Of a DNA stretch of 60,598 nt, positions 1 through 60,598 are shown piece by piece. Made by a program: the position numbers and the translations under genes. The first letter of the stretch is position 1. Each line of letters begins with the position of its first letter. The notes under the pieces are model-generated. The model made no database searches. It saw only the letters and a program-made list of their open reading frames with translations, and was not told the origin of the DNA. Origin of the DNA: an uncultured bacterium (GTDB lineage Bacteria > Elusimicrobiota > Elusimicrobia > Elusimicrobiales > Elusimicrobiaceae); contig CASFTM010000007.1 of assembly GCA_949297775.1 (NCBI GenBank), positions 1 through 60,598 on the forward strand, in the 5' to 3' direction.

Positions 1-41
1 CTCTATTAGCGTAAATCCGGCGTTTTTCCCCGCCGGGTAGG

Positions 42-83
42 TTTTTTGATAAATTTTGTTCATAGCCAAAATTTATCAAAAAA
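42..83. repeat. 17-bp inverted repeat (AT-rich hairpin)
   Basis: Bases 42-58 and 67-83 are perfect reverse complements separated by 8 nt. On both strands the U-rich arm comes first and the A-rich arm last, so neither strand has the usual U-tract after the stem. It is therefore not a standard intrinsic terminator, although it lies just beyond the MATE terminators and may stabilise a 3' end. Confidence 0.6.
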
Positions 84-113
84 AAAAAACAAATCAAGGG
101 GCGAACCGCCCCT
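78..113 (-). terminator. second hairpin plus T-tract downstream of MATE gene
   Basis: On the minus strand a 7-bp GC stem (113-107 paired with 103-97, 3-nt loop) is followed after 7 nt by a run of 12 T (89-78). It probably acts as a back-up terminator behind the one at 178-206. Confidence 0.5.
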
Positions 114-177
114 CCCCTCTCTTTACCCGTCAAGGCGATTAGTTTAGGCCACACTGCTGCCACAATGCCCACACAAC

Positions 178-206
178 AAAAACGCGGCCCGATAACAAGG
201 GCCGCG
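178..206 (-). terminator. intrinsic terminator of the MATE gene
   Basis: An 8-bp GC-rich stem (206-199 with 190-183, 8-nt loop) is followed on the minus strand by five T (182-178). It lies 27 nt past the MATE stop codon, the expected place and orientation. Confidence 0.75.
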
Positions 207-232
207 CCAAAAATTTTACTTCAGAACCCGCC

Positions 233-1600
233 TTATACGCCGGTTACGTTAAACCGCTTCCACCGGCCGGACAGGAACCGCGCCAACATAAACACCGCCG
301 TCAACGCGGCGTAAAACGTCAGCCAGCTCCACACCCAAAAAACGGATAAACGCAGTTTGTACACAATCAGCCACGTACCGGGGATGAGCAGCCCCCACGC
401 GCAAAAAATCATAATATACATATAGAATTTAGTGTCACCCGCGCCGCGGATGGCCTCGCCGAAAATCAGGTAAGTGGCGTCAAAGAGCACAAACGCGCTG
501 ACGAGCTTCATCAGCGGATAGGTTTTGGCGGTAATCGCCGCCGCGTCCGGCGATGACGCCGGGATAAAAAGCCCCACAAAAAGCGGCGCAAAAAAGAAAA
601 ACGACAACCCTACCGCCCCCGCATAAGAATAACCAATCTTGCACGCATTTTTGATGACTTTTATGCTCAAATCGGGCCGCTTTAAACCTTGGTATTTGCT
701 GACCAAAATCTGTATGCCGATACCCAACCCCAAAATGACCGTAAACACCACCGGCTGCATAGACATTACCACATTGCTGGCCTGCAGGGAAAGGGTATCA
801 ATGTTGCCGATCATAAACGTAAAAAGCGTAAACGATAAAATATCCATTAGAAACCCAAACCCGTTGGGCAGGCCAAAGCGCAGCAGGCGCGAAAACACCG
901 GCCTGTAAAACCCTGCCAGGCGGCTGATTTTAAATTCTTTACGCACCTTGCCCGCAAAAATGAGCGTGCAGAAAATAAGCGTAATGGAACCGCTGCCGAT
1001 AATGGTAGCCCAGGCGGCGCCTTCAATGCCCATAGCCGGGAAACCAAGTTTGCCGAAAATCATTACATAATCCAGCACAATGTTTACGCCGTTGCCAACG
1101 ACGGTGGCCCACATTGGTATTTTGGTTTGGCCCCGCCCGCTGAAAAAGCTCGCCAGCGCGTTGTTAATAACCGCCAACCCGCCAAAAATGTTCAAAATGG
1201 CGAAGTATTTAATTTCCAATACCCGCACCACTTCTTCGTGCCCAAAAGCGTTGATAACGGCTATCCCCGCGGGCGTCAGCCCGGCTAATACCAAGGAGGA
1301 CAGCACTGCCAGCAAAATCCCCTGCCACAGCGAAACGGTAACAGAAGCGTATTTTTTCTTGGCATAATATTGCGAAATAAATACACTGGTGTAGCTGGCC
1401 AGCCCCATAAACATCGCGCCAAACGTCATGGCCAGCACGCCGGCAGGCACGCACGCCGCCAGTGCCTCGTGCGAATACCAGGCCAAAAACATCCGGTCCA
1501 CAAACTGCATAACTACTTGCGAGGCCATCGTTACAATCAGCGGATAGGATAAAAACCACAGTTCGCCAAGCGATGCCTGCGGATACACTTTTTTACTCAT
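233..1600 (-). CDS. MATE family efflux transporter
   Basis: A 455-residue inner-membrane protein with about 12 hydrophobic segments in two similar halves, the normal size for MATE (NorM/DinF) cation- or sodium-coupled drug antiporters. Family-typical sequence is visible in both halves: a SGRGQTKIPM stretch near residue 150 and RGAGDTK near 385. Substrate cannot be read from sequence. The start has an AAGGA-type ribosome site 9 nt upstream. The gene lies directly behind cspA: only about 25 nt separate its start from the T-tract of the cspA terminator, and no promoter is visible there, so expression probably depends on read-through from cspA. Confidence 0.93.
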   Translation of the reverse strand: MSKKVYPQASLGELWFLSYPLIVTMASQVVMQFVDRMFLAWYSHEALAACVPAGVLAMTFGAMFMGLASYTSVFISQYYAKKKYASVTVSLWQGILLAVLSSLVLAGLTPAGIAVINAFGHEEVVRVLEIKYFAILNIFGGLAVINNALASFFSGRGQTKIPMWATVVGNGVNIVLDYVMIFGKLGFPAMGIEGAAWATIIGSGSITLIFCTLIFAGKVRKEFKISRLAGFYRPVFSRLLRFGLPNGFGFLMDILSFTLFTFMIGNIDTLSLQASNVVMSMQPVVFTVILGLGIGIQILVSKYQGLKRPDLSIKVIKNACKIGYSYAGAVGLSFFFFAPLFVGLFIPASSPDAAAITAKTYPLMKLVSAFVLFDATYLIFGEAIRGAGDTKFYMYIMIFCAWGLLIPGTWLIVYKLRLSVFWVWSWLTFYAALTAVFMLARFLSGRWKRFNVTGV

Positions 1601-1624
1601 TTCAATTCTTCCTTACAGCAGGGC

Positions 1625-1658
1625 AAAAAAAAGCCCCGAACCGGCGGCTCAGGGCTTT
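1625..1658 (-). terminator. intrinsic terminator of cspA
   Basis: On the minus strand a stem of 1658-1652 with 1636-1630 (7 bp) is followed by eight T (1632-1625). It starts about 19 nt after the cspA stop and ends 25 nt before the MATE start, so it also sets how much MATE message is made by read-through. Confidence 0.85.
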
Positions 1659-1676
1659 CTAAAAGTCTTTCAAAGC

Positions 1677-1880
1677 TTACAGTTTGACGACTTTCACGGC
1701 CTTGGGGCCTTTTTCGGATTCCACGACTTCGAATTCCACTTCCTGGCCTTCAGCCAAGGTTTTGAAACCGTCGCCCTGAATTTCCTGATAGTGAACAAAG
1801 AGATCTTTAGAACCGTCTTCGGGGGTCACGAAACCGTAACCTTTTTGGTCATTAAACCACTTAACTTTTCCTTTAGGCAT
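1677..1880 (-). CDS. cspA: cold-shock domain protein (CspA family)
   Basis: A 67-residue single cold-shock domain, full length for the family. It carries RNP-1 (K13-GYGFV) and RNP-2 (D26-LFVHY) single-stranded nucleic-acid binding motifs and the usual N-terminal GKVKWFN. It acts in the cytoplasm as an RNA chaperone. The leader is distinctive: a TATAAT box at 1947-1942 is followed by a transcript that would begin in a 9-bp hairpin (1911-1935), with an AAGGAAG ribosome site before the ATG. Paralogue choice (CspA versus other Csp) cannot be made here. Confidence 0.95.
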
Positions 1881-1910
1881 TTTACTATTTACTTCCTTTT
1901 ATGAATTATC

Positions 1911-1935
1911 AGGTACTTAAACTTAATAAGTACCT
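1911..1935. promoter_or_regulatory. 9-bp hairpin at the 5' end of the cspA leader
   Basis: AGGTACTTA at 1911-1919 is perfectly complementary to 1927-1935 with a 7-nt loop. The minus-strand -10 box at 1947-1942 would put transcription start at about 1935, so the hairpin would be the first thing transcribed. It could be a 5' stabilising stem, a cold-responsive leader fold, or a DNA operator overlapping +1. Confidence 0.55.
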
Positions 1936-1941
1936 ACAATT

Positions 1942-1947
1942 ATTATA
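1942..1947 (-). promoter_or_regulatory. cspA promoter -10 box
   Basis: TATAAT on the minus strand, about 62 nt upstream of the cspA ATG. The -35 region (TGTTAT at 16-nt spacing) is only weakly like the consensus. Confidence 0.5.
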
Positions 1948-2017
1948 CTATAAATCAGCGGAAATAACACACGCGTTTTAAAAATTTTATTTTACCGAAA
2001 GACCCGCGGAAAAGGGG

Positions 2018-2023
2018 TATAAT
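2018..2023 (+). promoter_or_regulatory. -10 box immediately upstream of ftcD
   Basis: TATAAT ends 6 nt before the ftcD ATG at 2030. A start site at normal distance would fall on the A of the ATG and give a leaderless mRNA. No good -35 hexamer is visible at 17 nt, and the only purine tract (GGGG, 2013-2016) is 13 nt from the ATG. Confidence 0.45.
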
Positions 2024-2029
2024 AATTGT

Positions 2030-2998
2030 ATGAAAATAATGGAAGCCGTGCCAAACATTTCCGAAGGCCGCCGGGCGGACGTGATTGCCGAAATCATCCG
2101 CCGGGTGCGTGCGTCCGCGCCGCAGGCCAAGCTGCTGCACGCCGATTCCAACGCCGACGCCAACCGCACGGTGCTGACGCTGGCGGGTGCGCCGGAAAGT
2201 GTGCGGCAGGCGGCGTTTGCGCTTTTCCAGGCGGCGGCTGAATTAATAGATATGCGCTTTCAGCACGGGGCGCACCCGCGGCTGGGCGCGGTGGATGTGT
2301 GCCCGTTTGTGCCGGTGCGCGAAATGACGCTTGCCGAAGCGGCCCGGCAGGCGTGCTTGCTGGGCGAACAAGTGGCCAAAGAATTACACCTCCCCGTTTA
2401 CTTTTACGAAGCCAATGCCGCCAGTACAGAACGCCGGAATTTAGCTTTCATCCGCCGCGGCGAATACGAAAGCCTGCCGCAAAAACTGCCGAAGCTCCCC
2501 CCCGATTTAGGCCCACAGCAATTTGACGAACAAGTAGCCCGCACGGGAGCCGGCGTGATAGGTGCGCGGAACTTTTTGCTGGCGTTTAACGTATCTTTAA
2601 ATACACAGGACGTATCCGCCGCCAAGGAAATCGCCTCCGTCCTGCGCGAAAAAAACGGCGGCCTCCCCGCCGTAAAAGCCATCGGCTGGCTGATGCCGGG
2701 CTATCAGGCGGCGCAAGTGTCTTTTAATTTGACCGACTACCGCCAAACGGGGTTAGCACAGGTATTTGAAGCCTGCCGGAAAGAAGCGCATAAGCGCGGG
2801 CTGGAAGCAACCGGCAGCGAACTCATCGGCCTTGCGCCCGAAGAAGCTTTCCTGCAGGCGGGGCGTTTTTACGCGCCCGCGGAAACGTCCGCCGGCACGC
2901 TGATACAAACCGCCGTCACGCGCTTGGGATTAAATAAAATCCGCCCGTTTGAGGTACGCGGACGGATTTTGGAATATCGGCTGCAAGACCTTTTATAA
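2030..2998 (+). CDS. ftcD: glutamate formimidoyltransferase
   Basis: A 322-residue protein matching the formiminotransferase half of FTCD: N-terminal EAVPNISEGRR, and QHGAHPRLGAVDVCPFVP near residue 80, where H82 corresponds to the known catalytic histidine. It transfers the formimino group of formiminoglutamate to tetrahydrofolate, the end of histidine breakdown and a feed into the one-carbon pool. There is no cyclodeaminase domain, and no hut gene neighbours it. It is the only plus-strand gene in the first 59 kb and converges with rsmA: their stop codons share the palindrome TTATAA (2993-2998). The start may be leaderless, since no Shine-Dalgarno is visible. Confidence 0.92.
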   Translation: MKIMEAVPNISEGRRADVIAEIIRRVRASAPQAKLLHADSNADANRTVLTLAGAPESVRQAAFALFQAAAELIDMRFQHGAHPRLGAVDVCPFVPVREMTLAEAARQACLLGEQVAKELHLPVYFYEANAASTERRNLAFIRRGEYESLPQKLPKLPPDLGPQQFDEQVARTGAGVIGARNFLLAFNVSLNTQDVSAAKEIASVLREKNGGLPAVKAIGWLMPGYQAAQVSFNLTDYRQTGLAQVFEACRKEAHKRGLEATGSELIGLAPEEAFLQAGRFYAPAETSAGTLIQTAVTRLGLNKIRPFEVRGRILEYRLQDLL

Positions 2999-3760
2999 TA
3001 ACGCAAACAATTTTACATACGTTTCCGGCCCCACCTGTTCGGCCCGCGCCGAAGGGCTTACCCCGCACGCTTCCAACGCGTGTTGGATTTTTTGTTTATC
3101 ATACCCGCACAAAGCCCATGAGTTAAACAGCGTTTTGCGCCGGTGCAGGAAAGCAGCGTTGACCAATTTTTTAAACCGGGGCCACGCCTCCGGCGCTACA
3201 GGCCATACGGCGCGTTTTTGGAACGCCAGCACCATACTTTCCACTTTGGGCGGCGGATTAAAACACCCGCGCGACACCTTGCAAATGGGGCTTATTTGCG
3301 CGCGCAGCTGGGAAAACACGGACAAAGGGCCGTAAAATTCTTCCCCCGCCCGGGCGCGGATACGCTGGGCCTGCTCCTTTTGGAACATAAAAACCGCCGC
3401 CTGAAAAAAGGGCCACGCAAGCGTTTTATCCAAAATGTCAGCGGCGTCAATATAGGGCAAATTGCTCACAAACAGCGTGGGATTGGGGGCCAATTGGGAA
3501 AGGTCCGCCTGCAAAAAATTTTGCTCCACCAGCCGCACGCCCGCCTGCGGCGGCAAGTTTTTTTGGAGATAGGAAATCATTTCCGGGTCAATTTCCACCA
3601 CGGTAAAATTTTTCTCTCCGCGGGCAATCAGCTGTTGGGTCAGTGCGCCTTTGCCAGGGCCGATTTCCACCAAGTTTTCCGCCCGCAGTACAAGCGCCGC
3701 GTCCACAATCTGGCGGATGATGCTTTCGCTTACCAAAAAATGCTGTCCGTATTTTTGCAT
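2993..3760 (-). CDS. rsmA: 16S rRNA dimethyladenosine transferase (KsgA/RsmA)
   Basis: A 255-residue SAM-dependent methyltransferase that dimethylates two adjacent adenosines near the 3' end of 16S rRNA during small-subunit maturation. Visible motifs are QHFL (6-9), the SAM loop EIGPGKGALT (32-41), acidic EIDPE (56-60), the catalytic NLPY (100-103) and FNPPPKVES near 167-175. Length is normal. It starts 4 nt after the stop of the TPR gene, so the two are probably co-transcribed. Confidence 0.95.
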   Translation of the reverse strand: MQKYGQHFLVSESIIRQIVDAALVLRAENLVEIGPGKGALTQQLIARGEKNFTVVEIDPEMISYLQKNLPPQAGVRLVEQNFLQADLSQLAPNPTLFVSNLPYIDAADILDKTLAWPFFQAAVFMFQKEQAQRIRARAGEEFYGPLSVFSQLRAQISPICKVSRGCFNPPPKVESMVLAFQKRAVWPVAPEAWPRFKKLVNAAFLHRRKTLFNSWALCGYDKQKIQHALEACGVSPSARAEQVGPETYVKLFALL

Positions 3761-3764
3761 AGGT

Positions 3765-5450
3765 TTAATCCGCCAAAATTTTTAAATTGCGCGCCGCCAC
3801 TTTGTTTTTGGGGGCCGCCTGCAGGGCCTGTTCGTAATATGTTTTGGCTTGCCCATCGTCCCCCGCCACAACGGCGGCGGTGCCTAAACCCAAGAAAGCC
3901 AGCGGGTCCTTGGGCGCGGTTTGGGACGCTTGCAAAAACACTTCCCGCGCGGCGGAAAAATTGCCGCGCGCCAGCGCCGCCAGCCCTTCCAGCAACGCGC
4001 ACGTATCATCCGGCGGGCATTGGGTATACCCCGCTAATTCTTCGGCGGCTTCGTCCACAAACGCCAGCCAGCTGCGGCCCATCACCCACAGGCCCATATC
4101 GTTGCCCACGATGCGCGGGTCGTACACGGCTTTGGGGGCGGCGGTATTGTGTTGGGTTAAGGCGGAAGGGGCGTTATAATCCATCGTACGCCCCTGCAAA
4201 GACATATTGATGTTGTATTTTCCGTCCGCCTGCGCAACGGTTTGTTCCAGGCCGGAAATAAAATCTTCAATTTGTTTTTTGCGCTGTTCGGCGTCCCCTT
4301 CCGGCAACGCAAACACACGCTTAAACGTGCGCGCGGCCTGCGCGTCCCCGGTGTTCCCGTCCGCGCGGAGGCGTTGGTAGGCTTCTTCAAAGGTAGAGCC
4401 ACGGCGGGATGTTCCCCCCTGCGAAACCGGATTAAACTCCAGGGATACTTCCACATTGACCACCTTGGACGGGGACACTTTTTCCAAACTGTTTTTAAAT
4501 TCTTGAATTTGTTTCCGAAACGCCTCCGCCGAACTGCCGCTGGCGCGGTAGACGGCGTTTAGGGCCAGCCCATCCGCCTTAAAGCGGGTAATGGAGAAAG
4601 CTTCTTCTATCACCTCGCGCGCTTTTTCCGCCTCGCCCTGGCGCATCAGCAAAAACGCATAGCGCAGGCGGGCCACATAATCGCCGGGCTTGGTGCGGAC
4701 GGCTTTTTTGTAGTATTTTAAAGCGTCCTTGGGTTGGTTTAATTTTTCGTACAGCGCGCCCAAGCTCAGCTGGGCGTCTTCGTAATACGGGAACAGACTC
4801 AACGCTTTTTTAAACGAGTCCTCGGCCTGCTCGTCGCGGCCCATGGCTTCGTAGAGGGAGCCCAGCTGGTAGTGGTACAGCGGTTCGCACGGGGCCAGTT
4901 CCGCGGCGCGGCGGAAGTGCTCCAGGGCTTTATCCAGCTTAAGCTGTACAGCATAGGTGGAGCCAAGGTTCATATGGGTATCGGCTTTGTTGGGGTCCAG
5001 CGCGTTGGCTTTTAAAAAATATTCCTGTGCCTGGGGCACGTCGCCTTTCCAGCCGCTGGCAATGCCCAGCAGTTGGTAGGCCATGGCGTTTTGCGGGTCC
5101 AGGCGGAGGGCTTCGTTGTATTCGCTGACGGCGTCGTCCACCTGCCCGGCCCAGTAGAGCGAAGCGCCTAAAAGCAAATAAGGCAACGGGTCCTTGGAAT
5201 TTTTGATAACGGCTTTGGCAAAACTGTTGGAAGCCTCGCGGTATTTGGCCTGAGCCATTTCGCCCATACCGCGGCGCATATCGGTAACGGACTGCTCCAG
5301 CATAATGCGGTCCCACACCGTTTGGGAGTAATCGGTTTTCAGTTCTTGCTTACGGAAAGAAAACGGGAAAAAAGCATACGCGTCCGGCGCGCCGCCTACA
5401 AGCGCTCCCGCCGCAAGACATACAACAGCCAACAGACGTTTCGCAATCAT
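3765..5450 (-). CDS. periplasmic TPR-repeat protein
   Basis: A 561-residue secreted protein that begins with a signal peptide (MIAKRLLAVVCLAAG, to about residue 22). About seven tetratricopeptide repeats fill residues 60-310 and two more lie at the C-terminus (about 480-555), separated by a non-repeat segment. TPR arrays are protein-binding scaffolds; the partner is unknown. I chose the ATG at 5450 because the longer frame begins at a TTG that would bury the signal peptide. No Shine-Dalgarno precedes the ATG. A TATCAT box lies 6 nt upstream, so a leaderless transcript is possible. It is followed at 4 nt by rsmA. Confidence 0.88.
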   Translation of the reverse strand: MIAKRLLAVVCLAAGALVGGAPDAYAFFPFSFRKQELKTDYSQTVWDRIMLEQSVTDMRRGMGEMAQAKYREASNSFAKAVIKNSKDPLPYLLLGASLYWAGQVDDAVSEYNEALRLDPQNAMAYQLLGIASGWKGDVPQAQEYFLKANALDPNKADTHMNLGSTYAVQLKLDKALEHFRRAAELAPCEPLYHYQLGSLYEAMGRDEQAEDSFKKALSLFPYYEDAQLSLGALYEKLNQPKDALKYYKKAVRTKPGDYVARLRYAFLLMRQGEAEKAREVIEEAFSITRFKADGLALNAVYRASGSSAEAFRKQIQEFKNSLEKVSPSKVVNVEVSLEFNPVSQGGTSRRGSTFEEAYQRLRADGNTGDAQAARTFKRVFALPEGDAEQRKKQIEDFISGLEQTVAQADGKYNINMSLQGRTMDYNAPSALTQHNTAAPKAVYDPRIVGNDMGLWVMGRSWLAFVDEAAEELAGYTQCPPDDTCALLEGLAALARGNFSAAREVFLQASQTAPKDPLAFLGLGTAAVVAGDDGQAKTYYEQALQAAPKNKVAARNLKILAD

Positions 5451-5568
5451 ATCTATATGATAAATAAAAAGCGGCAATCCGCGCAAACAGATTTAGGGAC
5501 CGGACGGGTACACCTGTTCCACAAACGCCGAAACGGACCACCCCAACCGTACCCCGGGGAAAAAGGGC

Positions 5569-5599
5569 AAAAAAATCCCCGGGAGGAAACCCCCGGGGA
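5569..5599 (-). terminator. intrinsic terminator of the 1289-aa gene and the surface cassette
   Basis: A perfect 8-bp stem TCCCCGGG/CCCGGGGA (5599-5592 with 5583-5576, 8-nt loop) is followed on the minus strand by seven T (5575-5569). It sits 7 nt past the 5606 stop codon and closes the whole 33-kb minus-strand locus. Confidence 0.92.
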
Positions 5600-5605
5600 A
5601 AATAC

Positions 5606-8600
5606 TTATTTGTTTAAGTTTGTACCGGTACCGCGCTCGTTGGAACTTCTAAACTGCTGGGTACAAGCATTGGGGCCGTATCCGTTGTCGGGTTTGGCTT
5701 CCTTGCCGTTTACGCACACGCCGCCCACATACTTCAAGGCATTGGCTACCGGCATATTGCCTTGCAAGCGGCAGGAGTCCACCAAGTCGCTCAGCACATT
5801 GCTATAGGCGGCCTTGAACCGGCTACGGTTGTAGTCGTCAATCGTGCCGTTATAGTTTTTCTGCAAGTACTGGGGATCTTGCGAATCAGTACGCTGGAAT
5901 CTAGTTGCTTGCGCAATCGGATATAGCGGGTAGGATGTCGGGTCCCAAGCGTCTTCCACCCAGCCGCCGCTCTGCAATCTTTGCAGATATGGATCGCGCC
6001 CGGAGTCTCCGCTGCTGGTACCCGTAGCCTTCAGCGTTTGGTGTTTCAAATCCCCGTTTTGGAACTGGCTCCAGTTATACCGGCCATAGTGATACTGCGG
6101 CTCCGTCGTATGCTGGCTGGTCGTTCTGCCGCCTTCCGTGGCCGACAAGCAGCCAAAGAAGCGCCGGTCAATAATGGTATTGCCTTGCGCATCCTGTACA
6201 TACAAAGCAGGATAGTACGAGGAATCCGGCCCGATGTACGCGGCAAACGCACCCAACATATTTCTCCACGCGCGTTTATCACTCATCGCGCCTTTGGAGC
6301 GGTCAAACGAGTTATGCCCAATGGTCTTACCCAACGCGCACACTACGTTTAAAGGCACTTGGGCGTTCGGGTCCATGGCGTAATCAATGCTCATCGCGTC
6401 CACCAGCTCGGATACGGATACGGAGCCCGAGTGGACAAACCGCTTGGCCGCCTGTTGGAATTGCGGCTGGCTGTTTGCCTTGGCAATTACCTGGCCTACA
6501 TACGCCTGCACTTCAGTTTGGTCAAACACTTGGGCAGGGTTAGTGTTTTTAGCCTGATTGGGGCCGTATCCAACGTCTAAGCAGTCGTCAAACGCTGCAT
6601 TCAACGCATGGGTGCCGCCCTTCCCGTAAATATTAAATTGCGGGAATTGGAGCACATCGCTGCGTTCCTGCTGGTACAGGTTTGTAATACCGCCGGTACC
6701 GCTCATTTTTTTAGCCAAATACAAGTCAGTCATACCTGGCTCAGCCTTTACTTGGGGTGCCGGTTCCGGTTTTTGCGGAGCGGGTTCCGGCTGGCTTACA
6801 TCGGTAGAAATACCGATCGGCTCGTACCCGTCGTAATAGATACACGTTACCTGGCTGACCACTTCACCCGGTTTATCCTGGCCAGCAATTTTGGTTGCTT
6901 CTCCGTCCTGGTTTCTAAAGACGATGTTGCCCCTGTTGCAGCCGCCTTGGGTGATAGAACTGCCGTCAATCAACAGGTTGTCGCACTGGCGCACTTCCCA
7001 CGTTACAATCACGCGTTTATTTGCACCCTGTAAGGCTTTAATGTCAGGCGATGTTGCCACCACTTGGTAGGAAGCCACATTTTTGCCGCCCTGTTTGGCG
7101 CCGGGCAGATCACCGCGTTCCGTGCCCAGGTTCGTGGTTACAAACCCGTTTCCGCTCAGTTCTTTGCTCCACGAGCTGTTATACTGGCGTACATCCTGGT
7201 GCGGAACCGGATACCATTGTCCCGCCGTCGTATCGCGCGAGGTGGTAATAGCATCGGGCTGGCTGTTATCATCGCCTTGCAACGTATAGGAGATAAAGAA
7301 GCGGCTCTTCATCGTGTTATACGCGTTGTTGCCCGTCATTCCGTTCGTAAACGTCAGGTGGGCAAACGGCCAACCTTGGAATTTCTCGCCGATAGTGGCA
7401 TTGGAAACGTTGGCAAAGTAGTCGCAGCTGACGCGCACCAGCGGGTAAGCGCAGCGCGCACCGGTTACAAAGTCTTTGCCTTGCTTGCCGCCTTTGGTGG
7501 ATTTGGACAGATTTTCTTTCGCGCCCAAGGACACCGTATCGCGGATGGCGCCGCCCTCTCTAAGTACAGCCATAAATTCGCCGTACGTGGGCATCTGGCC
7601 GCCGTCCGTTACCGCGGCAATTTTCTTTACCTTGTCCACATCCTTGGCCTGCATATTGATTTCCTGTCTGCAGTCCTGGCGGGTAGGCCATTTGAAAGCG
7701 TTGCACTTGGCTATAGCATCGTCGTAGGAAGTGGCTTCAAAACCGCCGCTTCTGGCGCCATTTCTCCAATACCCGGCATATTTATACCCAGTGTTGGTAG
7801 CTGTGGAGGATTTTTTGCTGTCCATTTTTTTGCCTTTAATGGCCACGCTTTCAATAAACAGCGGTACAAAGTCTTTCCGTTCTTTAATAGCAGAGGTATT
7901 GCTGTTAAAGATCGGCCCGTTGCCGATATATCCCACCACCAGCATGTCGGGCTGTTGTTCCGCCGGGAGATCATAGTACTTGTCCAAATCGCCCGTCCGC
8001 ACGCCTACTACATAGTGCATCACGGTCCAGCCGTCTTTGGTGCTGGAAAAATCAGCCGTATAGATACCGTTTACCGCAAAGTCGTTGCAGTCCCCTGCTT
8101 CGGCAAAGGCGCCTTTGTTTTTGCCAAACAGGCCTTTGGACCATTTGCCAAACGCAAAGCCTAACCCTTCGCTCAAGCAGTCCAACCGCTGGGCAATCGG
8201 GCCCATGGTAACTTCATTTGCGTTTCCGCCGCTCCAAGGGTCTTGCACGTCTTTATTTACGCCGAAGCCATAAAATGCGCGGCAATTATCTTTAGTAAAA
8301 GGCACAGTCGGATTTGCGGCTTCCCATTTTTCTTTATCCAACCCGGCACATTCCGCCGGTTTGCCGGCGCCGGCCTTGGCGCCAAAGATCTTACCCATAC
8401 TGCCGTCATCCTGCCCGGTCACAATACAGTTAAAGATACCGCCCAGTACATTCTGCCACAGTTTGTCTTTCCACTTAATCCAATCCCAACGGCGGTTGAA
8501 TTTTGCTTCCCATTCCATCTGGGAACGGCGTTTCATCATATCCCACCACCAGGGTTCTTTGCCGTTGAAAGCAAACGTGCGTTTCAAATCGCCGTTTCCG

Positions 8601-9475
8601 CCGCCGGGGCCGAACGAACCGCCGGACAACCCGCCGATTTTACCGGGTTCAACCGGTTTCATTTGGGCGTCCATCAAGGCCTGCATAGCATTGGCTTTGG
8701 ACATAGCGTCTCTGGAGCGTCTGGCTTCTGCCGCGGCCCCCTGCCCAAAATAGCTGCGGCTGGGTTTACCGGCCGCCTGCAGCGGCTGGAGCGAAACGGG
8801 TTTCGGGCTGTTGCGCGGGCCTTCCGCACCAACTTTCTGGGCTGCTGTTTTAAGGCTGCCGCCCCACATACCTACGCCCAATTTCCCGCCGGAACGGCTG
8901 GAAAGCCCCGCCGAAGAAAGCGGGTTAATTTTGGTGGCCGCACGGCGGAAAGCCGCACGCGTGGCCGCGGGGGCATTTTGCTTGTAGATGTTGGTATTGT
9001 TTTCTTCTACCGAGGTGTCGGTAGAGGAAAAACTGTCATCCATACCGCTGCGGTCCGTATAGATTTGGGAATCGTATGAATCTTCTTCCGGTTCGTCCGA
9101 GCCAAATCCTTTAATCAAGCTCAAGGGGTCGCGCCCGGCAAGCTGTGCGATTTGTCCTTCCGGATCCTCAGTTACCGTATCAAACCCATACCGTTCGGGA
9201 TCAAAAACAGATTCCTCGCTCCCGGGGGTAATCATTGCTTCTTCATTCACCTGGCCGCTGTACTTATACAAAAACGGCAGCAGCAACAGTGCCACCAAGG
9301 CCGCGATGAAGAACGGAGCATCCCGTTTCGTTCTCTCAAAGAGAGTCTTTTTCGGTTTGCCGTCGCTCCCGATTTTGGAGGAAATACGATTAGCGAAAGA
9401 TTTAGAGGCAATTGGCTTGCTGTTCTTAATCTTATCGCTAAAGGTAAAACTTTCCTTCTTTTTTTCCTCTGGCAT
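5606..9475 (-). CDS. giant membrane-anchored Cys-rich extracytoplasmic protein, family not recognised
   Basis: A 1289-residue protein I cannot assign to a family. A basic cytoplasmic N-terminus (about 50 residues) is followed by one transmembrane segment (about 53-71) and then a very large exported region. That region has an acidic Ser/Thr-rich linker (80-160), an Ala/Gly/Arg-rich part (160-300), a Trp-rich basic patch (about 305-342), a long Cys-containing globular part, and a Pro/Glu linker (about 895-915) before a final roughly 370-residue Cys-containing domain. Many Cys suggest disulfides outside the cytoplasm. The anchor-plus-linker design is shared with the upstream neighbours. It is transcribed from its own promoter (9681-9654) through a structured leader and has an AGGAGG ribosome site 5 nt from the ATG. 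A surface adhesin or structural subunit is a guess. Confidence 0.85.
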   Translation of the reverse strand: MPEEKKKESFTFSDKIKNSKPIASKSFANRISSKIGSDGKPKKTLFERTKRDAPFFIAALVALLLLPFLYKYSGQVNEEAMITPGSEESVFDPERYGFDTVTEDPEGQIAQLAGRDPLSLIKGFGSDEPEEDSYDSQIYTDRSGMDDSFSSTDTSVEENNTNIYKQNAPAATRAAFRRAATKINPLSSAGLSSRSGGKLGVGMWGGSLKTAAQKVGAEGPRNSPKPVSLQPLQAAGKPSRSYFGQGAAAEARRSRDAMSKANAMQALMDAQMKPVEPGKIGGLSGGSFGPGGGNGDLKRTFAFNGKEPWWWDMMKRRSQMEWEAKFNRRWDWIKWKDKLWQNVLGGIFNCIVTGQDDGSMGKIFGAKAGAGKPAECAGLDKEKWEAANPTVPFTKDNCRAFYGFGVNKDVQDPWSGGNANEVTMGPIAQRLDCLSEGLGFAFGKWSKGLFGKNKGAFAEAGDCNDFAVNGIYTADFSSTKDGWTVMHYVVGVRTGDLDKYYDLPAEQQPDMLVVGYIGNGPIFNSNTSAIKERKDFVPLFIESVAIKGKKMDSKKSSTATNTGYKYAGYWRNGARSGGFEATSYDDAIAKCNAFKWPTRQDCRQEINMQAKDVDKVKKIAAVTDGGQMPTYGEFMAVLREGGAIRDTVSLGAKENLSKSTKGGKQGKDFVTGARCAYPLVRVSCDYFANVSNATIGEKFQGWPFAHLTFTNGMTGNNAYNTMKSRFFISYTLQGDDNSQPDAITTSRDTTAGQWYPVPHQDVRQYNSSWSKELSGNGFVTTNLGTERGDLPGAKQGGKNVASYQVVATSPDIKALQGANKRVIVTWEVRQCDNLLIDGSSITQGGCNRGNIVFRNQDGEATKIAGQDKPGEVVSQVTCIYYDGYEPIGISTDVSQPEPAPQKPEPAPQVKAEPGMTDLYLAKKMSGTGGITNLYQQERSDVLQFPQFNIYGKGGTHALNAAFDDCLDVGYGPNQAKNTNPAQVFDQTEVQAYVGQVIAKANSQPQFQQAAKRFVHSGSVSVSELVDAMSIDYAMDPNAQVPLNVVCALGKTIGHNSFDRSKGAMSDKRAWRNMLGAFAAYIGPDSSYYPALYVQDAQGNTIIDRRFFGCLSATEGGRTTSQHTTEPQYHYGRYNWSQFQNGDLKHQTLKATGTSSGDSGRDPYLQRLQSGGWVEDAWDPTSYPLYPIAQATRFQRTDSQDPQYLQKNYNGTIDDYNRSRFKAAYSNVLSDLVDSCRLQGNMPVANALKYVGGVCVNGKEAKPDNGYGPNACTQQFRSSNERGTGTNLNK

Positions 9476-9499
9476 AAATGCCTCCTATTAAAATAAAAC

Positions 9500-9647
9500 G
9501 GCTTGTTATGGCTTATTACAAGCCTGGGAAAAGGTATCCTTGCCGTCGGTGTACACTCTCCCTCGTACTGCTTTCCCATAATAAAGAAATTCGTTGTTCA
9601 GAGATGGTTCCCCACTCCGTAACAACTTTCTTTATCCAACCTTCCTT
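9500..9647 (-). ncRNA. structured 5' leader of the 1289-aa gene, candidate cis-regulatory RNA
   Basis: From the predicted start (about 9647), the minus-strand leader can fold into three elements. (1) A rod: 9635-9627 with 9589-9581 (9 bp), 9626-9621 with 9598-9593 (6 bp), then short inner stems closing a 4-nt loop. (2) A domain closed by 9577-9571 with 9533-9526, one nucleotide bulged. (3) A 7-bp hairpin, 9524-9518 with 9506-9500, followed by a T-rich stretch just ahead of the AGGAGG. Element 3 resembles an attenuator or ribosome-site-blocking terminator. Element 2 contains ACCGACGGCAAGG and is followed by AGG, which loosely recalls the glycine aptamer but departs from its conserved bases. 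Confidence 0.5.
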
Positions 9648-9653
9648 ATTTCT

Positions 9654-9681
9654 ATTATACAATTAAACCGGCGTTTTTCAA
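9654..9681 (-). promoter_or_regulatory. promoter of the 1289-aa gene
   Basis: TTGAAA (9681-9676), a 16-nt spacer, and TATAAT (9659-9654) on the minus strand. It is a near-consensus sigma-70-type promoter placed between the 517-aa gene stop (9690) and the 1289-aa gene, leaving a leader of about 170 nt. Confidence 0.8.
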
Positions 9682-9689
9682 GGGGCATT

Positions 9690-11243
9690 TTACCAATTGG
9701 TGTTTCCCCAATCCGTCTCCGGGAAGAAATCCCCCGCGTTTGGATCCACCGGGTTATTCCCCACGCCAACGTTAAAGGTTCCCGCCACCAGCTTGGAAAT
9801 GCCTTGCTCCGAGCATCCCCCGCCATAACAGTCCCCTTCGTCATAATCGGCCGCTTTTTTAATGGCAGCCAAGCAAGACACCTGTTCCTCGGGCGTACTC
9901 ATGGAAGCGCATTTTTGTTTCTCTGCCGCGCAGTAAGCGGCATATTGGTCATAGCGGCCCTGCAAATTATTGGTAGTGCAGGTCCCTTCCCGCCCGGCCT
10001 TAATAGCGACACCGCAGGAAGTGTGTAAATCGTTATAGGCCAATTTTACTTGTTCGCACTGGTTGCGCAATACGGAAAGGCGGTTGGTAAAATTGCCATT
10101 AATATCATCACACGTTTTCGGGAAAGAGCCGGACAACACATCAATGCCTTTTTTGGCTTCTTCCAGCTGGTTGGTCAGTTTTTCGCCGGAGGTTTCCAAC
10201 GCTTGGTTGCATTCTTCTTCTTTTTGAATACGCAATTTGATATTGTCCAAATCGCCCACCACGGCGTCCGAGGTAATGCCAATGCCGGAAAAACCGGACG
10301 AATCAAACACCCGCTTGGGCATGGAAGACCCGTCAAACCCGGCGGCGGCAAGCGTCTTTTTAAGCACGATATTCGGCGTGCGGTTGGCGGTACGCCCCGT
10401 CATCCACGCGTAATACATATCCCGTTGGGCCTTGTGCCGGCCTATATCGGTAATAGGCGCCAACTGGGAGAGCATTCCCCCTGTATCCAGTTTTTTGGAA
10501 ATACTTTGTAAATCGGGGTCGGTCAGCACGGCTTTGTCCACCAAGCGGTCCATCCAGTCCATATTGCCGGAACCGGCAATGTGCGGGTTGGCAATTTTTT
10601 TAAGAGAATCTACAGAATTGAAACCGTCCTGCGGGTTGCGCTGTACCGAGGAAGAATCCGTCCCAAAAAACACTTCCGAAGGAGTTTGGGCATTGGCTTG
10701 GGTGTTAGCCGCAGTGCCCCTTATGCGGGCCGCCGCGGCGGAAGGATCTTCGTCCCCAGTGCGCACGGTATAATGCGCCCCGGCAATTTTATCGGTGGCT
10801 TTGCCTTGCTGGGCCAAAGCGGCATTTACCGCCCGCATATTAAACAGACGTGAATCCTTTTCCTTAATCAAGCGGTCCTGCGAAGCCAAAAAACCGCCGT
10901 CTTTGCCAAACACGCCGGAAGCATCGGGGCCATCCGCTTCGCCCTGCACCCGTTTGGCGTGTTCATTCCAGGAAAGTAAGGCTTTCAAGAAAGAAAGGGA
11001 TTGGGCTTCTTCGGCGGAATAGCCCATCGCTTCCGCCAAACTGCGCAAGAACGGGATTTTTCCCACCGGGACCACTGCCGTTCCCAAGAAAAACAATAAA
11101 CACAACACCGCCGCGCCCCACGCTTTTTTGGAGCGGGCCAACGGTTTGAGGTCTGCCAATAAGGCCGCGAAGGGGGTTTTTTCTTCCTGTTCCTGCGGGT
11201 TATTGGCCTTTTGCGGCGGTTTATTGGGTTCTTGCTCTTGCAT
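9690..11243 (-). CDS. membrane-anchored coiled-coil, Cys-rich protein, family not recognised
   Basis: A 517-residue protein with no family I recognise. The charged Gln/Pro/Glu-rich cytoplasmic tail (1-40) leads into one membrane helix (about 41-60). The outer part is hydrophilic, with an Ala/Gln/Thr-rich stretch around 150-200 and a likely coiled coil (about 335-400). The last third carries ten cysteines, including a DCYGGGC motif near 478, an even number compatible with disulfide pairing outside the cytoplasm. It sits between the 497-aa and 1289-aa genes in the surface cassette and shares their single N-terminal anchor layout. The start codon follows the previous stop by about 50 nt. Confidence 0.82.
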   Translation of the reverse strand: MQEQEPNKPPQKANNPQEQEEKTPFAALLADLKPLARSKKAWGAAVLCLLFFLGTAVVPVGKIPFLRSLAEAMGYSAEEAQSLSFLKALLSWNEHAKRVQGEADGPDASGVFGKDGGFLASQDRLIKEKDSRLFNMRAVNAALAQQGKATDKIAGAHYTVRTGDEDPSAAAARIRGTAANTQANAQTPSEVFFGTDSSSVQRNPQDGFNSVDSLKKIANPHIAGSGNMDWMDRLVDKAVLTDPDLQSISKKLDTGGMLSQLAPITDIGRHKAQRDMYYAWMTGRTANRTPNIVLKKTLAAAGFDGSSMPKRVFDSSGFSGIGITSDAVVGDLDNIKLRIQKEEECNQALETSGEKLTNQLEEAKKGIDVLSGSFPKTCDDINGNFTNRLSVLRNQCEQVKLAYNDLHTSCGVAIKAGREGTCTTNNLQGRYDQYAAYCAAEKQKCASMSTPEEQVSCLAAIKKAADYDEGDCYGGGCSEQGISKLVAGTFNVGVGNNPVDPNAGDFFPETDWGNTNW

Positions 11244-11293
11244 ATTGGTTCACACACGCAGGGAACGCCCTATGGCGTTCCCTGCCGGATAAA

Positions 11294-12787
11294 TTATTTC
11301 TTGGTAGTGGAAGGCTGTTCGTTCATTAATTTTTGAACGCCGGTAGAAGCAGCTTTTTGGAAAGCCATCTGCCCTACCGTATTGGCGGCCTTCTTGGCGC
11401 CTTTCATAAATTTTTCTTGGATGGCTTTCTGTCCGGTGCTCTTCATAGCCATCAGCCCCGTAGTAATCATAGCGGTAATAGCAGCACCGCCCAATACGTA
11501 GGACATAATCGGCATTAAGTTCCCGTTGTAGTTTTTGTCGTAATGGATACCGAAGCCAATCACCGTAGCGGCATAAGCCATTACCGCGCCCAAAACGACC
11601 CATCCCCACGCGATCAAGGGCAGGCCGAACAAGCCGGATTTGCTGCCTTTGGAAATCAAGTTAAATGCAATGGGGATAGCCACCACCGTAGCGGCTACCA
11701 ACGCCAGCGTCATCCACATTAAGCGGTTGCGGGCCTTTTGCTGTTCTTCGGCAAAGTTATCCGTTTCTTCGGCCCAATCGCCAATGGCGCGGAGGTTTTT
11801 GCTGTTGGGCGACTCAAAGTCAGCCGATCCGCCGCTTCCGCCGGTCGTCACGCCGCCTTCCACCTGCATACCGCCCGAATTGCGGGTGCTCGCCAAAAAG
11901 GCGCGGGAGCCTTCGTTGGAGGAGCGGTCCCGGTTGCCGGCGGCATCGGCGGAACGTTTGGCGATATCCCGCAAGGCGTTTTTATCTTGAGGGGAACGCC
12001 GCCCGCGCCCGGAAGTGGACTGCCGCCCACCCGCCATAAAAGTGGAATTGGATGTTCTAAAGCCTTTCCCGGCATTCATAGCGGAAATAGCGTTAGAACC
12101 GCTGGGCATAGCGCCGGAAAATTGATATCCTTCCCCTCCGGAGGAAGAAGCCCCCCCTCCGCGCGTAGCCGGGGACCCCGAACCAGAACTAATTGGTCCG
12201 GAAGCCGCGGCAAAAACATTGCCGGAAGCCCGTGCCATAGAGGCCGTTCCCAGCGTCGGCCTGGCTGCACCGCCCGCACCCTCGGCACCCGCCCCGGCGG
12301 CGCCCGCCGCCACAGCGGCAGGATTTACGCCCCCCCGGGTATTTGCCCCGCGGGTGGCGGCTCCGCCGTTCGGGTCGTTCATTACCGTTCTATTGGCGCC
12401 CATTCCCAAACCGTCCGTTACGGCGCCTTCCGCCGCCGATCCGGCCGACCAATTGGCAATACTGGCCTCAGTTGCGTCCACAGAGCTGCCGGTATACACA
12501 TTCCGGGCTTCCAGTGCGGCGCGTTCTTCCGGAGAAGCCACCTGGTTAAGGGAATCCTTAATGTTGATAGACGTCAGATTTCCGTCCTTCTGCTGCAATC
12601 CTTCGTAAGAAGAAGAACGGGAAATCCCCGACAGCGTACGAATAGGGGCCTGTTTGCTGGCATAGGTATTATCCACCTCATACGAACCGTACACAGCCAG
12701 CATTCCCACGCCGGCTATTCCCGCCAGTTGGGGAATACCCAGCACGAATTTACCTGAAGTGCTTTTTAAAAAGTTCCATAAGTTCAT
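11294..12787 (-). CDS. Gly/Ser-rich membrane protein, cassette paralogue A
   Basis: A 497-residue protein with one N-terminal membrane helix (about 13-35), a 300-residue Gly/Ser/Ala/Thr-rich exported region almost free of Cys, and three membrane helices near the C-terminus (about 352-375, 387-415, 424-448) followed by a basic tail. Before the C-terminal helices it has the block RSADAAGNRDRSSNEG...RAFLAS...GGMQV...AIGDW, matched almost motif for motif by the 13083-14567 protein, so the two are paralogues. The ATG at 12787 is chosen because AGGAG precedes it by 8 nt; the longer frame uses a non-conserved extension. Function unknown. Confidence 0.83.
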   Translation of the reverse strand: MNLWNFLKSTSGKFVLGIPQLAGIAGVGMLAVYGSYEVDNTYASKQAPIRTLSGISRSSSYEGLQQKDGNLTSINIKDSLNQVASPEERAALEARNVYTGSSVDATEASIANWSAGSAAEGAVTDGLGMGANRTVMNDPNGGAATRGANTRGGVNPAAVAAGAAGAGAEGAGGAARPTLGTASMARASGNVFAAASGPISSGSGSPATRGGGASSSGGEGYQFSGAMPSGSNAISAMNAGKGFRTSNSTFMAGGRQSTSGRGRRSPQDKNALRDIAKRSADAAGNRDRSSNEGSRAFLASTRNSGGMQVEGGVTTGGSGGSADFESPNSKNLRAIGDWAEETDNFAEEQQKARNRLMWMTLALVAATVVAIPIAFNLISKGSKSGLFGLPLIAWGWVVLGAVMAYAATVIGFGIHYDKNYNGNLMPIMSYVLGGAAITAMITTGLMAMKSTGQKAIQEKFMKGAKKAANTVGQMAFQKAASTGVQKLMNEQPSTTKK

Positions 12788-12797
12788 AAGCCATCTC

Positions 12798-13070
12798 CTA
12801 CTGCAAAACGGCATCCACCGCGTTCTGCACACTTGAAGAATCCTGCTGCCGGCCCATAGCTGCCCGACGGTACACCGCCTCGCGGCGGGCCATTTCTTCT
12901 TTCCGCTGGGCTTCCAGCTGCAACGCTTCTATACGCTGCTGCAAGCGGTTTCCTTCCTGGACCAGCACCAGTCCCCAAAAGAGCCATAGCACTGCCAGAA
13001 AAATAGCAATAATGCGGTAAATACAATTTTTCCGGCTCCACGGTTGTATAATCCAATTACCGATTTGCAT
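12798..13070 (-). CDS. small single-pass membrane protein with coiled coil
   Basis: A 90-residue protein with a short N-terminus, one membrane helix (about 18-37), then a Gln/Glu/Arg/Ala-rich heptad-like stretch (38-69). The layout resembles FtsB/FtsL-type linkers, but I see no sequence match. The ATG at 13070 is preferred: GAGGTG lies 6 nt upstream, whereas the in-frame GTG at 13079 lies inside that ribosome site. It sits between the two paralogous Gly/Ser-rich genes, with about 10 nt to each neighbour, which suggests an assembly partner for them. Confidence 0.75.
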   Translation of the reverse strand: MQIGNWIIQPWSRKNCIYRIIAIFLAVLWLFWGLVLVQEGNRLQQRIEALQLEAQRKEEMARREAVYRRAAMGRQQDSSSVQNAVDAVLQ

Positions 13071-13082
13071 ACCAAACACCTC

Positions 13083-14567
13083 TTATTTTTTAGGAATAAT
13101 ACCCAGCTTTTCGCCTACAGAGGTATAAAGTTCCTTAAACGCACTGGACCAAACGAACGAGGCCCATACGCCGCCCGTTAAGATAGGCGTAATAATTTTT
13201 AAAGCCGTACTCATACCGGAGCTGCCCCACGCATTGGAAAACTGCTGGGCTTTGACAAACCCCACCACACAAAACGCCGTAGCAAGGCCGGCCATAGCCA
13301 AGGCTATAATCATTCCTACAGGGACACCAGCAAGATTAATATTCTTAATTAACGGAATGGCGATCATCGCCGCCAAAGCGACGCTTGCCGCCGTCCACAG
13401 CCATTTCGTTAAGGAGTTGCGGTCCGCCGCGCGCTGTTCCTGTTGGACATCCGCCGTAGCCGACCAATCCCCAATCGCCTGCAGATTAGCCGTATGCCCG
13501 GCGCTGAAATCCGCAGAACTTTGGCCTTGCCCGGTGGTCACGTTTTCACCGACAACCTGCATTCCGCCCGATATTTTATTGCTGGCTAAAAAGGCGCGTG
13601 CGCCTTCGTTGGCGGAGCGGTTGCGGTTGGCGGCCGCATCGGCGGAACGTTTGCGGATAAATTCCAAATCTTTGCCGTCTTTAGAACGCCGTGCATTTCC
13701 AATAACCGTATCCCAGTTATCTCCAACGCCGTTGCTATCGCCGAAACTGGCCCGGGAACGCAGGCGGACGCCTTCCTGCTGGGCAGACGCCACTTGCGCT
13801 TGGAACTGTTTCATCACATTGGCCGCGTTTTGAATATCCCCGGCGGAAGAAGTTTTGCCGCCGCTTTTTCCGCTGTTCTGAATCACAAAGGAGGAATTAA
13901 ACGCATTTCCGCCCCCGCCGCCGCGGATCCCGCGGGTAGCCGCGGAGGAACCCCAATCGCGGCTGGCACTGGCTAAGGCACCGGCTGGAGCCTCGCTCCC
14001 TTCCGCTTGTCCGCCTGCGGCACCGCCGGACGAACCGCCCCCAGCCGCAGCACCTGCCTGCGCACGGGCGGCTTTGGTTTGCACTTGGTTAATGATATTG
14101 GTCATCCCCGCCAGACTGTTTTGGGCGGCAGCCATAGGGTCGTTTTTGAGTTTTTCCTCATTGGCCCAGTTGCCCCCCATTCCCAAGCCTTCGCTTCCGC
14201 CCATTCGGTAAGCCGCCGGGGTGGATGGGTCCGCTTCCGGGTAAGAATAACCGTCATATTCTCCCGCCCGCTTTTGCGCCAACGTTAGTTTTTCGGTCAT
14301 TTCAATCGCTTTGGAAGGTTTTGCCAAAAAAGCGGACTGCGGTTCTCCGCCCGCACCATAGGTTCCGCCGGCCCCGCCAGCTACATAAACCACTTCGCCG
14401 CGGGTGCTGGGCCCGCCCAGGTTAAAAGTGGTATTGTCGGAAGGGGCATCCAAGTATTGCCAAGCGGCAATGCCCGCCACTCCGACAGCAGCCGAAAGCC
14501 CTACCGCCTGCGCGGCGGAAAGGGTCGCTTTGCCGCCCCGGCTTACCAGCCATTTAAAAATATTCAT
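13083..14567 (-). CDS. Gly/Ser-rich membrane protein, cassette paralogue B
   Basis: A 494-residue protein with the same plan as the 11294-12787 product: an N-terminal helix (about 17-37), a long Gly/Ala/Ser-rich exported segment, the shared block RSADAAANRNRSANEG...RAFLAS...GGMQV...AIGDW, and three C-terminal helices (about 389-407, 413-438, 452-477). It differs by having a Gln/Ala-rich, probably helical stretch (about 235-265). An AGGAGG ribosome site lies 6 nt before the ATG. It is the second gene of the transcription unit that starts at the promoter near 16253-16281. Function unknown; a membrane scaffold or a subunit exported with the Tad machine is possible. Confidence 0.84.
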   Translation of the reverse strand: MNIFKWLVSRGGKATLSAAQAVGLSAAVGVAGIAAWQYLDAPSDNTTFNLGGPSTRGEVVYVAGGAGGTYGAGGEPQSAFLAKPSKAIEMTEKLTLAQKRAGEYDGYSYPEADPSTPAAYRMGGSEGLGMGGNWANEEKLKNDPMAAAQNSLAGMTNIINQVQTKAARAQAGAAAGGGSSGGAAGGQAEGSEAPAGALASASRDWGSSAATRGIRGGGGGNAFNSSFVIQNSGKSGGKTSSAGDIQNAANVMKQFQAQVASAQQEGVRLRSRASFGDSNGVGDNWDTVIGNARRSKDGKDLEFIRKRSADAAANRNRSANEGARAFLASNKISGGMQVVGENVTTGQGQSSADFSAGHTANLQAIGDWSATADVQQEQRAADRNSLTKWLWTAASVALAAMIAIPLIKNINLAGVPVGMIIALAMAGLATAFCVVGFVKAQQFSNAWGSSGMSTALKIITPILTGGVWASFVWSSAFKELYTSVGEKLGIIPKK

Positions 14568-14590
14568 AAATTCCTCCTAAAAAACAAAAT

Positions 14591-16159
14591 CTACTCACAA
14601 GTCCACTGTCTGCTAACCGAATATCCGCCAGGATTACTCGTTTCTACATATTTCAATGTTTTGCCCGGCGGGCAAGAAACGGGACCCGTTGTATTGCTGT
14701 TATTTGTATTGCCACTGTTGGAAGCTCCACTGCTGGAAGAATTCCCGCCGCCGGGCGCATTTGGCGTATCCTGCAATCCCCGGCTTATCGCATTGTTGCC
14801 GGTAGAATTTCTTCCCAAGCGGGTATTTCTTGTCGCGTCTCTCTTTTCAACAGCAGCTTTGTACGCGACACTACTGGTGTCCTGGCGATAATAATCATTC
14901 ATTCCCATATTCTCATGGTCGCCGTCTATTTTGCCATTAAAAAAATCTTTCTGGCATTTTTTGCAGGAATTTCCGTCCGTCCACGCCGATCCGACGGATT
15001 TGGCTGTCCCGCCTTCTTTAGCATCCGTTCTTAATTTTGCCCAGTCAATGGGTTTGCCATTGCGGTTGTACGGCTGGGAGTTTTTAAGCATTTCAATATC
15101 GGCATCCGTTAATTCGGAAAGATTTTTATTATACAGCATATCACTCTGTTCCCGCAGCGCATCTTTAAAGGCAGAATTGCCCGCCATATTGGCCTGCCAT
15201 TGATTGACTTGCTGGTCCAATAAATTTCCCACTTGCTGCACGCCGATATCCGCCAGCCCGCTCAGAATTTGCTGGCCCAACTGTTCCCAGAAATTCTGTT
15301 CCAGTGCCTGGTTAAATTTATCCTTGTCTTCTTTGCCTTTGTCGGCGGCTTCGGCCACTTTATCATCTATATTGCCCAAGTCGGAAGAAGATACCGGCGC
15401 ATTGGGGTCAATGGCCAACCCGCCCGTTTTACTTAAATCCACTGCACCGTCGGCAAACGCATCGCTCCCGGCCACATTGGCGCCCATCATAGCTCTTTTA
15501 GCGTTGGCTCCTTTGGAATCCCGGAACCCGGCAGCCGCCCGGCTGCCTTGGGCAAACTGGGATAACGCGCGGCGGGCGTCTTGGTTTTTTAACTGCATGG
15601 GCGTTTCGGACCCTTTTTCCTGGCTTTTATATGGCGAAAAATCGCCCCGCGGCGCACCCCACGTGCCGCTCACGCCGCTTCCGCCGGCATGGCTCATGCT
15701 GGCGCTGCCCAATTTCCCTACCTGGGTAGGCGTTGCCGCCCGTCCGCCGCCATAGCCTCCATATCCGCTGTAACCGGAAGAATAAGAAGAACCGGAAGAA
15801 CTGTCTTCTCCCGCCGTTTCTTCCGACGCTTCCGCCTCGGCATTGGCGGCGTCTTCTTCCTGGCGGGCTTCTTTCTCGGCGGCGGAATAGAGCATCGTAG
15901 AATTATTTCCCTGCATATCGGGATATTTGGAAGCCAACAAATATTCTTCCGCTTCGTCATTTAAAAAAGGCATCTGGGCTAAGTCATACCCGCGGGTGTT
16001 GAAATCTTCAAACGAAGTATCTTCCGCATCGCCCAAAAACGAGGCTAGCGTCAGCAGTGCAATAAAACACACCAACACAATCGCCCCGACCGTATAGGCT
16101 TGTTTGCGGTCCATTTTATTAATTTTTTGAAATACATTCCCCGGCTTTAACTTAAACAT
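14591..16159 (-). CDS. Ser/Gly/Tyr-rich membrane-anchored protein, first gene of the cassette
   Basis: A 522-residue protein of unknown family. It has a basic N-terminus, one membrane helix (about 21-42), an acidic stretch, a Ser/Gly/Tyr-rich low-complexity run (about 118-137), and a hydrophilic exported region. It has four C-terminal-half cysteines: a CKKC pair near residue 397 and single Cys in the last 30 residues. An internal Arg/Ala/Lys block (RAAAGFRDSKGANAKRAMMGA-like) loosely recalls a similar block in the 1289-aa protein. I place the start at 16159 because AAAGGGG precedes it by 5 nt; the GTG at 16174 overlaps that site. A strong promoter lies just upstream. Confidence 0.82.
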   Translation of the reverse strand: MFKLKPGNVFQKINKMDRKQAYTVGAIVLVCFIALLTLASFLGDAEDTSFEDFNTRGYDLAQMPFLNDEAEEYLLASKYPDMQGNNSTMLYSAAEKEARQEEDAANAEAEASEETAGEDSSSGSSYSSGYSGYGGYGGGRAATPTQVGKLGSASMSHAGGSGVSGTWGAPRGDFSPYKSQEKGSETPMQLKNQDARRALSQFAQGSRAAAGFRDSKGANAKRAMMGANVAGSDAFADGAVDLSKTGGLAIDPNAPVSSSDLGNIDDKVAEAADKGKEDKDKFNQALEQNFWEQLGQQILSGLADIGVQQVGNLLDQQVNQWQANMAGNSAFKDALREQSDMLYNKNLSELTDADIEMLKNSQPYNRNGKPIDWAKLRTDAKEGGTAKSVGSAWTDGNSCKKCQKDFFNGKIDGDHENMGMNDYYRQDTSSVAYKAAVEKRDATRNTRLGRNSTGNNAISRGLQDTPNAPGGGNSSSSGASNSGNTNNSNTTGPVSCPPGKTLKYVETSNPGGYSVSRQWTCE

Positions 16160-16252
16160 AATAACCCCTTTCACATATAATAAAAACTACTCTTGTTGAC
16201 CCGTATCCGCCGGACACGCTCAAACACAGAGTTACCACAGACTCGTACCCTT

Positions 16253-16281
16253 AGTATAGGGCAAAAGCACCCAAAAATCAA
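16253..16281 (-). promoter_or_regulatory. promoter of the Gly/Ser-rich cassette
   Basis: TTGATT (16281-16276), a 17-nt spacer and TATACT (16258-16253) on the minus strand. The leader to the 16159 ATG is about 85 nt and contains a small 6-bp hairpin near 16205-16219. The cassette can therefore be transcribed separately from the pilin genes upstream. Confidence 0.78.
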
Positions 16282-16294
16282 GAGCCGCCGGCGC

Positions 16295-16840
16295 TTATTT
16301 TCCTTCAGGCCGCTGGTAGGGGGAAGGACGTTCGTTATGGCCCACATATTTAATCACTTCCACCTCCCCGCCGGTTTCGCACAGAAAGGCATAGCCCTTG
16401 AGGCATTTGGCGTCCTGCTCACACACTTTATCTTTGTTATAGTTGCACAAAAAACGGATACGCGGCGGACGGGTGCGCGCCGTCAGCACCACTTTCGTCC
16501 AGGTACCGGACGTATTGATATCCATTTTAAGTTCGTTTAAACTTAAAAACTTACGCATATCCGGGTTATCAAACCCCAGATAATTTTCCACTTTGCGCTG
16601 GATGTCTTTCTTCAAAAAACGCCTGTCCCACGTGTTGGCATAATAATCCGTTACGTGCGACTGCAGCTGAAACCGCCGCGCCGCGTAATAACCGGCAATT
16701 TCCATTTTTTGGCTTAAAATCAATAACCCGAAAATTTTGATGATAAACAAAATAAAAATGACAAACAGCGGGAACAACAGCACGACTTCCGTCGTGGCCT
16801 GCCCTTTGGAAGAACGCCAGAAAAAAAGGTTGTTTTTCAT
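16295..16840 (-). CDS. TadE-like pseudopilin (second copy)
   Basis: A 181-residue protein with a class-III prepilin signature: SSKG|QATTEVVLLF, where cleavage after G13 puts Glu at mature position +5, followed by a 20-residue hydrophobic helix. The C-terminal domain contains several Cys in a short span (about 132-156). This matches TadE/TadF minor pseudopilins, which are matured by a prepilin peptidase and help Flp pilus assembly. The start overlaps the stop of the TadG-like gene by one base (TAATG), so the two are translationally coupled. It is the last gene before the cassette promoter. Confidence 0.83.
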   Translation of the reverse strand: MKNNLFFWRSSKGQATTEVVLLFPLFVIFILFIIKIFGLLILSQKMEIAGYYAARRFQLQSHVTDYYANTWDRRFLKKDIQRKVENYLGFDNPDMRKFLSLNELKMDINTSGTWTKVVLTARTRPPRIRFLCNYNKDKVCEQDAKCLKGYAFLCETGGEVEVIKYVGHNERPSPYQRPEGK

Positions 16841-17958
16841 TATGGGTCCAAGGTTACGCTGTATTTGGGCAGTGGGTTAGGCCACACGCAGTTATTGCTG
16901 GTGCGCGGGCACGACAGCACCACTGTATTGCGCACATACGGCTTGTATTTTTGTTCCAAATTGATATTAAAATAGTTCTTGGGCAATTTAAACGACTGCT
17001 TGAGCGTCACCCCCCGGCCCAATGCGCGCAGGCGGCTGCGGGAAGACGGGTCCAAATACGCAAACTGGAATAATTTTTTGCCGTTTGGCAATATTTCCGA
17101 AGCGGCAAAATCAATGTTATAAGCGCCGCCGTGTTCCCCGCTCATGCCGGAATCGGAAGCATAAAACCGCAGTTTATTAATTTCAAAGGGATCGGTGGAA
17201 AGCGTCAAATAACGCCGCAGCTGCGCGGCGCTTTGCCGGGCGCAGTCCGACTTTTTGCAATCGTTGGTGTTTAAGTAATACGCTTCGCGGAACATCACGG
17301 CGTTTTTGCTTACTTCCTTGTACACATACGACTGGCTGGCATAAATATCGCCCGTGGTGGCGTAAGTGGTCAGATAGTTTTTAATCACTTCCACCCCGTA
17401 ACGAAGCGCCGGGAAGTAATAATCGTTTACCAACGAGTTGCTCATCACCGGAACATAATCATCATCACTCGGCGCACGAGGCTGTTCTTTGGTCCAGTCC
17501 CCGCGGGAATATTCCTGGTTGTTGGAATCGTATTGGAAGCCCCAATCGTTGGACTCTGCCGGGGGCGGCGGGTTGATGCCGGTGTCGTAATCCGGCCCCA
17601 ATGCCAACACGCCGCCGCCGTGGTAAAACAGTTCAAACACGCTGATGGGCTGCTTGCCGGCCTGCTGGGCCGTTTGTTTGGGGTTTACCTTGGTGTCTTT
17701 GTAATACGCCATTACACGGTAGGGGAGCGGGCCGTTGACCATAGCCACCGCATTTAAATACGTGCTAGCGGCGGACACTTGGGAGTAAGCCGCATTATCC
17801 AACGCGAACTGCTGGCGGACCTTGGTCATAGAAACTTTGGCCATTTCAAACAACAAATAAATGACTAAAATAAAAATAGGCGCCAAAAGGACCGAAGGCA
17901 ACAATATCTGCGCCTTACGGTCTTTCAGTTTCCAAACAGCCTGGTCCACCCATCTCAT
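16840..17958 (-). CDS. TadG-like pilus-assembly protein
   Basis: A 372-residue protein. A short basic N-terminus (KDRKAQILLPSVLLAP) leads into one hydrophobic helix (to about residue 40), then about 330 residues of exported domain rich in Tyr and Asn. The start resembles TadE/TadG pseudopilins but lacks the Gly-cleavage site and the +5 Glu, so it is probably not processed like its neighbours. TadG proteins are normally membrane-anchored factors of the Tad machine. Assignment rests on position between Flp3 and TadE2 and on N-terminal similarity. Confidence 0.65.
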   Translation of the reverse strand: MRWVDQAVWKLKDRKAQILLPSVLLAPIFILVIYLLFEMAKVSMTKVRQQFALDNAAYSQVSAASTYLNAVAMVNGPLPYRVMAYYKDTKVNPKQTAQQAGKQPISVFELFYHGGGVLALGPDYDTGINPPPPAESNDWGFQYDSNNQEYSRGDWTKEQPRAPSDDDYVPVMSNSLVNDYYFPALRYGVEVIKNYLTTYATTGDIYASQSYVYKEVSKNAVMFREAYYLNTNDCKKSDCARQSAAQLRRYLTLSTDPFEINKLRFYASDSGMSGEHGGAYNIDFAASEILPNGKKLFQFAYLDPSSRSRLRALGRGVTLKQSFKLPKNYFNINLEQKYKPYVRNTVVLSCPRTSNNCVWPNPLPKYSVTLDP

Positions 17959-17961
17959 AAG

Positions 17962-18138
17962 CTAACTCGTGAGTAACTGCCCGATAAATGTAAAAAAGAA
18001 CCGTACAATATCGGTATGAAATGCCGTCAAAAAGGCGGAAAGCACCACCACAATAGAGGCCAGCATCAGCACATACTCTATCGTAGCCTGCCCGCGGCGG
18101 CAAACAAGCGGTTGCGGCTTTTCGGCGGTGCCCTTCAT
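17962..18138 (-). CDS. Flp-family pilin (third copy)
   Basis: A 58-residue prepilin: a basic leader ending RRG, then QATIEYVLML with Glu at mature +5 and adjacent Tyr, the hallmark of Flp pilins, and a hydrophobic helix to the C-terminus. I chose the ATG at 18138 because GGAGA lies 6 nt upstream; a longer frame from 18168 would overlap the regulator gene. The ATG is one base past the stop of the LuxR-type regulator, which suggests coupled expression. It is clearly shorter and more divergent than the two Flp copies at 32.8-33.2 kb. Confidence 0.8.
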   Translation of the reverse strand: MKGTAEKPQPLVCRRGQATIEYVLMLASIVVVLSAFLTAFHTDIVRFFFTFIGQLLTS

Positions 18139-18139
18139 A

Positions 18140-18832
18140 TCATTCTCCGTCGGTTTCGTCGGGAACAATGGTCCCTTCCGAAGAAATCAGCCCCTTTTCA
18201 ATAGCTTTGACCACCGCTTCCGTGCGGCTGCTTACGCCCAGTTTATGGAAAGCGCTGTTCAAATGGTTCTTAATCGTTTTTACGCTGCAATTGAGCTCTT
18301 TGGCCAGCTCTTTATTGCTCAGCCCTTTGCCCAAATAGTCCATCACTTTAATTTCGGTTTTGGTCAGCGTAGCCTGGGAAGGCATACCGGTGTTTCCCAT
18401 TTTGCGCAAACCGTGGAGTAATTTACCCATCAGCTGCTGCGGAATCATCAACCCTTCGCTGGTAAAAGTTTTAATGGAATTTACCAGTTCGGCCGCCGGC
18501 AGCATTTTGGATAAATAGCCGTTTGCACCCGCTTGAATGGCGTCCAACACGTGGGCTTCGTCCTCAAAGCTGGAAAGCATCAACACATTGACTTCCGGGC
18601 ACGCTTGGCGGATTTGGCGGGTGGCGTTAATCCCGTCCATTTTCGGCAGCTTGATATCCATCAGCACCACGTCCGGTTTCAATTTCTTGGCTTTGGCAAC
18701 CGCCTCTAATCCGTCGGCGGCTTCGCCCACCACCTCAATCCACTTTTCGCCGGTCAGTACGTCTTTAATCCCCTCCCGGAAAAGCGTTTGGTCATCGGCA
18801 ATCAGTACGGTTACTTTTTTCTTTTTGTTCAT
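18140..18832 (-). CDS. NarL/FixJ-type response regulator
   Basis: A 230-residue DNA-binding regulator. The receiver domain (1-125) has the acidic pocket D13/D14, phospho-acceptor D59 in VVLMDIKLPKMDG, and the conserved Lys in GYLSK. A LuxR-type helix-turn-helix follows (about 160-220: LTKTEIKVMDYLGKGLSNKELA). The ATG has GGGGAG 8 nt upstream. It lies after two kinase genes and one base before a pilin gene, so it probably switches pilin or cassette genes. Its binding site cannot be read here. Confidence 0.92.
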   Translation of the reverse strand: MNKKKKVTVLIADDQTLFREGIKDVLTGEKWIEVVGEAADGLEAVAKAKKLKPDVVLMDIKLPKMDGINATRQIRQACPEVNVLMLSSFEDEAHVLDAIQAGANGYLSKMLPAAELVNSIKTFTSEGLMIPQQLMGKLLHGLRKMGNTGMPSQATLTKTEIKVMDYLGKGLSNKELAKELNCSVKTIKNHLNSAFHKLGVSSRTEAVVKAIEKGLISSEGTIVPDETDGE

Positions 18833-18862
18833 TGGTATACTCCCCTAACGTTGTTAAAACAA

Positions 18863-19984
18863 TTACGAATTGACAATGGGCAGCGTAAAATTAAACGAGG
18901 CTCCCTTGCCTAATCCTTCGCTGTGCGCCCAAATCCGGCCGCCGTGATTGATTATAATATCTTTGGCGATAGAAAGCCCTAAACCCAGCCGGCCTACACG
19001 GCTTTTATCCCCCACTTGGGTAAAGCTGGTAAACAGGTTGGGCGCTTGCTCGGGGTCAATACCGTCCCCCGAGTCCGTTACGGACACTTTAGCATTTTTT
19101 TCATCTATTTTGCTAACGACAATTTCAATCGTGCCGTTGTCGGGCGTATGGCGGACGGCGTTTTCTAGAATATTGGAAATAACCTGCCGGATGCGTTTCT
19201 CGTCGGCAAACACGGGCACGGCCCCACAGCTTTCAAACGTCACGCGGATATTGCGCTTGGCGCCTTTGGCACGGAAAATTTCGGCAGTTTTCTTTAAGCT
19301 TTCGGTCAATTCAAAGCGTGTTTTTTCAATACGCAGCTTGCCCTTTTCAATAGCGGCCCAGTCCACCAAGTCTTTAATCAAATGTTCAATCTGACTGATA
19401 GACTCGTCCATAAACATCATCTTTTTTTGCTGGTCCTCATCCGGGGTCAGCTTTTTTTTGAGCATATCAAAGCTCATCTTAAGCGTCATCAGCGAGTTGG
19501 ACAAGTCGTGCGACACGATGGAAAAGAATTTGGACTTCATATTATTTAACCGGTCCAAATCCTCATTGCGGGTTTTCAGCTGGGCCAGCAGCTCTTTGTT
19601 GCTCTGTTCCAAGAAATACTTATCCAAAGCGCGATTAATGGTGCGCTTTAAATAATCAAAATCCACCGGCTTCATTAAGAAATCATAAACCGATTCCTGC
19701 ATAGCTTCCATAATAGCGTTTAAAGAAGCATACGCGGTAATCATAATAATTTGGGTATCTTCGTTAAACGAACGGATCTTGCGGATTAAGTCCAGCCCTG
19801 TTTCGCCGGGAAGGTTGTAATCCATCAAAATCACATTAAAAAATTCGTTAGCGCAAATATCCAAACATTCCGCCGCATCGCCGGCTTGATAGACTTTATA
19901 GCCCTCAATTTCCAACAAATCCACCAGCGTTTCGCGCAGGTTGTTGTCATCATCCACCACTAAGATTTTAACTTGCTTCTCCAT
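18863..19984 (-). CDS. receiver-histidine kinase hybrid (soluble)
   Basis: A 373-residue cytoplasmic protein: a receiver domain (5-115, phospho-acceptor D55 in VILMDYNLPG), a coiled linker (120-150), an H-box with H159 (IVSHDLSNSL), and a C-terminal HATPase with DSGDGI and GLGLS motifs. It has no membrane segment, so it is probably driven through its receiver domain by the upstream kinase and passes phosphate on to the LuxR-type regulator. Its start overlaps the kinase stop by 17 nt, with GGAG 9 nt upstream, which indicates coupled translation. Confidence 0.88.
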   Translation of the reverse strand: MEKQVKILVVDDDNNLRETLVDLLEIEGYKVYQAGDAAECLDICANEFFNVILMDYNLPGETGLDLIRKIRSFNEDTQIIMITAYASLNAIMEAMQESVYDFLMKPVDFDYLKRTINRALDKYFLEQSNKELLAQLKTRNEDLDRLNNMKSKFFSIVSHDLSNSLMTLKMSFDMLKKKLTPDEDQQKKMMFMDESISQIEHLIKDLVDWAAIEKGKLRIEKTRFELTESLKKTAEIFRAKGAKRNIRVTFESCGAVPVFADEKRIRQVISNILENAVRHTPDNGTIEIVVSKIDEKNAKVSVTDSGDGIDPEQAPNLFTSFTQVGDKSRVGRLGLGLSIAKDIIINHGGRIWAHSEGLGKGASFNFTLPIVNS

Positions 19985-21857
19985 AGTTGGTATCTCCGGG
20001 TTTTTTATAGATTTTTAAATAAATTTGAAAGCACGTCCCTTTGCCTGGCACGCTGTTAATAAACAGCTTCCCTCTATGGCGGCTGATAGCCTTCCCCACC
20101 ACCGCCAGGCCAAGCCCCGTTCCGCGCGCTTTGGTGGTAAAGAAAGGGGCAAACATTTTGCGGCGTACTTCTTCCGTAATACCGGGGCCCTGGTCCGCAA
20201 TAAAGATGCACACCATCTTCCGGCCTACTTGCGTGCCTACCGTAAGAGTCCCGCCGTTGGGCATAGCTTCCACCGCGTTGGCTATCACGTTGCGGATAGC
20301 CTGCTTGATTTCCTCCGCATCCACCTTAATCCGCACGGTTTCCGGGTCTAGGTCTTCTTTTAGCGTAATGCTGGGCACCAGCGGATACGAAAGTAAAATC
20401 TCACGCAAATAACTATTTAAATCAACCGTAGTTAAAATTAAATCCCGCGTGCGGGCATAGCCCAGCACTTCGCTGATAATGCTGTTGGCCTGTTTAATTT
20501 CCGCCTCAATAATGCCAAACTGTTTGGCAAGCTTCGGATCCGGCGCCGACACCAGCATTTTAATCAGCCGCGTGGCGTTACTGATGACCGCCAGCGGATT
20601 GCGGATTTCGTGGCTGATAATAGACGCCATTTGCCCAATAGCAGCCAAACGTTCGGCTTTTACCAGTTCATTGCTGGCATCTTTCAATTCCCGGGTCCGC
20701 TCTTCCACACGTTTTTCCAGCACTTGGTTCACTTCCGCCAATTCCGTTTGGGCGCGGATAAGTTCCTGGCGGCGCATATGCAAAGCGGTAGACATATCTA
20801 CAAAAGCCGAGGCTAATTCCCCAATTTCATTATTGGGAACTTCCACATCTTCCGGGCGCACTACAAAGTCATCATTTTCCCGCTGTTTAATTGCCGCCCG
20901 CCGCAATCGCTCCAAGGGGCGAGTAATGGGCTTAATTACCCAATAGCTAACTACTATTACAAACGCCAGCATCGCAAACAACAAAACCAAAACATCCCAC
21001 CACGAGTTGAAAGTACTTTCTACAAATAATTGCGCCGCCACATTAGCCGGTTGGTCCACATACACTCTCCACCCTGGCAAAGTCAAATTGGCTACTGCAA
21101 CCAGCACACGCTCCCCGTTTGAAAGTTCCACCTCTCCGCTGCGGTTTGCGCCCAATTGGCTGTTGATGGTTAAAACCTTCTCCGTCATTTCCGGCTGGGG
21201 CCCCTGCGCCAACCCGTCCGGAGCGCCATTATAAGAAATAATGTCCCCGTCTTGGGAGGCGATAATGGCGTTCATATCCAGCGGGTACGCCTGCGAAAGG
21301 GATTCCCCCATTTCTTTCAAATTCATTTCCGCCACCAAAATGCCGGATACGCGGGAATCATTTAGATGCTGTCGTACAGGAAAAGCCAACAACGAAAACA
21401 TACCTCCTTCCATAGGATAAACATCACTGATATATTCTTCGCCGCGTTGCACGCACGCTTGAAGAATAGCCGGAAGCATCTTAGTATAACTTATGGAGGA
21501 AGCCGCCTTTCCCGCGGAAAACAATTGCAGCCCTTGCGGGTTAAGCACCGCCAAATAAAAAATAGACGGATTGCGCGCCAGCAAGTAACGCAAATCCTGT
21601 TCGTTAATAAACTCATGCCCGCCAAAATCGGTATGTAAATCCACAAAGATAGAAAACAACTGCGCTTTACGGCTGATATGCGCCCGCGCGACCGAAGCCA
21701 ACCGGCTGGCCACCGTTTGCTGCTTTTGCAAAATCTCATTTTTTAAGATGCGGCTGTCCACCCCCATCACGTGATACCCAATAATGAGCACCGGCACAAT
21801 GGAAATTAATATCAGCACCAAAACCGCTTTAGAAAACAATCCGTTAAAACGTTTCAT
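19968..21857 (-). CDS. membrane sensor histidine kinase (Cache-HAMP-HisKA-HATPase)
   Basis: A 629-residue sensor: membrane helix 1 (about 10-30), a periplasmic domain of about 250 residues with the layout of a double Cache sensor, helix 2 (about 285-307), HAMP, a coiled coil (about 360-400), an H-box around residue 418 (ISHEIRNPLAV) and a C-terminal ATPase (DQGPGI, GTGLGLAV). It should detect an extracellular small molecule and autophosphorylate in the cytoplasm. The AGGTGG site precedes the ATG. Downstream, the overlapping hybrid and then the LuxR regulator make a three-protein relay inside the Tad locus. Confidence 0.9.
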   Translation of the reverse strand: MKRFNGLFSKAVLVLILISIVPVLIIGYHVMGVDSRILKNEILQKQQTVASRLASVARAHISRKAQLFSIFVDLHTDFGGHEFINEQDLRYLLARNPSIFYLAVLNPQGLQLFSAGKAASSISYTKMLPAILQACVQRGEEYISDVYPMEGGMFSLLAFPVRQHLNDSRVSGILVAEMNLKEMGESLSQAYPLDMNAIIASQDGDIISYNGAPDGLAQGPQPEMTEKVLTINSQLGANRSGEVELSNGERVLVAVANLTLPGWRVYVDQPANVAAQLFVESTFNSWWDVLVLLFAMLAFVIVVSYWVIKPITRPLERLRRAAIKQRENDDFVVRPEDVEVPNNEIGELASAFVDMSTALHMRRQELIRAQTELAEVNQVLEKRVEERTRELKDASNELVKAERLAAIGQMASIISHEIRNPLAVISNATRLIKMLVSAPDPKLAKQFGIIEAEIKQANSIISEVLGYARTRDLILTTVDLNSYLREILLSYPLVPSITLKEDLDPETVRIKVDAEEIKQAIRNVIANAVEAMPNGGTLTVGTQVGRKMVCIFIADQGPGITEEVRRKMFAPFFTTKARGTGLGLAVVGKAISRHRGKLFINSVPGKGTCFQIYLKIYKKPGDTNYGEAS

Positions 21858-21907
21858 GTAGCCACCTGTTTCCCGCCGTCTTTAGCGGCACCCGAGGAGT
21901 CTTCCCA

Positions 21908-21963
21908 TTTTGGAAATATCCAGATCATAACCGCACACGGCTATCACCCCGATATTTCCAAAA
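21908..21963. repeat. 13-bp inverted repeat overlapping the terminator hairpin
   Basis: TTTTGGAAATATC at 21908-21920 is the exact reverse complement of 21951-21963, with a 30-nt spacer. Six bases (21958-21963) are shared with the GC-rich hairpin at 21958-21997, so the two stems cannot form together. This is the geometry of an attenuator or anti-terminator ahead of the kinase gene. Confidence 0.6.
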
Positions 21964-21997
21964 CGGGGGCCGGGATACGCCCCAGCCCCCGTTTTGG
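21958..21997. terminator. strong GC hairpin between thioredoxin-like and kinase genes
   Basis: A 13-bp perfect stem (21958-21970 with 21985-21997, 14-nt loop) lies 17 nt past the 22015 stop codon. On the minus strand, the direction of the genes, the stem is not followed by a T-run; on the plus strand CTTTTT follows. It may be a partial terminator or RNA-stabilising stem separating the pilus-machine genes from the kinase genes. Confidence 0.6.
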
Positions 21998-22014
21998 CTT
22001 TTTAAATATGCCGT

Positions 22015-22968
22015 TTAGCAGCTGCCGGCAGGTGCGGCGGCTTGCCCTTGCGCTTTAGAAGCGTTCGGGTTCAAAAACGAAAAACCTTCAATTTCCGAAG
22101 CCGTCCCAAAATCCAACTTTACTTTGCCTTCCCACAAGAAAGTCGGGGACGCATTCACACCGTATTCTTTGCCGTATTTGGCTTCTTCTTTTAAAAGTTC
22201 CACGCCTTCTTCGTCAAATTTCTTCATAATTTTTTTGCTGCTAATACCAGCTTCTTCCATAGCTTTATCCCAGCGGCTGGAGCGGTAATCTTTATTGCGG
22301 ATTTCCAAATATTTCCAGAATTTTTTGGGATAGTATTTGGCAATCAACAGCTGGCGGATGTCTTCTTCCCATTCGGCGGAACCATGCAGACTGGAGAAGC
22401 CTTTTTCCTCATCATAATTGACCACATAGCGGACTTTAATTTCTTTATCCGCCGGCAGTTTGCCGTCTTTCTGCGCCTGGATAACCAAATTTTCAGCCAT
22501 CGCGCCATAAGGGCACTGGGACATTACAAAAATTTCCATCACGCCCGGTTTAGCGGTTTTGTCGGAATATACACCGGAACGGGTTTGTTTCGGCAAAATG
22601 ATAAAGTCATCATTTTCCTGGGCATAACCGTATTGGATGTGTTTTTCCAGCTTGGTGCGGATGGCATCCGTTTTTTTGACCAAGTAAAGCGGCAAAAAGC
22701 TGTAATCCAAGTTAGCCAGCTTCGGGTCAGCCGATACGTCTTTATAAGAAACCTTTGTAACGACCGGTTCCACATTTAAAAACTGTGCAATCCCCGACGT
22801 TAACTGCGGGTCTTCTTTTCCGGCTTCGTATTCATCGGATTCCACAATCACAATTTCCGCTTTTGTTTTAGCGGGAGCCTTGGCCTTAGCAGCCGCTTTT
22901 TTGGCAGGAGCCGCAAAAGCAAACCCCGCCAAAGCACAAATGACTAAAATACTAATTAATTTTTTCAT
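22015..22968 (-). CDS. periplasmic thioredoxin-fold protein with single-Cys CPYG motif
   Basis: A 317-residue secreted protein with a signal peptide (1-19), a Lys/Ala-rich segment, an N-terminal domain (about 45-140), and a thioredoxin/DsbA-like domain from about 145. The motif position reads MSQCPYG rather than CxxC, so it has one active-site Cys. A cis-Pro-like ASPTFLWEG follows near 275, and the protein ends in a lone Cys (AGSC). This would suit a monothiol binding or disulfide-isomerase-like role more than an oxidase; the C-terminal Cys might act as partner. It lies within the Tad run, upstream of the Cys-rich cassette that could be its client. Confidence 0.75.
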   Translation of the reverse strand: MKKLISILVICALAGFAFAAPAKKAAAKAKAPAKTKAEIVIVESDEYEAGKEDPQLTSGIAQFLNVEPVVTKVSYKDVSADPKLANLDYSFLPLYLVKKTDAIRTKLEKHIQYGYAQENDDFIILPKQTRSGVYSDKTAKPGVMEIFVMSQCPYGAMAENLVIQAQKDGKLPADKEIKVRYVVNYDEEKGFSSLHGSAEWEEDIRQLLIAKYYPKKFWKYLEIRNKDYRSSRWDKAMEEAGISSKKIMKKFDEEGVELLKEEAKYGKEYGVNASPTFLWEGKVKLDFGTASEIEGFSFLNPNASKAQGQAAAPAGSC

Positions 22969-22982
22969 TCCCCTTTGTCTCC

Positions 22983-23252
22983 TTATTTATCTTCTAAATC
23001 TACCCGTACGCCGCGGATCCCCAGCGCGCACAGCCAGTTATAGGCCCACAAAAAGAATACCGTGGACACCAAAAACAGCAAGGTGCTTTGGATCGCGCGC
23101 ATCACCAACCCCATAATATAGGCCGCGCTGATAGCAACATCTGGATTAAAGATTTCCATAAAAGCGCTCAGCAGCATTACCACAAATACAGCCAGCGGAA
23201 AAACGGAAAACAACACCGTTAAAACGCCAATTTTTTTAATTTCTACTCTCAT
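22983..23252 (-). CDS. small two-helix membrane protein (DUF3566-like)
   Basis: An 89-residue protein with two hydrophobic segments (about 8-32 and 42-72), a short N-terminal MRVEIKKIG and a C-terminal AYNWLCALGIRGVRVDLED. The overall pattern, including the AYN..A..G.V.V.L ending, recalls the DUF3566 membrane family; I hold this loosely. AGGAGA precedes the ATG. It sits between the HAMP/PAS receptor and the thioredoxin-like protein and has no known role. Confidence 0.7.
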   Translation of the reverse strand: MRVEIKKIGVLTVLFSVFPLAVFVVMLLSAFMEIFNPDVAISAAYIMGLVMRAIQSTLLFLVSTVFFLWAYNWLCALGIRGVRVDLEDK

Positions 23253-23276
23253 ATCTTTCTCCTAAAACAAGTTCCC

Positions 23277-24386
23277 TTATTTTTCGGGTTCCAGCACCAA
23301 TACGATGCGGTTTTTCCCGGCGTCGTCCGGCAGCTGAACAGCTTTCACCAAACATTGTACATTTTTATTAACAACCGTGCCGCGCAAAACTTTGGTGGGG
23401 TTTTCCAAAGCTTCGCCCACCACTTGGATAATTTCTTGCTGACGGCCGTCAAAAATATCCAGCAAATGCACTTTTTCTTTGCCTGGAACATTCAATTCAA
23501 AATTGGTATACAGGATATTATTGTTTTCGTCAATCACCAAAGCGCGGGAACCTTTCGGCACCGTTACCGCCAAAATCGTTTTCCACCAACGCTGTTCTTT
23601 TTCCAAAGACATAATTTCCACATTTTCCAAGCTCTTAATGTCTTCGCGTATTTTAGCCAGCAAGGAAGAAACCGCCGCCGCCACATCACCTATTTCATCG
23701 CGGCGGGCCGGAAAAGCCAGCGCCAGATTGTTTAAAGAAACAGCCTCCACGCTGTCTTTAAGCGACTCCAACGGACGCAAAACTTTAAGGAGCAAAAACA
23801 AGTATAATACCCCGCCAATCAGCAAAATCATAATAAACGCCCCTACGGCATACCGCACCATGGAAGAATGAATTAGCTGTTTGGCATTCTCCCGCGAGAC
23901 CGTCACATTCACCACGCCGGCAACGGTGTTTCCTTTAGCAAGCAGCGGAATAGCCATATCATAATAATCGCCGCCGCCGGCTAAAATAGCACGCGGCAAA
24001 CCGTCGCGGATAGCCTGCACCACGGCATTCGTTTCAAAACCGACGGAATTATTATAATCGGCATACGACATCCGCAGGAATTTGGTGTTTTCGTGCCAGC
24101 GGATAGAACCGTCATAATTTAAATAAACCAAGCTCTTAATGCGGTCGTCGTAGCGCTGGAGCCCTTTCATAATTTCGGCTTCACGGAAAGTGGCCTCCCC
24201 TTTGGGGCGCGAGGCCAGCCACTGCACCAGCGACGGCGCGCGGAAACGCACCATTTCCACCATTTCGTTTTGCAGTTTTTTGTCAAAAACAAATTTGAAT
24301 AAATTGTAGTAGAAGAGCCCGCCGATAACAGACGCATATACCGTTACCAAAACGAACCACAATAACCATTTAGAAGTCAGTTTCAT
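23277..24386 (-). CDS. membrane receptor with HAMP and PAS-like domains but no output domain
   Basis: A 369-residue protein: helix 1 (about 8-30), a periplasmic sensor of about 140 residues, helix 2 (about 182-204), HAMP (about 205-255), then a PAS-like domain (about 280-365, SRALVIDENNNILYTN) that runs to the C-terminus. There is no kinase, methyl-accepting, GGDEF or phosphatase domain. It may signal by contact with a partner, perhaps the hybrid kinase 4 kb downstream or the Tad ATPase. AGGAG lies before the ATG, and the gap to the TPR gene is 10 nt. Confidence 0.8.
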   Translation of the reverse strand: MKLTSKWLLWFVLVTVYASVIGGLFYYNLFKFVFDKKLQNEMVEMVRFRAPSLVQWLASRPKGEATFREAEIMKGLQRYDDRIKSLVYLNYDGSIRWHENTKFLRMSYADYNNSVGFETNAVVQAIRDGLPRAILAGGGDYYDMAIPLLAKGNTVAGVVNVTVSRENAKQLIHSSMVRYAVGAFIMILLIGGVLYLFLLLKVLRPLESLKDSVEAVSLNNLALAFPARRDEIGDVAAAVSSLLAKIREDIKSLENVEIMSLEKEQRWWKTILAVTVPKGSRALVIDENNNILYTNFELNVPGKEKVHLLDIFDGRQQEIIQVVGEALENPTKVLRGTVVNKNVQCLVKAVQLPDDAGKNRIVLVLEPEK

Positions 24387-24396
24387 ACGGTTTCTC

Positions 24397-25827
24397 CTAT
24401 TTCAGCAATTCTTCCACTTTGCGCAACCCCAAATCGGCATCGCTGTTACCCGGATCAAGCTGCTTGGCCACAATCCACGCCTGGCGGGCGCGTTCATAAT
24501 CATCCTGGTTAAAAGCGTCCAGCCCTTCAATATATTTGGCACGCGAAGCGGCGCTTGCTTCGGCAGATACCCGGTTGGTCGTGCCGCCCAGCGTAGGTAG
24601 CGTTTCATTGGTGCCCACAGCCCCAACAGAGGAACCTATTCCACCCGTCGTACCGGAGGTACCCGTTACAGGGGCCGGGATAAGGCCCGCAGAACCGCTG
24701 GGAATGGTAACCGTTTCTATAGGCTCTTCTTGTGCGGCCTGTTGAGCGGCTTCTTCGGCCTGTTGGGCGGCCTCTTCGGCTTGTTGGGCTGCCTGTTCCG
24801 CTTTAATAGCTTGTTCTTTCTTTACGCGCAGATGGTTTTCCTTGGCGTTGCGGGCCCGTTTAATCAAAGCGTCCATCGTAGCGGAATCCGCCCCCCATTT
24901 TTTGGCATTCGTCCAATACGAAACCGCCTGATCAAACCGGTTGGCGTTATAGGATTTATTTCCTGCATTGTAATATCCGGCGGCGATTTCATTTTTCAGC
25001 TGGGACATATACTTTTGCACGCGCGGGTCGCCGGGTTGAATTTTGGTAATCCGCTCAAACACGGCATAGGATTCCACAAACTGGCCTTTGTTGTAAAATT
25101 CCATGGCCTGCTTCATAGAATCTTCCACCTGCTGTTTACGCAGTTTATTTTCCGTTTCGGAAATTTTAGCCACCAATTTGGGGTCATCTTTGCGCATCAG
25201 CAAGGCATTGTACCACGCATCCAGCGCGTCCTGGTAATTGCCCTTTTCATAAGCTACATCGCCGCGGCGGGTATACTCTTTGGCAATATCGTAATCTATT
25301 TTCCGCTTCCAGGAAATCGCTTTGGAATTGCCGGGCTGAATAGTCAAGATCTCATTTAATTTGTCGTTGGCTTCCACCAAGCGTCCGCTGTCATACAGAC
25401 GGATCGTTTCCTGGAATTTGGCTTCAATTACCTGCGCTTCGGAAATGGTGCCGTAGGTTCCCATATGCTGGGCCTGCCGGGCCAGCGTCTGAGCCTGTTT
25501 AAAATTAGGGTCAATGCTCAAAATGGTTTGGGCCATTTCCTGTGCGCGCTGATAGTCGCCGTGTTTGTAGAGCAAATAAGCGTTTTCATACACCATCCGC
25601 AGCGTATAATTTTGGATGCGCTGTTTTTCCAGCTGCACGGTGGAAAGGTATTGTTTCTTTTCTTCCACATCGTTTAACGTCCCCAGCGAAATCTTATTTA
25701 AATCCAACAACATGCCTTCTTCTTTGCCATGCTGGCGCACGGGAATTTCTTTGCGGAACGTAGCCGCCGCCTGCACGCTCCAGGCCGCCAGTACAAAAAC
25801 CAACGTAAGAACAAGATTTTTTTTCAT
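24397..25827 (-). CDS. periplasmic TPR protein of the Tad locus (TadD-like)
   Basis: A 476-residue secreted protein with a signal peptide (1-21), about six TPR-type repeats (70-330), an Ala/Gln/Glu coiled stretch (about 335-370), a Gly/Thr linker and one more TPR at the end (about 430-470). In Tad loci the TPR protein (TadD) helps secretin assembly, and position after tadC supports that reading, but it lacks the lipobox of typical TadD. Only 11 nt separate it from tadC. Confidence 0.8.
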   Translation of the reverse strand: MKKNLVLTLVFVLAAWSVQAAATFRKEIPVRQHGKEEGMLLDLNKISLGTLNDVEEKKQYLSTVQLEKQRIQNYTLRMVYENAYLLYKHGDYQRAQEMAQTILSIDPNFKQAQTLARQAQHMGTYGTISEAQVIEAKFQETIRLYDSGRLVEANDKLNEILTIQPGNSKAISWKRKIDYDIAKEYTRRGDVAYEKGNYQDALDAWYNALLMRKDDPKLVAKISETENKLRKQQVEDSMKQAMEFYNKGQFVESYAVFERITKIQPGDPRVQKYMSQLKNEIAAGYYNAGNKSYNANRFDQAVSYWTNAKKWGADSATMDALIKRARNAKENHLRVKKEQAIKAEQAAQQAEEAAQQAEEAAQQAAQEEPIETVTIPSGSAGLIPAPVTGTSGTTGGIGSSVGAVGTNETLPTLGGTTNRVSAEASAASRAKYIEGLDAFNQDDYERARQAWIVAKQLDPGNSDADLGLRKVEELLK

Positions 25828-25838
25828 AAGTTTATCCT

Positions 25839-26729
25839 CTAAAAGCCCATGCCGCCGCTTAGCAGGCCGCTAATCATCGGCGCTAAAATTAAAATAAAAA
25901 TCGTCGGAAAAATGAACATAAACATCGGGAACAGCATTTTGGTGGAGGCCTGCGCCGCCAATTTTTCGGCACGGCTTAACCGGGTAGCGCGCAAATCCGT
26001 GGAGAAATTGCGCAACAAATCCACCAAGCTGGTACCGAGTTCATCGGACTGGATAATCAAGCTGACCAAGGACCGCACTTCCGAAACCCCCGTGCGCGCG
26101 GCGAAACGTTCCAGCGCCTCGCGGCGGGAATACCCCAGCTTAATTTCGTTAATCGTTTTATCCAGTTCTTCTTCCAAAACCGTTTTTACTTTGGCAATTT
26201 TGATAATTCTTTCAAAAGCGGTCAAATAGTCCAACCCGGACTCAATAATCAACGCCGCCAAATCCACCGTCGTAGAGAAGTTGCCCAAAATTTCCGCCTG
26301 GCGCTTTTGGATTTTGCTCTTAATCAGCACATCCGGCACCATAAAACACAAAGGCACCAGCACTACCGGCCACACCGATTGGAACAACAGCATAATCGCC
26401 GCCGGGATAACCAAGGCCGCAATGACTTTAGTATATAAAATATCCACCGGCTGCGGATTGTCCGGGCTGCCCAGCTGCATATGCATTTCTTCCAGGCTTT
26501 TTTCCAGGTGAAAGTTCTGCAGGCAGAAAACAGCCAGCCGGTCCATCAATTTTTCTTCGGGTTTTAAACGCGCAAAACTGGAAGCGGACTTAAAACGGCG
26601 TACGTCCACATCCACAATTTTTTCTTTTTCGGGGGCTTGGTACAGCAAATTAAAAACAAATACAAATACCGAAATTCCCCCAATAAATAACAACAGAATT
26701 AACCCCAAGCTAAAGGCAACGCTATTCAT
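25839..26729 (-). CDS. tadC: Tad inner-membrane platform protein TadC
   Basis: A 296-residue membrane protein with a T2SSF (GspF-type) domain (about 120-250), an N-terminal helix, a central hydrophobic pair (about 105-140) and a C-terminal helix (about 265-290). The sequence DLAALIIESGLDYLTAFERI is typical of TadC. It forms the inner-membrane platform with TadB, on which the TadA ATPase drives pilin assembly. The gene begins 2 nt after the tadB stop. Confidence 0.9.
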   Translation of the reverse strand: MNSVAFSLGLILLLFIGGISVFVFVFNLLYQAPEKEKIVDVDVRRFKSASSFARLKPEEKLMDRLAVFCLQNFHLEKSLEEMHMQLGSPDNPQPVDILYTKVIAALVIPAAIMLLFQSVWPVVLVPLCFMVPDVLIKSKIQKRQAEILGNFSTTVDLAALIIESGLDYLTAFERIIKIAKVKTVLEEELDKTINEIKLGYSRREALERFAARTGVSEVRSLVSLIIQSDELGTSLVDLLRNFSTDLRATRLSRAEKLAAQASTKMLFPMFMFIFPTIFILILAPMISGLLSGGMGF

Positions 26730-26731
26730 AT

Positions 26732-28357
26732 TTATACCCGCACTTCTCCCATTTTCTTAAGCACTTTCATACCGATTCCAATCCAGATAACACAGAACAT
26801 AAACACAAACATCCCCACCGGGCTGGTGTAAAAGGAAATCATCTGCGACGGGTTGAAAATAAACATCACCAACATCATTACAAACGGCATAATACTTACT
26901 ACGATAGACTGGATTTTCTGCTGGGCCGTCATCGCCTGCAATTTTTCTTCCAGTTTGCTTTCTTCGCGGATGTTTTCCACCAAGCGGGCAAAAATTACCG
27001 TCAGGTTACCGCCCACTTGCCGTTGAATGATAATCGCTTTAATGATGTAAGCTAACATACGGCTTTCCACGCGTTCGGATAATCCGTCCAGTGCTTTTTC
27101 AAACGGGGTGCCCAACTGATAATTTTTAATAACCAGTCCAAATTCATCCGAAATAGGCGGCAGCATATCCCGGGAAACCAATTCAAACCCCTGCACAATA
27201 TCCATACCGGAGCGCAGCGAGTTGGAAAGCATAATCAGCGCGTCCATCAGCTGTTTGTTTACGCGTTTGCCGCGGCTCTTTTTCAAAGCGTCCAGCACGG
27301 CCATCGGCATCCGGATGCTTACCACCCCTCCCAAAAATACGATTAACAAAAAGATAAATACGCCCGAAAATCCGCCAAACATCAGGCCCATAAACAATCC
27401 AAGCAAAGCAAATACGCCTATCGTACCGAATACGATATATTTGATATCAATCGTTACAAACTGACGGTTAAAGTCTTCCGCCCAAACCAAGCTTTTCTGC
27501 TTGTATTCAGCCACCATCTGCAGGATATTATCGCGTTTATTTTCCAACAGCAAATAAACCGCCAACCCCGCCAAAGCGGACCCCAGCATAATCATAAACA
27601 GGCTGACCGCCCGGTCGGCCGGAGTGGTCTGGTAAATCTTGGGATCCGGCGGATTCATTGGAATAGACGAACCTAAAAATTGAGAGAACAGATGGTTGGA
27701 CAATACCACCACTGCCATTACGGATTGGCGGTATTTGTTTTCCCGCTGGGAAATGGGGCTGGAAAACGATTCAATCGTACTGAAGAACTCGCTGTTAATC
27801 AGCTCAAAAGTAGCCAGCATAGAGCGCGCCCGCCCGTCCATACTGTCCTTCATAATCAGGAGTTGCTGCCCGCGCAGTAAATCTTTGTTCAAACGGTCCA
27901 GCGTTGCCATTAAGTTAATGCGGTTCCCCACAAACCCGCGGGAAAGCTGCTCCAACACCACCGGCTGGTTAGGGTCCATGGACTTGGCCGCCCGGTCCAA
28001 AAACAAATAGACGTTGGAAAACGCTTGCCGCCACAAATCCACTTCGCTGTAGGTGCCTTCGTTCGGCACATACACGACTTTGTTTTTGTCCATCCGTTCC
28101 AATTCGGAGGCGAACCACTCGGGCATTTTTACGGTGCGGCCGGAGGAAGCCCCGCAAACATTGGGCAGTTTGTATACTTTTTCCTCAGCCGGGATATTGA
28201 CGTCAAAAAATTCCGCCATAATGCGCATTTTTTCCTGGGCACACTGAATACGGGCCAGGTCTTGCTTCCCTAATGCGCGGGCAACCGCCGGGGCTGGCAT
28301 AGCCAGCACCGCCACACACAAAATGCTCCAACATAAAGCCTGAATTTTTCTCGTCAT
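26732..28357 (-). CDS. tadB: TadB platform protein with a large N-terminal exported extension
   Basis: A 541-residue protein. The last 290 residues are normal TadB: helices near 310-360, a T2SSF domain (about 362-465, ALIMLSNSLRSGMDIVQGFEL) and C-terminal helices. The first 250 residues are an addition: a cleavable-looking signal peptide (1-27), then a helical, partly Cys-containing domain predicted to be periplasmic, and a helix near 250-270. TadB proteins are usually about 300 residues. I saw no frameshift or internal start that would make two genes. Confidence 0.88.
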   Translation of the reverse strand: MTRKIQALCWSILCVAVLAMPAPAVARALGKQDLARIQCAQEKMRIMAEFFDVNIPAEEKVYKLPNVCGASSGRTVKMPEWFASELERMDKNKVVYVPNEGTYSEVDLWRQAFSNVYLFLDRAAKSMDPNQPVVLEQLSRGFVGNRINLMATLDRLNKDLLRGQQLLIMKDSMDGRARSMLATFELINSEFFSTIESFSSPISQRENKYRQSVMAVVVLSNHLFSQFLGSSIPMNPPDPKIYQTTPADRAVSLFMIMLGSALAGLAVYLLLENKRDNILQMVAEYKQKSLVWAEDFNRQFVTIDIKYIVFGTIGVFALLGLFMGLMFGGFSGVFIFLLIVFLGGVVSIRMPMAVLDALKKSRGKRVNKQLMDALIMLSNSLRSGMDIVQGFELVSRDMLPPISDEFGLVIKNYQLGTPFEKALDGLSERVESRMLAYIIKAIIIQRQVGGNLTVIFARLVENIREESKLEEKLQAMTAQQKIQSIVVSIMPFVMMLVMFIFNPSQMISFYTSPVGMFVFMFCVIWIGIGMKVLKKMGEVRV

Positions 28358-28378
28358 ATATATCCTTCAGTTACGCCA

Positions 28379-30697
28379 TTAATGCCGCACCGGCGCCGCG
28401 GGCGGAGCAGGCGGTGGCGGATTTTTGCCAGTCAGCCGCTGCTGCAACTGTTTGACGGCTTCTTTGTCCGGCTCGCCGTCAGCCCCCAGCGGGACGGCGT
28501 TTTTCAAAAACACGTCCTTATCCACGGGTTGGCCTTTTGCCGCAAATTCATCAAAAAACGTCGGGAGTTCACCCGTCGGGGCGAACACGCCCTGCACCTT
28601 GCCGTTTTCATCCACGCCCGTCTGTACGTAGCGGAACAAATCGGTAGATTGGATTTCCCCGTCTTTTTGCCCGTGCATTTCGGTAATGTAGGTTACTTTT
28701 CTGGACCCGTCCGAAAAACGCGACAGCTGGACAATCATATTGACGGCAGAGGAAATCATCTCGCGGATTACATACACCGGCAAATCGGCCCCCGTCTGCA
28801 TACACATAGCTTCCAAGCGGGACAGCCCGTCGCGCGGAGTATTGGCGTGGATGGTGGTCAGCGAACCTTCGTGACCGGTGTTCATCGCCTGCAACATATC
28901 CAACGCTTCGCCGCCGCGGCACTCCCCTACCACAATCCGGTCCGGACGCATACGCAAGCAGTTTTTTACCAAATCCTGAATAGTAATGGCGCCTTTTCCT
29001 TCCACGTTTGGCGGACGGCTTTCCAACGATACCCAGTGCGGCTGCTGCAAACGCAATTCCGCGGTATCTTCTACGGTGATGATACGTTCGTCGTTGGCGA
29101 TATAGCCGGAAATGGCGTTTAAGAAAGTGGTTTTACCGGTACCCGTACCGCCGCAGACAATGATATTTTTACGGATACGGACGCATTTCTCAATAAAAGC
29201 CATACATTCCGGGCTGATGGTACCAAAACGGTAGTAATCTTCCGGGCCGAAGGGCTTTTGCGAGAAACGGCGGATAGTCAGCGTCGGGCCGGAAACAGCC
29301 AGCGGCGCGATAATGGCGTTGACGCGGGAACCGTCTTTCAAACGGGCGTCCACGAGCGGCACGGATTCGTCAATACGGCGGCCCAACGGCGCCACAATAC
29401 GCTTAATTACCTGCACTACTTGGTCGTTGTTGCGGAATTTGTATTTGGTCAGCGTCAGTTTACCTTTTTGTTCAATAAAAATTTTGTCAAACGCGTTGAC
29501 CATAATTTCGGTAACGGCCGGGTCCCGCATTAACACTTCCAGCGGCCCCAAGCCCAAAATTTCGTCCAATAATTCCGACGAGAAGCGCGTCCTCTGTTCG
29601 CGCGAAAACTGCAGGTTCGGCTGCTTTTGCAAAATATCGTCCACAATAGCCGCCACCCGTTTGCGGGTCTGCGCGTTGGCGGTGCTTTCTTCGCTGACTA
29701 CGATATGCTCAATTTCCAGCGTATGCACCACTTCTTTATGGATTTTCTGCTTCAAATCGTCCCAGAAGGAAAGTTTGGTTTTGTTTCCCTCTTCTTCCAG
29801 CGCCACATGGCTTTCCGCACTGGAGGTTTTGCCGTCGTCAAACAGCACGGGGCTCCAAATTTCTTTGGCCGCCTGCGTAAATTCCTCATCCGAGACTGAC
29901 GCCACCCAATCTTTCGGGGCTGGTTTTAAATCGCGGATTTTGGCTAACACCAGCCGCAGGCCTTTTACCCATTCGGACTGGGGATTGGTAATAATTTCCA
30001 CCTCTTTGCGGTTGGAGGTGGACATCACGTCATCATCCCACGGCAAGAATACGTCAATTTCCCGCCCTAAAGAAGAATAAAAGCGTTCCACTTCTTCGTA
30101 CGGAATGGAGCCGGGCATATCGTACGCGTTGCAGATAATGCTGACGCGGTCCATCGGGTAGCGCTGTTCTTTATAATCGTTAAAAAGCTGTACGGTGGAA
30201 TTTAAATGTGTGCGGGTAGCCTGGGACACCCAAAACACTTTATCAGCTATGTCAAAAGCAAAAGCCTGCATCGGAAAGCTGGAATCCACATCCAAAAAGA
30301 TGTCAAAGGTTTGGGCCAAGCGCGATAAAATCGGGATTAAAATTTTGGGGCTGATAGACGCCACCTGCGCCCGCGTGTTGCCAAGCGGCAAAACGCCCAC
30401 CCCCCATTGGGACATAGAAATCTTCCCGCGTAAAAGCCCGCCAACCACCGCAATAGAGGTATTGCCCAGTGTTTGCAAAATATCCGCCACGCTGACCGGC
30501 TTTTTGATATCCAAATAAAAGCTATGTTCCTGCCGGGCCAGCGGATCCAGCGGCACAATCAGCACCGGACGCTTCTGTATACCGGCCCATCCCAACGCCA
30601 AGTTTAATACCAGCGTGGTCTTTCCGGCGCCTTCTTTCGGGCCGGAAAATGCAATAATTTTTGCGTCCGTTTTTTGGATTTCGTTTTCTTCTGCCAT
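28379..30697 (-). CDS. tadA: fused TadZ (CpaE-like) / TadA pilus ATPase
   Basis: A 772-residue cytoplasmic protein with two ATPase modules. Residues 1-260 look like a CpaE/TadZ ParA-type localisation domain, with Walker A GPKEGAGKTT (19-28) and LDVDSSFP in the Walker B position. Residues 310-730 are a TadA/VirB11-type secretion ATPase: Walker A GGTGTGKTT (about 514-522), Asp box ITVEDTAELRL, Walker B RPDRIVVGE and His box TTIHANT. The tail is Pro-rich. In most Tad systems these are separate proteins. The reading frame is continuous, and a 55-residue linker joins the parts. It powers pilin polymerisation and probably positions the machine at a cell pole. Confidence 0.9.
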   Translation of the reverse strand: MAEENEIQKTDAKIIAFSGPKEGAGKTTLVLNLALGWAGIQKRPVLIVPLDPLARQEHSFYLDIKKPVSVADILQTLGNTSIAVVGGLLRGKISMSQWGVGVLPLGNTRAQVASISPKILIPILSRLAQTFDIFLDVDSSFPMQAFAFDIADKVFWVSQATRTHLNSTVQLFNDYKEQRYPMDRVSIICNAYDMPGSIPYEEVERFYSSLGREIDVFLPWDDDVMSTSNRKEVEIITNPQSEWVKGLRLVLAKIRDLKPAPKDWVASVSDEEFTQAAKEIWSPVLFDDGKTSSAESHVALEEEGNKTKLSFWDDLKQKIHKEVVHTLEIEHIVVSEESTANAQTRKRVAAIVDDILQKQPNLQFSREQRTRFSSELLDEILGLGPLEVLMRDPAVTEIMVNAFDKIFIEQKGKLTLTKYKFRNNDQVVQVIKRIVAPLGRRIDESVPLVDARLKDGSRVNAIIAPLAVSGPTLTIRRFSQKPFGPEDYYRFGTISPECMAFIEKCVRIRKNIIVCGGTGTGKTTFLNAISGYIANDERIITVEDTAELRLQQPHWVSLESRPPNVEGKGAITIQDLVKNCLRMRPDRIVVGECRGGEALDMLQAMNTGHEGSLTTIHANTPRDGLSRLEAMCMQTGADLPVYVIREMISSAVNMIVQLSRFSDGSRKVTYITEMHGQKDGEIQSTDLFRYVQTGVDENGKVQGVFAPTGELPTFFDEFAAKGQPVDKDVFLKNAVPLGADGEPDKEAVKQLQQRLTGKNPPPPAPPAAPVRH

Positions 30698-30703
30698 AAA
30701 TAA

Positions 30704-31450
30704 TTATTCCACAATTTCAACCGTAATAAACAGGAATAACGAGCGTTGTTCTTCCGTAACGTCTTTGTTCTTAAACAAAAGTCCAATCAGCGGGATGCGG
30801 CCCAAAAAAGGCACGCGGTCTTCGGACACGTTGCGCGAACTGCTTTTTAGCCCACCGATAACCAGCGTTTCGCCGCTGTTAAGTTCCACATGGGTTTCCA
30901 CATCGCGGTTGGTGAAAGAAGGCGCCGTCGCCGTACCGATGACCACCGTTCTGGAATAGTCCACCGTAGAAACGGACAGCTGCACCTGTAAATCAATAAT
31001 ATTGTTGCGTTCCGGAATAATCGTAGGCAATACGTTAAGCAAAATACCGTATTCTTCCAGCTGCGAACCGACACCCTGGTTGTTTACAATCGGTATCGGC
31101 ACTTTACCGCCCACGGTAATTTTGGCGCTGTTGCCGGAAGAAGTAACAATCTTCGGGTTAGAAAGCACCTGGGCCCGGCCTTCCGTTTCCATCAAACGAA
31201 GGCGGGTGGTAACGGCGGTTTTGCGTTCAAATTCGCCCAAGGACAAAATACCGGGAATGGAAGCTTCTTCAAAGTCAAACAGTTGGTTCCACGAAAACCC
31301 CTTTACGCTTTGCATAGTCCCGCTGATTTCCACCACATCGGCGCTGACAGCCACCAGACGCGTTTTCTTGGCAAACGCGCACGACGGCAGCAGCACACTA
31401 AAAAGCAATACCGCAAGGGATACATTTGCTATAAATTTTTTATTCGTCAT
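30704..31450 (-). CDS. minimal Tad secretin (CpaC/RcpA family)
   Basis: A 248-residue outer-membrane protein with a signal peptide (1-27) and then almost only the secretin beta-domain: AQVLSNPKIVTSSGNSAKI, a VPIPIVNN gate-like loop, ILLNVLPTI, and LNSGETLVIGGL near the end. The BON/N0-N1 periplasmic domains found in CpaC (usually 450-570 residues) are missing. The gap to cpaB is only 14 nt, so no lost upstream exon-like remnant exists. It should still form the outer ring, with inner-membrane contact supplied by another protein. Confidence 0.85.
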   Translation of the reverse strand: MTNKKFIANVSLAVLLFSVLLPSCAFAKKTRLVAVSADVVEISGTMQSVKGFSWNQLFDFEEASIPGILSLGEFERKTAVTTRLRLMETEGRAQVLSNPKIVTSSGNSAKITVGGKVPIPIVNNQGVGSQLEEYGILLNVLPTIIPERNNIIDLQVQLSVSTVDYSRTVVIGTATAPSFTNRDVETHVELNSGETLVIGGLKSSSRNVSEDRVPFLGRIPLIGLLFKNKDVTEEQRSLFLFITVEIVE

Positions 31451-31464
31451 ATTTGTCCTGTACG

Positions 31465-32217
31465 TTATTGAAATAATTTTTCAAAAGTTGCGATTTCCAT
31501 TAAGTAGTTGGTCACATCACCAGGCGTACGCAAGATGACGGAAATATCACCTTCCGACTGTGCCAACGCCAAATACTGTGCATCGCGCGGCGAAAGCGCC
31601 AAAGACAAAGCAGAGCTGTCCGAATAAGCGGACGCATCTTCGTCTTTATCTTTCATCGCGCTGGCGGATTTAGCGTCCAACCCCTGGCCCAAATCGGCCC
31701 CCACGCCCAACACCTTTACATTCTGCAAAAGGGTCACCGTCACTTTCTGGCGGGCACCGCTTTTCATTACTGCTTCAAACGTCAGCAAAATATCCACGTT
31801 GTCATCGGGCTTAATCATACTGGCGGTAGCCAGCGGGATATTGATGATAAAACCTCTCATCTGCACCGGGATTTTGCTGGACAAGCCGGCCTCGGGAGAC
31901 AGCGAGGTGATGGCGTACTTGGAAATTTGGTTCCCTTTGGGAATTTGAATACGCGCGATGGCGTTTTCAATCGCTTTAAAATCGGCGTCCGTCGTATAGG
32001 TAAAAGCATCTTTCTGCAGATAAGCGGCCGGAACCGGAACGGTTTTAATATAGTCGCGTTTAATTACTTCGCGTTCTTTGATGTCACGCACGGGCACAAA
32101 CACCTGTTTAATATTTTTAGAGGCGTTGAGCTTTTTTTGCGCACTGCTTACAATCATTGCATACACGATGGCGGCCAAAAGGGCTATCACCAACGGAAGA
32201 AAGATTCCTTTTTTCAT
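31465..32217 (-). CDS. cpaB: Flp pilus assembly protein CpaB (RcpC)
   Basis: A 250-residue protein with an N-terminal membrane helix (about 5-25), a SAF-like domain (about 38-105, VRDIKEREVIKRDYIKTV) and an RcpC/CpaB domain (about 115-185, NIPLATASMIKPDDNVDIL), with a Lys/Asp/Ser-rich insertion before the C-terminus. CpaB is periplasmic and works with the secretin. It is one gene upstream of the short secretin, the usual order. Confidence 0.9.
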   Translation of the reverse strand: MKKGIFLPLVIALLAAIVYAMIVSSAQKKLNASKNIKQVFVPVRDIKEREVIKRDYIKTVPVPAAYLQKDAFTYTTDADFKAIENAIARIQIPKGNQISKYAITSLSPEAGLSSKIPVQMRGFIINIPLATASMIKPDDNVDILLTFEAVMKSGARQKVTVTLLQNVKVLGVGADLGQGLDAKSASAMKDKDEDASAYSDSSALSLALSPRDAQYLALAQSEGDISVILRTPGDVTNYLMEIATFEKLFQ

Positions 32218-32260
32218 TTTGTCTCCTTAAAACCAACTTTCCAAGTATTAATAATCAAAT

Positions 32261-32749
32261 TTATTTCGTATCACTGCTCAGATACGCTTTCTCTATCGGC
32301 ATCCGGGCCGTAGCCTGTATTTTGCGGATACCCTCTTTGCGCGGTTCGCTGGCCAGCACATAGCTGGTGCCAGGGAACAGCAAATTCACGGGATACGTAA
32401 CCGTGACCACCAAATCTTCGTGGCGGTGTTTTTTATACATCGGGTCGGTTCCGGTGGTTTCTACTTTTACGTTTACCACTATCCCGCCCGCTTTTGAACC
32501 AAACACTTTCTGCTTGGCTTGGTTTATCTTCTGCGTAATAACGGTTCTGTCCGGCCGGCCGCTGGGTTTTTTTACGCCCACCAGCGAACCGATGCGGGCA
32601 AATTCATAGGAAGCGTGATTGGCAATAATCGTGTGGTAGGCGATGTTGCCGTATTCAAGGACGAAAAATATCATCAGCATAAATACCGGCAAAATAAACA
32701 TCAGCTCCGCGGTTACCTGCCCGCCACACTTCCTACGAAATTTGTTCAT
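32261..32749 (-). CDS. tadE: TadE-like pseudopilin (first copy)
   Basis: A 162-residue pseudopilin with a CGG|QVTAELMFILPVF motif: Glu at mature +5 and a 20-residue hydrophobic helix, then a beta-rich C-terminal domain of 120 residues with a basic stretch (MYKKHRHED). TadE proteins are processed minor subunits that act early in Flp pilus assembly. It is located between the major pilin genes and cpaB. Confidence 0.88.
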   Translation of the reverse strand: MNKFRRKCGGQVTAELMFILPVFMLMIFFVLEYGNIAYHTIIANHASYEFARIGSLVGVKKPSGRPDRTVITQKINQAKQKVFGSKAGGIVVNVKVETTGTDPMYKKHRHEDLVVTVTYPVNLLFPGTSYVLASEPRKEGIRKIQATARMPIEKAYLSSDTK

Positions 32750-32760
32750 ACAATCTCAAA

Positions 32761-32982
32761 TTACATGCTTTCCATATTGCCGGTGATTTTGGCTTTCACT
32801 TGGTTGAATAAATCCGGCATATAGGCTTTAATCAACATACCGGCCGCTCCGGCCACGCCCACGACCACTACGAGCATCAACACGTATTCAATCGTGTTCT
32901 GGCCTTCTTGTTTTTTCAGGCAGCCCAAAGCTTGCGCTTTCAAGGCTTCCATTCTGGTTTGTAAAGCAACGATAAACTTCAT
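32761..32982 (-). CDS. flp: Flp-type major pilin, copy 1
   Basis: A 73-residue prepilin with a 27-residue leader ending KKQEG|, then QNTIEYVLML with the Flp Glu-Tyr pair, a 24-residue hydrophobic helix, and a short amphipathic tail. An AGGAGG ribosome site lies about 10 nt upstream, the strongest of the pilin genes, and fits a major structural subunit. A prepilin peptidase is needed for its maturation, but none is in this window. Confidence 0.9.
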   Translation of the reverse strand: MKFIVALQTRMEALKAQALGCLKKQEGQNTIEYVLMLVVVVGVAGAAGMLIKAYMPDLFNQVKAKITGNMESM

Positions 32983-33013
32983 TTGTAAGTCCTCCTGGTT
33001 TTTTTAAATCTTT

Positions 33014-33199
33014 TCAGCTTGCGTCATAATTTGACAGTACCACTTTTGCCCCTTCTTCAAATTGCTGCGGTACAAAATACGAATAGAGTACATAAAACGA
33101 AATAATCGCCGTAAAAAGCCCGGCCGCTATAATGATATATTCTACCGCGGTTTGGCCTTTTTTATTTAAGTATTTTTTCGTTTCAGCCTCTTTTATCAT
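33014..33199 (-). CDS. Flp-type pilin, copy 2
   Basis: A 61-residue prepilin: leader to KKG|, then QTAVEYIIIAAGL with Glu at +5 followed by Tyr, one hydrophobic helix and an 18-residue polar tail. It differs from copy 1 in leader length and tail and is probably a minor or alternative pilin. It starts 4 nt after the PorV-like gene stop. Confidence 0.86.
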   Translation of the reverse strand: MIKEAETKKYLNKKGQTAVEYIIIAAGLFTAIISFYVLYSYFVPQQFEEGAKVVLSNYDAS

Positions 33200-33202
33200 A
33201 CC

Positions 33203-34168
33203 TTAAAATTGAATGGCAAGCGCAATCTGCTGCGACGTGCCCAGCGCCCCAAACGGCGTAACGGCATAGTCAATAGACGCACCATACCCGAACAATTCGG
33301 AACTGTAAATCCCGAACCCAAACGACACTTTGGACGTTTCCGCCAGGCCTAAGCTGTCAATCCAGTCTTCGGTATTAATACCGGTATTGTCGCGGGTGTA
33401 GTAACCGACGCGCAAATCAAACCGGGCCACCTGGAGCAAGTCCTCGGGAATATGAATTTCCAACCCTACGCCGTAGCGGGCTTTATCGTCGCGGTATTTC
33501 ATATATTCGCCCGAAATGGTAAAGTAGCGCGTATTCAAATCGGCGCCCAGGCGCAGCCCGCGCGGCATTTCTTCTTTATCGCCAATGTTCACGAGCGCAC
33601 CGCCCAAGCCCAGCCAGTTGACCAAGCGCAGTTTGGCGCCTACGTCAAACCCGACGTTATTGTAATGGTCGGAATCCAGCTTTTCAGAAATATATTTGGC
33701 AGTACCGCCAATTTGGAGTTTTTGGTCAAAAAATCCGCGCGCAATAGACAAGCCGCCCACAAAGTTTTGCACCGGCGTCCCCACTTCCGGACGCAAAGAA
33801 CCGTCATCTCCGCGGAAATCAAACCCGTCCATATCCATATAGTTCACGGTCACGCCGATGATGGTTTTGCCAATCGGCTGCAAATACGCCAGCGTACGGG
33901 CCTTATAGCCTTGCAAATAGTCCAAATACGCAAACTGAAGTTCGCGCGTGGTAGCCGAAGCCGCACCGGCCGGGTTCCAGAATAAAGCTTCCGGGCCGTC
34001 CGCGATAGACACATAGGCGTTGCCTAAGGCTTGGGCTCTGGGGGAGCCGGCGTCAATCTTTAAAAACGCACTCGCGCTGGTACCGGCATTAGAGTCAATA
34101 GCCGACGCGTTTACGCTCATCAGACCGACCGTTAAACAAGCAATTAAAACTTTTAATCTTATATTCAT
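33203..34168 (-). CDS. PorV/UPF0164-family outer-membrane beta-barrel protein
   Basis: A 321-residue outer-membrane protein. Signal peptide (1-24, MNIRLKVLIACL), then the family start ASAFLKIDAGSPRAQALGNAYVSIADG and FWNPAGAA, followed by alternating beta strands to an aromatic C-terminus (LAIQF). In Bacteroidota, PorV carries type IX secretion cargo, and PorV-like barrels also occur in other phyla without a full type IX system. The ATG at 34168 is preferred; the longer frame places the signal peptide internally. It lies directly after the giant FlgD-repeat gene, a likely client. Confidence 0.83.
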   Translation of the reverse strand: MNIRLKVLIACLTVGLMSVNASAIDSNAGTSASAFLKIDAGSPRAQALGNAYVSIADGPEALFWNPAGAASATTRELQFAYLDYLQGYKARTLAYLQPIGKTIIGVTVNYMDMDGFDFRGDDGSLRPEVGTPVQNFVGGLSIARGFFDQKLQIGGTAKYISEKLDSDHYNNVGFDVGAKLRLVNWLGLGGALVNIGDKEEMPRGLRLGADLNTRYFTISGEYMKYRDDKARYGVGLEIHIPEDLLQVARFDLRVGYYTRDNTGINTEDWIDSLGLAETSKVSFGFGIYSSELFGYGASIDYAVTPFGALGTSQQIALAIQF

Positions 34169-34249
34169 AAATTTTGTTTTACCGGGCTTATCCGGGCTTT
34201 TTATTAAGTTCCGGCCCCTCCAAACACGGGCCCTGTACAATTTTACCCC

Positions 34250-34268
34250 GGGGGGCTGTCCGCCCCCC
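34250..34268 (-). terminator. GC hairpin between the giant FlgD-repeat gene and the PorV-like gene
   Basis: GGGGGGC at 34250-34256 pairs with GCCCCCC at 34262-34268 (5-nt loop), starting 7 nt after the stop codon at 34275. No T-tract follows on the minus strand, so it is more likely a 3'-end stabiliser or a weak terminator that lets some transcripts continue into the Tad genes. Confidence 0.5.
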
Positions 34269-34274
34269 TTGGGT

Positions 34275-37200
34275 TTACGGCACCAAAATCTTGACTACTT
34301 TTTGGCAATGTTCGCGGCCGTTTTGGGCTTTGAAATCCACCAGCCCGAAGTATACCCCGCGGGCTACTTTCTTGCCGTGCTGGTTGGTGCGGTCCCAGCG
34401 GCAACGCAAGGCGGCGTTGCGAACATTGGGGAAGGCTGTTAATTCATCTCCCGTCATCTGGGTAGAGCCTTCCGGCGTATTGTCCGGATTAAACTGCAAG
34501 CTGCTGCCCATAGTTACCTGGTAGTTATTGGCGTCCACGCAGGTATAATTGCTGTCGCGCACCAAGTCACCCGCCAGATTGAAGAATTTGATAGACACCG
34601 TTCCCGGCACCGGCATTTTGGTAATTTCCAGCGTACCTTTGGAAGCGTCGCGCAGCGGGTTCGGGTAGAAGAACACCGTTTTCTCCCAGTCTTCGCAGAC
34701 AAAGCGCCCGTCGCCAATGGCTACTGTTGCATTGTGAAGCTTTTGGTATTCGTAGGTATCGGCCACTTTTTGCACGCTCCACAGCTGGCTGTTGGTGCTG
34801 GAATCGTCCCCGCCCAAAATTTCGCCGGTTACACTGTCAATATCGGCGGAATTGAGCGCCGTTACGAAGCGGAAGGGATAGGTTCCGTCCGGCACTTCCT
34901 GTTGGGCATAGTCGCGTCCGTCCCACAGTTCTTCAATCAGCGTGGTAGCCGGGCGGATACCCACGATAGCTCTTACCAATACTTCGCGGATGTCCTTCAC
35001 TTCCGTACCCGTAGTCGGGTTGCGCAGGGTGCCTTTTTGGTAATCGTAAATCGTCGTACCGGGTTTGAAAATCTGGATAGCCACTTTCATCGGTACGGAA
35101 ATTTGGTAACCGATTTTCATATCCGTATTGCGCTGGGAAATAGCATAGCCATCGGCTTCCAGCAAGTCAAACACCTTAAGTAAATCCGCATTGACGGTAA
35201 TACTCTTGACCGTTTCCTGATACAAGCCCGGGTCGGGGTAGTTTTTGGCAGTCAGGCGGATTTCGTAAATACCCGGTTTGACGTAAATGCCGTTGTTATC
35301 GGTACCGTCCCAGTAGATTTTCCGGGTTACGTTCGGATCAAAATCGCTGGTGTTGATAATCGTCGTTGTAGAAAGATATTTGCAGACCTCACCCGCAGAC
35401 GTATTGCGCTGCGTAAGCGTACCGGTGGTGCCGTAGCACATATTGGGCTGCAAGGCAATCACGGCTACTTCCACCGTAGACGCACGGGACACCGCAAAGT
35501 TAATTTCGTACGGCGGGATGAACACCGGGCCCGAAGACGCGTTGAACAACTGCGGCGAATTCGGATACACTACCACCGAACCGTCCAAGAAGTACACGGG
35601 GCCGCGGGTAACGTTAATTTTGCTGACCGGTTTTTCCGTTGCATACAGGTAATTTTGCTGTACCACTTCGGCAGACGTCTGGAACGGCGCACCCGCCAAA
35701 TAGGTAGAACCGGGGTCGCTGACGATTTCTTCGCCGCCTTCGGCATAGTAGCGGTTGAAGGCTTCGTCCGAGCGGGCCGAGATAAAGAACGGATACTGTC
35801 CGTCCGGCACCATTTCATACGGGCACTGTTTCAGGTCCGTCGCGCCCTTGCAGGCGGCAATTTCTTCCTGCGTGTGGCGTTCGGTGGACGGAGTCGGGTT
35901 ATAGAAGTACAGGGCGTCCCATTCTTCGGTGATCGGCATACCTTCGCCCGCTTTGGTAGCGGAGCGGTCAAATGTTTTAATCGGCTGCAAGCGCACGTCC
36001 ACCACGCCCGAAGCCGCCTGGGCAGCCGTAGCCGGGTAGTTGGTAAACGTCGTATCGTTTACATAAATACACGCATGGGCCGAGGTAACCAAAGCCGGGT
36101 CCACATAACCCGCCGCATTAAAGATGGCGGCATCGGTCGTCTTGTCGCAGATGCGGGGCGGCCACGTGGTCGTGGTATTGGTATTTACATTCACGCTTTC
36201 GCGTTTCAAGGTTACAAAATATTGTTCCTGGCCCGCCACCGTAGAACCGTCCACATAGTTCGGGTTCTCGGTTACGGTTACGGTATCGCGCGTATAGGGG
36301 TTGGCCGTCCCCGTTAAGGAAACGGACGTCCCTAACGCCACATTCGTCAACGTGGCAAATGCCGTCGTTTGGCCTTGTTCATACACATTAACGGAAGCCA
36401 AGCTATTGGTATAACCCGTTGCCACAGCGGTAGAAACCACGGTGTAATCGTTATAATCGCCGGTGGTATCGTTGTAAGCCGGGATGACCACATCCTTATT
36501 ATATATGTTCACCTGGACGTTCATCGCCTTGGAAAGCATATAGGAAATGGTGGCCTTGGCTTCGCTGTCGCCATACACATCGGTCGTAGAAACGTCCACC
36601 ACGTGGTACATATCCACGGGGAACACCGCCGAGGCTTTGTTCGTTACCGCCGGGAACATCGCGTCCTTGGTCTGCACCGTAAACATATAGGTACCCGGGG
36701 TAACCATACGGCCTTGGTCGTCGCGCCCGTCCCAGGAGAGCGTATTCATCTGCTGGGCAACTTGGGTGATGCCTTCTTCGGGCGTTAAGTGCTTGACCGG
36801 CACACCGGCGGCGTTTTCCACCCGGGCAATGACGGTGGCATCGCGCACGATAGAATATTTAAAGATAAACGGATCCAAACCGTAAGCCGTCGGGCTGGAA
36901 CCAACCGTGGAGTAGCTGACGGGCTGAATGGTAATGTCCACCATACCGCGCTCCACCGGGATTTGCCCGATAGAATAGTTCAGCGTTTTGACACCGGTGT
37001 AACAGGCGCCGTTTTTTTCGTTAGCTGCATTAAAGCCAGTCTGCCCTTCCACTTGAGTACCGCAAGACCCACCGCTATAAAAAACAGGCGATCCGCTAGT
37101 TCCGACAGCATTTAAATATTTTCCGTTATACGGGATTTCCGCCCACAATGCATATACATAGCTGCCGTCCGGCATGGGCGCACCATATGCAAAACGCTGT

Positions 37201-38921
37201 ACACACCCGGTCTTAGAGCTACACACAGAACCATCGGACATTTCTTCGTTATTGGCATAGGTACGGATACAACCGCCTTCTATGCCGCACAGCCCATCCC
37301 ATTTAGAGGTAAAATTCATACGGGCCGAGCGGTCTTCCGAAGAACGGTATACCAAGGTACCATTCGTAAAAGATGGGCCAGTACCCGTCGGCTTAGAAGA
37401 ATCCGTCAACAAATTGGTCGTCGCAGACGATCCCGTAAACGTCGTACCAGGGGTGTAAATTTCCCAATAAACCTTAGACGCTTCCGTCGGCACATAATTA
37501 ATAGAGGCATAGGCCGTGGATTTTTTGTTCAGCCCCGTTACGGTAATATCCGTCAGTTTCAGCGGGTCCAAAGACACCTGGCGCGTAACGGCGCGGGAGA
37601 AATCCACCCCTGGCCATTCGTCTTGGGTCTTAGCTTGGATAGCGGCAATATAGTTGCCAGCCGGCAGGAGCAGCCCGTTATTGTTGCGACCGTCCCACGA
37701 ATCAAATTCCACAATTTGCGTGTCGCTTTCGGTTCCTTTCATTCCTTCGCCCACGCGCGGCTGCCAGTCTACTAAGGTACGGACAAGCGCCGAGTTCGAA
37801 TTAATCGTTCCGGTATTAGTACTCTCCCCATAACTTTTGTTGTCCCCATTGGACGCGTCATAAATAGTGACACGCACATCAGCGTCTTTGCTCAGCCGAT
37901 AGGCAAAGGTGTACGGCTGGGCGGAAACGGCGGTAATATCCCCTACCACAGTCGGCGTACTGCGCACGGAGTGCACGTTCGTCACGTCCACCTGTATCGG
38001 GATTTGGTTCATCCCCGGGTAGGCGATGGTGGAATTAAATTCAATTTTGTCGGTAATAATGTTATCGCCGGGGAAATCTGTCGCCACCGTGGCGCGGAAG
38101 GCAAAGTCCCCGTTGGATTTGCCGAACTCACCGCCAATTTCATACGAACCGTCCCACGCCGCACAGAAGGTAATAGGCTCATTAGAGCGCGCACCATCGT
38201 TATTGAATACAATATAGTTGGCGATTTTGTTTTCAGTATCAATAGTACAAGACGAAGCATCCACTGCGGTCTCGCTTCCTAACGGATAGCATACGCCATT
38301 CACCATTTCATAAGTAGGGGCAGGGCACACAATTCCAGAGGTAGGCGAACCAGGACAATGGTAAGAGCCACATTTGGACTCATTATTTTCCGTATTCGGA
38401 TACAAATCAATCGTGCGGATAGCGGGGGTTTCATCCGGGTTTTCTATGTTTTTGCCGTTATAGTATTTAACGATGTCAAACTTAATCTGCTGGAGCGGGA
38501 AGGAAATAGAATAAGTACTCTGCGACATTGGCTTATTTGTGCAATACACTTGCATGCACAACGCCAAGCAGTGGTTCGGATAGTTGTTGGGTTGATTTAC
38601 AGAGGGATAAGGCTGGTCGTATTCAATCAAAGCAGAATTTTTCCACGGGTCTGTACTGGTTTCCAAAGAGTTTACAAAGCTTACCTCTGTATCGCGTCCC
38701 TCTACAACATCGTTCCCCCAGTTGCAGTAAATGTTATCCATAGAGGCTGCCCCAACCGAGCCGGAACGATAATACACGCCGGCGTCGCGGACCTCGGCCG
38801 TTTGGGCAAACAGCGGCGCTGCCGCCGCAGCAAATAACGCGGTTAAAACGGCGCAACGCGCCGCTTTACCCAGGAAAACCCGAAGTAAACTGTTAATTTT
38901 TTTCATTGTACTTGTATCCAT
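34275..38921 (-). CDS. giant secreted protein with FlgD-Ig-like repeats and a C-terminal sorting-type domain
   Basis: A roughly 1548-residue exported protein. The signal peptide ends near ...PLFAQ, about 40 residues in. Tandem beta-sandwich units each end in a WDGR/N(N)G...(L/V)PxGxY motif, as in FlgD Ig-like domains, with clear copies near nt 37697, 36735, 35310 and 34920. An N-terminal region with about 10 Cys precedes them. The last 120 residues (FFYPNPLRD...GTVSIKFFNLAG...GKKVARGVYFGLV) resemble the type IX/PorV-type C-terminal domain. It is the first gene of the Tad run and lies next to a PorV-like barrel. Start choice: ATG 38921, with ATG 38906 as an alternative; the TTG 15-25 codons upstream is unlikely. 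Confidence 0.85.
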   Translation of the reverse strand: MDTSTMKKINSLLRVFLGKAARCAVLTALFAAAAAPLFAQTAEVRDAGVYYRSGSVGAASMDNIYCNWGNDVVEGRDTEVSFVNSLETSTDPWKNSALIEYDQPYPSVNQPNNYPNHCLALCMQVYCTNKPMSQSTYSISFPLQQIKFDIVKYYNGKNIENPDETPAIRTIDLYPNTENNESKCGSYHCPGSPTSGIVCPAPTYEMVNGVCYPLGSETAVDASSCTIDTENKIANYIVFNNDGARSNEPITFCAAWDGSYEIGGEFGKSNGDFAFRATVATDFPGDNIITDKIEFNSTIAYPGMNQIPIQVDVTNVHSVRSTPTVVGDITAVSAQPYTFAYRLSKDADVRVTIYDASNGDNKSYGESTNTGTINSNSALVRTLVDWQPRVGEGMKGTESDTQIVEFDSWDGRNNNGLLLPAGNYIAAIQAKTQDEWPGVDFSRAVTRQVSLDPLKLTDITVTGLNKKSTAYASINYVPTEASKVYWEIYTPGTTFTGSSATTNLLTDSSKPTGTGPSFTNGTLVYRSSEDRSARMNFTSKWDGLCGIEGGCIRTYANNEEMSDGSVCSSKTGCVQRFAYGAPMPDGSYVYALWAEIPYNGKYLNAVGTSGSPVFYSGGSCGTQVEGQTGFNAANEKNGACYTGVKTLNYSIGQIPVERGMVDITIQPVSYSTVGSSPTAYGLDPFIFKYSIVRDATVIARVENAAGVPVKHLTPEEGITQVAQQMNTLSWDGRDDQGRMVTPGTYMFTVQTKDAMFPAVTNKASAVFPVDMYHVVDVSTTDVYGDSEAKATISYMLSKAMNVQVNIYNKDVVIPAYNDTTGDYNDYTVVSTAVATGYTNSLASVNVYEQGQTTAFATLTNVALGTSVSLTGTANPYTRDTVTVTENPNYVDGSTVAGQEQYFVTLKRESVNVNTNTTTTWPPRICDKTTDAAIFNAAGYVDPALVTSAHACIYVNDTTFTNYPATAAQAASGVVDVRLQPIKTFDRSATKAGEGMPITEEWDALYFYNPTPSTERHTQEEIAACKGATDLKQCPYEMVPDGQYPFFISARSDEAFNRYYAEGGEEIVSDPGSTYLAGAPFQTSAEVVQQNYLYATEKPVSKINVTRGPVYFLDGSVVVYPNSPQLFNASSGPVFIPPYEINFAVSRASTVEVAVIALQPNMCYGTTGTLTQRNTSAGEVCKYLSTTTIINTSDFDPNVTRKIYWDGTDNNGIYVKPGIYEIRLTAKNYPDPGLYQETVKSITVNADLLKVFDLLEADGYAISQRNTDMKIGYQISVPMKVAIQIFKPGTTIYDYQKGTLRNPTTGTEVKDIREVLVRAIVGIRPATTLIEELWDGRDYAQQEVPDGTYPFRFVTALNSADIDSVTGEILGGDDSSTNSQLWSVQKVADTYEYQKLHNATVAIGDGRFVCEDWEKTVFFYPNPLRDASKGTLEITKMPVPGTVSIKFFNLAGDLVRDSNYTCVDANNYQVTMGSSLQFNPDNTPEGSTQMTGDELTAFPNVRNAALRCRWDRTNQHGKKVARGVYFGLVDFKAQNGREHCQKVVKILVP

Positions 38922-39040
38922 TTGGGGACCAATTCCCTTCTTAAAAATTAAGTTTTTGCAAATCGTATGCGCTTTTAAAAATACGCACAAACAGGCGGCT
39001 GATTATAAAATATAAACAGACGCCGGCATAATACTCTTAA

Positions 39041-39069
39041 ATTCTTGCAACTTTTGGGGCTCTTGTCAA
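39041..39069 (-). promoter_or_regulatory. possible promoter of the Tad locus
   Basis: A perfect TTGACA (39069-39064) with AAGAAT (39046-39041) at 17 nt on the minus strand, about 120 nt ahead of the FlgD-repeat gene. A TTATAAT-like sequence near 39001-39007 could be a second -10 without a clear -35. The remaining 38922-39144 gap holds no gene that I can see. Confidence 0.45.
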
Positions 39070-39093
39070 CTGTTTTCTGCAATTTTTTCCGTC

Positions 39094-39107
39094 TTACCGT
39101 ACGGTAA
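39094..39107. promoter_or_regulatory. 14-bp perfect palindrome upstream of the Tad promoter
   Basis: TTACCGTACGGTAA reads identically on both strands and sits 25 nt upstream of the TTGACA element, in the position of an activator or repressor site. It could instead be part of the 3' end of the GGDEF gene's transcript, which stops at 39145. Confidence 0.4.
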
Positions 39108-39144
39108 TTTCCCGGCGGGAAGCGCCCCCAAACCAGCGGCCCGG

Positions 39145-40644
39145 CTATTGGGCCACCTGGTCCGCCACCTCGCGGTAGACGGCAAAGCTTCCGCGTCCGT
39201 TTTGCTTGACCACATACAAGGCTTTATCTGCTTTCTCCAGCAAAGTATCCGGGGTGGTGCCGTCAAAGGGGAAAGAGGAAATCCCCTGGCTGATGCTTAA
39301 ATGCACTTCTTTTCCGTCGGTATAGCGGTCCGGCAAGGTAATGGCGCCGATACGGTCTTTCAAACGCTGGGCGATAATTTTGGCTTCCTCCCCGTTGGTG
39401 CGCGGGAGCATAATTACCATTTCGTCCCCGCCGAAGCGGCACGGCACGTCCGTCTGGCGCAGGCTGGTGCGTATCACGCGGCTGACTTCTTTTAACGCCC
39501 AATCGCCGATTTGGTGCCCGTAGCCGTCGTTGATTTGTTTGAACCAGTCAATGTCCATAATAATCAGCGAAAGCGTCAAATCAAAGCGTTTGGAACGGTA
39601 GATTTCTTCGGCAAATTTTTCGTTAAAATAGCGGCGGACCGGCAGTTTGGTCAGCTCGTCGTAATTGGACAGTTCCTGCACGCGTTCAAACAGGCGGGCG
39701 TTGTCTATAGACAGCGCCATCTGCGAAGCAAACTGCTGCAGGGAAATAAAATCCATATACCCGATGCGCCGGCGGGAAAGGATATTGTCAAACGCTAAAA
39801 AGCCCACCTTGTTGCGCTGTACTTTAAGCGGAATGTAAATTACACTGCGGTTGGAACGGTATGCGGCGGCGGAATCAAACACTTCTTTGAGTAAATTTTC
39901 TTCCCCCTGGGGCAGGGTCTTCCCGTCCTGCTGGGTTACCTTGCCGGATATATCCACCCCCAGCACGGATTTAATTTTGCTTCCTTCGGCGTCGGTCAAG
40001 TACAGCCGCACACGGTCAAACCGAAAGTAACGCTGCACGCCTTTTAAAATAAGCTCCAACCCGTCGTTTAACCGCAGGGACGAAGCAAATATGGTGGATA
40101 AATCATTTAACGCGGTGGAAATGTTAAGCCGTTGGTTTTTGGCCTGGTCAATTTCCGTATTGCGCAAATTGTGAGAAATTTCTTCCCCCAGCGATTTGAT
40201 CAGTTCTTTTTCTTCGGCCGTAAACACGCGGTTTTTGCGGAAGCGCTCCAAGCGCAGTACGCCGACTTTTTCCTGCATAAAATTGTGTATTTCCCCCGCT
40301 TTTAACTCCACGCTGGGGCGTTCCCACTTTACCAACACATAAATAGCCGGATAGCTTAAATCCGTCGTTTCCGCCAGGCCGTCCTGCAGCAGCTGTTTTA
40401 AAAATACAGGCTCGTTTAATACGGAAATATCTTCCTGCATATCCATACAGTATTCTTTTTTGCACATCATTTTTAGGGAAAGCAACGCCCGTTCCTGCTG
40501 CCAGTCAAAAAAATACACCCGGTCCAGTTTAAACAAATCGCGCAAAGCAGGCAGCGCACATTCCAACAATTCCCGTTTATTTTGGAAGGATTGGTTTAGC
40601 TGTTTGTGGAACTTATACAGCGTATAGGATTTTTTATCAAACAT
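39145..40644 (-). CDS. cytoplasmic GAF-GAF-GGDEF protein (probable diguanylate cyclase)
   Basis: A 499-residue protein without membrane segments. Two GAF-like sensor domains cover about 20-160 and 185-325, and a GGDEF domain covers about 335-495. The active-site loop reads CRFGGDEMV near 402. The last motif residue is Met rather than Phe, which is tolerated in some active cyclases. The inhibitory I-site RxxD (RQTD) is intact five residues upstream. It would make cyclic di-GMP in response to ligands bound by the GAF domains. Its start is 3 nt after the solute-binding-like gene, which points to a functional pair. Confidence 0.9.
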   Translation of the reverse strand: MFDKKSYTLYKFHKQLNQSFQNKRELLECALPALRDLFKLDRVYFFDWQQERALLSLKMMCKKEYCMDMQEDISVLNEPVFLKQLLQDGLAETTDLSYPAIYVLVKWERPSVELKAGEIHNFMQEKVGVLRLERFRKNRVFTAEEKELIKSLGEEISHNLRNTEIDQAKNQRLNISTALNDLSTIFASSLRLNDGLELILKGVQRYFRFDRVRLYLTDAEGSKIKSVLGVDISGKVTQQDGKTLPQGEENLLKEVFDSAAAYRSNRSVIYIPLKVQRNKVGFLAFDNILSRRRIGYMDFISLQQFASQMALSIDNARLFERVQELSNYDELTKLPVRRYFNEKFAEEIYRSKRFDLTLSLIIMDIDWFKQINDGYGHQIGDWALKEVSRVIRTSLRQTDVPCRFGGDEMVIMLPRTNGEEAKIIAQRLKDRIGAITLPDRYTDGKEVHLSISQGISSFPFDGTTPDTLLEKADKALYVVKQNGRGSFAVYREVADQVAQ

Positions 40645-40647
40645 AAG

Positions 40648-41853
40648 CTACCCCTGGTAAATGGAAAGCAGGTATTCAATCTCTTTGGCGGCCAGATCCA
40701 GCTCCCGGTCCAAAGAAGCCTGCGTAAAACGTTCTTCCACAATCTGCGTGGCACATACCGCCAGGATGCGTTTTAAAATTTCCATAATCGTACCGGTAAT
40801 GGTAATATTAGGCAGGGCACGGGCCGAAGCTAAAATATTGCTATAGGTCTGCAAACGTTGGGAAGAAGAAAAAATAAACTGCTCAAAAGCGTCTTCAAAC
40901 GCCGGGAACGCATTAATCATAGCGGCATAGCGCAGTTGGTTGTCCGGACGGGCGCAAAACTTGATAAACTTAAGCGCGTTCTTCTTTTCCTGCGACAATT
41001 TATTAATAAATAAATTCATGCCGGACAGATACGAATAATAGGTGGTTCCCGTGGTAGGAACGGGCAGCGTACGCAGGCGTATGCTGCGGCGGGCACTGTA
41101 AGAACTGACGCCCTGCTTGCGGGATATCATCATACTGGCTTTTCCGGAAGCAACGGTGCCCAACGAACCGCGTTCACGCAAAATGGGCATATAGTTTTTA
41201 AGCGCCAAATTGACGTAATCGCGGATACCTTCTTTAAATGCCTGGGTATTTACCAAGGTGGTGCCCAAATCGGCCGACAATAAATCCCCCCCGCGCCCCC
41301 AAATACAGGGCAGCGCATTGCGCATGGAAAGCGAACCGCGCCAATCGCTGTTTTGCATAGGGTAATAGCCGGGGGTATCTTTAAATTTTTCGCGTAGGGC
41401 CTGGCATACATTCAGAAGGCCGTCCCAGGTGGCCAGGTCGTGCTCCGGTTTAGCCGTGACCAGCTTTAAGTGATCCGCCCGGTAGTGAAGCGCACTTAAA
41501 TCAAACCACCAGGGGTACGAATAAATATCTTTTGTTCCGGGCTGGTAGCAGTGGGGTTTTAAGGGCACCAAACAGTTGGCTAAAGAAAGCCCCGGGTCCA
41601 GCTGGGACAAATTTTCCGCCACGCCTTCGCGCACCAACAGCGCCGTCCAATAATGCGGGATCTGAATCAAATCCGGTACTTCTTCTTCGTGCGTAGGGTG
41701 TTTGATGGTAAAAATCCGCCGCCAAAGCACATTGCGCGTAAACACCCGCACAGACACATCTATAGACGGATTTTCTTTTTTAAACAGAGCAACCAACGCG
41801 GCGTAATCTTCTTTGGTTTTATCGCCCGAATCGGGCATGGCCCACAAAATCAT
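40648..41853 (-). CDS. solute-binding-protein homologue lacking a signal peptide
   Basis: A 401-residue protein with the fold signature of ABC sugar-binding proteins (family 1): it opens at MILWAMPDSGDKTKEDY, exactly where the mature part of such proteins begins, and continues with LIQIPHYWT, YPWWFDLSALHYRAD and KFIKFCARPDNQ. No signal peptide, lipobox or membrane helix is present. The ATG is well supported by AAGGAG 5 nt upstream, so the missing signal is not a mis-called start. The product should be cytoplasmic. It precedes a GAF-GGDEF gene by 3 nt and may act as its sugar-sensing partner. No transporter permease is near. Confidence 0.83.
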   Translation of the reverse strand: MILWAMPDSGDKTKEDYAALVALFKKENPSIDVSVRVFTRNVLWRRIFTIKHPTHEEEVPDLIQIPHYWTALLVREGVAENLSQLDPGLSLANCLVPLKPHCYQPGTKDIYSYPWWFDLSALHYRADHLKLVTAKPEHDLATWDGLLNVCQALREKFKDTPGYYPMQNSDWRGSLSMRNALPCIWGRGGDLLSADLGTTLVNTQAFKEGIRDYVNLALKNYMPILRERGSLGTVASGKASMMISRKQGVSSYSARRSIRLRTLPVPTTGTTYYSYLSGMNLFINKLSQEKKNALKFIKFCARPDNQLRYAAMINAFPAFEDAFEQFIFSSSQRLQTYSNILASARALPNITITGTIMEILKRILAVCATQIVEERFTQASLDRELDLAAKEIEYLLSIYQG

Positions 41854-41866
41854 TTAAACTCCTTGG

Positions 41867-42886
41867 CTAATTCCAACTGCGTACCTTCATATTGGGATTG
41901 ATATCTATATTCTTTTTAACCGGCTTGCCCGTTTTTTCGGCATACTCCAGTTTTTTGTAAGCGGCCAGGGCAATCATAGCGGCATTGTCTGACGATAATT
42001 TCCGTTCCACAAAATGGACTTCTATACCTTCTTTTTCCGCCGTTTGCTGCATCTTTTCGCGTAAAAGCGTATTGGCCGCCACCCCGCCGCCTACGGCGAT
42101 ATGACGGACTTTATATTTTTTAGCGGCCAGCAAGGTTTTCTTAACTAAAGTTTCCACCATCGCTTCTTCAAAACTGGCGCAGACATCGGGGATATTAAAA
42201 TCTTTATGATCGCGCAGATAATAACTGACAGCCGTTTTAATGCCGCTGAAAGAGAATTCCCACGTACCAGGCATCAGCGGGCGCGGGAAATGAATGGCAT
42301 CCCGCCGGCCCAACAACGCCTGCTTGGAAACTTGCGGCCCGCCCGGATAGGCCAAGCCCAGCAGCTTGGCTACTTTGTCAAACGCTTCGCCGGCGGCGTC
42401 GTCACGCGTTTTTCCTAACACTCTATACTCTCCGTATCCTTTCACGTACCACAACTCGGTGTGTCCTCCCGAAACCACCAACGCCACCAAAGGGAATTGC
42501 AAGCGGTTTTTAACCTCGGTGCCTTCAAAATCGCACGCGAAGATATGCCCCTCCAAGTGGTTAATACCTAGTATAGGAACTTTTTTAAAATTTGCAAGCG
42601 TTTCCGCCGCTACGCGCCCCACCATTAAGCCGCCGGGCAACCCCGGTCCGCTGGCAAAGGCCACGTAATCTATGGGATGATTGCCCAACGCTTCGGAAAT
42701 AACGGTGGCTATTTTTGCCGCATGGGCGCGGCTGGCCAGTTCCGGCACCACCCCGTGATATTTTTTATGTTCGTCAATTTGGGAATAAATCACATTGGTA
42801 ACGATTTCTTTCCCGCCCTTCAGCAAGGCGGCGGAAGTTTCGTCACAAGTGGATTCAATACCCAAAATCATCAAATCTTTTTTCAT
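41867..42886 (-). CDS. tsaD: tRNA N6-adenosine threonylcarbamoyltransferase TsaD
   Basis: A 339-residue Kae1/TsaD protein that transfers threonylcarbamoyl to A37 of ANN-decoding tRNAs with TsaB and TsaE. Visible are the N-terminal GIESTCDETSAALL, the metal-binding HLEGH near 110, FASGPGLPGGLMVGR and GGGVAANTLLREK. Length is normal. Its ATG overlaps the stop of the protease gene by 4 nt (ATGA), so translation is coupled. Confidence 0.96.
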   Translation of the reverse strand: MKKDLMILGIESTCDETSAALLKGGKEIVTNVIYSQIDEHKKYHGVVPELASRAHAAKIATVISEALGNHPIDYVAFASGPGLPGGLMVGRVAAETLANFKKVPILGINHLEGHIFACDFEGTEVKNRLQFPLVALVVSGGHTELWYVKGYGEYRVLGKTRDDAAGEAFDKVAKLLGLAYPGGPQVSKQALLGRRDAIHFPRPLMPGTWEFSFSGIKTAVSYYLRDHKDFNIPDVCASFEEAMVETLVKKTLLAAKKYKVRHIAVGGGVAANTLLREKMQQTAEKEGIEVHFVERKLSSDNAAMIALAAYKKLEYAEKTGKPVKKNIDINPNMKVRSWN

Positions 42887-44376
42887 TCTTTACTTTCCTT
42901 TTCGTTCTTCCCGGCGTCATTTTTAGCCGGTTCTTTAGAAGCGGAAGAAGCCTCTTTTTTAGAGGAGTCTTTCTTGTCCGCAGAGGAAGACGAAGCGGAT
43001 TTTTCAGCGTCTGCTTTCTCTGTTTTGGAGGCTGCGGCTTTATTTTTTGCGGCCTCTTTTTGGGCCTTGCGCTCGGCCGCCGCCTGGCGGGATTTTTCTT
43101 TGGCCTCTTCCAGCGAAATTTTGCCCGTCAAAATTTCCACGGCTTTATCCAGCACCGGGTCTTTGGCGGTGAACTCCATTTTAGGCGTGTCTTTCCCCGG
43201 AGTATAGACGATGTCGTTGTACTGCATAAACACTTTGGCTTCTTCTTCCGGGTCAAAAATCACTTCCACATCCGGCAAGATGCCGCCTTCATCGGCCTTG
43301 GATTTATCGCGGTAGTCGCGCTGGATTAAACGCCCGGATGGGGTGTAATAGCGGGCAATCGTCAGGCGCAGCCCGGCCCCGCCCGAAAGCGGCAGCACCT
43401 GCTGCACGCTGGCTTTGCCAAAGGTGCGCTGCCCGACCACAAAAGCGCGCTGGTTATCCTGCAGGGCGCCGGCCACAATCTCGCTGGCGCTGGCAGAACC
43501 CTGATTGACGAGCACCGCCATCGGAATATCGGGATAATCTGGTTTGGAAGAAGTTTTAAACTCCTGGTAATATTCCGGCTTGCGGCCCTGGGTGTACACA
43601 ATCATTTGGTCCGGCTGCAAAAACAGTTTGGAAATATCCACCGCGCCGGTCAGCAGGCCGCCGGGGTTAAAACGCAAATCCAACACCAGGTATTTCATTC
43701 CTTTCTTTTGCAAAGCCGTCAGTGCTTTTTTGACTTCCTCGGTGCTGTGCCCGGAAAAATCCACCATATACAAGTAGCCCACCTGGTCGTTGAGCATCCG
43801 GTAGTACACCACTTCGGGCACAATTTTGGCGCGTTTAAAGTTAAAGTCCGGCAAGGTTTTATAGTTGCCCTTTTCATCTTTGCGGCTGACGGTAATTTTT
43901 ACTTTGCTGCCCACCGGCCCGCGCATCAGTTCCACCGCATCTTCCAGTTCCATCTCTGTAACGTCTTTGTCATCTACAAATACAATCCGGTCCCCGGGCA
44001 TTACCCCGGCTTTAAACGCCGGCGTGCCGGGCATCGGGCTCATTACCGTTATAAATCCGTCCACTTTTTGCAGGCGTATCCCCAGCCCGCCAAAGTCACC
44101 CCGGGTATCGTTTTTTAATTCTTTATAATCTTTCGGTTCTAAATATTGGGAAAAATCGTCCAATTCGTTTACCACCCCTTTAATGGCGCCGGAAATTAAC
44201 TTATCCGTATCGGTAGTTTCCACATAGTTTTCTTTTACAAATTCCAGCACGTCCACAAAGGTCCGCAGTTGCTTCAAGCTGGTATCCGCCGCCGCATAGG
44301 CGTACGGGAACAGCGTCCCCACAAAAAATACGACCGCCGCAAAAACGGCCACACGACTTAGCTTTTTTGATTTCAT
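42883..44376 (-). CDS. C-terminal processing peptidase (S41, CtpA/Prc family)
   Basis: A 497-residue secreted or membrane-anchored serine protease. N-terminal helix (about 8-28), PDZ domain (about 85-165, GLGIRLQKVDGF), and S41 catalytic core with Ser in VNQGSASASEI (about 292) and Lys in QRTFGKASV (about 317). The last 80 residues are a Lys/Ala/Glu/Ser-rich low-complexity tail not found in most family members. These proteases trim the C-termini of periplasmic proteins and, in other bacteria, control peptidoglycan hydrolases; the EnvC-like factor next door is a plausible link. Confidence 0.93.
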   Translation of the reverse strand: MKSKKLSRVAVFAAVVFFVGTLFPYAYAAADTSLKQLRTFVDVLEFVKENYVETTDTDKLISGAIKGVVNELDDFSQYLEPKDYKELKNDTRGDFGGLGIRLQKVDGFITVMSPMPGTPAFKAGVMPGDRIVFVDDKDVTEMELEDAVELMRGPVGSKVKITVSRKDEKGNYKTLPDFNFKRAKIVPEVVYYRMLNDQVGYLYMVDFSGHSTEEVKKALTALQKKGMKYLVLDLRFNPGGLLTGAVDISKLFLQPDQMIVYTQGRKPEYYQEFKTSSKPDYPDIPMAVLVNQGSASASEIVAGALQDNQRAFVVGQRTFGKASVQQVLPLSGGAGLRLTIARYYTPSGRLIQRDYRDKSKADEGGILPDVEVIFDPEEEAKVFMQYNDIVYTPGKDTPKMEFTAKDPVLDKAVEILTGKISLEEAKEKSRQAAAERKAQKEAAKNKAAASKTEKADAEKSASSSSADKKDSSKKEASSASKEPAKNDAGKNEKESKE

Positions 44377-44392
44377 AGTAACCTCGCCAAAT

Positions 44393-45559
44393 TTAATTCA
44401 GCCAATTCAGCGGATCCACCGCAGTAGTGCCTTGGCGGATTTCAAAATACACCGCGCTTTGGCCCGTACCGGAGGAGGACTGGGTATCCTTCCCGGCAGC
44501 GCCCAACACGCCTTGCTGCGGGAGTTTATCGCCCACTTCTACACTGATTTGCTGTAAAAATCCGTAAATGGAAAAGAACCCTTTTCCGTGGTCCATAATC
44601 ACCACATTGCCGTAGGAGCGGAATGGCCCGGCATAAATCACGCTTCCTTCCGCCACCGTGCGCACCGGCGCCCCGTAGCGGGCGGCAATTTTAATGCCGT
44701 CGCGGAAAATCCAGGTATTCAAGTCGGAACGGTACTCTTTGCCAAATTTGCTGAGTACTTTGCCCGTTACCGGCCACGGCAGGGAATTTTGGGGCACGTC
44801 AATTTTCGGTCCGGCGGATTTTTTGGACGATGTTTTAGCCGCCGCCGATTTTTTGGCGTCCGCCGCCTTACGTTTGCGTTCAAACGTAGCTAACAATTTA
44901 TTTAATTCTTCGGCGGATTTATTTAATTCATTAAGTTCCTTGCGCACGGCATCCGCCTTGCGTTTGGTAACATCCAAATCTTTTTTCTTTTTATTAAAGG
45001 ATTGCGAAATAACCGCCTGCTCCTTTTTAATTTGCGTGCTTTGCGCCAACAGCTGTTTGTTGCGTTCTTCAAAGGTATGGATTTTCTGCTGGGCTTCGGT
45101 ATTGGCTTTTTTCAGCTCCGCGGCAAAAACGGCTTTATGCGTAAGCATACGGTCTACAAAAATTTCCTGCTCCAGGCTGTAGCCGCCCGGGCAATACGGG
45201 CAGGAAGGGGTAAAATAGTAATTTTGCAGTTCTTCTTCCACTACGCCCTGCCACATCGGCATACTGCGTTCCAGCGCGGCGCGCTTATCGGCGATGGAAA
45301 GCAGATTTTGTTCCACGTAGGTAATGTCGGACTCCACCTTATTTTTAAGCCGCTCCGCCCGGGCTTTTTTGTCTTCCAAGGCGGAAATCTCTTTGGAGAT
45401 TTTCTTTTCCTGTTCGCGGTATTTTTTTAGTTCGGCTTCTTTTTGCGCGGCTTCTTTTTTCAGTTTTTCTATTTCGCGTTTACGGTCGGCGGCTTCGTCG
45501 CAAAAAAGCGGCGAAGCGCAAAACACTAACGCTAAAAGTACACTTAAAATTTTTGCCAT
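44393..45559 (-). CDS. EnvC-like amidase activator (coiled coil plus degenerate LytM domain)
   Basis: A 388-residue periplasmic protein: signal peptide (1-20), a long coiled coil (about 22-250) with a CPYCPGG insertion, and a C-terminal LytM/M23 domain (about 270-388). Zinc ligands are missing: the H-x-H position reads VYFEIRQG, as in E. coli EnvC (LYFEIRRQG), and the first His site reads FRDGIKIA. This points to an EnvC-type activator rather than an endopeptidase. I use the ATG at 45559 because the longer frame adds a non-secretory stretch. It overlaps the FtsX-like gene by 16 nt, matching the FtsX-EnvC partnership. Confidence 0.88.
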   Translation of the reverse strand: MAKILSVLLALVFCASPLFCDEAADRKREIEKLKKEAAQKEAELKKYREQEKKISKEISALEDKKARAERLKNKVESDITYVEQNLLSIADKRAALERSMPMWQGVVEEELQNYYFTPSCPYCPGGYSLEQEIFVDRMLTHKAVFAAELKKANTEAQQKIHTFEERNKQLLAQSTQIKKEQAVISQSFNKKKKDLDVTKRKADAVRKELNELNKSAEELNKLLATFERKRKAADAKKSAAAKTSSKKSAGPKIDVPQNSLPWPVTGKVLSKFGKEYRSDLNTWIFRDGIKIAARYGAPVRTVAEGSVIYAGPFRSYGNVVIMDHGKGFFSIYGFLQQISVEVGDKLPQQGVLGAAGKDTQSSSGTGQSAVYFEIRQGTTAVDPLNWLN

Positions 45560-46362
45560 TTTGATAACGTCCACCCAAAAAGCCCGCAGAAAGCTAACAT
45601 CAACAGCTGCCGCCCCACCGTGGTAAACTGTCCAGCGGCCTGCACCAAGAAGCCTGTCGGGAACACCAGCACCGCAAAAAACGCGCACGACGCCAACCCC
45701 GCCAATACGCCCGAAACAGCCCCCCCTAAATAATGGGCGCGGACCTCGTTGGACGGATAAGCTTCCACCAAAAACATAAATGCCAAAAAGAGCAGCAAAG
45801 CAAAAATAACCGCAATATGCAGCAGTTTAGCGCACAATCCCGTAAAGAACAGCAGCCGGGCGTGCTCCAAATTGTAATGCGGCACCAAGCCGGGATATTC
45901 CGCCGCCAAATTATCTACAAACGGCCGGATATTATTAATGGCTTTGTAATTTAATTTCAGTTCAAAGTAAGCCGGCATTTTATTTTTGCCCATCAGCAGC
46001 AAAGCTTCCGTCAGCTGAGGATTTTGGCGTTTGACGGTTTCCAGCGCGTCCTGCGGGGAAAACAACCGCACAGACACGATATCCTGCTTTTGGTTTAACG
46101 ACTCGCCGATTTGTTCCAGTTCGTCATTTTGGGTTTGCCCGCTGACGGTAAGCAACACCTTAAAGCTCTCATCCATCTGCCGGTAATAATTCCCCAGGCG
46201 CATATCCACAAACACCACGCTTTGCAACAGTACCGCTACCGCAAACACCAGCAAAAACAAACGCCGGTGCAGCCGGAACACCTGCTTGGGCCCGGCGGAG
46301 GCGGCGGGCTTTTTCCCTTCAAAAAATTCGGTCAATTCTTTATCCTTCATTTTATTTTTCAT
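45544..46362 (-). CDS. FtsX-like cell-division membrane protein
   Basis: A 272-residue protein with the FtsX layout: a cytoplasmic N-terminus, helix 1 (about 33-52), a periplasmic domain (about 55-170, DIVSVRLFSPQDALETVKRQNP), and three helices (about 178-200, 212-235, 250-268). FtsX transmits FtsE ATP hydrolysis to EnvC, which is encoded next. No ftsE is present in the window, which is unusual because ftsE and ftsX are commonly adjacent. The start overlaps the alkaline-phosphatase stop by 11 nt. Confidence 0.78.
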   Translation of the reverse strand: MKNKMKDKELTEFFEGKKPAASAGPKQVFRLHRRLFLLVFAVAVLLQSVVFVDMRLGNYYRQMDESFKVLLTVSGQTQNDELEQIGESLNQKQDIVSVRLFSPQDALETVKRQNPQLTEALLLMGKNKMPAYFELKLNYKAINNIRPFVDNLAAEYPGLVPHYNLEHARLLFFTGLCAKLLHIAVIFALLLFLAFMFLVEAYPSNEVRAHYLGGAVSGVLAGLASCAFFAVLVFPTGFLVQAAGQFTTVGRQLLMLAFCGLFGWTLSKWQKF

Positions 46363-47734
46363 CCGTCCACCCCAAAGCCGTTTTCATCCGCGGCAAAATG
46401 TCCGTATTATGGTACACGCCGGTAAATTCGTCCGCCTGCGGACCATACGCCACGCTTAAAATGGGGGCCGAAGAATGCGTGGGCGTAGCCCAAACGATCC
46501 CGCGGGTTTCGTTTAACTGCTTAAACAAACCGCTGATGTCGGACGGATTTTCAAACTGTGTGATGTCCACCTCAAACCCCATGGCTTCGCTTAAGCGTTT
46601 TTGCAAATACTCCGGGGTTAATTGTTCGGGCTTCATTTGTTTGAGTTCCATTTCCAAATAGTACAAGCACAGTTTTTGCTTGGCAAACTGGCGGAATGTG
46701 GCAAACGAAGCATAATCCACATCCCCGCCGTAAAGCACTTCGCCCTGGGCGGTTTTTTGCATGGCTTTTTCCTTCCCCAGGTGGCGGTAGGTAAACGCGC
46801 CCAGGCCGGTGTCGTGGTCGGCGTTTAAATACACTAAAGTTTCGCCGTTTTTATCGGCATAGGCTTTTATATAACCCAGCAAATTGTCCAGCGTTTTCAT
46901 TTCGTGAAACCAGGCCCCGGCATCGTTGGCGTGGGCGGCCCAGTCAATTTTTCCAGCTTCCACCACCAGCACAAAGCCGTTTTTGTTTTGGCTTAACAGT
47001 TCAATGGCTTTTTGGGTTTGTTCCGTCAAAGAAGGAATTTTGGGATAGCGGTGCATTTCCACCGATATCGGCAGCGCCTGCTCGGCAAACAACCCCAGCA
47101 CTTTGCCGGATTTTACCGCCGCCAGTTCTTTTTTGTTTTCCACCACGCGGTAGCCTTGTTTTTTGGCCTGGCGCAGCAGTTTTTTGTTTTCGCCGGTGGA
47201 AAAATACTTCATCCCTCCGCCTAAAATCACTTCCGGACCAAAGGCAATCAGCTGCCGGGCGATTTCCATTTTTTCGTTGCGGTTGGGTACATGCGCGGTA
47301 AAAGCGGCGGGGGTAGCGTCCGTCACGTACGCGTCGGACACGATGCCGATTGCCTTGCCCTGTTTACGGGCTAATTCCAACAAAGTTTCAGCCGGCTGAC
47401 CGTTGTAATCCACCCCGATAGATTCCGGGCGGGAAAACCGGCCCGTAGCCATTTGGGTGCCTGAGGCGGCGGAATCGGTTACCACCGTATCATAGGTATT
47501 ATTAAAAAACAACCCCCACTGAGCGCCCTGCATCAGGCGTTCCAAGTTGGATACTTTATCCGGATATTCGTCCAATCCGCCGTAACGAACGCCCTGCATA
47601 AAGAAACCCATCGCTTCCGGCCCCATTCCGTCGCCGATAATCCAAATCACGTTTTTAACGTCTCCGGCGGACAAACTTCCCGCCAGCAACAAACACGCCA
47701 ATACAGCTCCCCACATACGCAAACAACGCTTCAT
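46352..47734 (-). CDS. alkaline phosphatase, PhoA superfamily
   Basis: A 460-residue secreted phosphomonoesterase with a signal peptide (1-23). Metal-binding IIGDGMG (32-38), catalytic VTDSAASGT with nucleophile S88, and EAGKIDWAAHANDAG and NADHDTG metal sites are all visible. It lies between glgA and the division genes and overlaps the FtsX-like gene by 11 nt. It probably releases phosphate in the periplasm; no phosphate-regulation site is seen. Confidence 0.93.
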   Translation of the reverse strand: MKRCLRMWGAVLACLLLAGSLSAGDVKNVIWIIGDGMGPEAMGFFMQGVRYGGLDEYPDKVSNLERLMQGAQWGLFFNNTYDTVVTDSAASGTQMATGRFSRPESIGVDYNGQPAETLLELARKQGKAIGIVSDAYVTDATPAAFTAHVPNRNEKMEIARQLIAFGPEVILGGGMKYFSTGENKKLLRQAKKQGYRVVENKKELAAVKSGKVLGLFAEQALPISVEMHRYPKIPSLTEQTQKAIELLSQNKNGFVLVVEAGKIDWAAHANDAGAWFHEMKTLDNLLGYIKAYADKNGETLVYLNADHDTGLGAFTYRHLGKEKAMQKTAQGEVLYGGDVDYASFATFRQFAKQKLCLYYLEMELKQMKPEQLTPEYLQKRLSEAMGFEVDITQFENPSDISGLFKQLNETRGIVWATPTHSSAPILSVAYGPQADEFTGVYHNTDILPRMKTALGWTDEK

Positions 47735-47742
47735 AAAAACTC

Positions 47743-49191
47743 CTAATTAATAGTTTTGCGGTACAAGTCCAAATAGGCCTGCGCCGATTTATCCCACGAC
47801 AAATCCTGCCGCATAGCATTGCGCACCAAGCGCGCCCATACCGGGCGGTTTTTAAATACGTTCAAGGCGTTTTCCACCGCGGCGCAAATGCCGTTTTCGT
47901 TAAATTCTTCAATAAAGAACCCGGTGGCGGTATCTTCATTTCCGGGGCGGTATCCTTTTACGGTGTCCACCAGCCCCCCTACTTTGGAAACCACCGGAAT
48001 AGCACCGTATTTCATAGCGATTAATTGCGAAAGCCCGCACGGTTCAAAGCGAGAAGGCATCAAGAATATGTCCGAACCCGCATAAATACGGTGGGCCAAA
48101 TCTTCGTCCAGGCGTCCGTTATAGCTGACGCTTGCCGGATTGTTGCGCGCCAGGCTTTGGTAGGCTTTTTCCAGCATAGGGTCGCCCATTCCCAGCACTA
48201 CAAACTGGGCCCGGTCTTTCAAGCGCTCAATCAGGCTGACCACCACATCCAACCCTTTCTGATAATCCAACCGCGATACTATACCAATCACAGGTTTCTG
48301 CGGATCCTGTTCCAGTTTGCACTGCTGCTGGAGCGCCAGCTTGGCGGAAAGTTTGCCTTTTTCCGCTTCGTCGGCGTCGTACCCAATGGGGAGCACGGGG
48401 TCAATTTCCGGGTCCCATACTTCGGTGTCAATCCCGTTGACGATACCGCAGAAATTTTTGCTGCGGTAGCGCAGCAGTCCTTCCAACCCAAAACCCATAG
48501 CCGGGTCGGTCTGCACCTCTCGAGCGTAGTTGGGGCTGACGGTGTTGACGTTATCGGCAAATACGATACCGCTTTTTAAAAAGCTGATACCGCCGTAGTA
48601 TTCAAATTTATCCGGCGTATAATCTACCGGATGAAAGCCGGCTTTCTTAAAGGAAGAATACGGATAATGCCCTTGGTAGGCGATGTTGTGAATGGTATAG
48701 AGGCTGCGGGTGCGGGTGTAAAAAGCGTCCAACTTATAGACGGTTTTTAAATAAGCCGGGATAAGGCCCGTCTGCCAGTCGTGGCAGTGGATGATATCCG
48801 GGCGGAAACCGATAAACTTGCAGCCTTCCAGCACGGCCCGGCTAAAGAGGATAAAGCGTTCATCGTTATCGGGATATTCTCCCGCTTTGGTGCGGTAAAG
48901 TTCGGGGCGGTCAAAATACTTGCGGCTGCCTACAAAGAACACCAGCACATTGCCCCAATTGATATACGAAAGAGAAACTTGTTCAATGCGGTCTCCGATC
49001 GGAATTAAATATACGCCGGGAACCACTTTTAAAGACGATACCCGCACAATATTGCGGTAATGCGGCAGGAACAAAAGCACCTTGTTTCCTTTGTGCATGG
49101 CAAACTGCTGGCATAGCGCGCCGACCACATCGGCCAGACCGCCGGTTTTACAAAACGGAAAAGCTTCGCTTGCGGCTAACACAATATTCAT
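47743..49191 (-). CDS. glgA: glycogen synthase (ADP-glucose type, GT5)
   Basis: A 482-residue glycosyltransferase that elongates alpha-1,4-glucan from ADP-glucose. It carries the ADP-glucose motif KTGGLADVVGAL (15-26) and the C-terminal SRFEPCGLSQLIAMKYG nucleotide-binding motif, and has normal length. It is adjacent to scpB, with only 2 nt between them, and no other glg gene is in the window. Confidence 0.95.
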   Translation of the reverse strand: MNIVLAASEAFPFCKTGGLADVVGALCQQFAMHKGNKVLLFLPHYRNIVRVSSLKVVPGVYLIPIGDRIEQVSLSYINWGNVLVFFVGSRKYFDRPELYRTKAGEYPDNDERFILFSRAVLEGCKFIGFRPDIIHCHDWQTGLIPAYLKTVYKLDAFYTRTRSLYTIHNIAYQGHYPYSSFKKAGFHPVDYTPDKFEYYGGISFLKSGIVFADNVNTVSPNYAREVQTDPAMGFGLEGLLRYRSKNFCGIVNGIDTEVWDPEIDPVLPIGYDADEAEKGKLSAKLALQQQCKLEQDPQKPVIGIVSRLDYQKGLDVVVSLIERLKDRAQFVVLGMGDPMLEKAYQSLARNNPASVSYNGRLDEDLAHRIYAGSDIFLMPSRFEPCGLSQLIAMKYGAIPVVSKVGGLVDTVKGYRPGNEDTATGFFIEEFNENGICAAVENALNVFKNRPVWARLVRNAMRQDLSWDKSAQAYLDLYRKTIN

Positions 49192-49193
49192 AC

Positions 49194-50399
49194 TTAGTTT
49201 TCCTCCTGGGGTACGTCTTGGTTTTGCGGCTGGAGCGGCTGAGCCGCCGCAGAGTTCTGCGGGGTTTCCTGCACGGCGGCAGGGACGGAAGCGGCGTCTG
49301 CTTCGGCCGCAGGTGCGTCGCCCTGACCGGCGGGCGCAGCGGGATCAGGCTGGACGTCCGTGGGCCCTTCGGAAGCGGCGTTTTGGGCGGCTTCATCAGC
49401 GGCAAAGGCGTCCGGCTGTGCTTCAGACGGCGTTTGTTCGGCAGGAAGACCAAAGAAATCCCCTTTATTATAGCTGTTGCGCGTAAAGAACGGATCCGCC
49501 GAAGAATCCAACGCCTCCAAACGCTCCTTTCCTTCCAACTCGTCCAGCGGGATAATCGCCGGTTCCGGCAACGGCGGGAGAGGCTCATCAAACGGTAAAT
49601 CCGCCTGTTTGGCGTGCAGGGATTTGGCGGCAAATACTTGCAAATCGGGCAGGTCGGACACTTTATTCAGCCCAAACATCCGCAAAAATTCGTCCGTCGT
49701 TCCATATACCATCGGACGGCCGACCGTATCTTTCTTACCCACCACGCGCACGAGCGAGCGTTCCAGCAAGCGTTCCAGCGGGCCGGCCACATCCACCCCG
49801 CGGATGGCTTCCATTTCCGCGCGGGTAATCGGCTGTTTGTAGGCCACGATAGCCAGCGTTTCCAAGGCGGCGTTGGAGAGCTTGGTAGTCATTTTTTCGT
49901 TATATAGCCGGCGCACCCAACGCCCGTATTCGGGCTTGGTGGACATTTGAAATCCGCCCCCCACTTCCACTACTTGCACGGCGCTGTTGCGGCGGATATA
50001 ATCGTCCTGAATTTCCAAAATCATTTCGCGCACGCGGCGGGCGTCCGCTCCGTCAATAACGTCAGCGATGCGGGTGGGTTTTAACGGGCGGTCGGTAATA
50101 AACAAAAGCGTTTCCACAATTTGCTTAAACTCACTGGTGGGAACAAGCTCAAAAGGTTTTTCATCATCTGTCGGGGCAGATTGGGCGGAGGGCGCGTCCG
50201 CCGCTTGTTCCGGCGCGGAAGCGGGTGCCTCCTCCTGGCTTTCCGCCGGGGCATCCCCAGACGGGGCAGCGGTTTGCGCCGGCTGGCCCTGCGGGGCCGC
50301 GTCAACGGAAGAAGCCGTGTGAAGAGCCGCGTCCTGCGGGGCGGACGCCGGGATATCGGATGAGGCGGCTTGGTTTTGCAATTGTTCTTCGGTTGGCAT
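49194..50399 (-). CDS. scpB: condensin subunit ScpB with long disordered tails
   Basis: A 401-residue protein; typical ScpB is about 180-220 residues. The tandem winged-helix core is at about 85-265 (ETLLFITDRPLKPTRIADV, ALETLAIVAYKQPITRAEMEAIRG, GRPMVYGTTDEFLRMFGL). It is flanked by Ala/Pro/Gln/Asp-rich low-complexity tails of about 80 residues N-terminal and 115 C-terminal. ScpB joins ScpA and SMC in chromosome segregation. The tails look disordered; their role is unknown. Confidence 0.94.
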   Translation of the reverse strand: MPTEEQLQNQAASSDIPASAPQDAALHTASSVDAAPQGQPAQTAAPSGDAPAESQEEAPASAPEQAADAPSAQSAPTDDEKPFELVPTSEFKQIVETLLFITDRPLKPTRIADVIDGADARRVREMILEIQDDYIRRNSAVQVVEVGGGFQMSTKPEYGRWVRRLYNEKMTTKLSNAALETLAIVAYKQPITRAEMEAIRGVDVAGPLERLLERSLVRVVGKKDTVGRPMVYGTTDEFLRMFGLNKVSDLPDLQVFAAKSLHAKQADLPFDEPLPPLPEPAIIPLDELEGKERLEALDSSADPFFTRNSYNKGDFFGLPAEQTPSEAQPDAFAADEAAQNAASEGPTDVQPDPAAPAGQGDAPAAEADAASVPAAVQETPQNSAAAQPLQPQNQDVPQEEN

Positions 50400-50419
50400 A
50401 TAAAAATTCCTCCGGGCGG

Positions 50420-51181
50420 CTATTTTGCTTCGCCGTGCATTAGGGTTTTAAAATCCTTGTCTTTGTTTTCCGGGTTTAAATAAATCCGGATTTGGCCCAA
50501 CTTTTCGTCCTGGCGCGCAATCAGTTTTTTAATCTTCATCAGTTCCAACAGCGCCATAAAACACGTGATAATCCCGCGTTTTTTCGTTTCGCCCACAAAA
50601 ATATCGTCCAACAGCACCCATTCGCGGCGGGCAAACATATTAACGACTTTTTCCATCTTCATTTCAATCGGGAATTCTTCCACCTTCAAAAGCTCAATGC
50701 GTTTGCGTTCATCCAAACGTTCAAATGCGCGTTTGACGGCGGAAAGCAAATCAAACATTTGCAGGTTGATGACTTTTTCCCCATTGTCAAAAATCGGCGC
50801 GGAGCGGTAGAAATTGTCTTTGTTTTCTTCCAATTTCTGTTCTAAAAACTTGCTGGCTTCTTTATATTTCTGATACTCCACCAGCTTGGCCACCAATTCT
50901 TTAACCGGGTTGGGGCCTTCGTCCTCCGTCGTCGGCGCCTGGGACGGCAGGAGCGTTTTGGCCTTAATTTGCATCAGCGTGCTGGCCATCACCAAAAATT
51001 CGCCCGCCACTTCCAGGTTCAGCTCCTTCATCACGTTTAAATAATCCAAATACTGCTGGGTGATTTCCGCAATGTTAATGTCGCAAATGTCCAAGTTGTC
51101 TTTTTTAATCAAGTGCAAAAGCAGGTCCATCGGGCCTTCAAACACGTTGATATGAACATTTATCGGTGCAGGAGCTAACAT
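50420..51181 (-). CDS. scpA: condensin subunit ScpA (kleisin)
   Basis: A 253-residue kleisin with N-terminal INVHINVFEGPMDLLLHLIKK (first 20 residues typical of ScpA), a central acidic linker, and a C-terminal winged helix (FMALLELMKIKKLIA). It bridges the SMC heads with ScpB. The gene is followed by scpB at 20 nt, the usual order. No smc is in the window. Confidence 0.95.
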   Translation of the reverse strand: MLAPAPINVHINVFEGPMDLLLHLIKKDNLDICDINIAEITQQYLDYLNVMKELNLEVAGEFLVMASTLMQIKAKTLLPSQAPTTEDEGPNPVKELVAKLVEYQKYKEASKFLEQKLEENKDNFYRSAPIFDNGEKVINLQMFDLLSAVKRAFERLDERKRIELLKVEEFPIEMKMEKVVNMFARREWVLLDDIFVGETKKRGIITCFMALLELMKIKKLIARQDEKLGQIRIYLNPENKDKDFKTLMHGEAK

Positions 51182-51193
51182 AACGTATCCTTC

Positions 51194-52249
51194 TTAATGG
51201 GTAATGCGCATCGCTTTTTTGACGGCTGCCAAGGTTTTGGCGGCATTTGCCTGGGCGCGTTCTTTGCCTTCAGCCACGATTTTTTCCAGCTGGGCGATGT
51301 CGCCTTCAAACGTTTTTCGGCGTTCGGAAAACGCATTGAGTTCCGGCTCCATTAACGCAAACAGCTCTTTCTTGCACGCCACACAGCCCAAGGCGCCCGC
51401 TTTGCATTCTTCGCAGCGTTTAGCGGCGTTGGGATTGTAAATTTGGTGAAAGGCGTACACGACGCAGCCGTCGGGGTTGGCGGGATCGTTGGCTTTTTTC
51501 TTGTTGGGGTCGGTAAACATTGCCATCACTTTTTTGCGTACGGATTCCAAATCTTCGCCCAAGCTGATGGCATTGTGGTAGGACTTGGACATCTTCCGTC
51601 CGTCAATGCCCGGCACGCGGGCCACATTGGTATACAGCGGCGCGGGTTCGGTAAACACTTCCACGCCATAAACTTCGGCAAAACGACGGGCCAGGTCGCG
51701 CGCGATTTCCAGGTGGGCGGTTTGGTCTTTGCCCACGGGCACGTAAGAAGCCTGCTGGATTAAAATATCCGTCGCCATCAGCACGGGGTAGCCCAAAAAA
51801 CCAAAGGAAGAAATTTCTTCGTCTCCGGCGATGGAATTTACTTTTTCCGCCAGGGATTTTTCATCCAGCTGCCCGGCGTATTTTTGTTTTAAAAGTTCCT
51901 GGATTTGTTCTTTGTAGGTAGGGTTTCTAAGCAGCCAGCCCAAGGGGGTAATCATCCCCAGCAGGGTGTTTAATTCGCTTACCTGCGGCACGTCGGACTG
52001 AATAAAAATGGTACATTTTTTCGGGTCCAGCCCGGCGGTCAGCCAGTCAATAAGCATCTGGCGGCTGTTTTCAGCCAGGTTTTCGGTATGTTCGTAAGCG
52101 GTGGTCAGCGAATGCAAATCCGCCACGAAAAAGTAGCAATTATACTTATCCTGCAACGCTACCCAGTTCTTTAACGCCCCATGGAAGTTGCCTAAATGCA
52201 GTTTGCCTGTCGGGCGCATACCGGAAAGAACAATTTTATCAGTTGCCAT
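51194..52249 (-). CDS. trpS: tryptophan-tRNA ligase
   Basis: A 351-residue class I synthetase. The HIGH-like KLHLGNFHG starts near 16, and KMSKS lies in GRKMSKSYHNAI near 220. A Cys-containing CEECKAGALGCVACKKE near 280-297 is typical of bacterial TrpRS. It charges tRNA-Trp. Normal length, tightly spaced (12-13 nt) with scpA and the M50 gene. Confidence 0.97.
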   Translation of the reverse strand: MATDKIVLSGMRPTGKLHLGNFHGALKNWVALQDKYNCYFFVADLHSLTTAYEHTENLAENSRQMLIDWLTAGLDPKKCTIFIQSDVPQVSELNTLLGMITPLGWLLRNPTYKEQIQELLKQKYAGQLDEKSLAEKVNSIAGDEEISSFGFLGYPVLMATDILIQQASYVPVGKDQTAHLEIARDLARRFAEVYGVEVFTEPAPLYTNVARVPGIDGRKMSKSYHNAISLGEDLESVRKKVMAMFTDPNKKKANDPANPDGCVVYAFHQIYNPNAAKRCEECKAGALGCVACKKELFALMEPELNAFSERRKTFEGDIAQLEKIVAEGKERAQANAAKTLAAVKKAMRITH

Positions 52250-52262
52250 AAAAAACCTCGTA

Positions 52263-52898
52263 TTACATTAAAAATTTGGAAAACAGCCCCACCAGCAGCA
52301 GGGTAGGCGGCAGGAGAATGTATTTTACGCCGCCGGTCAAAATAAGCACCAGCACCACATACATTCCGTAACGCCCGAAAAAACCTTCGTACTTAAGCGC
52401 GGCCCGCACCGGCAAAAGGGCCGTTACAATGCGCCCTCCGTCCAGCGGCGGAATGGGGATTAAATTAAATACCGCCAAAAAGATATTGATAAACATCGCG
52501 TATTGCAAAAACACAAACAGCTGCTGCAATGTATGCGCGGCAAAAGAAGCTTGGGCGATGAGGAAGATTTTCATAATCAGCACGCACACCACCGCCAAAA
52601 TCAAATTAGCGGCGGGCCCGGCAAAAGCCACCTTGCCCATATCTTTGCGCGGCGAAGGCATCCGCAGCGGATTAATCGGCACGGGCTTGGCCCAGCCGAA
52701 AAGCGGCAGCCCCATCAGCCAGCAAAACGCCGGCACAGCCAGCGTGCCGATAGGGTCCACATGGTGCAGGGGGTTGAGCGTCAGCCGTCCGCTTAGGTAA
52801 GCGGTATCATCGCCCAGGCGGTACGCGGCCAAGCCGTGTGCAAATTCGTGCAGCACAATGGAAAAAAACAAAATGGGTATAAATACAATTACTTCCAT
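52263..52898 (-). CDS. site-2 protease-like M50 zinc metallopeptidase
   Basis: A 211-residue multi-helix membrane protein with HEFAH (H17-E18-x-x-H21) in the first helix and NLIPIPPLDGGRI near 163-175, the second zinc site. There is no PDZ domain; small M50 proteins of this kind are widespread and act on membrane-bound substrates that are mostly unknown. It heads the 12-gene run that ends with the GGDEF gene. A weak promoter-like stretch lies just upstream (52900-52930). Confidence 0.93.
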   Translation of the reverse strand: MEVIVFIPILFFSIVLHEFAHGLAAYRLGDDTAYLSGRLTLNPLHHVDPIGTLAVPAFCWLMGLPLFGWAKPVPINPLRMPSPRKDMGKVAFAGPAANLILAVVCVLIMKIFLIAQASFAAHTLQQLFVFLQYAMFINIFLAVFNLIPIPPLDGGRIVTALLPVRAALKYEGFFGRYGMYVVLVLILTGGVKYILLPPTLLLVGLFSKFLM

Positions 52899-52959
52899 AC
52901 CCTACCATTTTACTAATTTATCCCCGTTCCTGCACACGCGCGCACAGGGGCGGCTTGCC

Positions 52960-54075
52960 TTAATTAAGTTTAGACTTGAAGTTTTTGTAAGCCGACGCGC
53001 ACAGCACGACGGAGAGCACCGCCAGCCACAGGCAGTTTTGCCAAAAGAAGGCCGCGTCGCCCCCTTTCAGAATAATGGCGCGGAAATTGACGACGGAGTA
53101 CATCATCGGGTTCAAATAGCACATCCAGCGGAAAACAGCCGGAATGTTCGCCACCGGAAAAAACACGCCGGAAAGCAAAATAGCCGGCATTAAATACAAT
53201 ACACTTGCCATCATTGCCTGCTGCTGGGTGTGTACCACCGTACTAATAAGCAGCGCGCACGCCAGGGCGGACACGGTAAACAGCACGGAATTGACCGCAA
53301 TCTGCCACAAACTGCCGCGGAACGGAATGCCAAACCCCGCCACACCGATAAACAAAATCAACCCCACAATACACAACCCGATTACAAAGTACGGCAGCGT
53401 TTTGCCCACCATAATTTCTTCCACGCTGCAAGGGGACACGATTAACTTTTCCATCGTGCCGGTTTCTTTCTCTTTGGCAATTGCCATTCCCCCCACCACC
53501 AACAGCACAATAAAGGTGGACATCACCAACAGCGCCGGAATCATATACGAAGTGGTATCCATATAGTGGTTGAACAATACGCGCATATCCAAGCGGATCA
53601 GGCCGCCGTTTAAATCATACCCGTTTTGGCGGGCGACCTCGGCCACGATCTGCTGGACGTATCCGTTTACCTGCTGGGCGCGCTGGGCGTTGGTGGCGTT
53701 TAAGAGCAGCTGAATAGGGCTGGAACCGCGCTCCAGGGCTTTTTCAAACCCTTCGGGCGGAGCCACCAGCACGGCTTCGGCTTTGTGGGAAGCGATTAAC
53801 GCTTCCGGGTCCGCCACCTGTGCGCCGTTTACGCCGGGCACTTTTATAAACCAGCCCGAAGCCAATGCGCGGCTTTCCAATTCCTGCGCTATTTTGCCCG
53901 GTTTGGAAACGACCACAAAATTGATGTTCTTTACCTCGCTGGTCAGCGCCAGGCCAAACATAATGGTCTGCATCACGGGAATAAAGAAAATGGCTAAAAT
54001 CATTTTCGGATCCCGCAGAATTTGGATAATTTCTTTTGCAAAAAAACCTTTTAACGTCCGCACGCGCAATTTCAT
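52960..54075 (-). CDS. ABC-2 type exporter permease (YbhR-like)
   Basis: A 371-residue permease: helix 1 (about 20-42), a periplasmic domain (about 45-170), and five C-terminal helices (about 178-365), the ABC2_membrane_3 layout. The loop VGGMAIAKEKETGTMEKLIVSPCSV is the family coupling region. It is the last gene of the tetR-tolC-hlyD-ABC-ABC-permease-permease unit and overlaps the preceding permease by 4 nt. Confidence 0.93.
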   Translation of the reverse strand: MKLRVRTLKGFFAKEIIQILRDPKMILAIFFIPVMQTIMFGLALTSEVKNINFVVVSKPGKIAQELESRALASGWFIKVPGVNGAQVADPEALIASHKAEAVLVAPPEGFEKALERGSSPIQLLLNATNAQRAQQVNGYVQQIVAEVARQNGYDLNGGLIRLDMRVLFNHYMDTTSYMIPALLVMSTFIVLLVVGGMAIAKEKETGTMEKLIVSPCSVEEIMVGKTLPYFVIGLCIVGLILFIGVAGFGIPFRGSLWQIAVNSVLFTVSALACALLISTVVHTQQQAMMASVLYLMPAILLSGVFFPVANIPAVFRWMCYLNPMMYSVVNFRAIILKGGDAAFFWQNCLWLAVLSVVLCASAYKNFKSKLN

Positions 54076-55226
54076 GGTTCCACATCCGTTTTAAATTTAT
54101 GTACGGCCAGCAAAATCATCGCCGTTGCAAACAAGCCAATGGCGCCAAAAGCCGCCGCCAGCGTAACGGGGGCGGCGTCGCTTAAAAACACGGTCCGGCT
54201 GATGAGCAAAAACCACCGCTGGGGGAACAGCGCCGTAAAATACTGGAAAAACGCGGGCATATTTTCAATGGGAAAAATAAACCCGGAAAAAATAAACGAC
54301 GGCAGCAACCCCACCGCAAACGCAAACTGGATAGCCGCCTGCTGTTGGCGGGTAACGACCGAAATCACCAGCCCCAGCGCCAGCGCGCCCGTGATATACA
54401 CCCAGCACGCCAGCATATAGAACGGGAAACTCCCCAAAAACGGAATACGGAACACATACACCGCCAACACAAAAACCACCAGCACGTCCAAAAACGTAAG
54501 CACAAAATACGGCACCAGCTTTCCGAGCACAATTTCCGACGGACGCACCGGGGTAGAAAGCAAAAGCTCCATAGAGCCGTTTTCCCACTCTTTGGCTACG
54601 GTCAACGCCGTGAGCACAATGGCCAAAAAACCGATGATAATGGTGCTCAAAGCGGGCACGATAAACCAGCGGCTGTTCAGCTCCGGATTAAACAAAAACC
54701 GGCTGCGGATTTGTTCCCCCGTCCGCGCGCCGGACTCCGCCCCGCCGGACAAATCCGGGTTATCCTTGGCAAACACGGCATTGGCTTTTTGCACCACGCC
54801 TTGCAGATAGGTGCCCATAATGCTGGCCTGTACGTTATCGGTGCCGTCGGCCAGCAGCTGGATTTGGCCGGGATTTTCGGGGTTGGCGGCGCGGATATTG
54901 CGCCCGAAACCGCGCTTGATGATAAGCAGGGCGGGGCTGCCGTTTTGTTCCAGTTCCCGGTCGGCTTCGGCGGGCGAATGAACCGGAGTCAAATTAAAAT
55001 AGCCGGAAGAAGCCATCTCCTGCAAGAAGCGGCGCGATACGCTTGTTTGGTCGTTGTCGCGCACGGCAACACGCATATGTTTGTAATCCAAATCAATCAC
55101 AAAGCCGAACATGCCCACAAATATCATCGGCAGAATGAGCGTAACGGCTAGGGTAAACGGGTCGCGCAAAATGTGTTTGTATTCTTTATAAGCCACGCTG
55201 CGGGCGCGGCGCCAGGAAAATTTCAT
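54072..55226 (-). CDS. ABC-2 type exporter permease (YbhS-like)
   Basis: A 384-residue permease with the same layout as its neighbour: helix 1 (about 25-45), a periplasmic domain (about 50-180) and five further helices. Coupling region LTALTVAKEWENGSMELLLSTPV. The pair would form a heterodimer. It overlaps the upstream ATPase gene by 4 nt, so the export genes are translationally coupled. Confidence 0.93.
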   Translation of the reverse strand: MKFSWRRARSVAYKEYKHILRDPFTLAVTLILPMIFVGMFGFVIDLDYKHMRVAVRDNDQTSVSRRFLQEMASSGYFNLTPVHSPAEADRELEQNGSPALLIIKRGFGRNIRAANPENPGQIQLLADGTDNVQASIMGTYLQGVVQKANAVFAKDNPDLSGGAESGARTGEQIRSRFLFNPELNSRWFIVPALSTIIIGFLAIVLTALTVAKEWENGSMELLLSTPVRPSEIVLGKLVPYFVLTFLDVLVVFVLAVYVFRIPFLGSFPFYMLACWVYITGALALGLVISVVTRQQQAAIQFAFAVGLLPSFIFSGFIFPIENMPAFFQYFTALFPQRWFLLISRTVFLSDAAPVTLAAAFGAIGLFATAMILLAVHKFKTDVEP

Positions 55227-56149
55227 TGGTTTTTCCTCCCGCTTACCGCTTGCAGGAATACATCTTCCAGCGTAGGCGGCACTTCGCGAACGGCAAACTT
55301 TCCGGCAAACGGCGCACAGGCGCGTTCCAGCGCGGCGCGGTCCGGCGCGCGTACGCGCAGGTTATTGCCAAACACCGCCGATGCGATACCCTCCTTTTTT
55401 AGCAGTTCACGCACCTCGTTTTGCACCGGTGCGCTAAAGGATATTTCCAGCGGTTTGACCGGGAAAAATTGTTCTTTCAGTTCCAACGGCGTGCCCAATG
55501 CCACCAGGCGGCCCCGCTCCATAAGCGCAATCCGCCCGCAGTATTCGGCCTCGTCCATATAGTGAGTGGTAACAAATACGGTTTTCCCCATTTCGCTCAG
55601 CCGGCGGATAAGCGCCCAAAACGCCGCGCGCGTCTGCGGCGAAGTGCCCGCCGTCGGTTCGTCCAAAAACACGAGTTCCGGGTCGTGCAGCAGCGAGGAC
55701 GCCAACGCCGCCATTTGCTTCACCCCGCCGGACAAATGGCTTACCGGGTCCGGCAGGTTTTGCGGCAGGCCGATAAAGTCCATCAGCTTGCGGGAACGCT
55801 CGTCAATTTGTGTGGGGCTCATACCGTAAAGGCTGCCTGCAAAGCGCATATTTTCGTGCACCGTCAAATCGGGGTACAAGGTAAACTTTTGGGACATATA
55901 CCCGATGTACGGTTTTAATACCGCCGTAGAGTTGGAGACGTCTTTCCCGTCCACCGTCACGGACCCGGACGACGGATTTAAAATGCCGCAAATCGTGCGT
56001 ATCGTGGTGGTTTTACCTGCGCCGTTGGCGCCCAAAAAGCCGAAAATTTCACCGCGGCGGACATCAAAACTCACGCCGTCCACCGCTTTAAACGTGCCGA
56101 ACGACACCACTAAATTTTTTACGCTGATGACAATATCCGTTTTATTCAT
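55223..56149 (-). CDS. ABC exporter ATPase (second half of YbhF-like pair)
   Basis: A 308-residue nucleotide-binding protein with Walker A GANGAGKTT, Q-loop, signature LSGGVKQ, and Walker B LVFLDEPT; the C-terminal 80 residues are the extra domain of drug/antibiotic exporters. In E. coli YbhF the two ATPases are fused; here they are two genes that overlap by 8 nt. It probably pairs with the 239-residue ATPase. Confidence 0.94.
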   Translation of the reverse strand: MNKTDIVISVKNLVVSFGTFKAVDGVSFDVRRGEIFGFLGANGAGKTTTIRTICGILNPSSGSVTVDGKDVSNSTAVLKPYIGYMSQKFTLYPDLTVHENMRFAGSLYGMSPTQIDERSRKLMDFIGLPQNLPDPVSHLSGGVKQMAALASSLLHDPELVFLDEPTAGTSPQTRAAFWALIRRLSEMGKTVFVTTHYMDEAEYCGRIALMERGRLVALGTPLELKEQFFPVKPLEISFSAPVQNEVRELLKKEGIASAVFGNNLRVRAPDRAALERACAPFAGKFAVREVPPTLEDVFLQAVSGRKNQ

Positions 56150-56861
56150 TTTTCAAAAATATCTCGGCAAAATCCGTCACGCCAAAATGGTTCATTACGT
56201 CTTGCGGCATACCGGAAGCCAGCATCCGCCCTCCGCTAAGCACATGCACCTGGCTGCAGCGGCCGGCTTCGTCCATATAGGATGTGCTGACGATAACCGT
56301 CATTTCTTCTCCGGCAAAACCGTATACCAAATCCCACAGTTCCTGACGGCTGACAGGGTCCACCCCCACCGTGGGTTCATCCAACAACAACAGTTTGGGG
56401 CGGTTTAACAGCACGCACATCAGCCCCAGTTTTTTATACATTCCGCCCGACAATTTGCCGGCGGGGCGGCCCTGAAACGGAGCCATTCCCGTTGCGTACA
56501 GCAGTTCTTCGGCGCGGCGTTCAAAAGGGGCTTGCGGCAAATCGTACAAATCGCGGAAAAATTCCAAATGCTCCCGGCACGTCAAATCGGGGTAGAGGCT
56601 GGGCTCCTGCGGGAAATAACCCGTTACGCGTTTGACGTCCGCCGCGGACAACAGCTTTCCCGCTTCGTCGTATACCACGCTTCCTTCGTCCGGGTGCAGA
56701 AGCCCCGCCAGCACGCGGATGAGGGTGGTTTTACCCGCGCCGTTGGGGCCGATAATACCGTGCACCTTTCCGGCGTCAAAAACGGCATTGACCTGCTGCA
56801 AAGCCTGCGCGCGGCCCATTTTTTTACTGACCTGGCGAACTTCGGCGCGCAAGGCCGGCAT
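56142..56861 (-). CDS. ABC exporter ATPase (first half of YbhF-like pair)
   Basis: A 239-residue ATPase: Walker A GPNGAGKTT, signature KLSGGMYKK, and Walker B KLLLLDEPT. The signature has Tyr where Gln/Arg is common, which is often seen in the non-equivalent half of a heterodimer. It begins one base after the membrane-fusion gene and overlaps the next ATPase by 8 nt. Confidence 0.92.
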   Translation of the reverse strand: MPALRAEVRQVSKKMGRAQALQQVNAVFDAGKVHGIIGPNGAGKTTLIRVLAGLLHPDEGSVVYDEAGKLLSAADVKRVTGYFPQEPSLYPDLTCREHLEFFRDLYDLPQAPFERRAEELLYATGMAPFQGRPAGKLSGGMYKKLGLMCVLLNRPKLLLLDEPTVGVDPVSRQELWDLVYGFAGEEMTVIVSTSYMDEAGRCSQVHVLSGGRMLASGMPQDVMNHFGVTDFAEIFLKNE

Positions 56862-56862
56862 A

Positions 56863-57594
56863 TTATTTCCCCTCCGGGAAAGACACTTCCACCGTCATCC
56901 CCGATTTAAGCGTGCGGGCCTCGTCGTTACGGAAGCGCGTTTTTACACCGTAGACCAGCCGTTCGCGTTCGCGGCGGGTTTGCACGTTTTTGGGGGTAAA
57001 TTCAGCTTCGTCATTAATGCTTAAAATGGTCCCTTGGAACGTTTGGTCCGTTTCGGGCAGCAGGGCGGTTACTTTATCCCCCACCGCCAAACGGGCCAAC
57101 AAATCGTGTTCCACATACACCCACACGTCCACTTCCGCCATATCCGCCACGGTTACAAGTTTGCGCCCGGCGGCAATAAATTCCCCCGGCTCGTAATACT
57201 TATACAGCACTTTGCCCGAAATGGGGCTGGTAATGTCGCACCAGCTTTCGTACAAGGCGGCTTGGTCACTCTGGTGTTTTTTTAAATCGTAATTTTCACG
57301 CGAACCGGCGGTAGTTTTTAACAAGGTATCGGCGCGTTTGAATTCTTTTTGGGCAATAGCGGCTTTCAGGCGCGTATCGCGGCAATCCAGGCGGGCAAGC
57401 ACTTCGCCTTTTTGGACGGGGCTTCCTTCCTGGACGTTTATCTCGCTAATCGTATCGGAAAGGCGGCTGGGCACGTCCACTTCCACCGCTTCCACCACCC
57501 CGCTGTAAGCAAACGGAGTGCGCCGCAGGAACAACAGCCCCGCGATGACCAAGATAATTAAAACGACAACCGAAACAGAAATTAATTTTTTCAT
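56863..57594 (-). CDS. membrane-fusion protein (HlyD/YbhG family)
   Basis: A 243-residue periplasmic adaptor with an N-terminal membrane helix (about 6-25), the barrel-sandwich halves (about 30-70 VEAVEVDVPSRLSDT and 110-150 SPISGKVLYKYYEPGE), and a beta-barrel. The central hairpin is short (about 40 residues), shorter than E. coli YbhG. It links the inner-membrane ABC permeases to the TolC-type channel encoded upstream. Gap to the tolC gene is 7 nt. Confidence 0.92.
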   Translation of the reverse strand: MKKLISVSVVVLIILVIAGLLFLRRTPFAYSGVVEAVEVDVPSRLSDTISEINVQEGSPVQKGEVLARLDCRDTRLKAAIAQKEFKRADTLLKTTAGSRENYDLKKHQSDQAALYESWCDITSPISGKVLYKYYEPGEFIAAGRKLVTVADMAEVDVWVYVEHDLLARLAVGDKVTALLPETDQTFQGTILSINDEAEFTPKNVQTRRERERLVYGVKTRFRNDEARTLKSGMTVEVSFPEGK

Positions 57595-57601
57595 AAATCA
57601 C

Positions 57602-58933
57602 CTATTTTCCTAAACTGTCCAACACAGCCAGCCCATTCAAACGGCGTATGTTAAGTTCATTTAACATAATCCGGCTCTGCAAAGCGGACAGGTTGGCGTC
57701 GTCCACTTCCAAAAACGTTACGGCTCCGGCGTTATAGGCCTGGTACGTCAGCTGGGCGGATTCGGCGGCTTTATCCGCCAATTTACCGGCCAGTTTGCTT
57801 TCAATATCCAACGCGCCCAACGAGTCTTTAGCCGACAGGAAAAGCGCTTTCAGCGCCTCCTGTGTTTCGTGCTTTTGTTCGCGTGCGGCGTCGGCGGCCC
57901 GCTCTTGAGCCTGTGCCTGGCTGCGGTTCTTTTTCCCTTCAAACAGCGGCAGGCGCAAAGAAAGGCCCGCTTTGCCCAAGAACACGTCCTCTTGGATAGG
58001 CCCGTTGGGGTATTGCGCATACGCCCCGGCGTTTAATCCCACCCGGGGCCATACGGCGGCCGCATAGCCGCGCGCGGCGTATTCGTAGGATTTAATCAGC
58101 CCGTCATACGCCGCCAGGCGCGGGGTTTCTTCGTCAAAATTCAGCTGGGCAAACGGCGCAAAACGTTGCACCGTTTGGGCGGGATCGTCGGCACGGATGA
58201 CGGCGGAAGTTTCCCCTTCCAGTTTTTCGCGCACACGCCAGTCAAGCGGGTAGTGCGGGTCAATGCCGAAGTCGGTGCCGGTCAGCTTAAAAAGTTCGCG
58301 CAAATCGCGCGCCAGTTCGGCGCGGGCGGCGCTGGCGTCCACCGCAGTACGCAGGGCTTGTTTTTCCGCCAACAGCACATCGCGGCGGCTTTTAGCCCCG
58401 GCTTTATACGCCGATTGAACATCCGCCAACTGCTTGCGGGCCACTTTTAACTGTTCGGAAAGAAGAAAGAGATTTTCCAAATCGCGCTGGACGGAAAAAT
58501 ACGATTGGCGCACCTGTAGCAGCATTTGTTTGCGGGCTAAATCGTACTCGGCTAATTTGCTTTGATAAGCCGCCTGCGCGCTTTTGGCGGCGGAGGAACG
58601 GGCCCCGTTGTCAAACAGCACATATTCCAGCGTCGGGCCGACGGAATAGCCCCATTCGCTGCCGAACTCAAACAGCTGCGAGCCGACTTGCATTTGCGGC
58701 ACTTCCGAGCTCCAGCTGCCCGCCGCGTCCAAATATAAAGACGGGTACAAATGCCCCCGCGTGCTTTCGTACGCCGCCTGGGCAGACGCGGCCTGGGCTT
58801 GGGCCGCTTTGACGGCGGGCGAAAACTCCAACGCGGCGGCCTCGCACGCGTTCAGCGGCAAGTCTTTCACCTCTGCCGCCCACACGCCCGTACACGCGCA
58901 TAGGCTGATAAATGCCCCCAGTAACTTGTTCAT
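57602..58933 (-). CDS. TolC-type outer-membrane efflux protein
   Basis: A 443-residue outer-membrane factor with a signal peptide (1-19) and two repeats of the TolC family (about 25-225 and 235-440), each with long Ala/Gln/Lys-rich helices. The start overlaps tetR by 4 nt (ATGA). E. coli cecR-ybhGFSR has no TolC gene, so this operon carries its own exit duct. Confidence 0.92.
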   Translation of the reverse strand: MNKLLGAFISLCACTGVWAAEVKDLPLNACEAAALEFSPAVKAAQAQAASAQAAYESTRGHLYPSLYLDAAGSWSSEVPQMQVGSQLFEFGSEWGYSVGPTLEYVLFDNGARSSAAKSAQAAYQSKLAEYDLARKQMLLQVRQSYFSVQRDLENLFLLSEQLKVARKQLADVQSAYKAGAKSRRDVLLAEKQALRTAVDASAARAELARDLRELFKLTGTDFGIDPHYPLDWRVREKLEGETSAVIRADDPAQTVQRFAPFAQLNFDEETPRLAAYDGLIKSYEYAARGYAAAVWPRVGLNAGAYAQYPNGPIQEDVFLGKAGLSLRLPLFEGKKNRSQAQAQERAADAAREQKHETQEALKALFLSAKDSLGALDIESKLAGKLADKAAESAQLTYQAYNAGAVTFLEVDDANLSALQSRIMLNELNIRRLNGLAVLDSLGK

Positions 58934-59562
58934 TTTTCCCCCTTAAAAACGGAATGGACCAACAGCTTGATGCGTGCCTCGGCCCCTTTATCCGAAAACA
59001 GCACCGCCACCGACGGGCGCACGCGCCCTTTCCACGGCAGCGGCACCCGCTCGTCCAACCCCGCCACCAACTGCGGGAATACCACCGGCATTGCCAGCAC
59101 CAGCGCGGTGTTGGCGGCGTCTTTCAATACAAGCACGCCTTCCTTTTCGGCCCGGTCCAACTGGGCCAGCAGCAAGGAGATATGCTGGGTAAAATTGCGC
59201 CCGATAAAATCAATAATCTTAGCATTCCCGCTGAACACATCCCCCGCCAGCGAAGATAACATCCGCCGGTTTTCCCGAACAAAGCGTTGAATAGCCAGCA
59301 AAATGTTGAGTACATTTTCCCGCGCGGACTGTTTTTCCGACACTTCCAGACGGATATTTTTCATCAAATTTTCGTACAAAAACCTTAATAATGCTTGGTC
59401 AAAATTGTCTTTGTTGGTAAAGTAATAATGAAACATTCCCAAATTTACCCGGCTTAGCGCGCACACCTCCCGCACGGTAAACCCGCCTAGGCCCTTCGCC
59501 CGGGCCAGCTGTATACCCGCACGCAGCAGTTTCACGTCGTTCCCGGCAGCCGTCCTTCCCAT
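58930..59562 (-). CDS. TetR-family repressor (CecR-like)
   Basis: A 210-residue regulator with an N-terminal helix-turn-helix (about 22-52, FTVREVCALSRVNLGMFHYYFTNK, first part). The ligand domain follows. It is the first gene of the exporter operon. Its own promoter is overlaid by a perfect 11-bp inverted repeat, so it almost certainly represses itself and the exporter until a substrate binds. AGGAG lies 6 nt before the ATG. Confidence 0.94.
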   Translation of the reverse strand: MGRTAAGNDVKLLRAGIQLARAKGLGGFTVREVCALSRVNLGMFHYYFTNKDNFDQALLRFLYENLMKNIRLEVSEKQSARENVLNILLAIQRFVRENRRMLSSLAGDVFSGNAKIIDFIGRNFTQHISLLLAQLDRAEKEGVLVLKDAANTALVLAMPVVFPQLVAGLDERVPLPWKGRVRPSVAVLFSDKGAEARIKLLVHSVFKGEK

Positions 59563-59590
59563 AACACGCTCCTTTATTACACAGTTGTAT

Positions 59591-59616
59591 AATTATTATA
59601 CGGGCGTATAATAATT
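59591..59616. promoter_or_regulatory. operator of the TetR regulator
   Basis: AATTATTATAC at 59591-59601 and its exact reverse complement at 59606-59616 flank a 4-nt GGGC. The site covers the -10 box and most of the spacer of the promoter below, so a bound repressor would block RNA polymerase. Confidence 0.85.
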
Positions 59617-59623
59617 TTGTCAA
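59595..59623 (-). promoter_or_regulatory. consensus promoter of the tetR-exporter operon
   Basis: A perfect TTGACA (59623-59618), a 17-nt spacer, and a perfect TATAAT (59600-59595) on the minus strand. Such a full-consensus promoter would be very strong if unrepressed. Confidence 0.9.
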
Positions 59624-59670
59624 GGCTCCTTTTATATTACGTTCCTAACCAGACTAACCCTTAATAAGAC

Positions 59671-59699
59671 AAGACAAAAGAAGCGTGTTAAACTATACT
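59671..59699 (+). promoter_or_regulatory. promoter of the thioredoxin gene
   Basis: AAGACA (59671-59676), a 17-nt spacer and TATACT (59694-59699). Transcription would start near 59706, leaving a leader of about 10 nt that holds the GGGGG ribosome site. Confidence 0.6.
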
Positions 59700-59716
59700 T
59701 TGAGCAAGGGGGAATT

Positions 59717-60040
59717 ATGGACAGCAAATTAACGGTTACCGCCGCTTCCTTTGAAGCGGCCTACAAAAAATTTGAACAAGCGGAAATGGTGGAATTTATT
59801 GCTTCGTGGTGCCCGCACTGCCACCATATGAAAGACCTGATAGACAAATTGGCGAAAGACTACCAAGATAAAGTTGCCTTTTTGGTGCTGGATGTGGACC
59901 AGGCGCCGGACGTGGCGCGCCAATTTGGCGTGAGCGGGGTGCCGTCTTTCGTATTTGTCAAAGAAGGAAAAATTGTACACCGAATGGCGGGCGAATTTTC
60001 CGAGGCGGATTTGCGCAAACACTTGGACGCTTTGCTGTAA
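59717..60040 (+). CDS. thioredoxin-family protein
   Basis: A 107-residue cytoplasmic thioredoxin: active-site WCPHC (31-35), where His replaces the usual Gly-Pro pair's second residue as in some TrxA-like and DsbA-like proteins, and cis-Pro GVPSF near 78. It has no signal peptide. It is divergent from tetR and is not visibly part of the exporter operon. The CPHC dipeptide would make it more oxidising than classical CGPC thioredoxin (general family knowledge). Confidence 0.93.
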   Translation: MDSKLTVTAASFEAAYKKFEQAEMVEFIASWCPHCHHMKDLIDKLAKDYQDKVAFLVLDVDQAPDVARQFGVSGVPSFVFVKEGKIVHRMAGEFSEADLRKHLDALL

Positions 60041-60112
60041 TCCCCTAAGGCCGCCGCACGCGGACAGTGAAACCACCAAAAACCCTATGAGCCGCGTATT
60101 TTGATATACAAA

Positions 60113-60136
60113 ACCCCCTTGCCAAAGCAAGGGGGT
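60113..60136 (-). terminator. intrinsic terminator of the ankyrin gene
   Basis: A perfect 10-bp stem (60136-60127 with 60122-60113, 4-nt loop) lies 23 nt past the ankyrin stop codon on the minus strand; the stem's end and following bases read TTTTG. The plus-strand thioredoxin gene has no comparable hairpin of its own. Confidence 0.7.
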
Positions 60137-60159
60137 AATCGGTAAGATTTTTCAGCGGA

Positions 60160-60598
60160 TTATTTGATGGCGCCCGCCGACAACAGCAGTTTTACACTCT
60201 CCGCCTTTCCTTCCTCCGCCGCATACATCAGGGCTGTCTTGCCTGCTTTATTTGCGGCATTTACATTTGCGCCTGCCGCCAACAGTAGTTTTACTATATC
60301 CGCATTTTTTCCCCGACAGGCATTCATCAGAGGCGTCCAGCCAAAGTTGTCCCCGGCATTTACATTCGCCCCCGCCGCCAACAGCAGTTTTACACTATCC
60401 GCCTTTCCTTCCTCCACCGCATACAACAGGGCCGTCTTGCCTGCTTTAGTTGCGGCATTTACATTCGCCCCCGCCGACAACAGTAGTTTTACTATATCCG
60501 CATTTTTTCCCCGACAGGCGTACGTCAAAGGCGTCCAGCCATCTGTTTCCGCAGCATTTACATTCGCCCCCGCCGCCAGCAGTATTTTTACAATTTCT
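60160..60598 (-). CDS. ankyrin-repeat protein, 5' part outside the window
   Basis: The last 145 residues of an ankyrin protein, with four and a half repeats of 33 residues (for example ADIVKLLLSAGANVNAA and GKTALLYAVEEGKA). The frame remains open to the window edge; the TTG at 60528 is inside a conserved TPL position, not a start. Two kinds of repeat alternate, and the coding DNA is itself duplicated (198-bp unit). Ankyrin repeats bind other proteins. No signal peptide can be judged. It ends in LLSAGAIK. Confidence 0.9.
   Translation of the reverse strand, partial: EIVKILLAAGANVNAAETDGWTPLTYACRGKNADIVKLLLSAGANVNAATKAGKTALLYAVEEGKADSVKLLLAAGANVNAGDNFGWTPLMNACRGKNADIVKLLLAAGANVNAANKAGKTALMYAAEEGKAESVKLLLSAGAIK
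60181..60576. repeat. 198-bp tandem repeat, two copies, inside the ankyrin gene
   Basis: Bases 60181-60378 and 60379-60576 match almost throughout with few substitutions, in frame (66 codons, two ankyrin repeats). Identity breaks down just after 60576. The near-identity at synonymous positions implies recent duplication or gene conversion. Confidence 0.85.

What the first reader, a model, noticed from the sequence alone, without database searches (positions are those of the whole stretch)
5606..16159. Unrecognised six-gene surface cassette appended to a Tad pilus locus
Six consecutive minus-strand genes encode proteins of 522, 494, 90, 497, 517 and 1289 residues. All have one N-terminal membrane helix. 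Five have long Gly/Ser/Ala- or Cys-rich exported regions, and two of those also have three C-terminal helices. None matches a family I know. They follow Flp, TadG-like and TadE-like genes and are closed by a strong terminator. The arrangement suggests a dedicated envelope complex or cargo of the Tad machine.
Basis: partly seen in the sequence, partly recalled or inferred. Interest (0 to 1): 0.85.

Follow-up and report, generated by a model that had tools for sequence, protein, structure and literature searches.

The report
Tad-linked envelope gene cassette in Elusimicrobia
Six neighbouring genes of a gut bacterium, matching no known protein family, turn out to be a conserved set of inner-membrane-anchored proteins, most of them sharing one building block, that sits at the end of the Tad adhesion-pilus gene locus in distant members of this bacterial class, so this pilus machine probably carries an undescribed extra part.

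Summary
The six genes are real, at the stated coordinates and sizes, and match nothing in Pfam, NCBIfam or the PDB beyond sub-threshold noise. They are not six unrelated genes: 494 and 497 are tandem paralogues, and profile-profile comparison with column-shuffled controls links five of the six (not the 90-residue one) through a shared two-motif module. The cassette recurs, in conserved order, in nearly all of the family (52 of 53 Elusimicrobiaceae genomes have at least one member), in a sister family, and in other orders of class Elusimicrobia; no member was detected elsewhere in the phylum or in the one cross-phylum scan. In the window's genus and in at least seven loci of distant lineages it lies on the same strand downstream of the whole tad core, the same two-component genes and TadG-TadE, so Tad linkage is probably ancestral. 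It has been broken in one sister family (cassette beside dnaX-recR), in E. minutum and in a few others. The proteins lack a prepilin cleavage motif, and two (three in the sister family) are multi-pass. I favour an accessory inner-membrane-anchored complex of the Tad machine over a pilus-tip cargo. New extra: F, the last gene, has its own promoter and a covarying, single-copy leader hairpin. Function is inferred, untested.

The parts
14591..16159 (-). Gene A (522 aa): N-in single-TM anchor (residues 24-42), acidic and Gly/Ser-rich exported region, shared module (motif 1 about 140-169, motif 2 about 196-238)
13083..14567 (-). Gene B (494 aa): N-terminal TM, Ala/Gly-rich loop, motif 2 about 297-326, further C-terminal TM helices; tandem paralogue of D
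   Evidence: (B-D hhalign E 2.8e-51)
12798..13070 (-). Gene C (90 aa): one TM (20-38) plus short charged helix; larger (about 170-220 aa) counterpart in genus g2; no shared module detected
11294..12787 (-). Gene D (497 aa): N-terminal TM, exported loop with motif 1 (172-198) and motif 2 (about 266-293), three C-terminal TM helices; paralogue of B
9690..11243 (-). Gene E (517 aa): TM 43-61, disordered stretch, motif 2 (about 275-312), Cys-rich helical domain 325-463 (pLDDT about 90) with no PDB fold match; relatives in family f2 add C-terminal TM helices
9654..9681 (-). Promoter of F: TTGAAA-16-TATAAT (11/12); a match of 10/12 or better is found in the E-F gap of 26 of 54 relatives against 5.5% of random windows
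9593..9626 (-). Covarying RNA hairpin in the F leader (14 pairs, 5 with changes on both sides, 99.7% of cells paired); one copy per genome in 25 of 41 genus genomes, those that could be placed lying just upstream of F
5606..9475 (-). Gene F (1289 aa): strongly conserved cytoplasmic N-terminus and TM (52-70), motif 1 (176-205), motif 2 (about 246-275), WWWD motif at 309-312, fast-evolving Cys-containing C-terminal part; domain 918-1278 predicted with high confidence, no PDB match
5576..5599 (-). Intrinsic terminator after F
16253..16281 (-). Promoter position upstream of A: TTGATT-17-TATACT here; TTGACA-17-TATACT or close to it in 37 of 37 relatives
16295..18168 (-). Flp-like pilin, TadG-like and TadE-like genes that precede the cassette; Flp and TadE2 carry a prepilin-type motif
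18140..21857 (-). LuxR-type response regulator, receiver-kinase and histidine kinase kept between tad core and cassette in distant lineages
22015..22968 (-). DsbA-like (CPYG) gene in the same locus; possible source of disulphides for E and F (inference)
   Evidence: (DSBA E 0.01)
23277..32749 (-). tad core: HAMP protein, TPR protein, TadC, TadB, CpaF with N-terminal ParA-like domain, secretin, RcpC, TadE1

Best explanation
The cassette encodes a lineage-specific accessory complex of the Tad pilus machine of class Elusimicrobia. Shown by sequence: each subunit is anchored by an N-terminal helix (N-inside by charge), carries a flexible, mostly low-complexity exported region, and five of six share a two-motif module, so most of the set probably arose by duplication of one ancestral gene. 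Shown: the set stays together in order and is placed at the 3' end of the tad superlocus in distant lineages. Inferred: the subunits hetero-oligomerise through the shared module; B, D and (in relatives) E form a multi-pass inner-membrane platform; A, E and F extend through the periplasm around or beside the RcpC/secretin conduit; and F, with a conserved base and a fast-evolving Cys-bearing end and its own regulated expression, is the part that varies with the environment. The complex would help position, gate or functionalise the Tad pilus rather than be a pilus subunit.
For: Synteny: in 30 of 36 genus genomes F lies 20.2-22.9 kb downstream of rcpC on the same strand; linkage within 45 kb on the same strand also holds for 4 other family members and 6 genomes of another order, with the intervening gene order tad core - kinase/regulators - TadG - TadE - cassette preserved. 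Co-occurrence in the class: 84 genomes with both, 7 Tad only, 1 cassette only, 4 neither (tallied by hand; not corrected for phylogeny). Shared module: hhalign A0-A 2e-6, A-B 9e-7, B-D 2e-39 in f2; D-E 2.4e-6 in g2; A-D 1.5e-6 and A-F 1e-4 in the genus; the best scores are two to three times the best column-shuffled control. Prepilin motif absent from the first helix of nearly all members, present in Flp, TadE1 and TadE2. C-terminal divergence of F against near-invariant N-terminus. Separate promoter and covarying leader for F.
Against: In family f2 and in E. minutum the cassette (or its split parts) is unlinked from tad, and 7 class genomes have Tad without a detected cassette. Co-occurrence is weak evidence because Tad is nearly universal in the class. 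Topology is from hydropathy and charge only; no interaction, localisation or expression data exist. Some module links are weak (A-E, B-F near the controls) and D-F and E-F were not significant directly; C shows no module.
Confidence: 0.5

Rival explanations
1. Tip or cargo: F (and perhaps A and E) are large surface proteins displayed or exported through the Tad secretin, analogous to the TadEFG/Kil tip complexes that expose variable domains.
For: F has a conserved base and a fast-evolving C-terminal part with beta-rich segments; the genes follow TadG and TadE, which are tip-type minor pilins in the Kil study (PMC12075869); long Gly/Ser linkers could span the periplasm (inference).
Against: Minor pilins need prepilin-peptidase processing (PMC12075869) and members lack the [GA]xxxxE motif; B and D, and f2 E, are multi-pass membrane proteins, which does not fit a pilin; no fold match to any solved structure.
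Confidence: 0.22
2. An independent envelope complex (for example a periplasmic or surface scaffold) that merely sits beside tad for historical reasons or shared regulation.
For: Intact cassettes exist beside dnaX-recR in family f2 and beside unrelated genes in G019, G103 and G042; the cassette has its own conserved promoters; the Tad marker is present without a detected cassette in 7 class genomes.
Against: The same tad-regulator-TadG-TadE-cassette order is kept between orders of the class, although neighbours on the other side of the cassette have changed repeatedly; all but one cassette genome has a Tad marker.
Confidence: 0.23
3. The shared module is a convergent low-complexity artefact and the proteins are unrelated except B and D (this concerns the kinship claim, not the function).
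For: The proteins are Gly/Ala/Ser-rich, which can inflate profile scores; several pairs are not significant.
Against: Column-shuffled profiles of the same composition score far lower (for example 56.3 against 20.1, 55.6 against 19.8, 52.9 against 17.0), and the aligned stretches fall on the same two motifs in the same order.
Confidence: 0.12

Closest known systems
Tad (tight adherence) pilus system, type IVc pili
   Same: Complete tad core (secretin, RcpC, CpaF, TadB, TadC, TadE-like, TadG-like, Flp) upstream on the same strand
   Different: No described Tad locus known to me carries a module-sharing, multi-subunit anchored cassette after TadG/TadE; searches of Pfam, NCBIfam, PHROGs and PDB found no counterpart
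Kil Tad pilus tip complexes of Myxococcus xanthus (KilK/KilO adapters, Tip1-4; PMC12075869)
   Same: Extra genes functionalising a Tad pilus, exposing variable domains
   Different: Kil tips are prepilin-processed minor pilins; cassette members lack the motif and two are multi-pass
RcpC/CpaB periplasmic conduit of Tad (PMC12307814, abstract)
   Same: Inner-membrane-linked protein acting in the periplasm on the pilus path
   Different: RcpC itself is present separately in the locus (PF16976, E 7.6e-18); cassette members show no SAF/RcpC domain
VirB2/TrbC and VirB6/TrbL conjugation membrane proteins
   Same: Hydrophobic helices at the C-terminus of B/D
   Different: Only stray sub-threshold hits in single members (TrbL 0.01, TrbC 0.14)

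Membership tests
Type IVc (Flp/TadE/TadG) pilins or minor pilins | Prepilin peptidase site ([GA]xxxxE) at the start of the N-terminal helix | tested here: not met
   0-2 members per family (of 8-62) have it, against Flp, TadE1, TadE2 which do; the TadG-like protein of the window also lacks it
Type IVc (Flp/TadE/TadG) pilins or minor pilins | Single N-terminal hydrophobic helix as the only membrane segment | tested here: not met
   Met by A, C, E, F of the window; not met by B and D, nor by E of family f2
Tad system accessory genes | Conserved placement in the tad locus across lineages | tested here: met
   30 of 36 genus genomes, 4 other family members and 6 of f7/f8 linked; 0 of 15 in f2; gene order
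Tad system accessory genes | Required for or physically part of the Tad machine | not testable with these tools
   needs genetics, pull-down or tomography
Kil-type tip complexes | KilN-like fold with alpha1N bundle docking on the pilus | tested here: inconclusive
   E and F models show no fold match at E 0.001 or better, but Kil proteins were not compared one by one
Shared-module paralogue family (defined here) | Motif 1 (GxL...M..GG) followed by helix motif 2 ending in AFxG-like residues, after an N-terminal anchor | tested here: met
   A, B, D, E, F linked through a network of significant pairs; not met by C
VirB2/TrbC or VirB6/TrbL | Profile match above curated cut-off | tested here: not met

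The most novel reading that the evidence does not exclude
A previously undescribed cell-envelope machine built from one gene duplicated into five or six module-sharing, differently topologised subunits, ancestral to several orders of Elusimicrobia and coupled to a Tad pilus, with the variable effector or adhesin subunit F controlled by its own RNA leader.
Probability: 0.35. Interest if true: 0.8.

Novelty: new variant of a known kind. Interest (0 to 1): 0.62.

Why it matters
Tad pili are among the most widespread bacterial adhesion and predation machines, and their accessory parts are poorly mapped. A multi-subunit set conserved over much of a bacterial class, matching nothing in curated family libraries, points to a lineage-specific Tad variant in bacteria of poultry, ruminant and other animal guts as well as in relatives with larger genomes. 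It gives concrete genes to test and shows how a machine part may be built by repeated duplication of a single anchored protein. The single-copy RNA leader adds a testable control point.

Tried and rejected
Family libraries: Pfam, NCBIfam and PHROGs gave only sub-threshold or isolated noise; the SDF hit of one g2 D protein (1.6e-6, exactly at cut-off) falls in the hydrophobic C-terminal segment of a single member and was rejected. PDB by sequence: nothing. Fold searches of E and F: no match at E 0.001 or better in PDB, and none for F in the viral library. I first thought that tad adjacency was a recent gut-genus feature, because f2 lacked it; rejected when f2-based profiles found the same tad-linked array in f7 and in G133. 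Direct genus-level profiles did not link B-E, D-E or E-F; only basal-lineage profiles linked D-E, E-F never. Rfam found nothing in the window or in the F leader. Literature searches gave no description of this cassette (open-access papers only).

Full report
WHAT IS THERE. The window is contig C7 of a 1.69-Mb genome, 97% complete. Its relatives are gut-derived Elusimicrobiaceae metagenome-assembled genomes, among them Candidatus Avelusimicrobium and UBA1436. The six minus-strand genes are present exactly as described: A 522, B 494, C 90, D 497, E 517 and F 1289 residues, with the stated terminator after F. Upstream on the same strand lie a TadE-like gene, a TadG-like gene, an Flp-like pilin, three two-component genes, a DsbA-like gene and a complete tad core including secretin, RcpC, a CpaF with an N-terminal ParA-like domain, TadB and TadC. 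None of the six matches a curated family above its cut-off.

NOT SIX UNRELATED GENES. B and D are tandem paralogues (44% identity over 159 residues; full-length profile match E 2.8e-51). Profile-profile comparisons with column-shuffled controls then connect most of the set: within the genus A-D (1.5e-6) and A-F (1e-4); in the sister genus g2 D-E (2.4e-6, score 55.6 against a best control of 19.8), A-F (36.6 against 18.7) and A-E (29.8 against 20.0); in family f2 A0-A (2e-6), A-B (9e-7), B-D (2e-39), A0-F (42.6 against 19.6) and A-D (34.8 against 19.5). The aligned stretches are the same two motifs in the same order: a short GxL...M..GG stretch, then a helix ending near an AFxG-like sequence. 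E-F and several other pairs were not significant, so relatedness of the whole set rests on a network, and C is not linked to the module. I infer that most of the cassette arose by duplication of one anchored gene.

DISTRIBUTION. Searches were run on 199 genomes of the phylum. With the window F protein, F is found in 47 genomes of the family; with the E profile, E is found in 62 genomes including 14 of a sister family f2; profiles rebuilt from f2 and deeper members reach families f7 and f8 of the class. Taken together, 52 of 53 genomes of the family have at least one member (G010 is the exception). No member was found in the remaining families of the phylum. A scan of 84,980 prokaryote species with the family-level F profile confirmed only Elusimicrobiota records, as far as their titles tell; that profile is less sensitive than the later ones, so more distant relatives outside the phylum are not excluded.

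GENE ORDER. In the genus the order A-B-C-D-E-F is kept in about 30 species; a subgroup places a small gene after D instead. F lies 20.2 to 22.9 kb downstream of rcpC on the same strand in 30 of 36 genomes; four others are on separate contigs and two (G019, G103) are rearranged. In at least seven loci of other lineages (G133 of the same family, and G163, G083, G111, G149, G188, G198 of family f7) the same superlocus is seen: tad core, kinase and regulators, TadG and/or TadE, then A and B/D-like genes and, where the contig allows, E and F. In f2 the array A0-A-B-D-E-F sits beside dnaX-recR instead, and in E. minutum (G034, identified by its 1,643,562-bp single contig, from my own knowledge of that genome) E and F are at separate places and both away from rcpC. 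The simplest reading is ancestral linkage with later detachment. In the class, 84 genomes have both Tad marker and cassette, 7 Tad only, 1 cassette only, 4 neither (Fisher p 5e-4); this is not corrected for shared ancestry and Tad is nearly universal, so it is supporting evidence only.

ARCHITECTURE AND MECHANISM. By hydropathy and charge, members have an N-inside anchor and export the rest; B, D and the f2 version of E add C-terminal helices. The prepilin motif is missing from the first helix in nearly all members and present in the Flp and TadE genes next door, so they are not ordinary pilins or minor pilins. Predicted structures: E has one confident Cys-rich helical domain (325-463), and F has several beta-containing segments and a confident C-terminal domain (918-1278); neither has a PDB match at E 0.001 or better. 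F is most conserved at its cytoplasmic N-terminus and TM and diverges strongly after residue 370. I therefore favour an anchored accessory complex of the Tad machine (0.5), over a displayed tip or cargo (0.22) and an independent complex (0.23). Topology, assembly and coupling to Tad are inferences.

CONTROL ELEMENTS. The TadE2-A gap holds TTGACA-17-TATACT, or a close variant, in all 37 relatives examined; the window copy has a weakened -35 box. The E-F gap holds a TTGAAA-16-TATAAT type promoter in 26 of 54 relatives, against 5.5% of random windows, followed by a hairpin with five pairs changed on both sides, 99.7% of cells paired and slid controls at 52% or less. A covariance model finds it once per genome in 25 of 41 genus genomes, with a second partial match only at a contig end in G135; every copy whose cassette position is known lies just upstream of F, including the detached cassette of G019. 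It is unknown to Rfam. Other subgroups have different sequences in this gap.

COMPARISON WITH KNOWN SYSTEMS. It sits with, and probably works with, a Tad pilus, but its members are not Tad pilins by the tested motif. The nearest functional precedent is the Kil Tad pilus, whose interchangeable tips are prepilin-processed minor pilins (PMC12075869); that defining feature is not met here. I rate it a new variant of a known kind: a Tad system with an undescribed, lineage-specific, module-sharing envelope complex.

Noticed in passing
window 9593-9626 (-), with promoter at 9654-9681: Single-copy covarying RNA hairpin and promoter directly upstream of F; no Rfam match. Other subgroups of the genus have different sequences in the same gap, some hairpin-like.
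   Followed up: yes
L168:11264-12973 (-); genes of similar size in G083, G149, G198: In family f7 an FtsH-like AAA/M41 protease gene (Pfam AAA and Peptidase_M41) sits between TadE and gene A; genes of similar size at the same place in other f7 loci were not tested.
   Followed up: partly
window 3765-5486 (-): A TPR protein follows the cassette terminator and stays between F and ksgA in most close relatives, and with E in E. minutum (L157); it may belong to the system in this family.
   Followed up: partly
window 22015-22968 (-): DsbA-like gene with a CPYG motif kept between the HAMP protein and the histidine kinase in close relatives; a plausible disulphide supplier for E and F.
   Followed up: no
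L158 (G095), L159 (G013), L127, L136, L137, L139: Some genus g2 and termite-gut genomes have F alone, or A-D-E away from F: the cassette has been split more than once.
   Followed up: partly
window 34275-38990 (-): 1571-residue protein with FlgD-Ig repeats, followed by a porin-like protein, upstream of the tad core; large surface protein not examined.
   Followed up: no
window 60160-60597 (-): Ankyrin-repeat-like open frame running off the window end.
   Followed up: no
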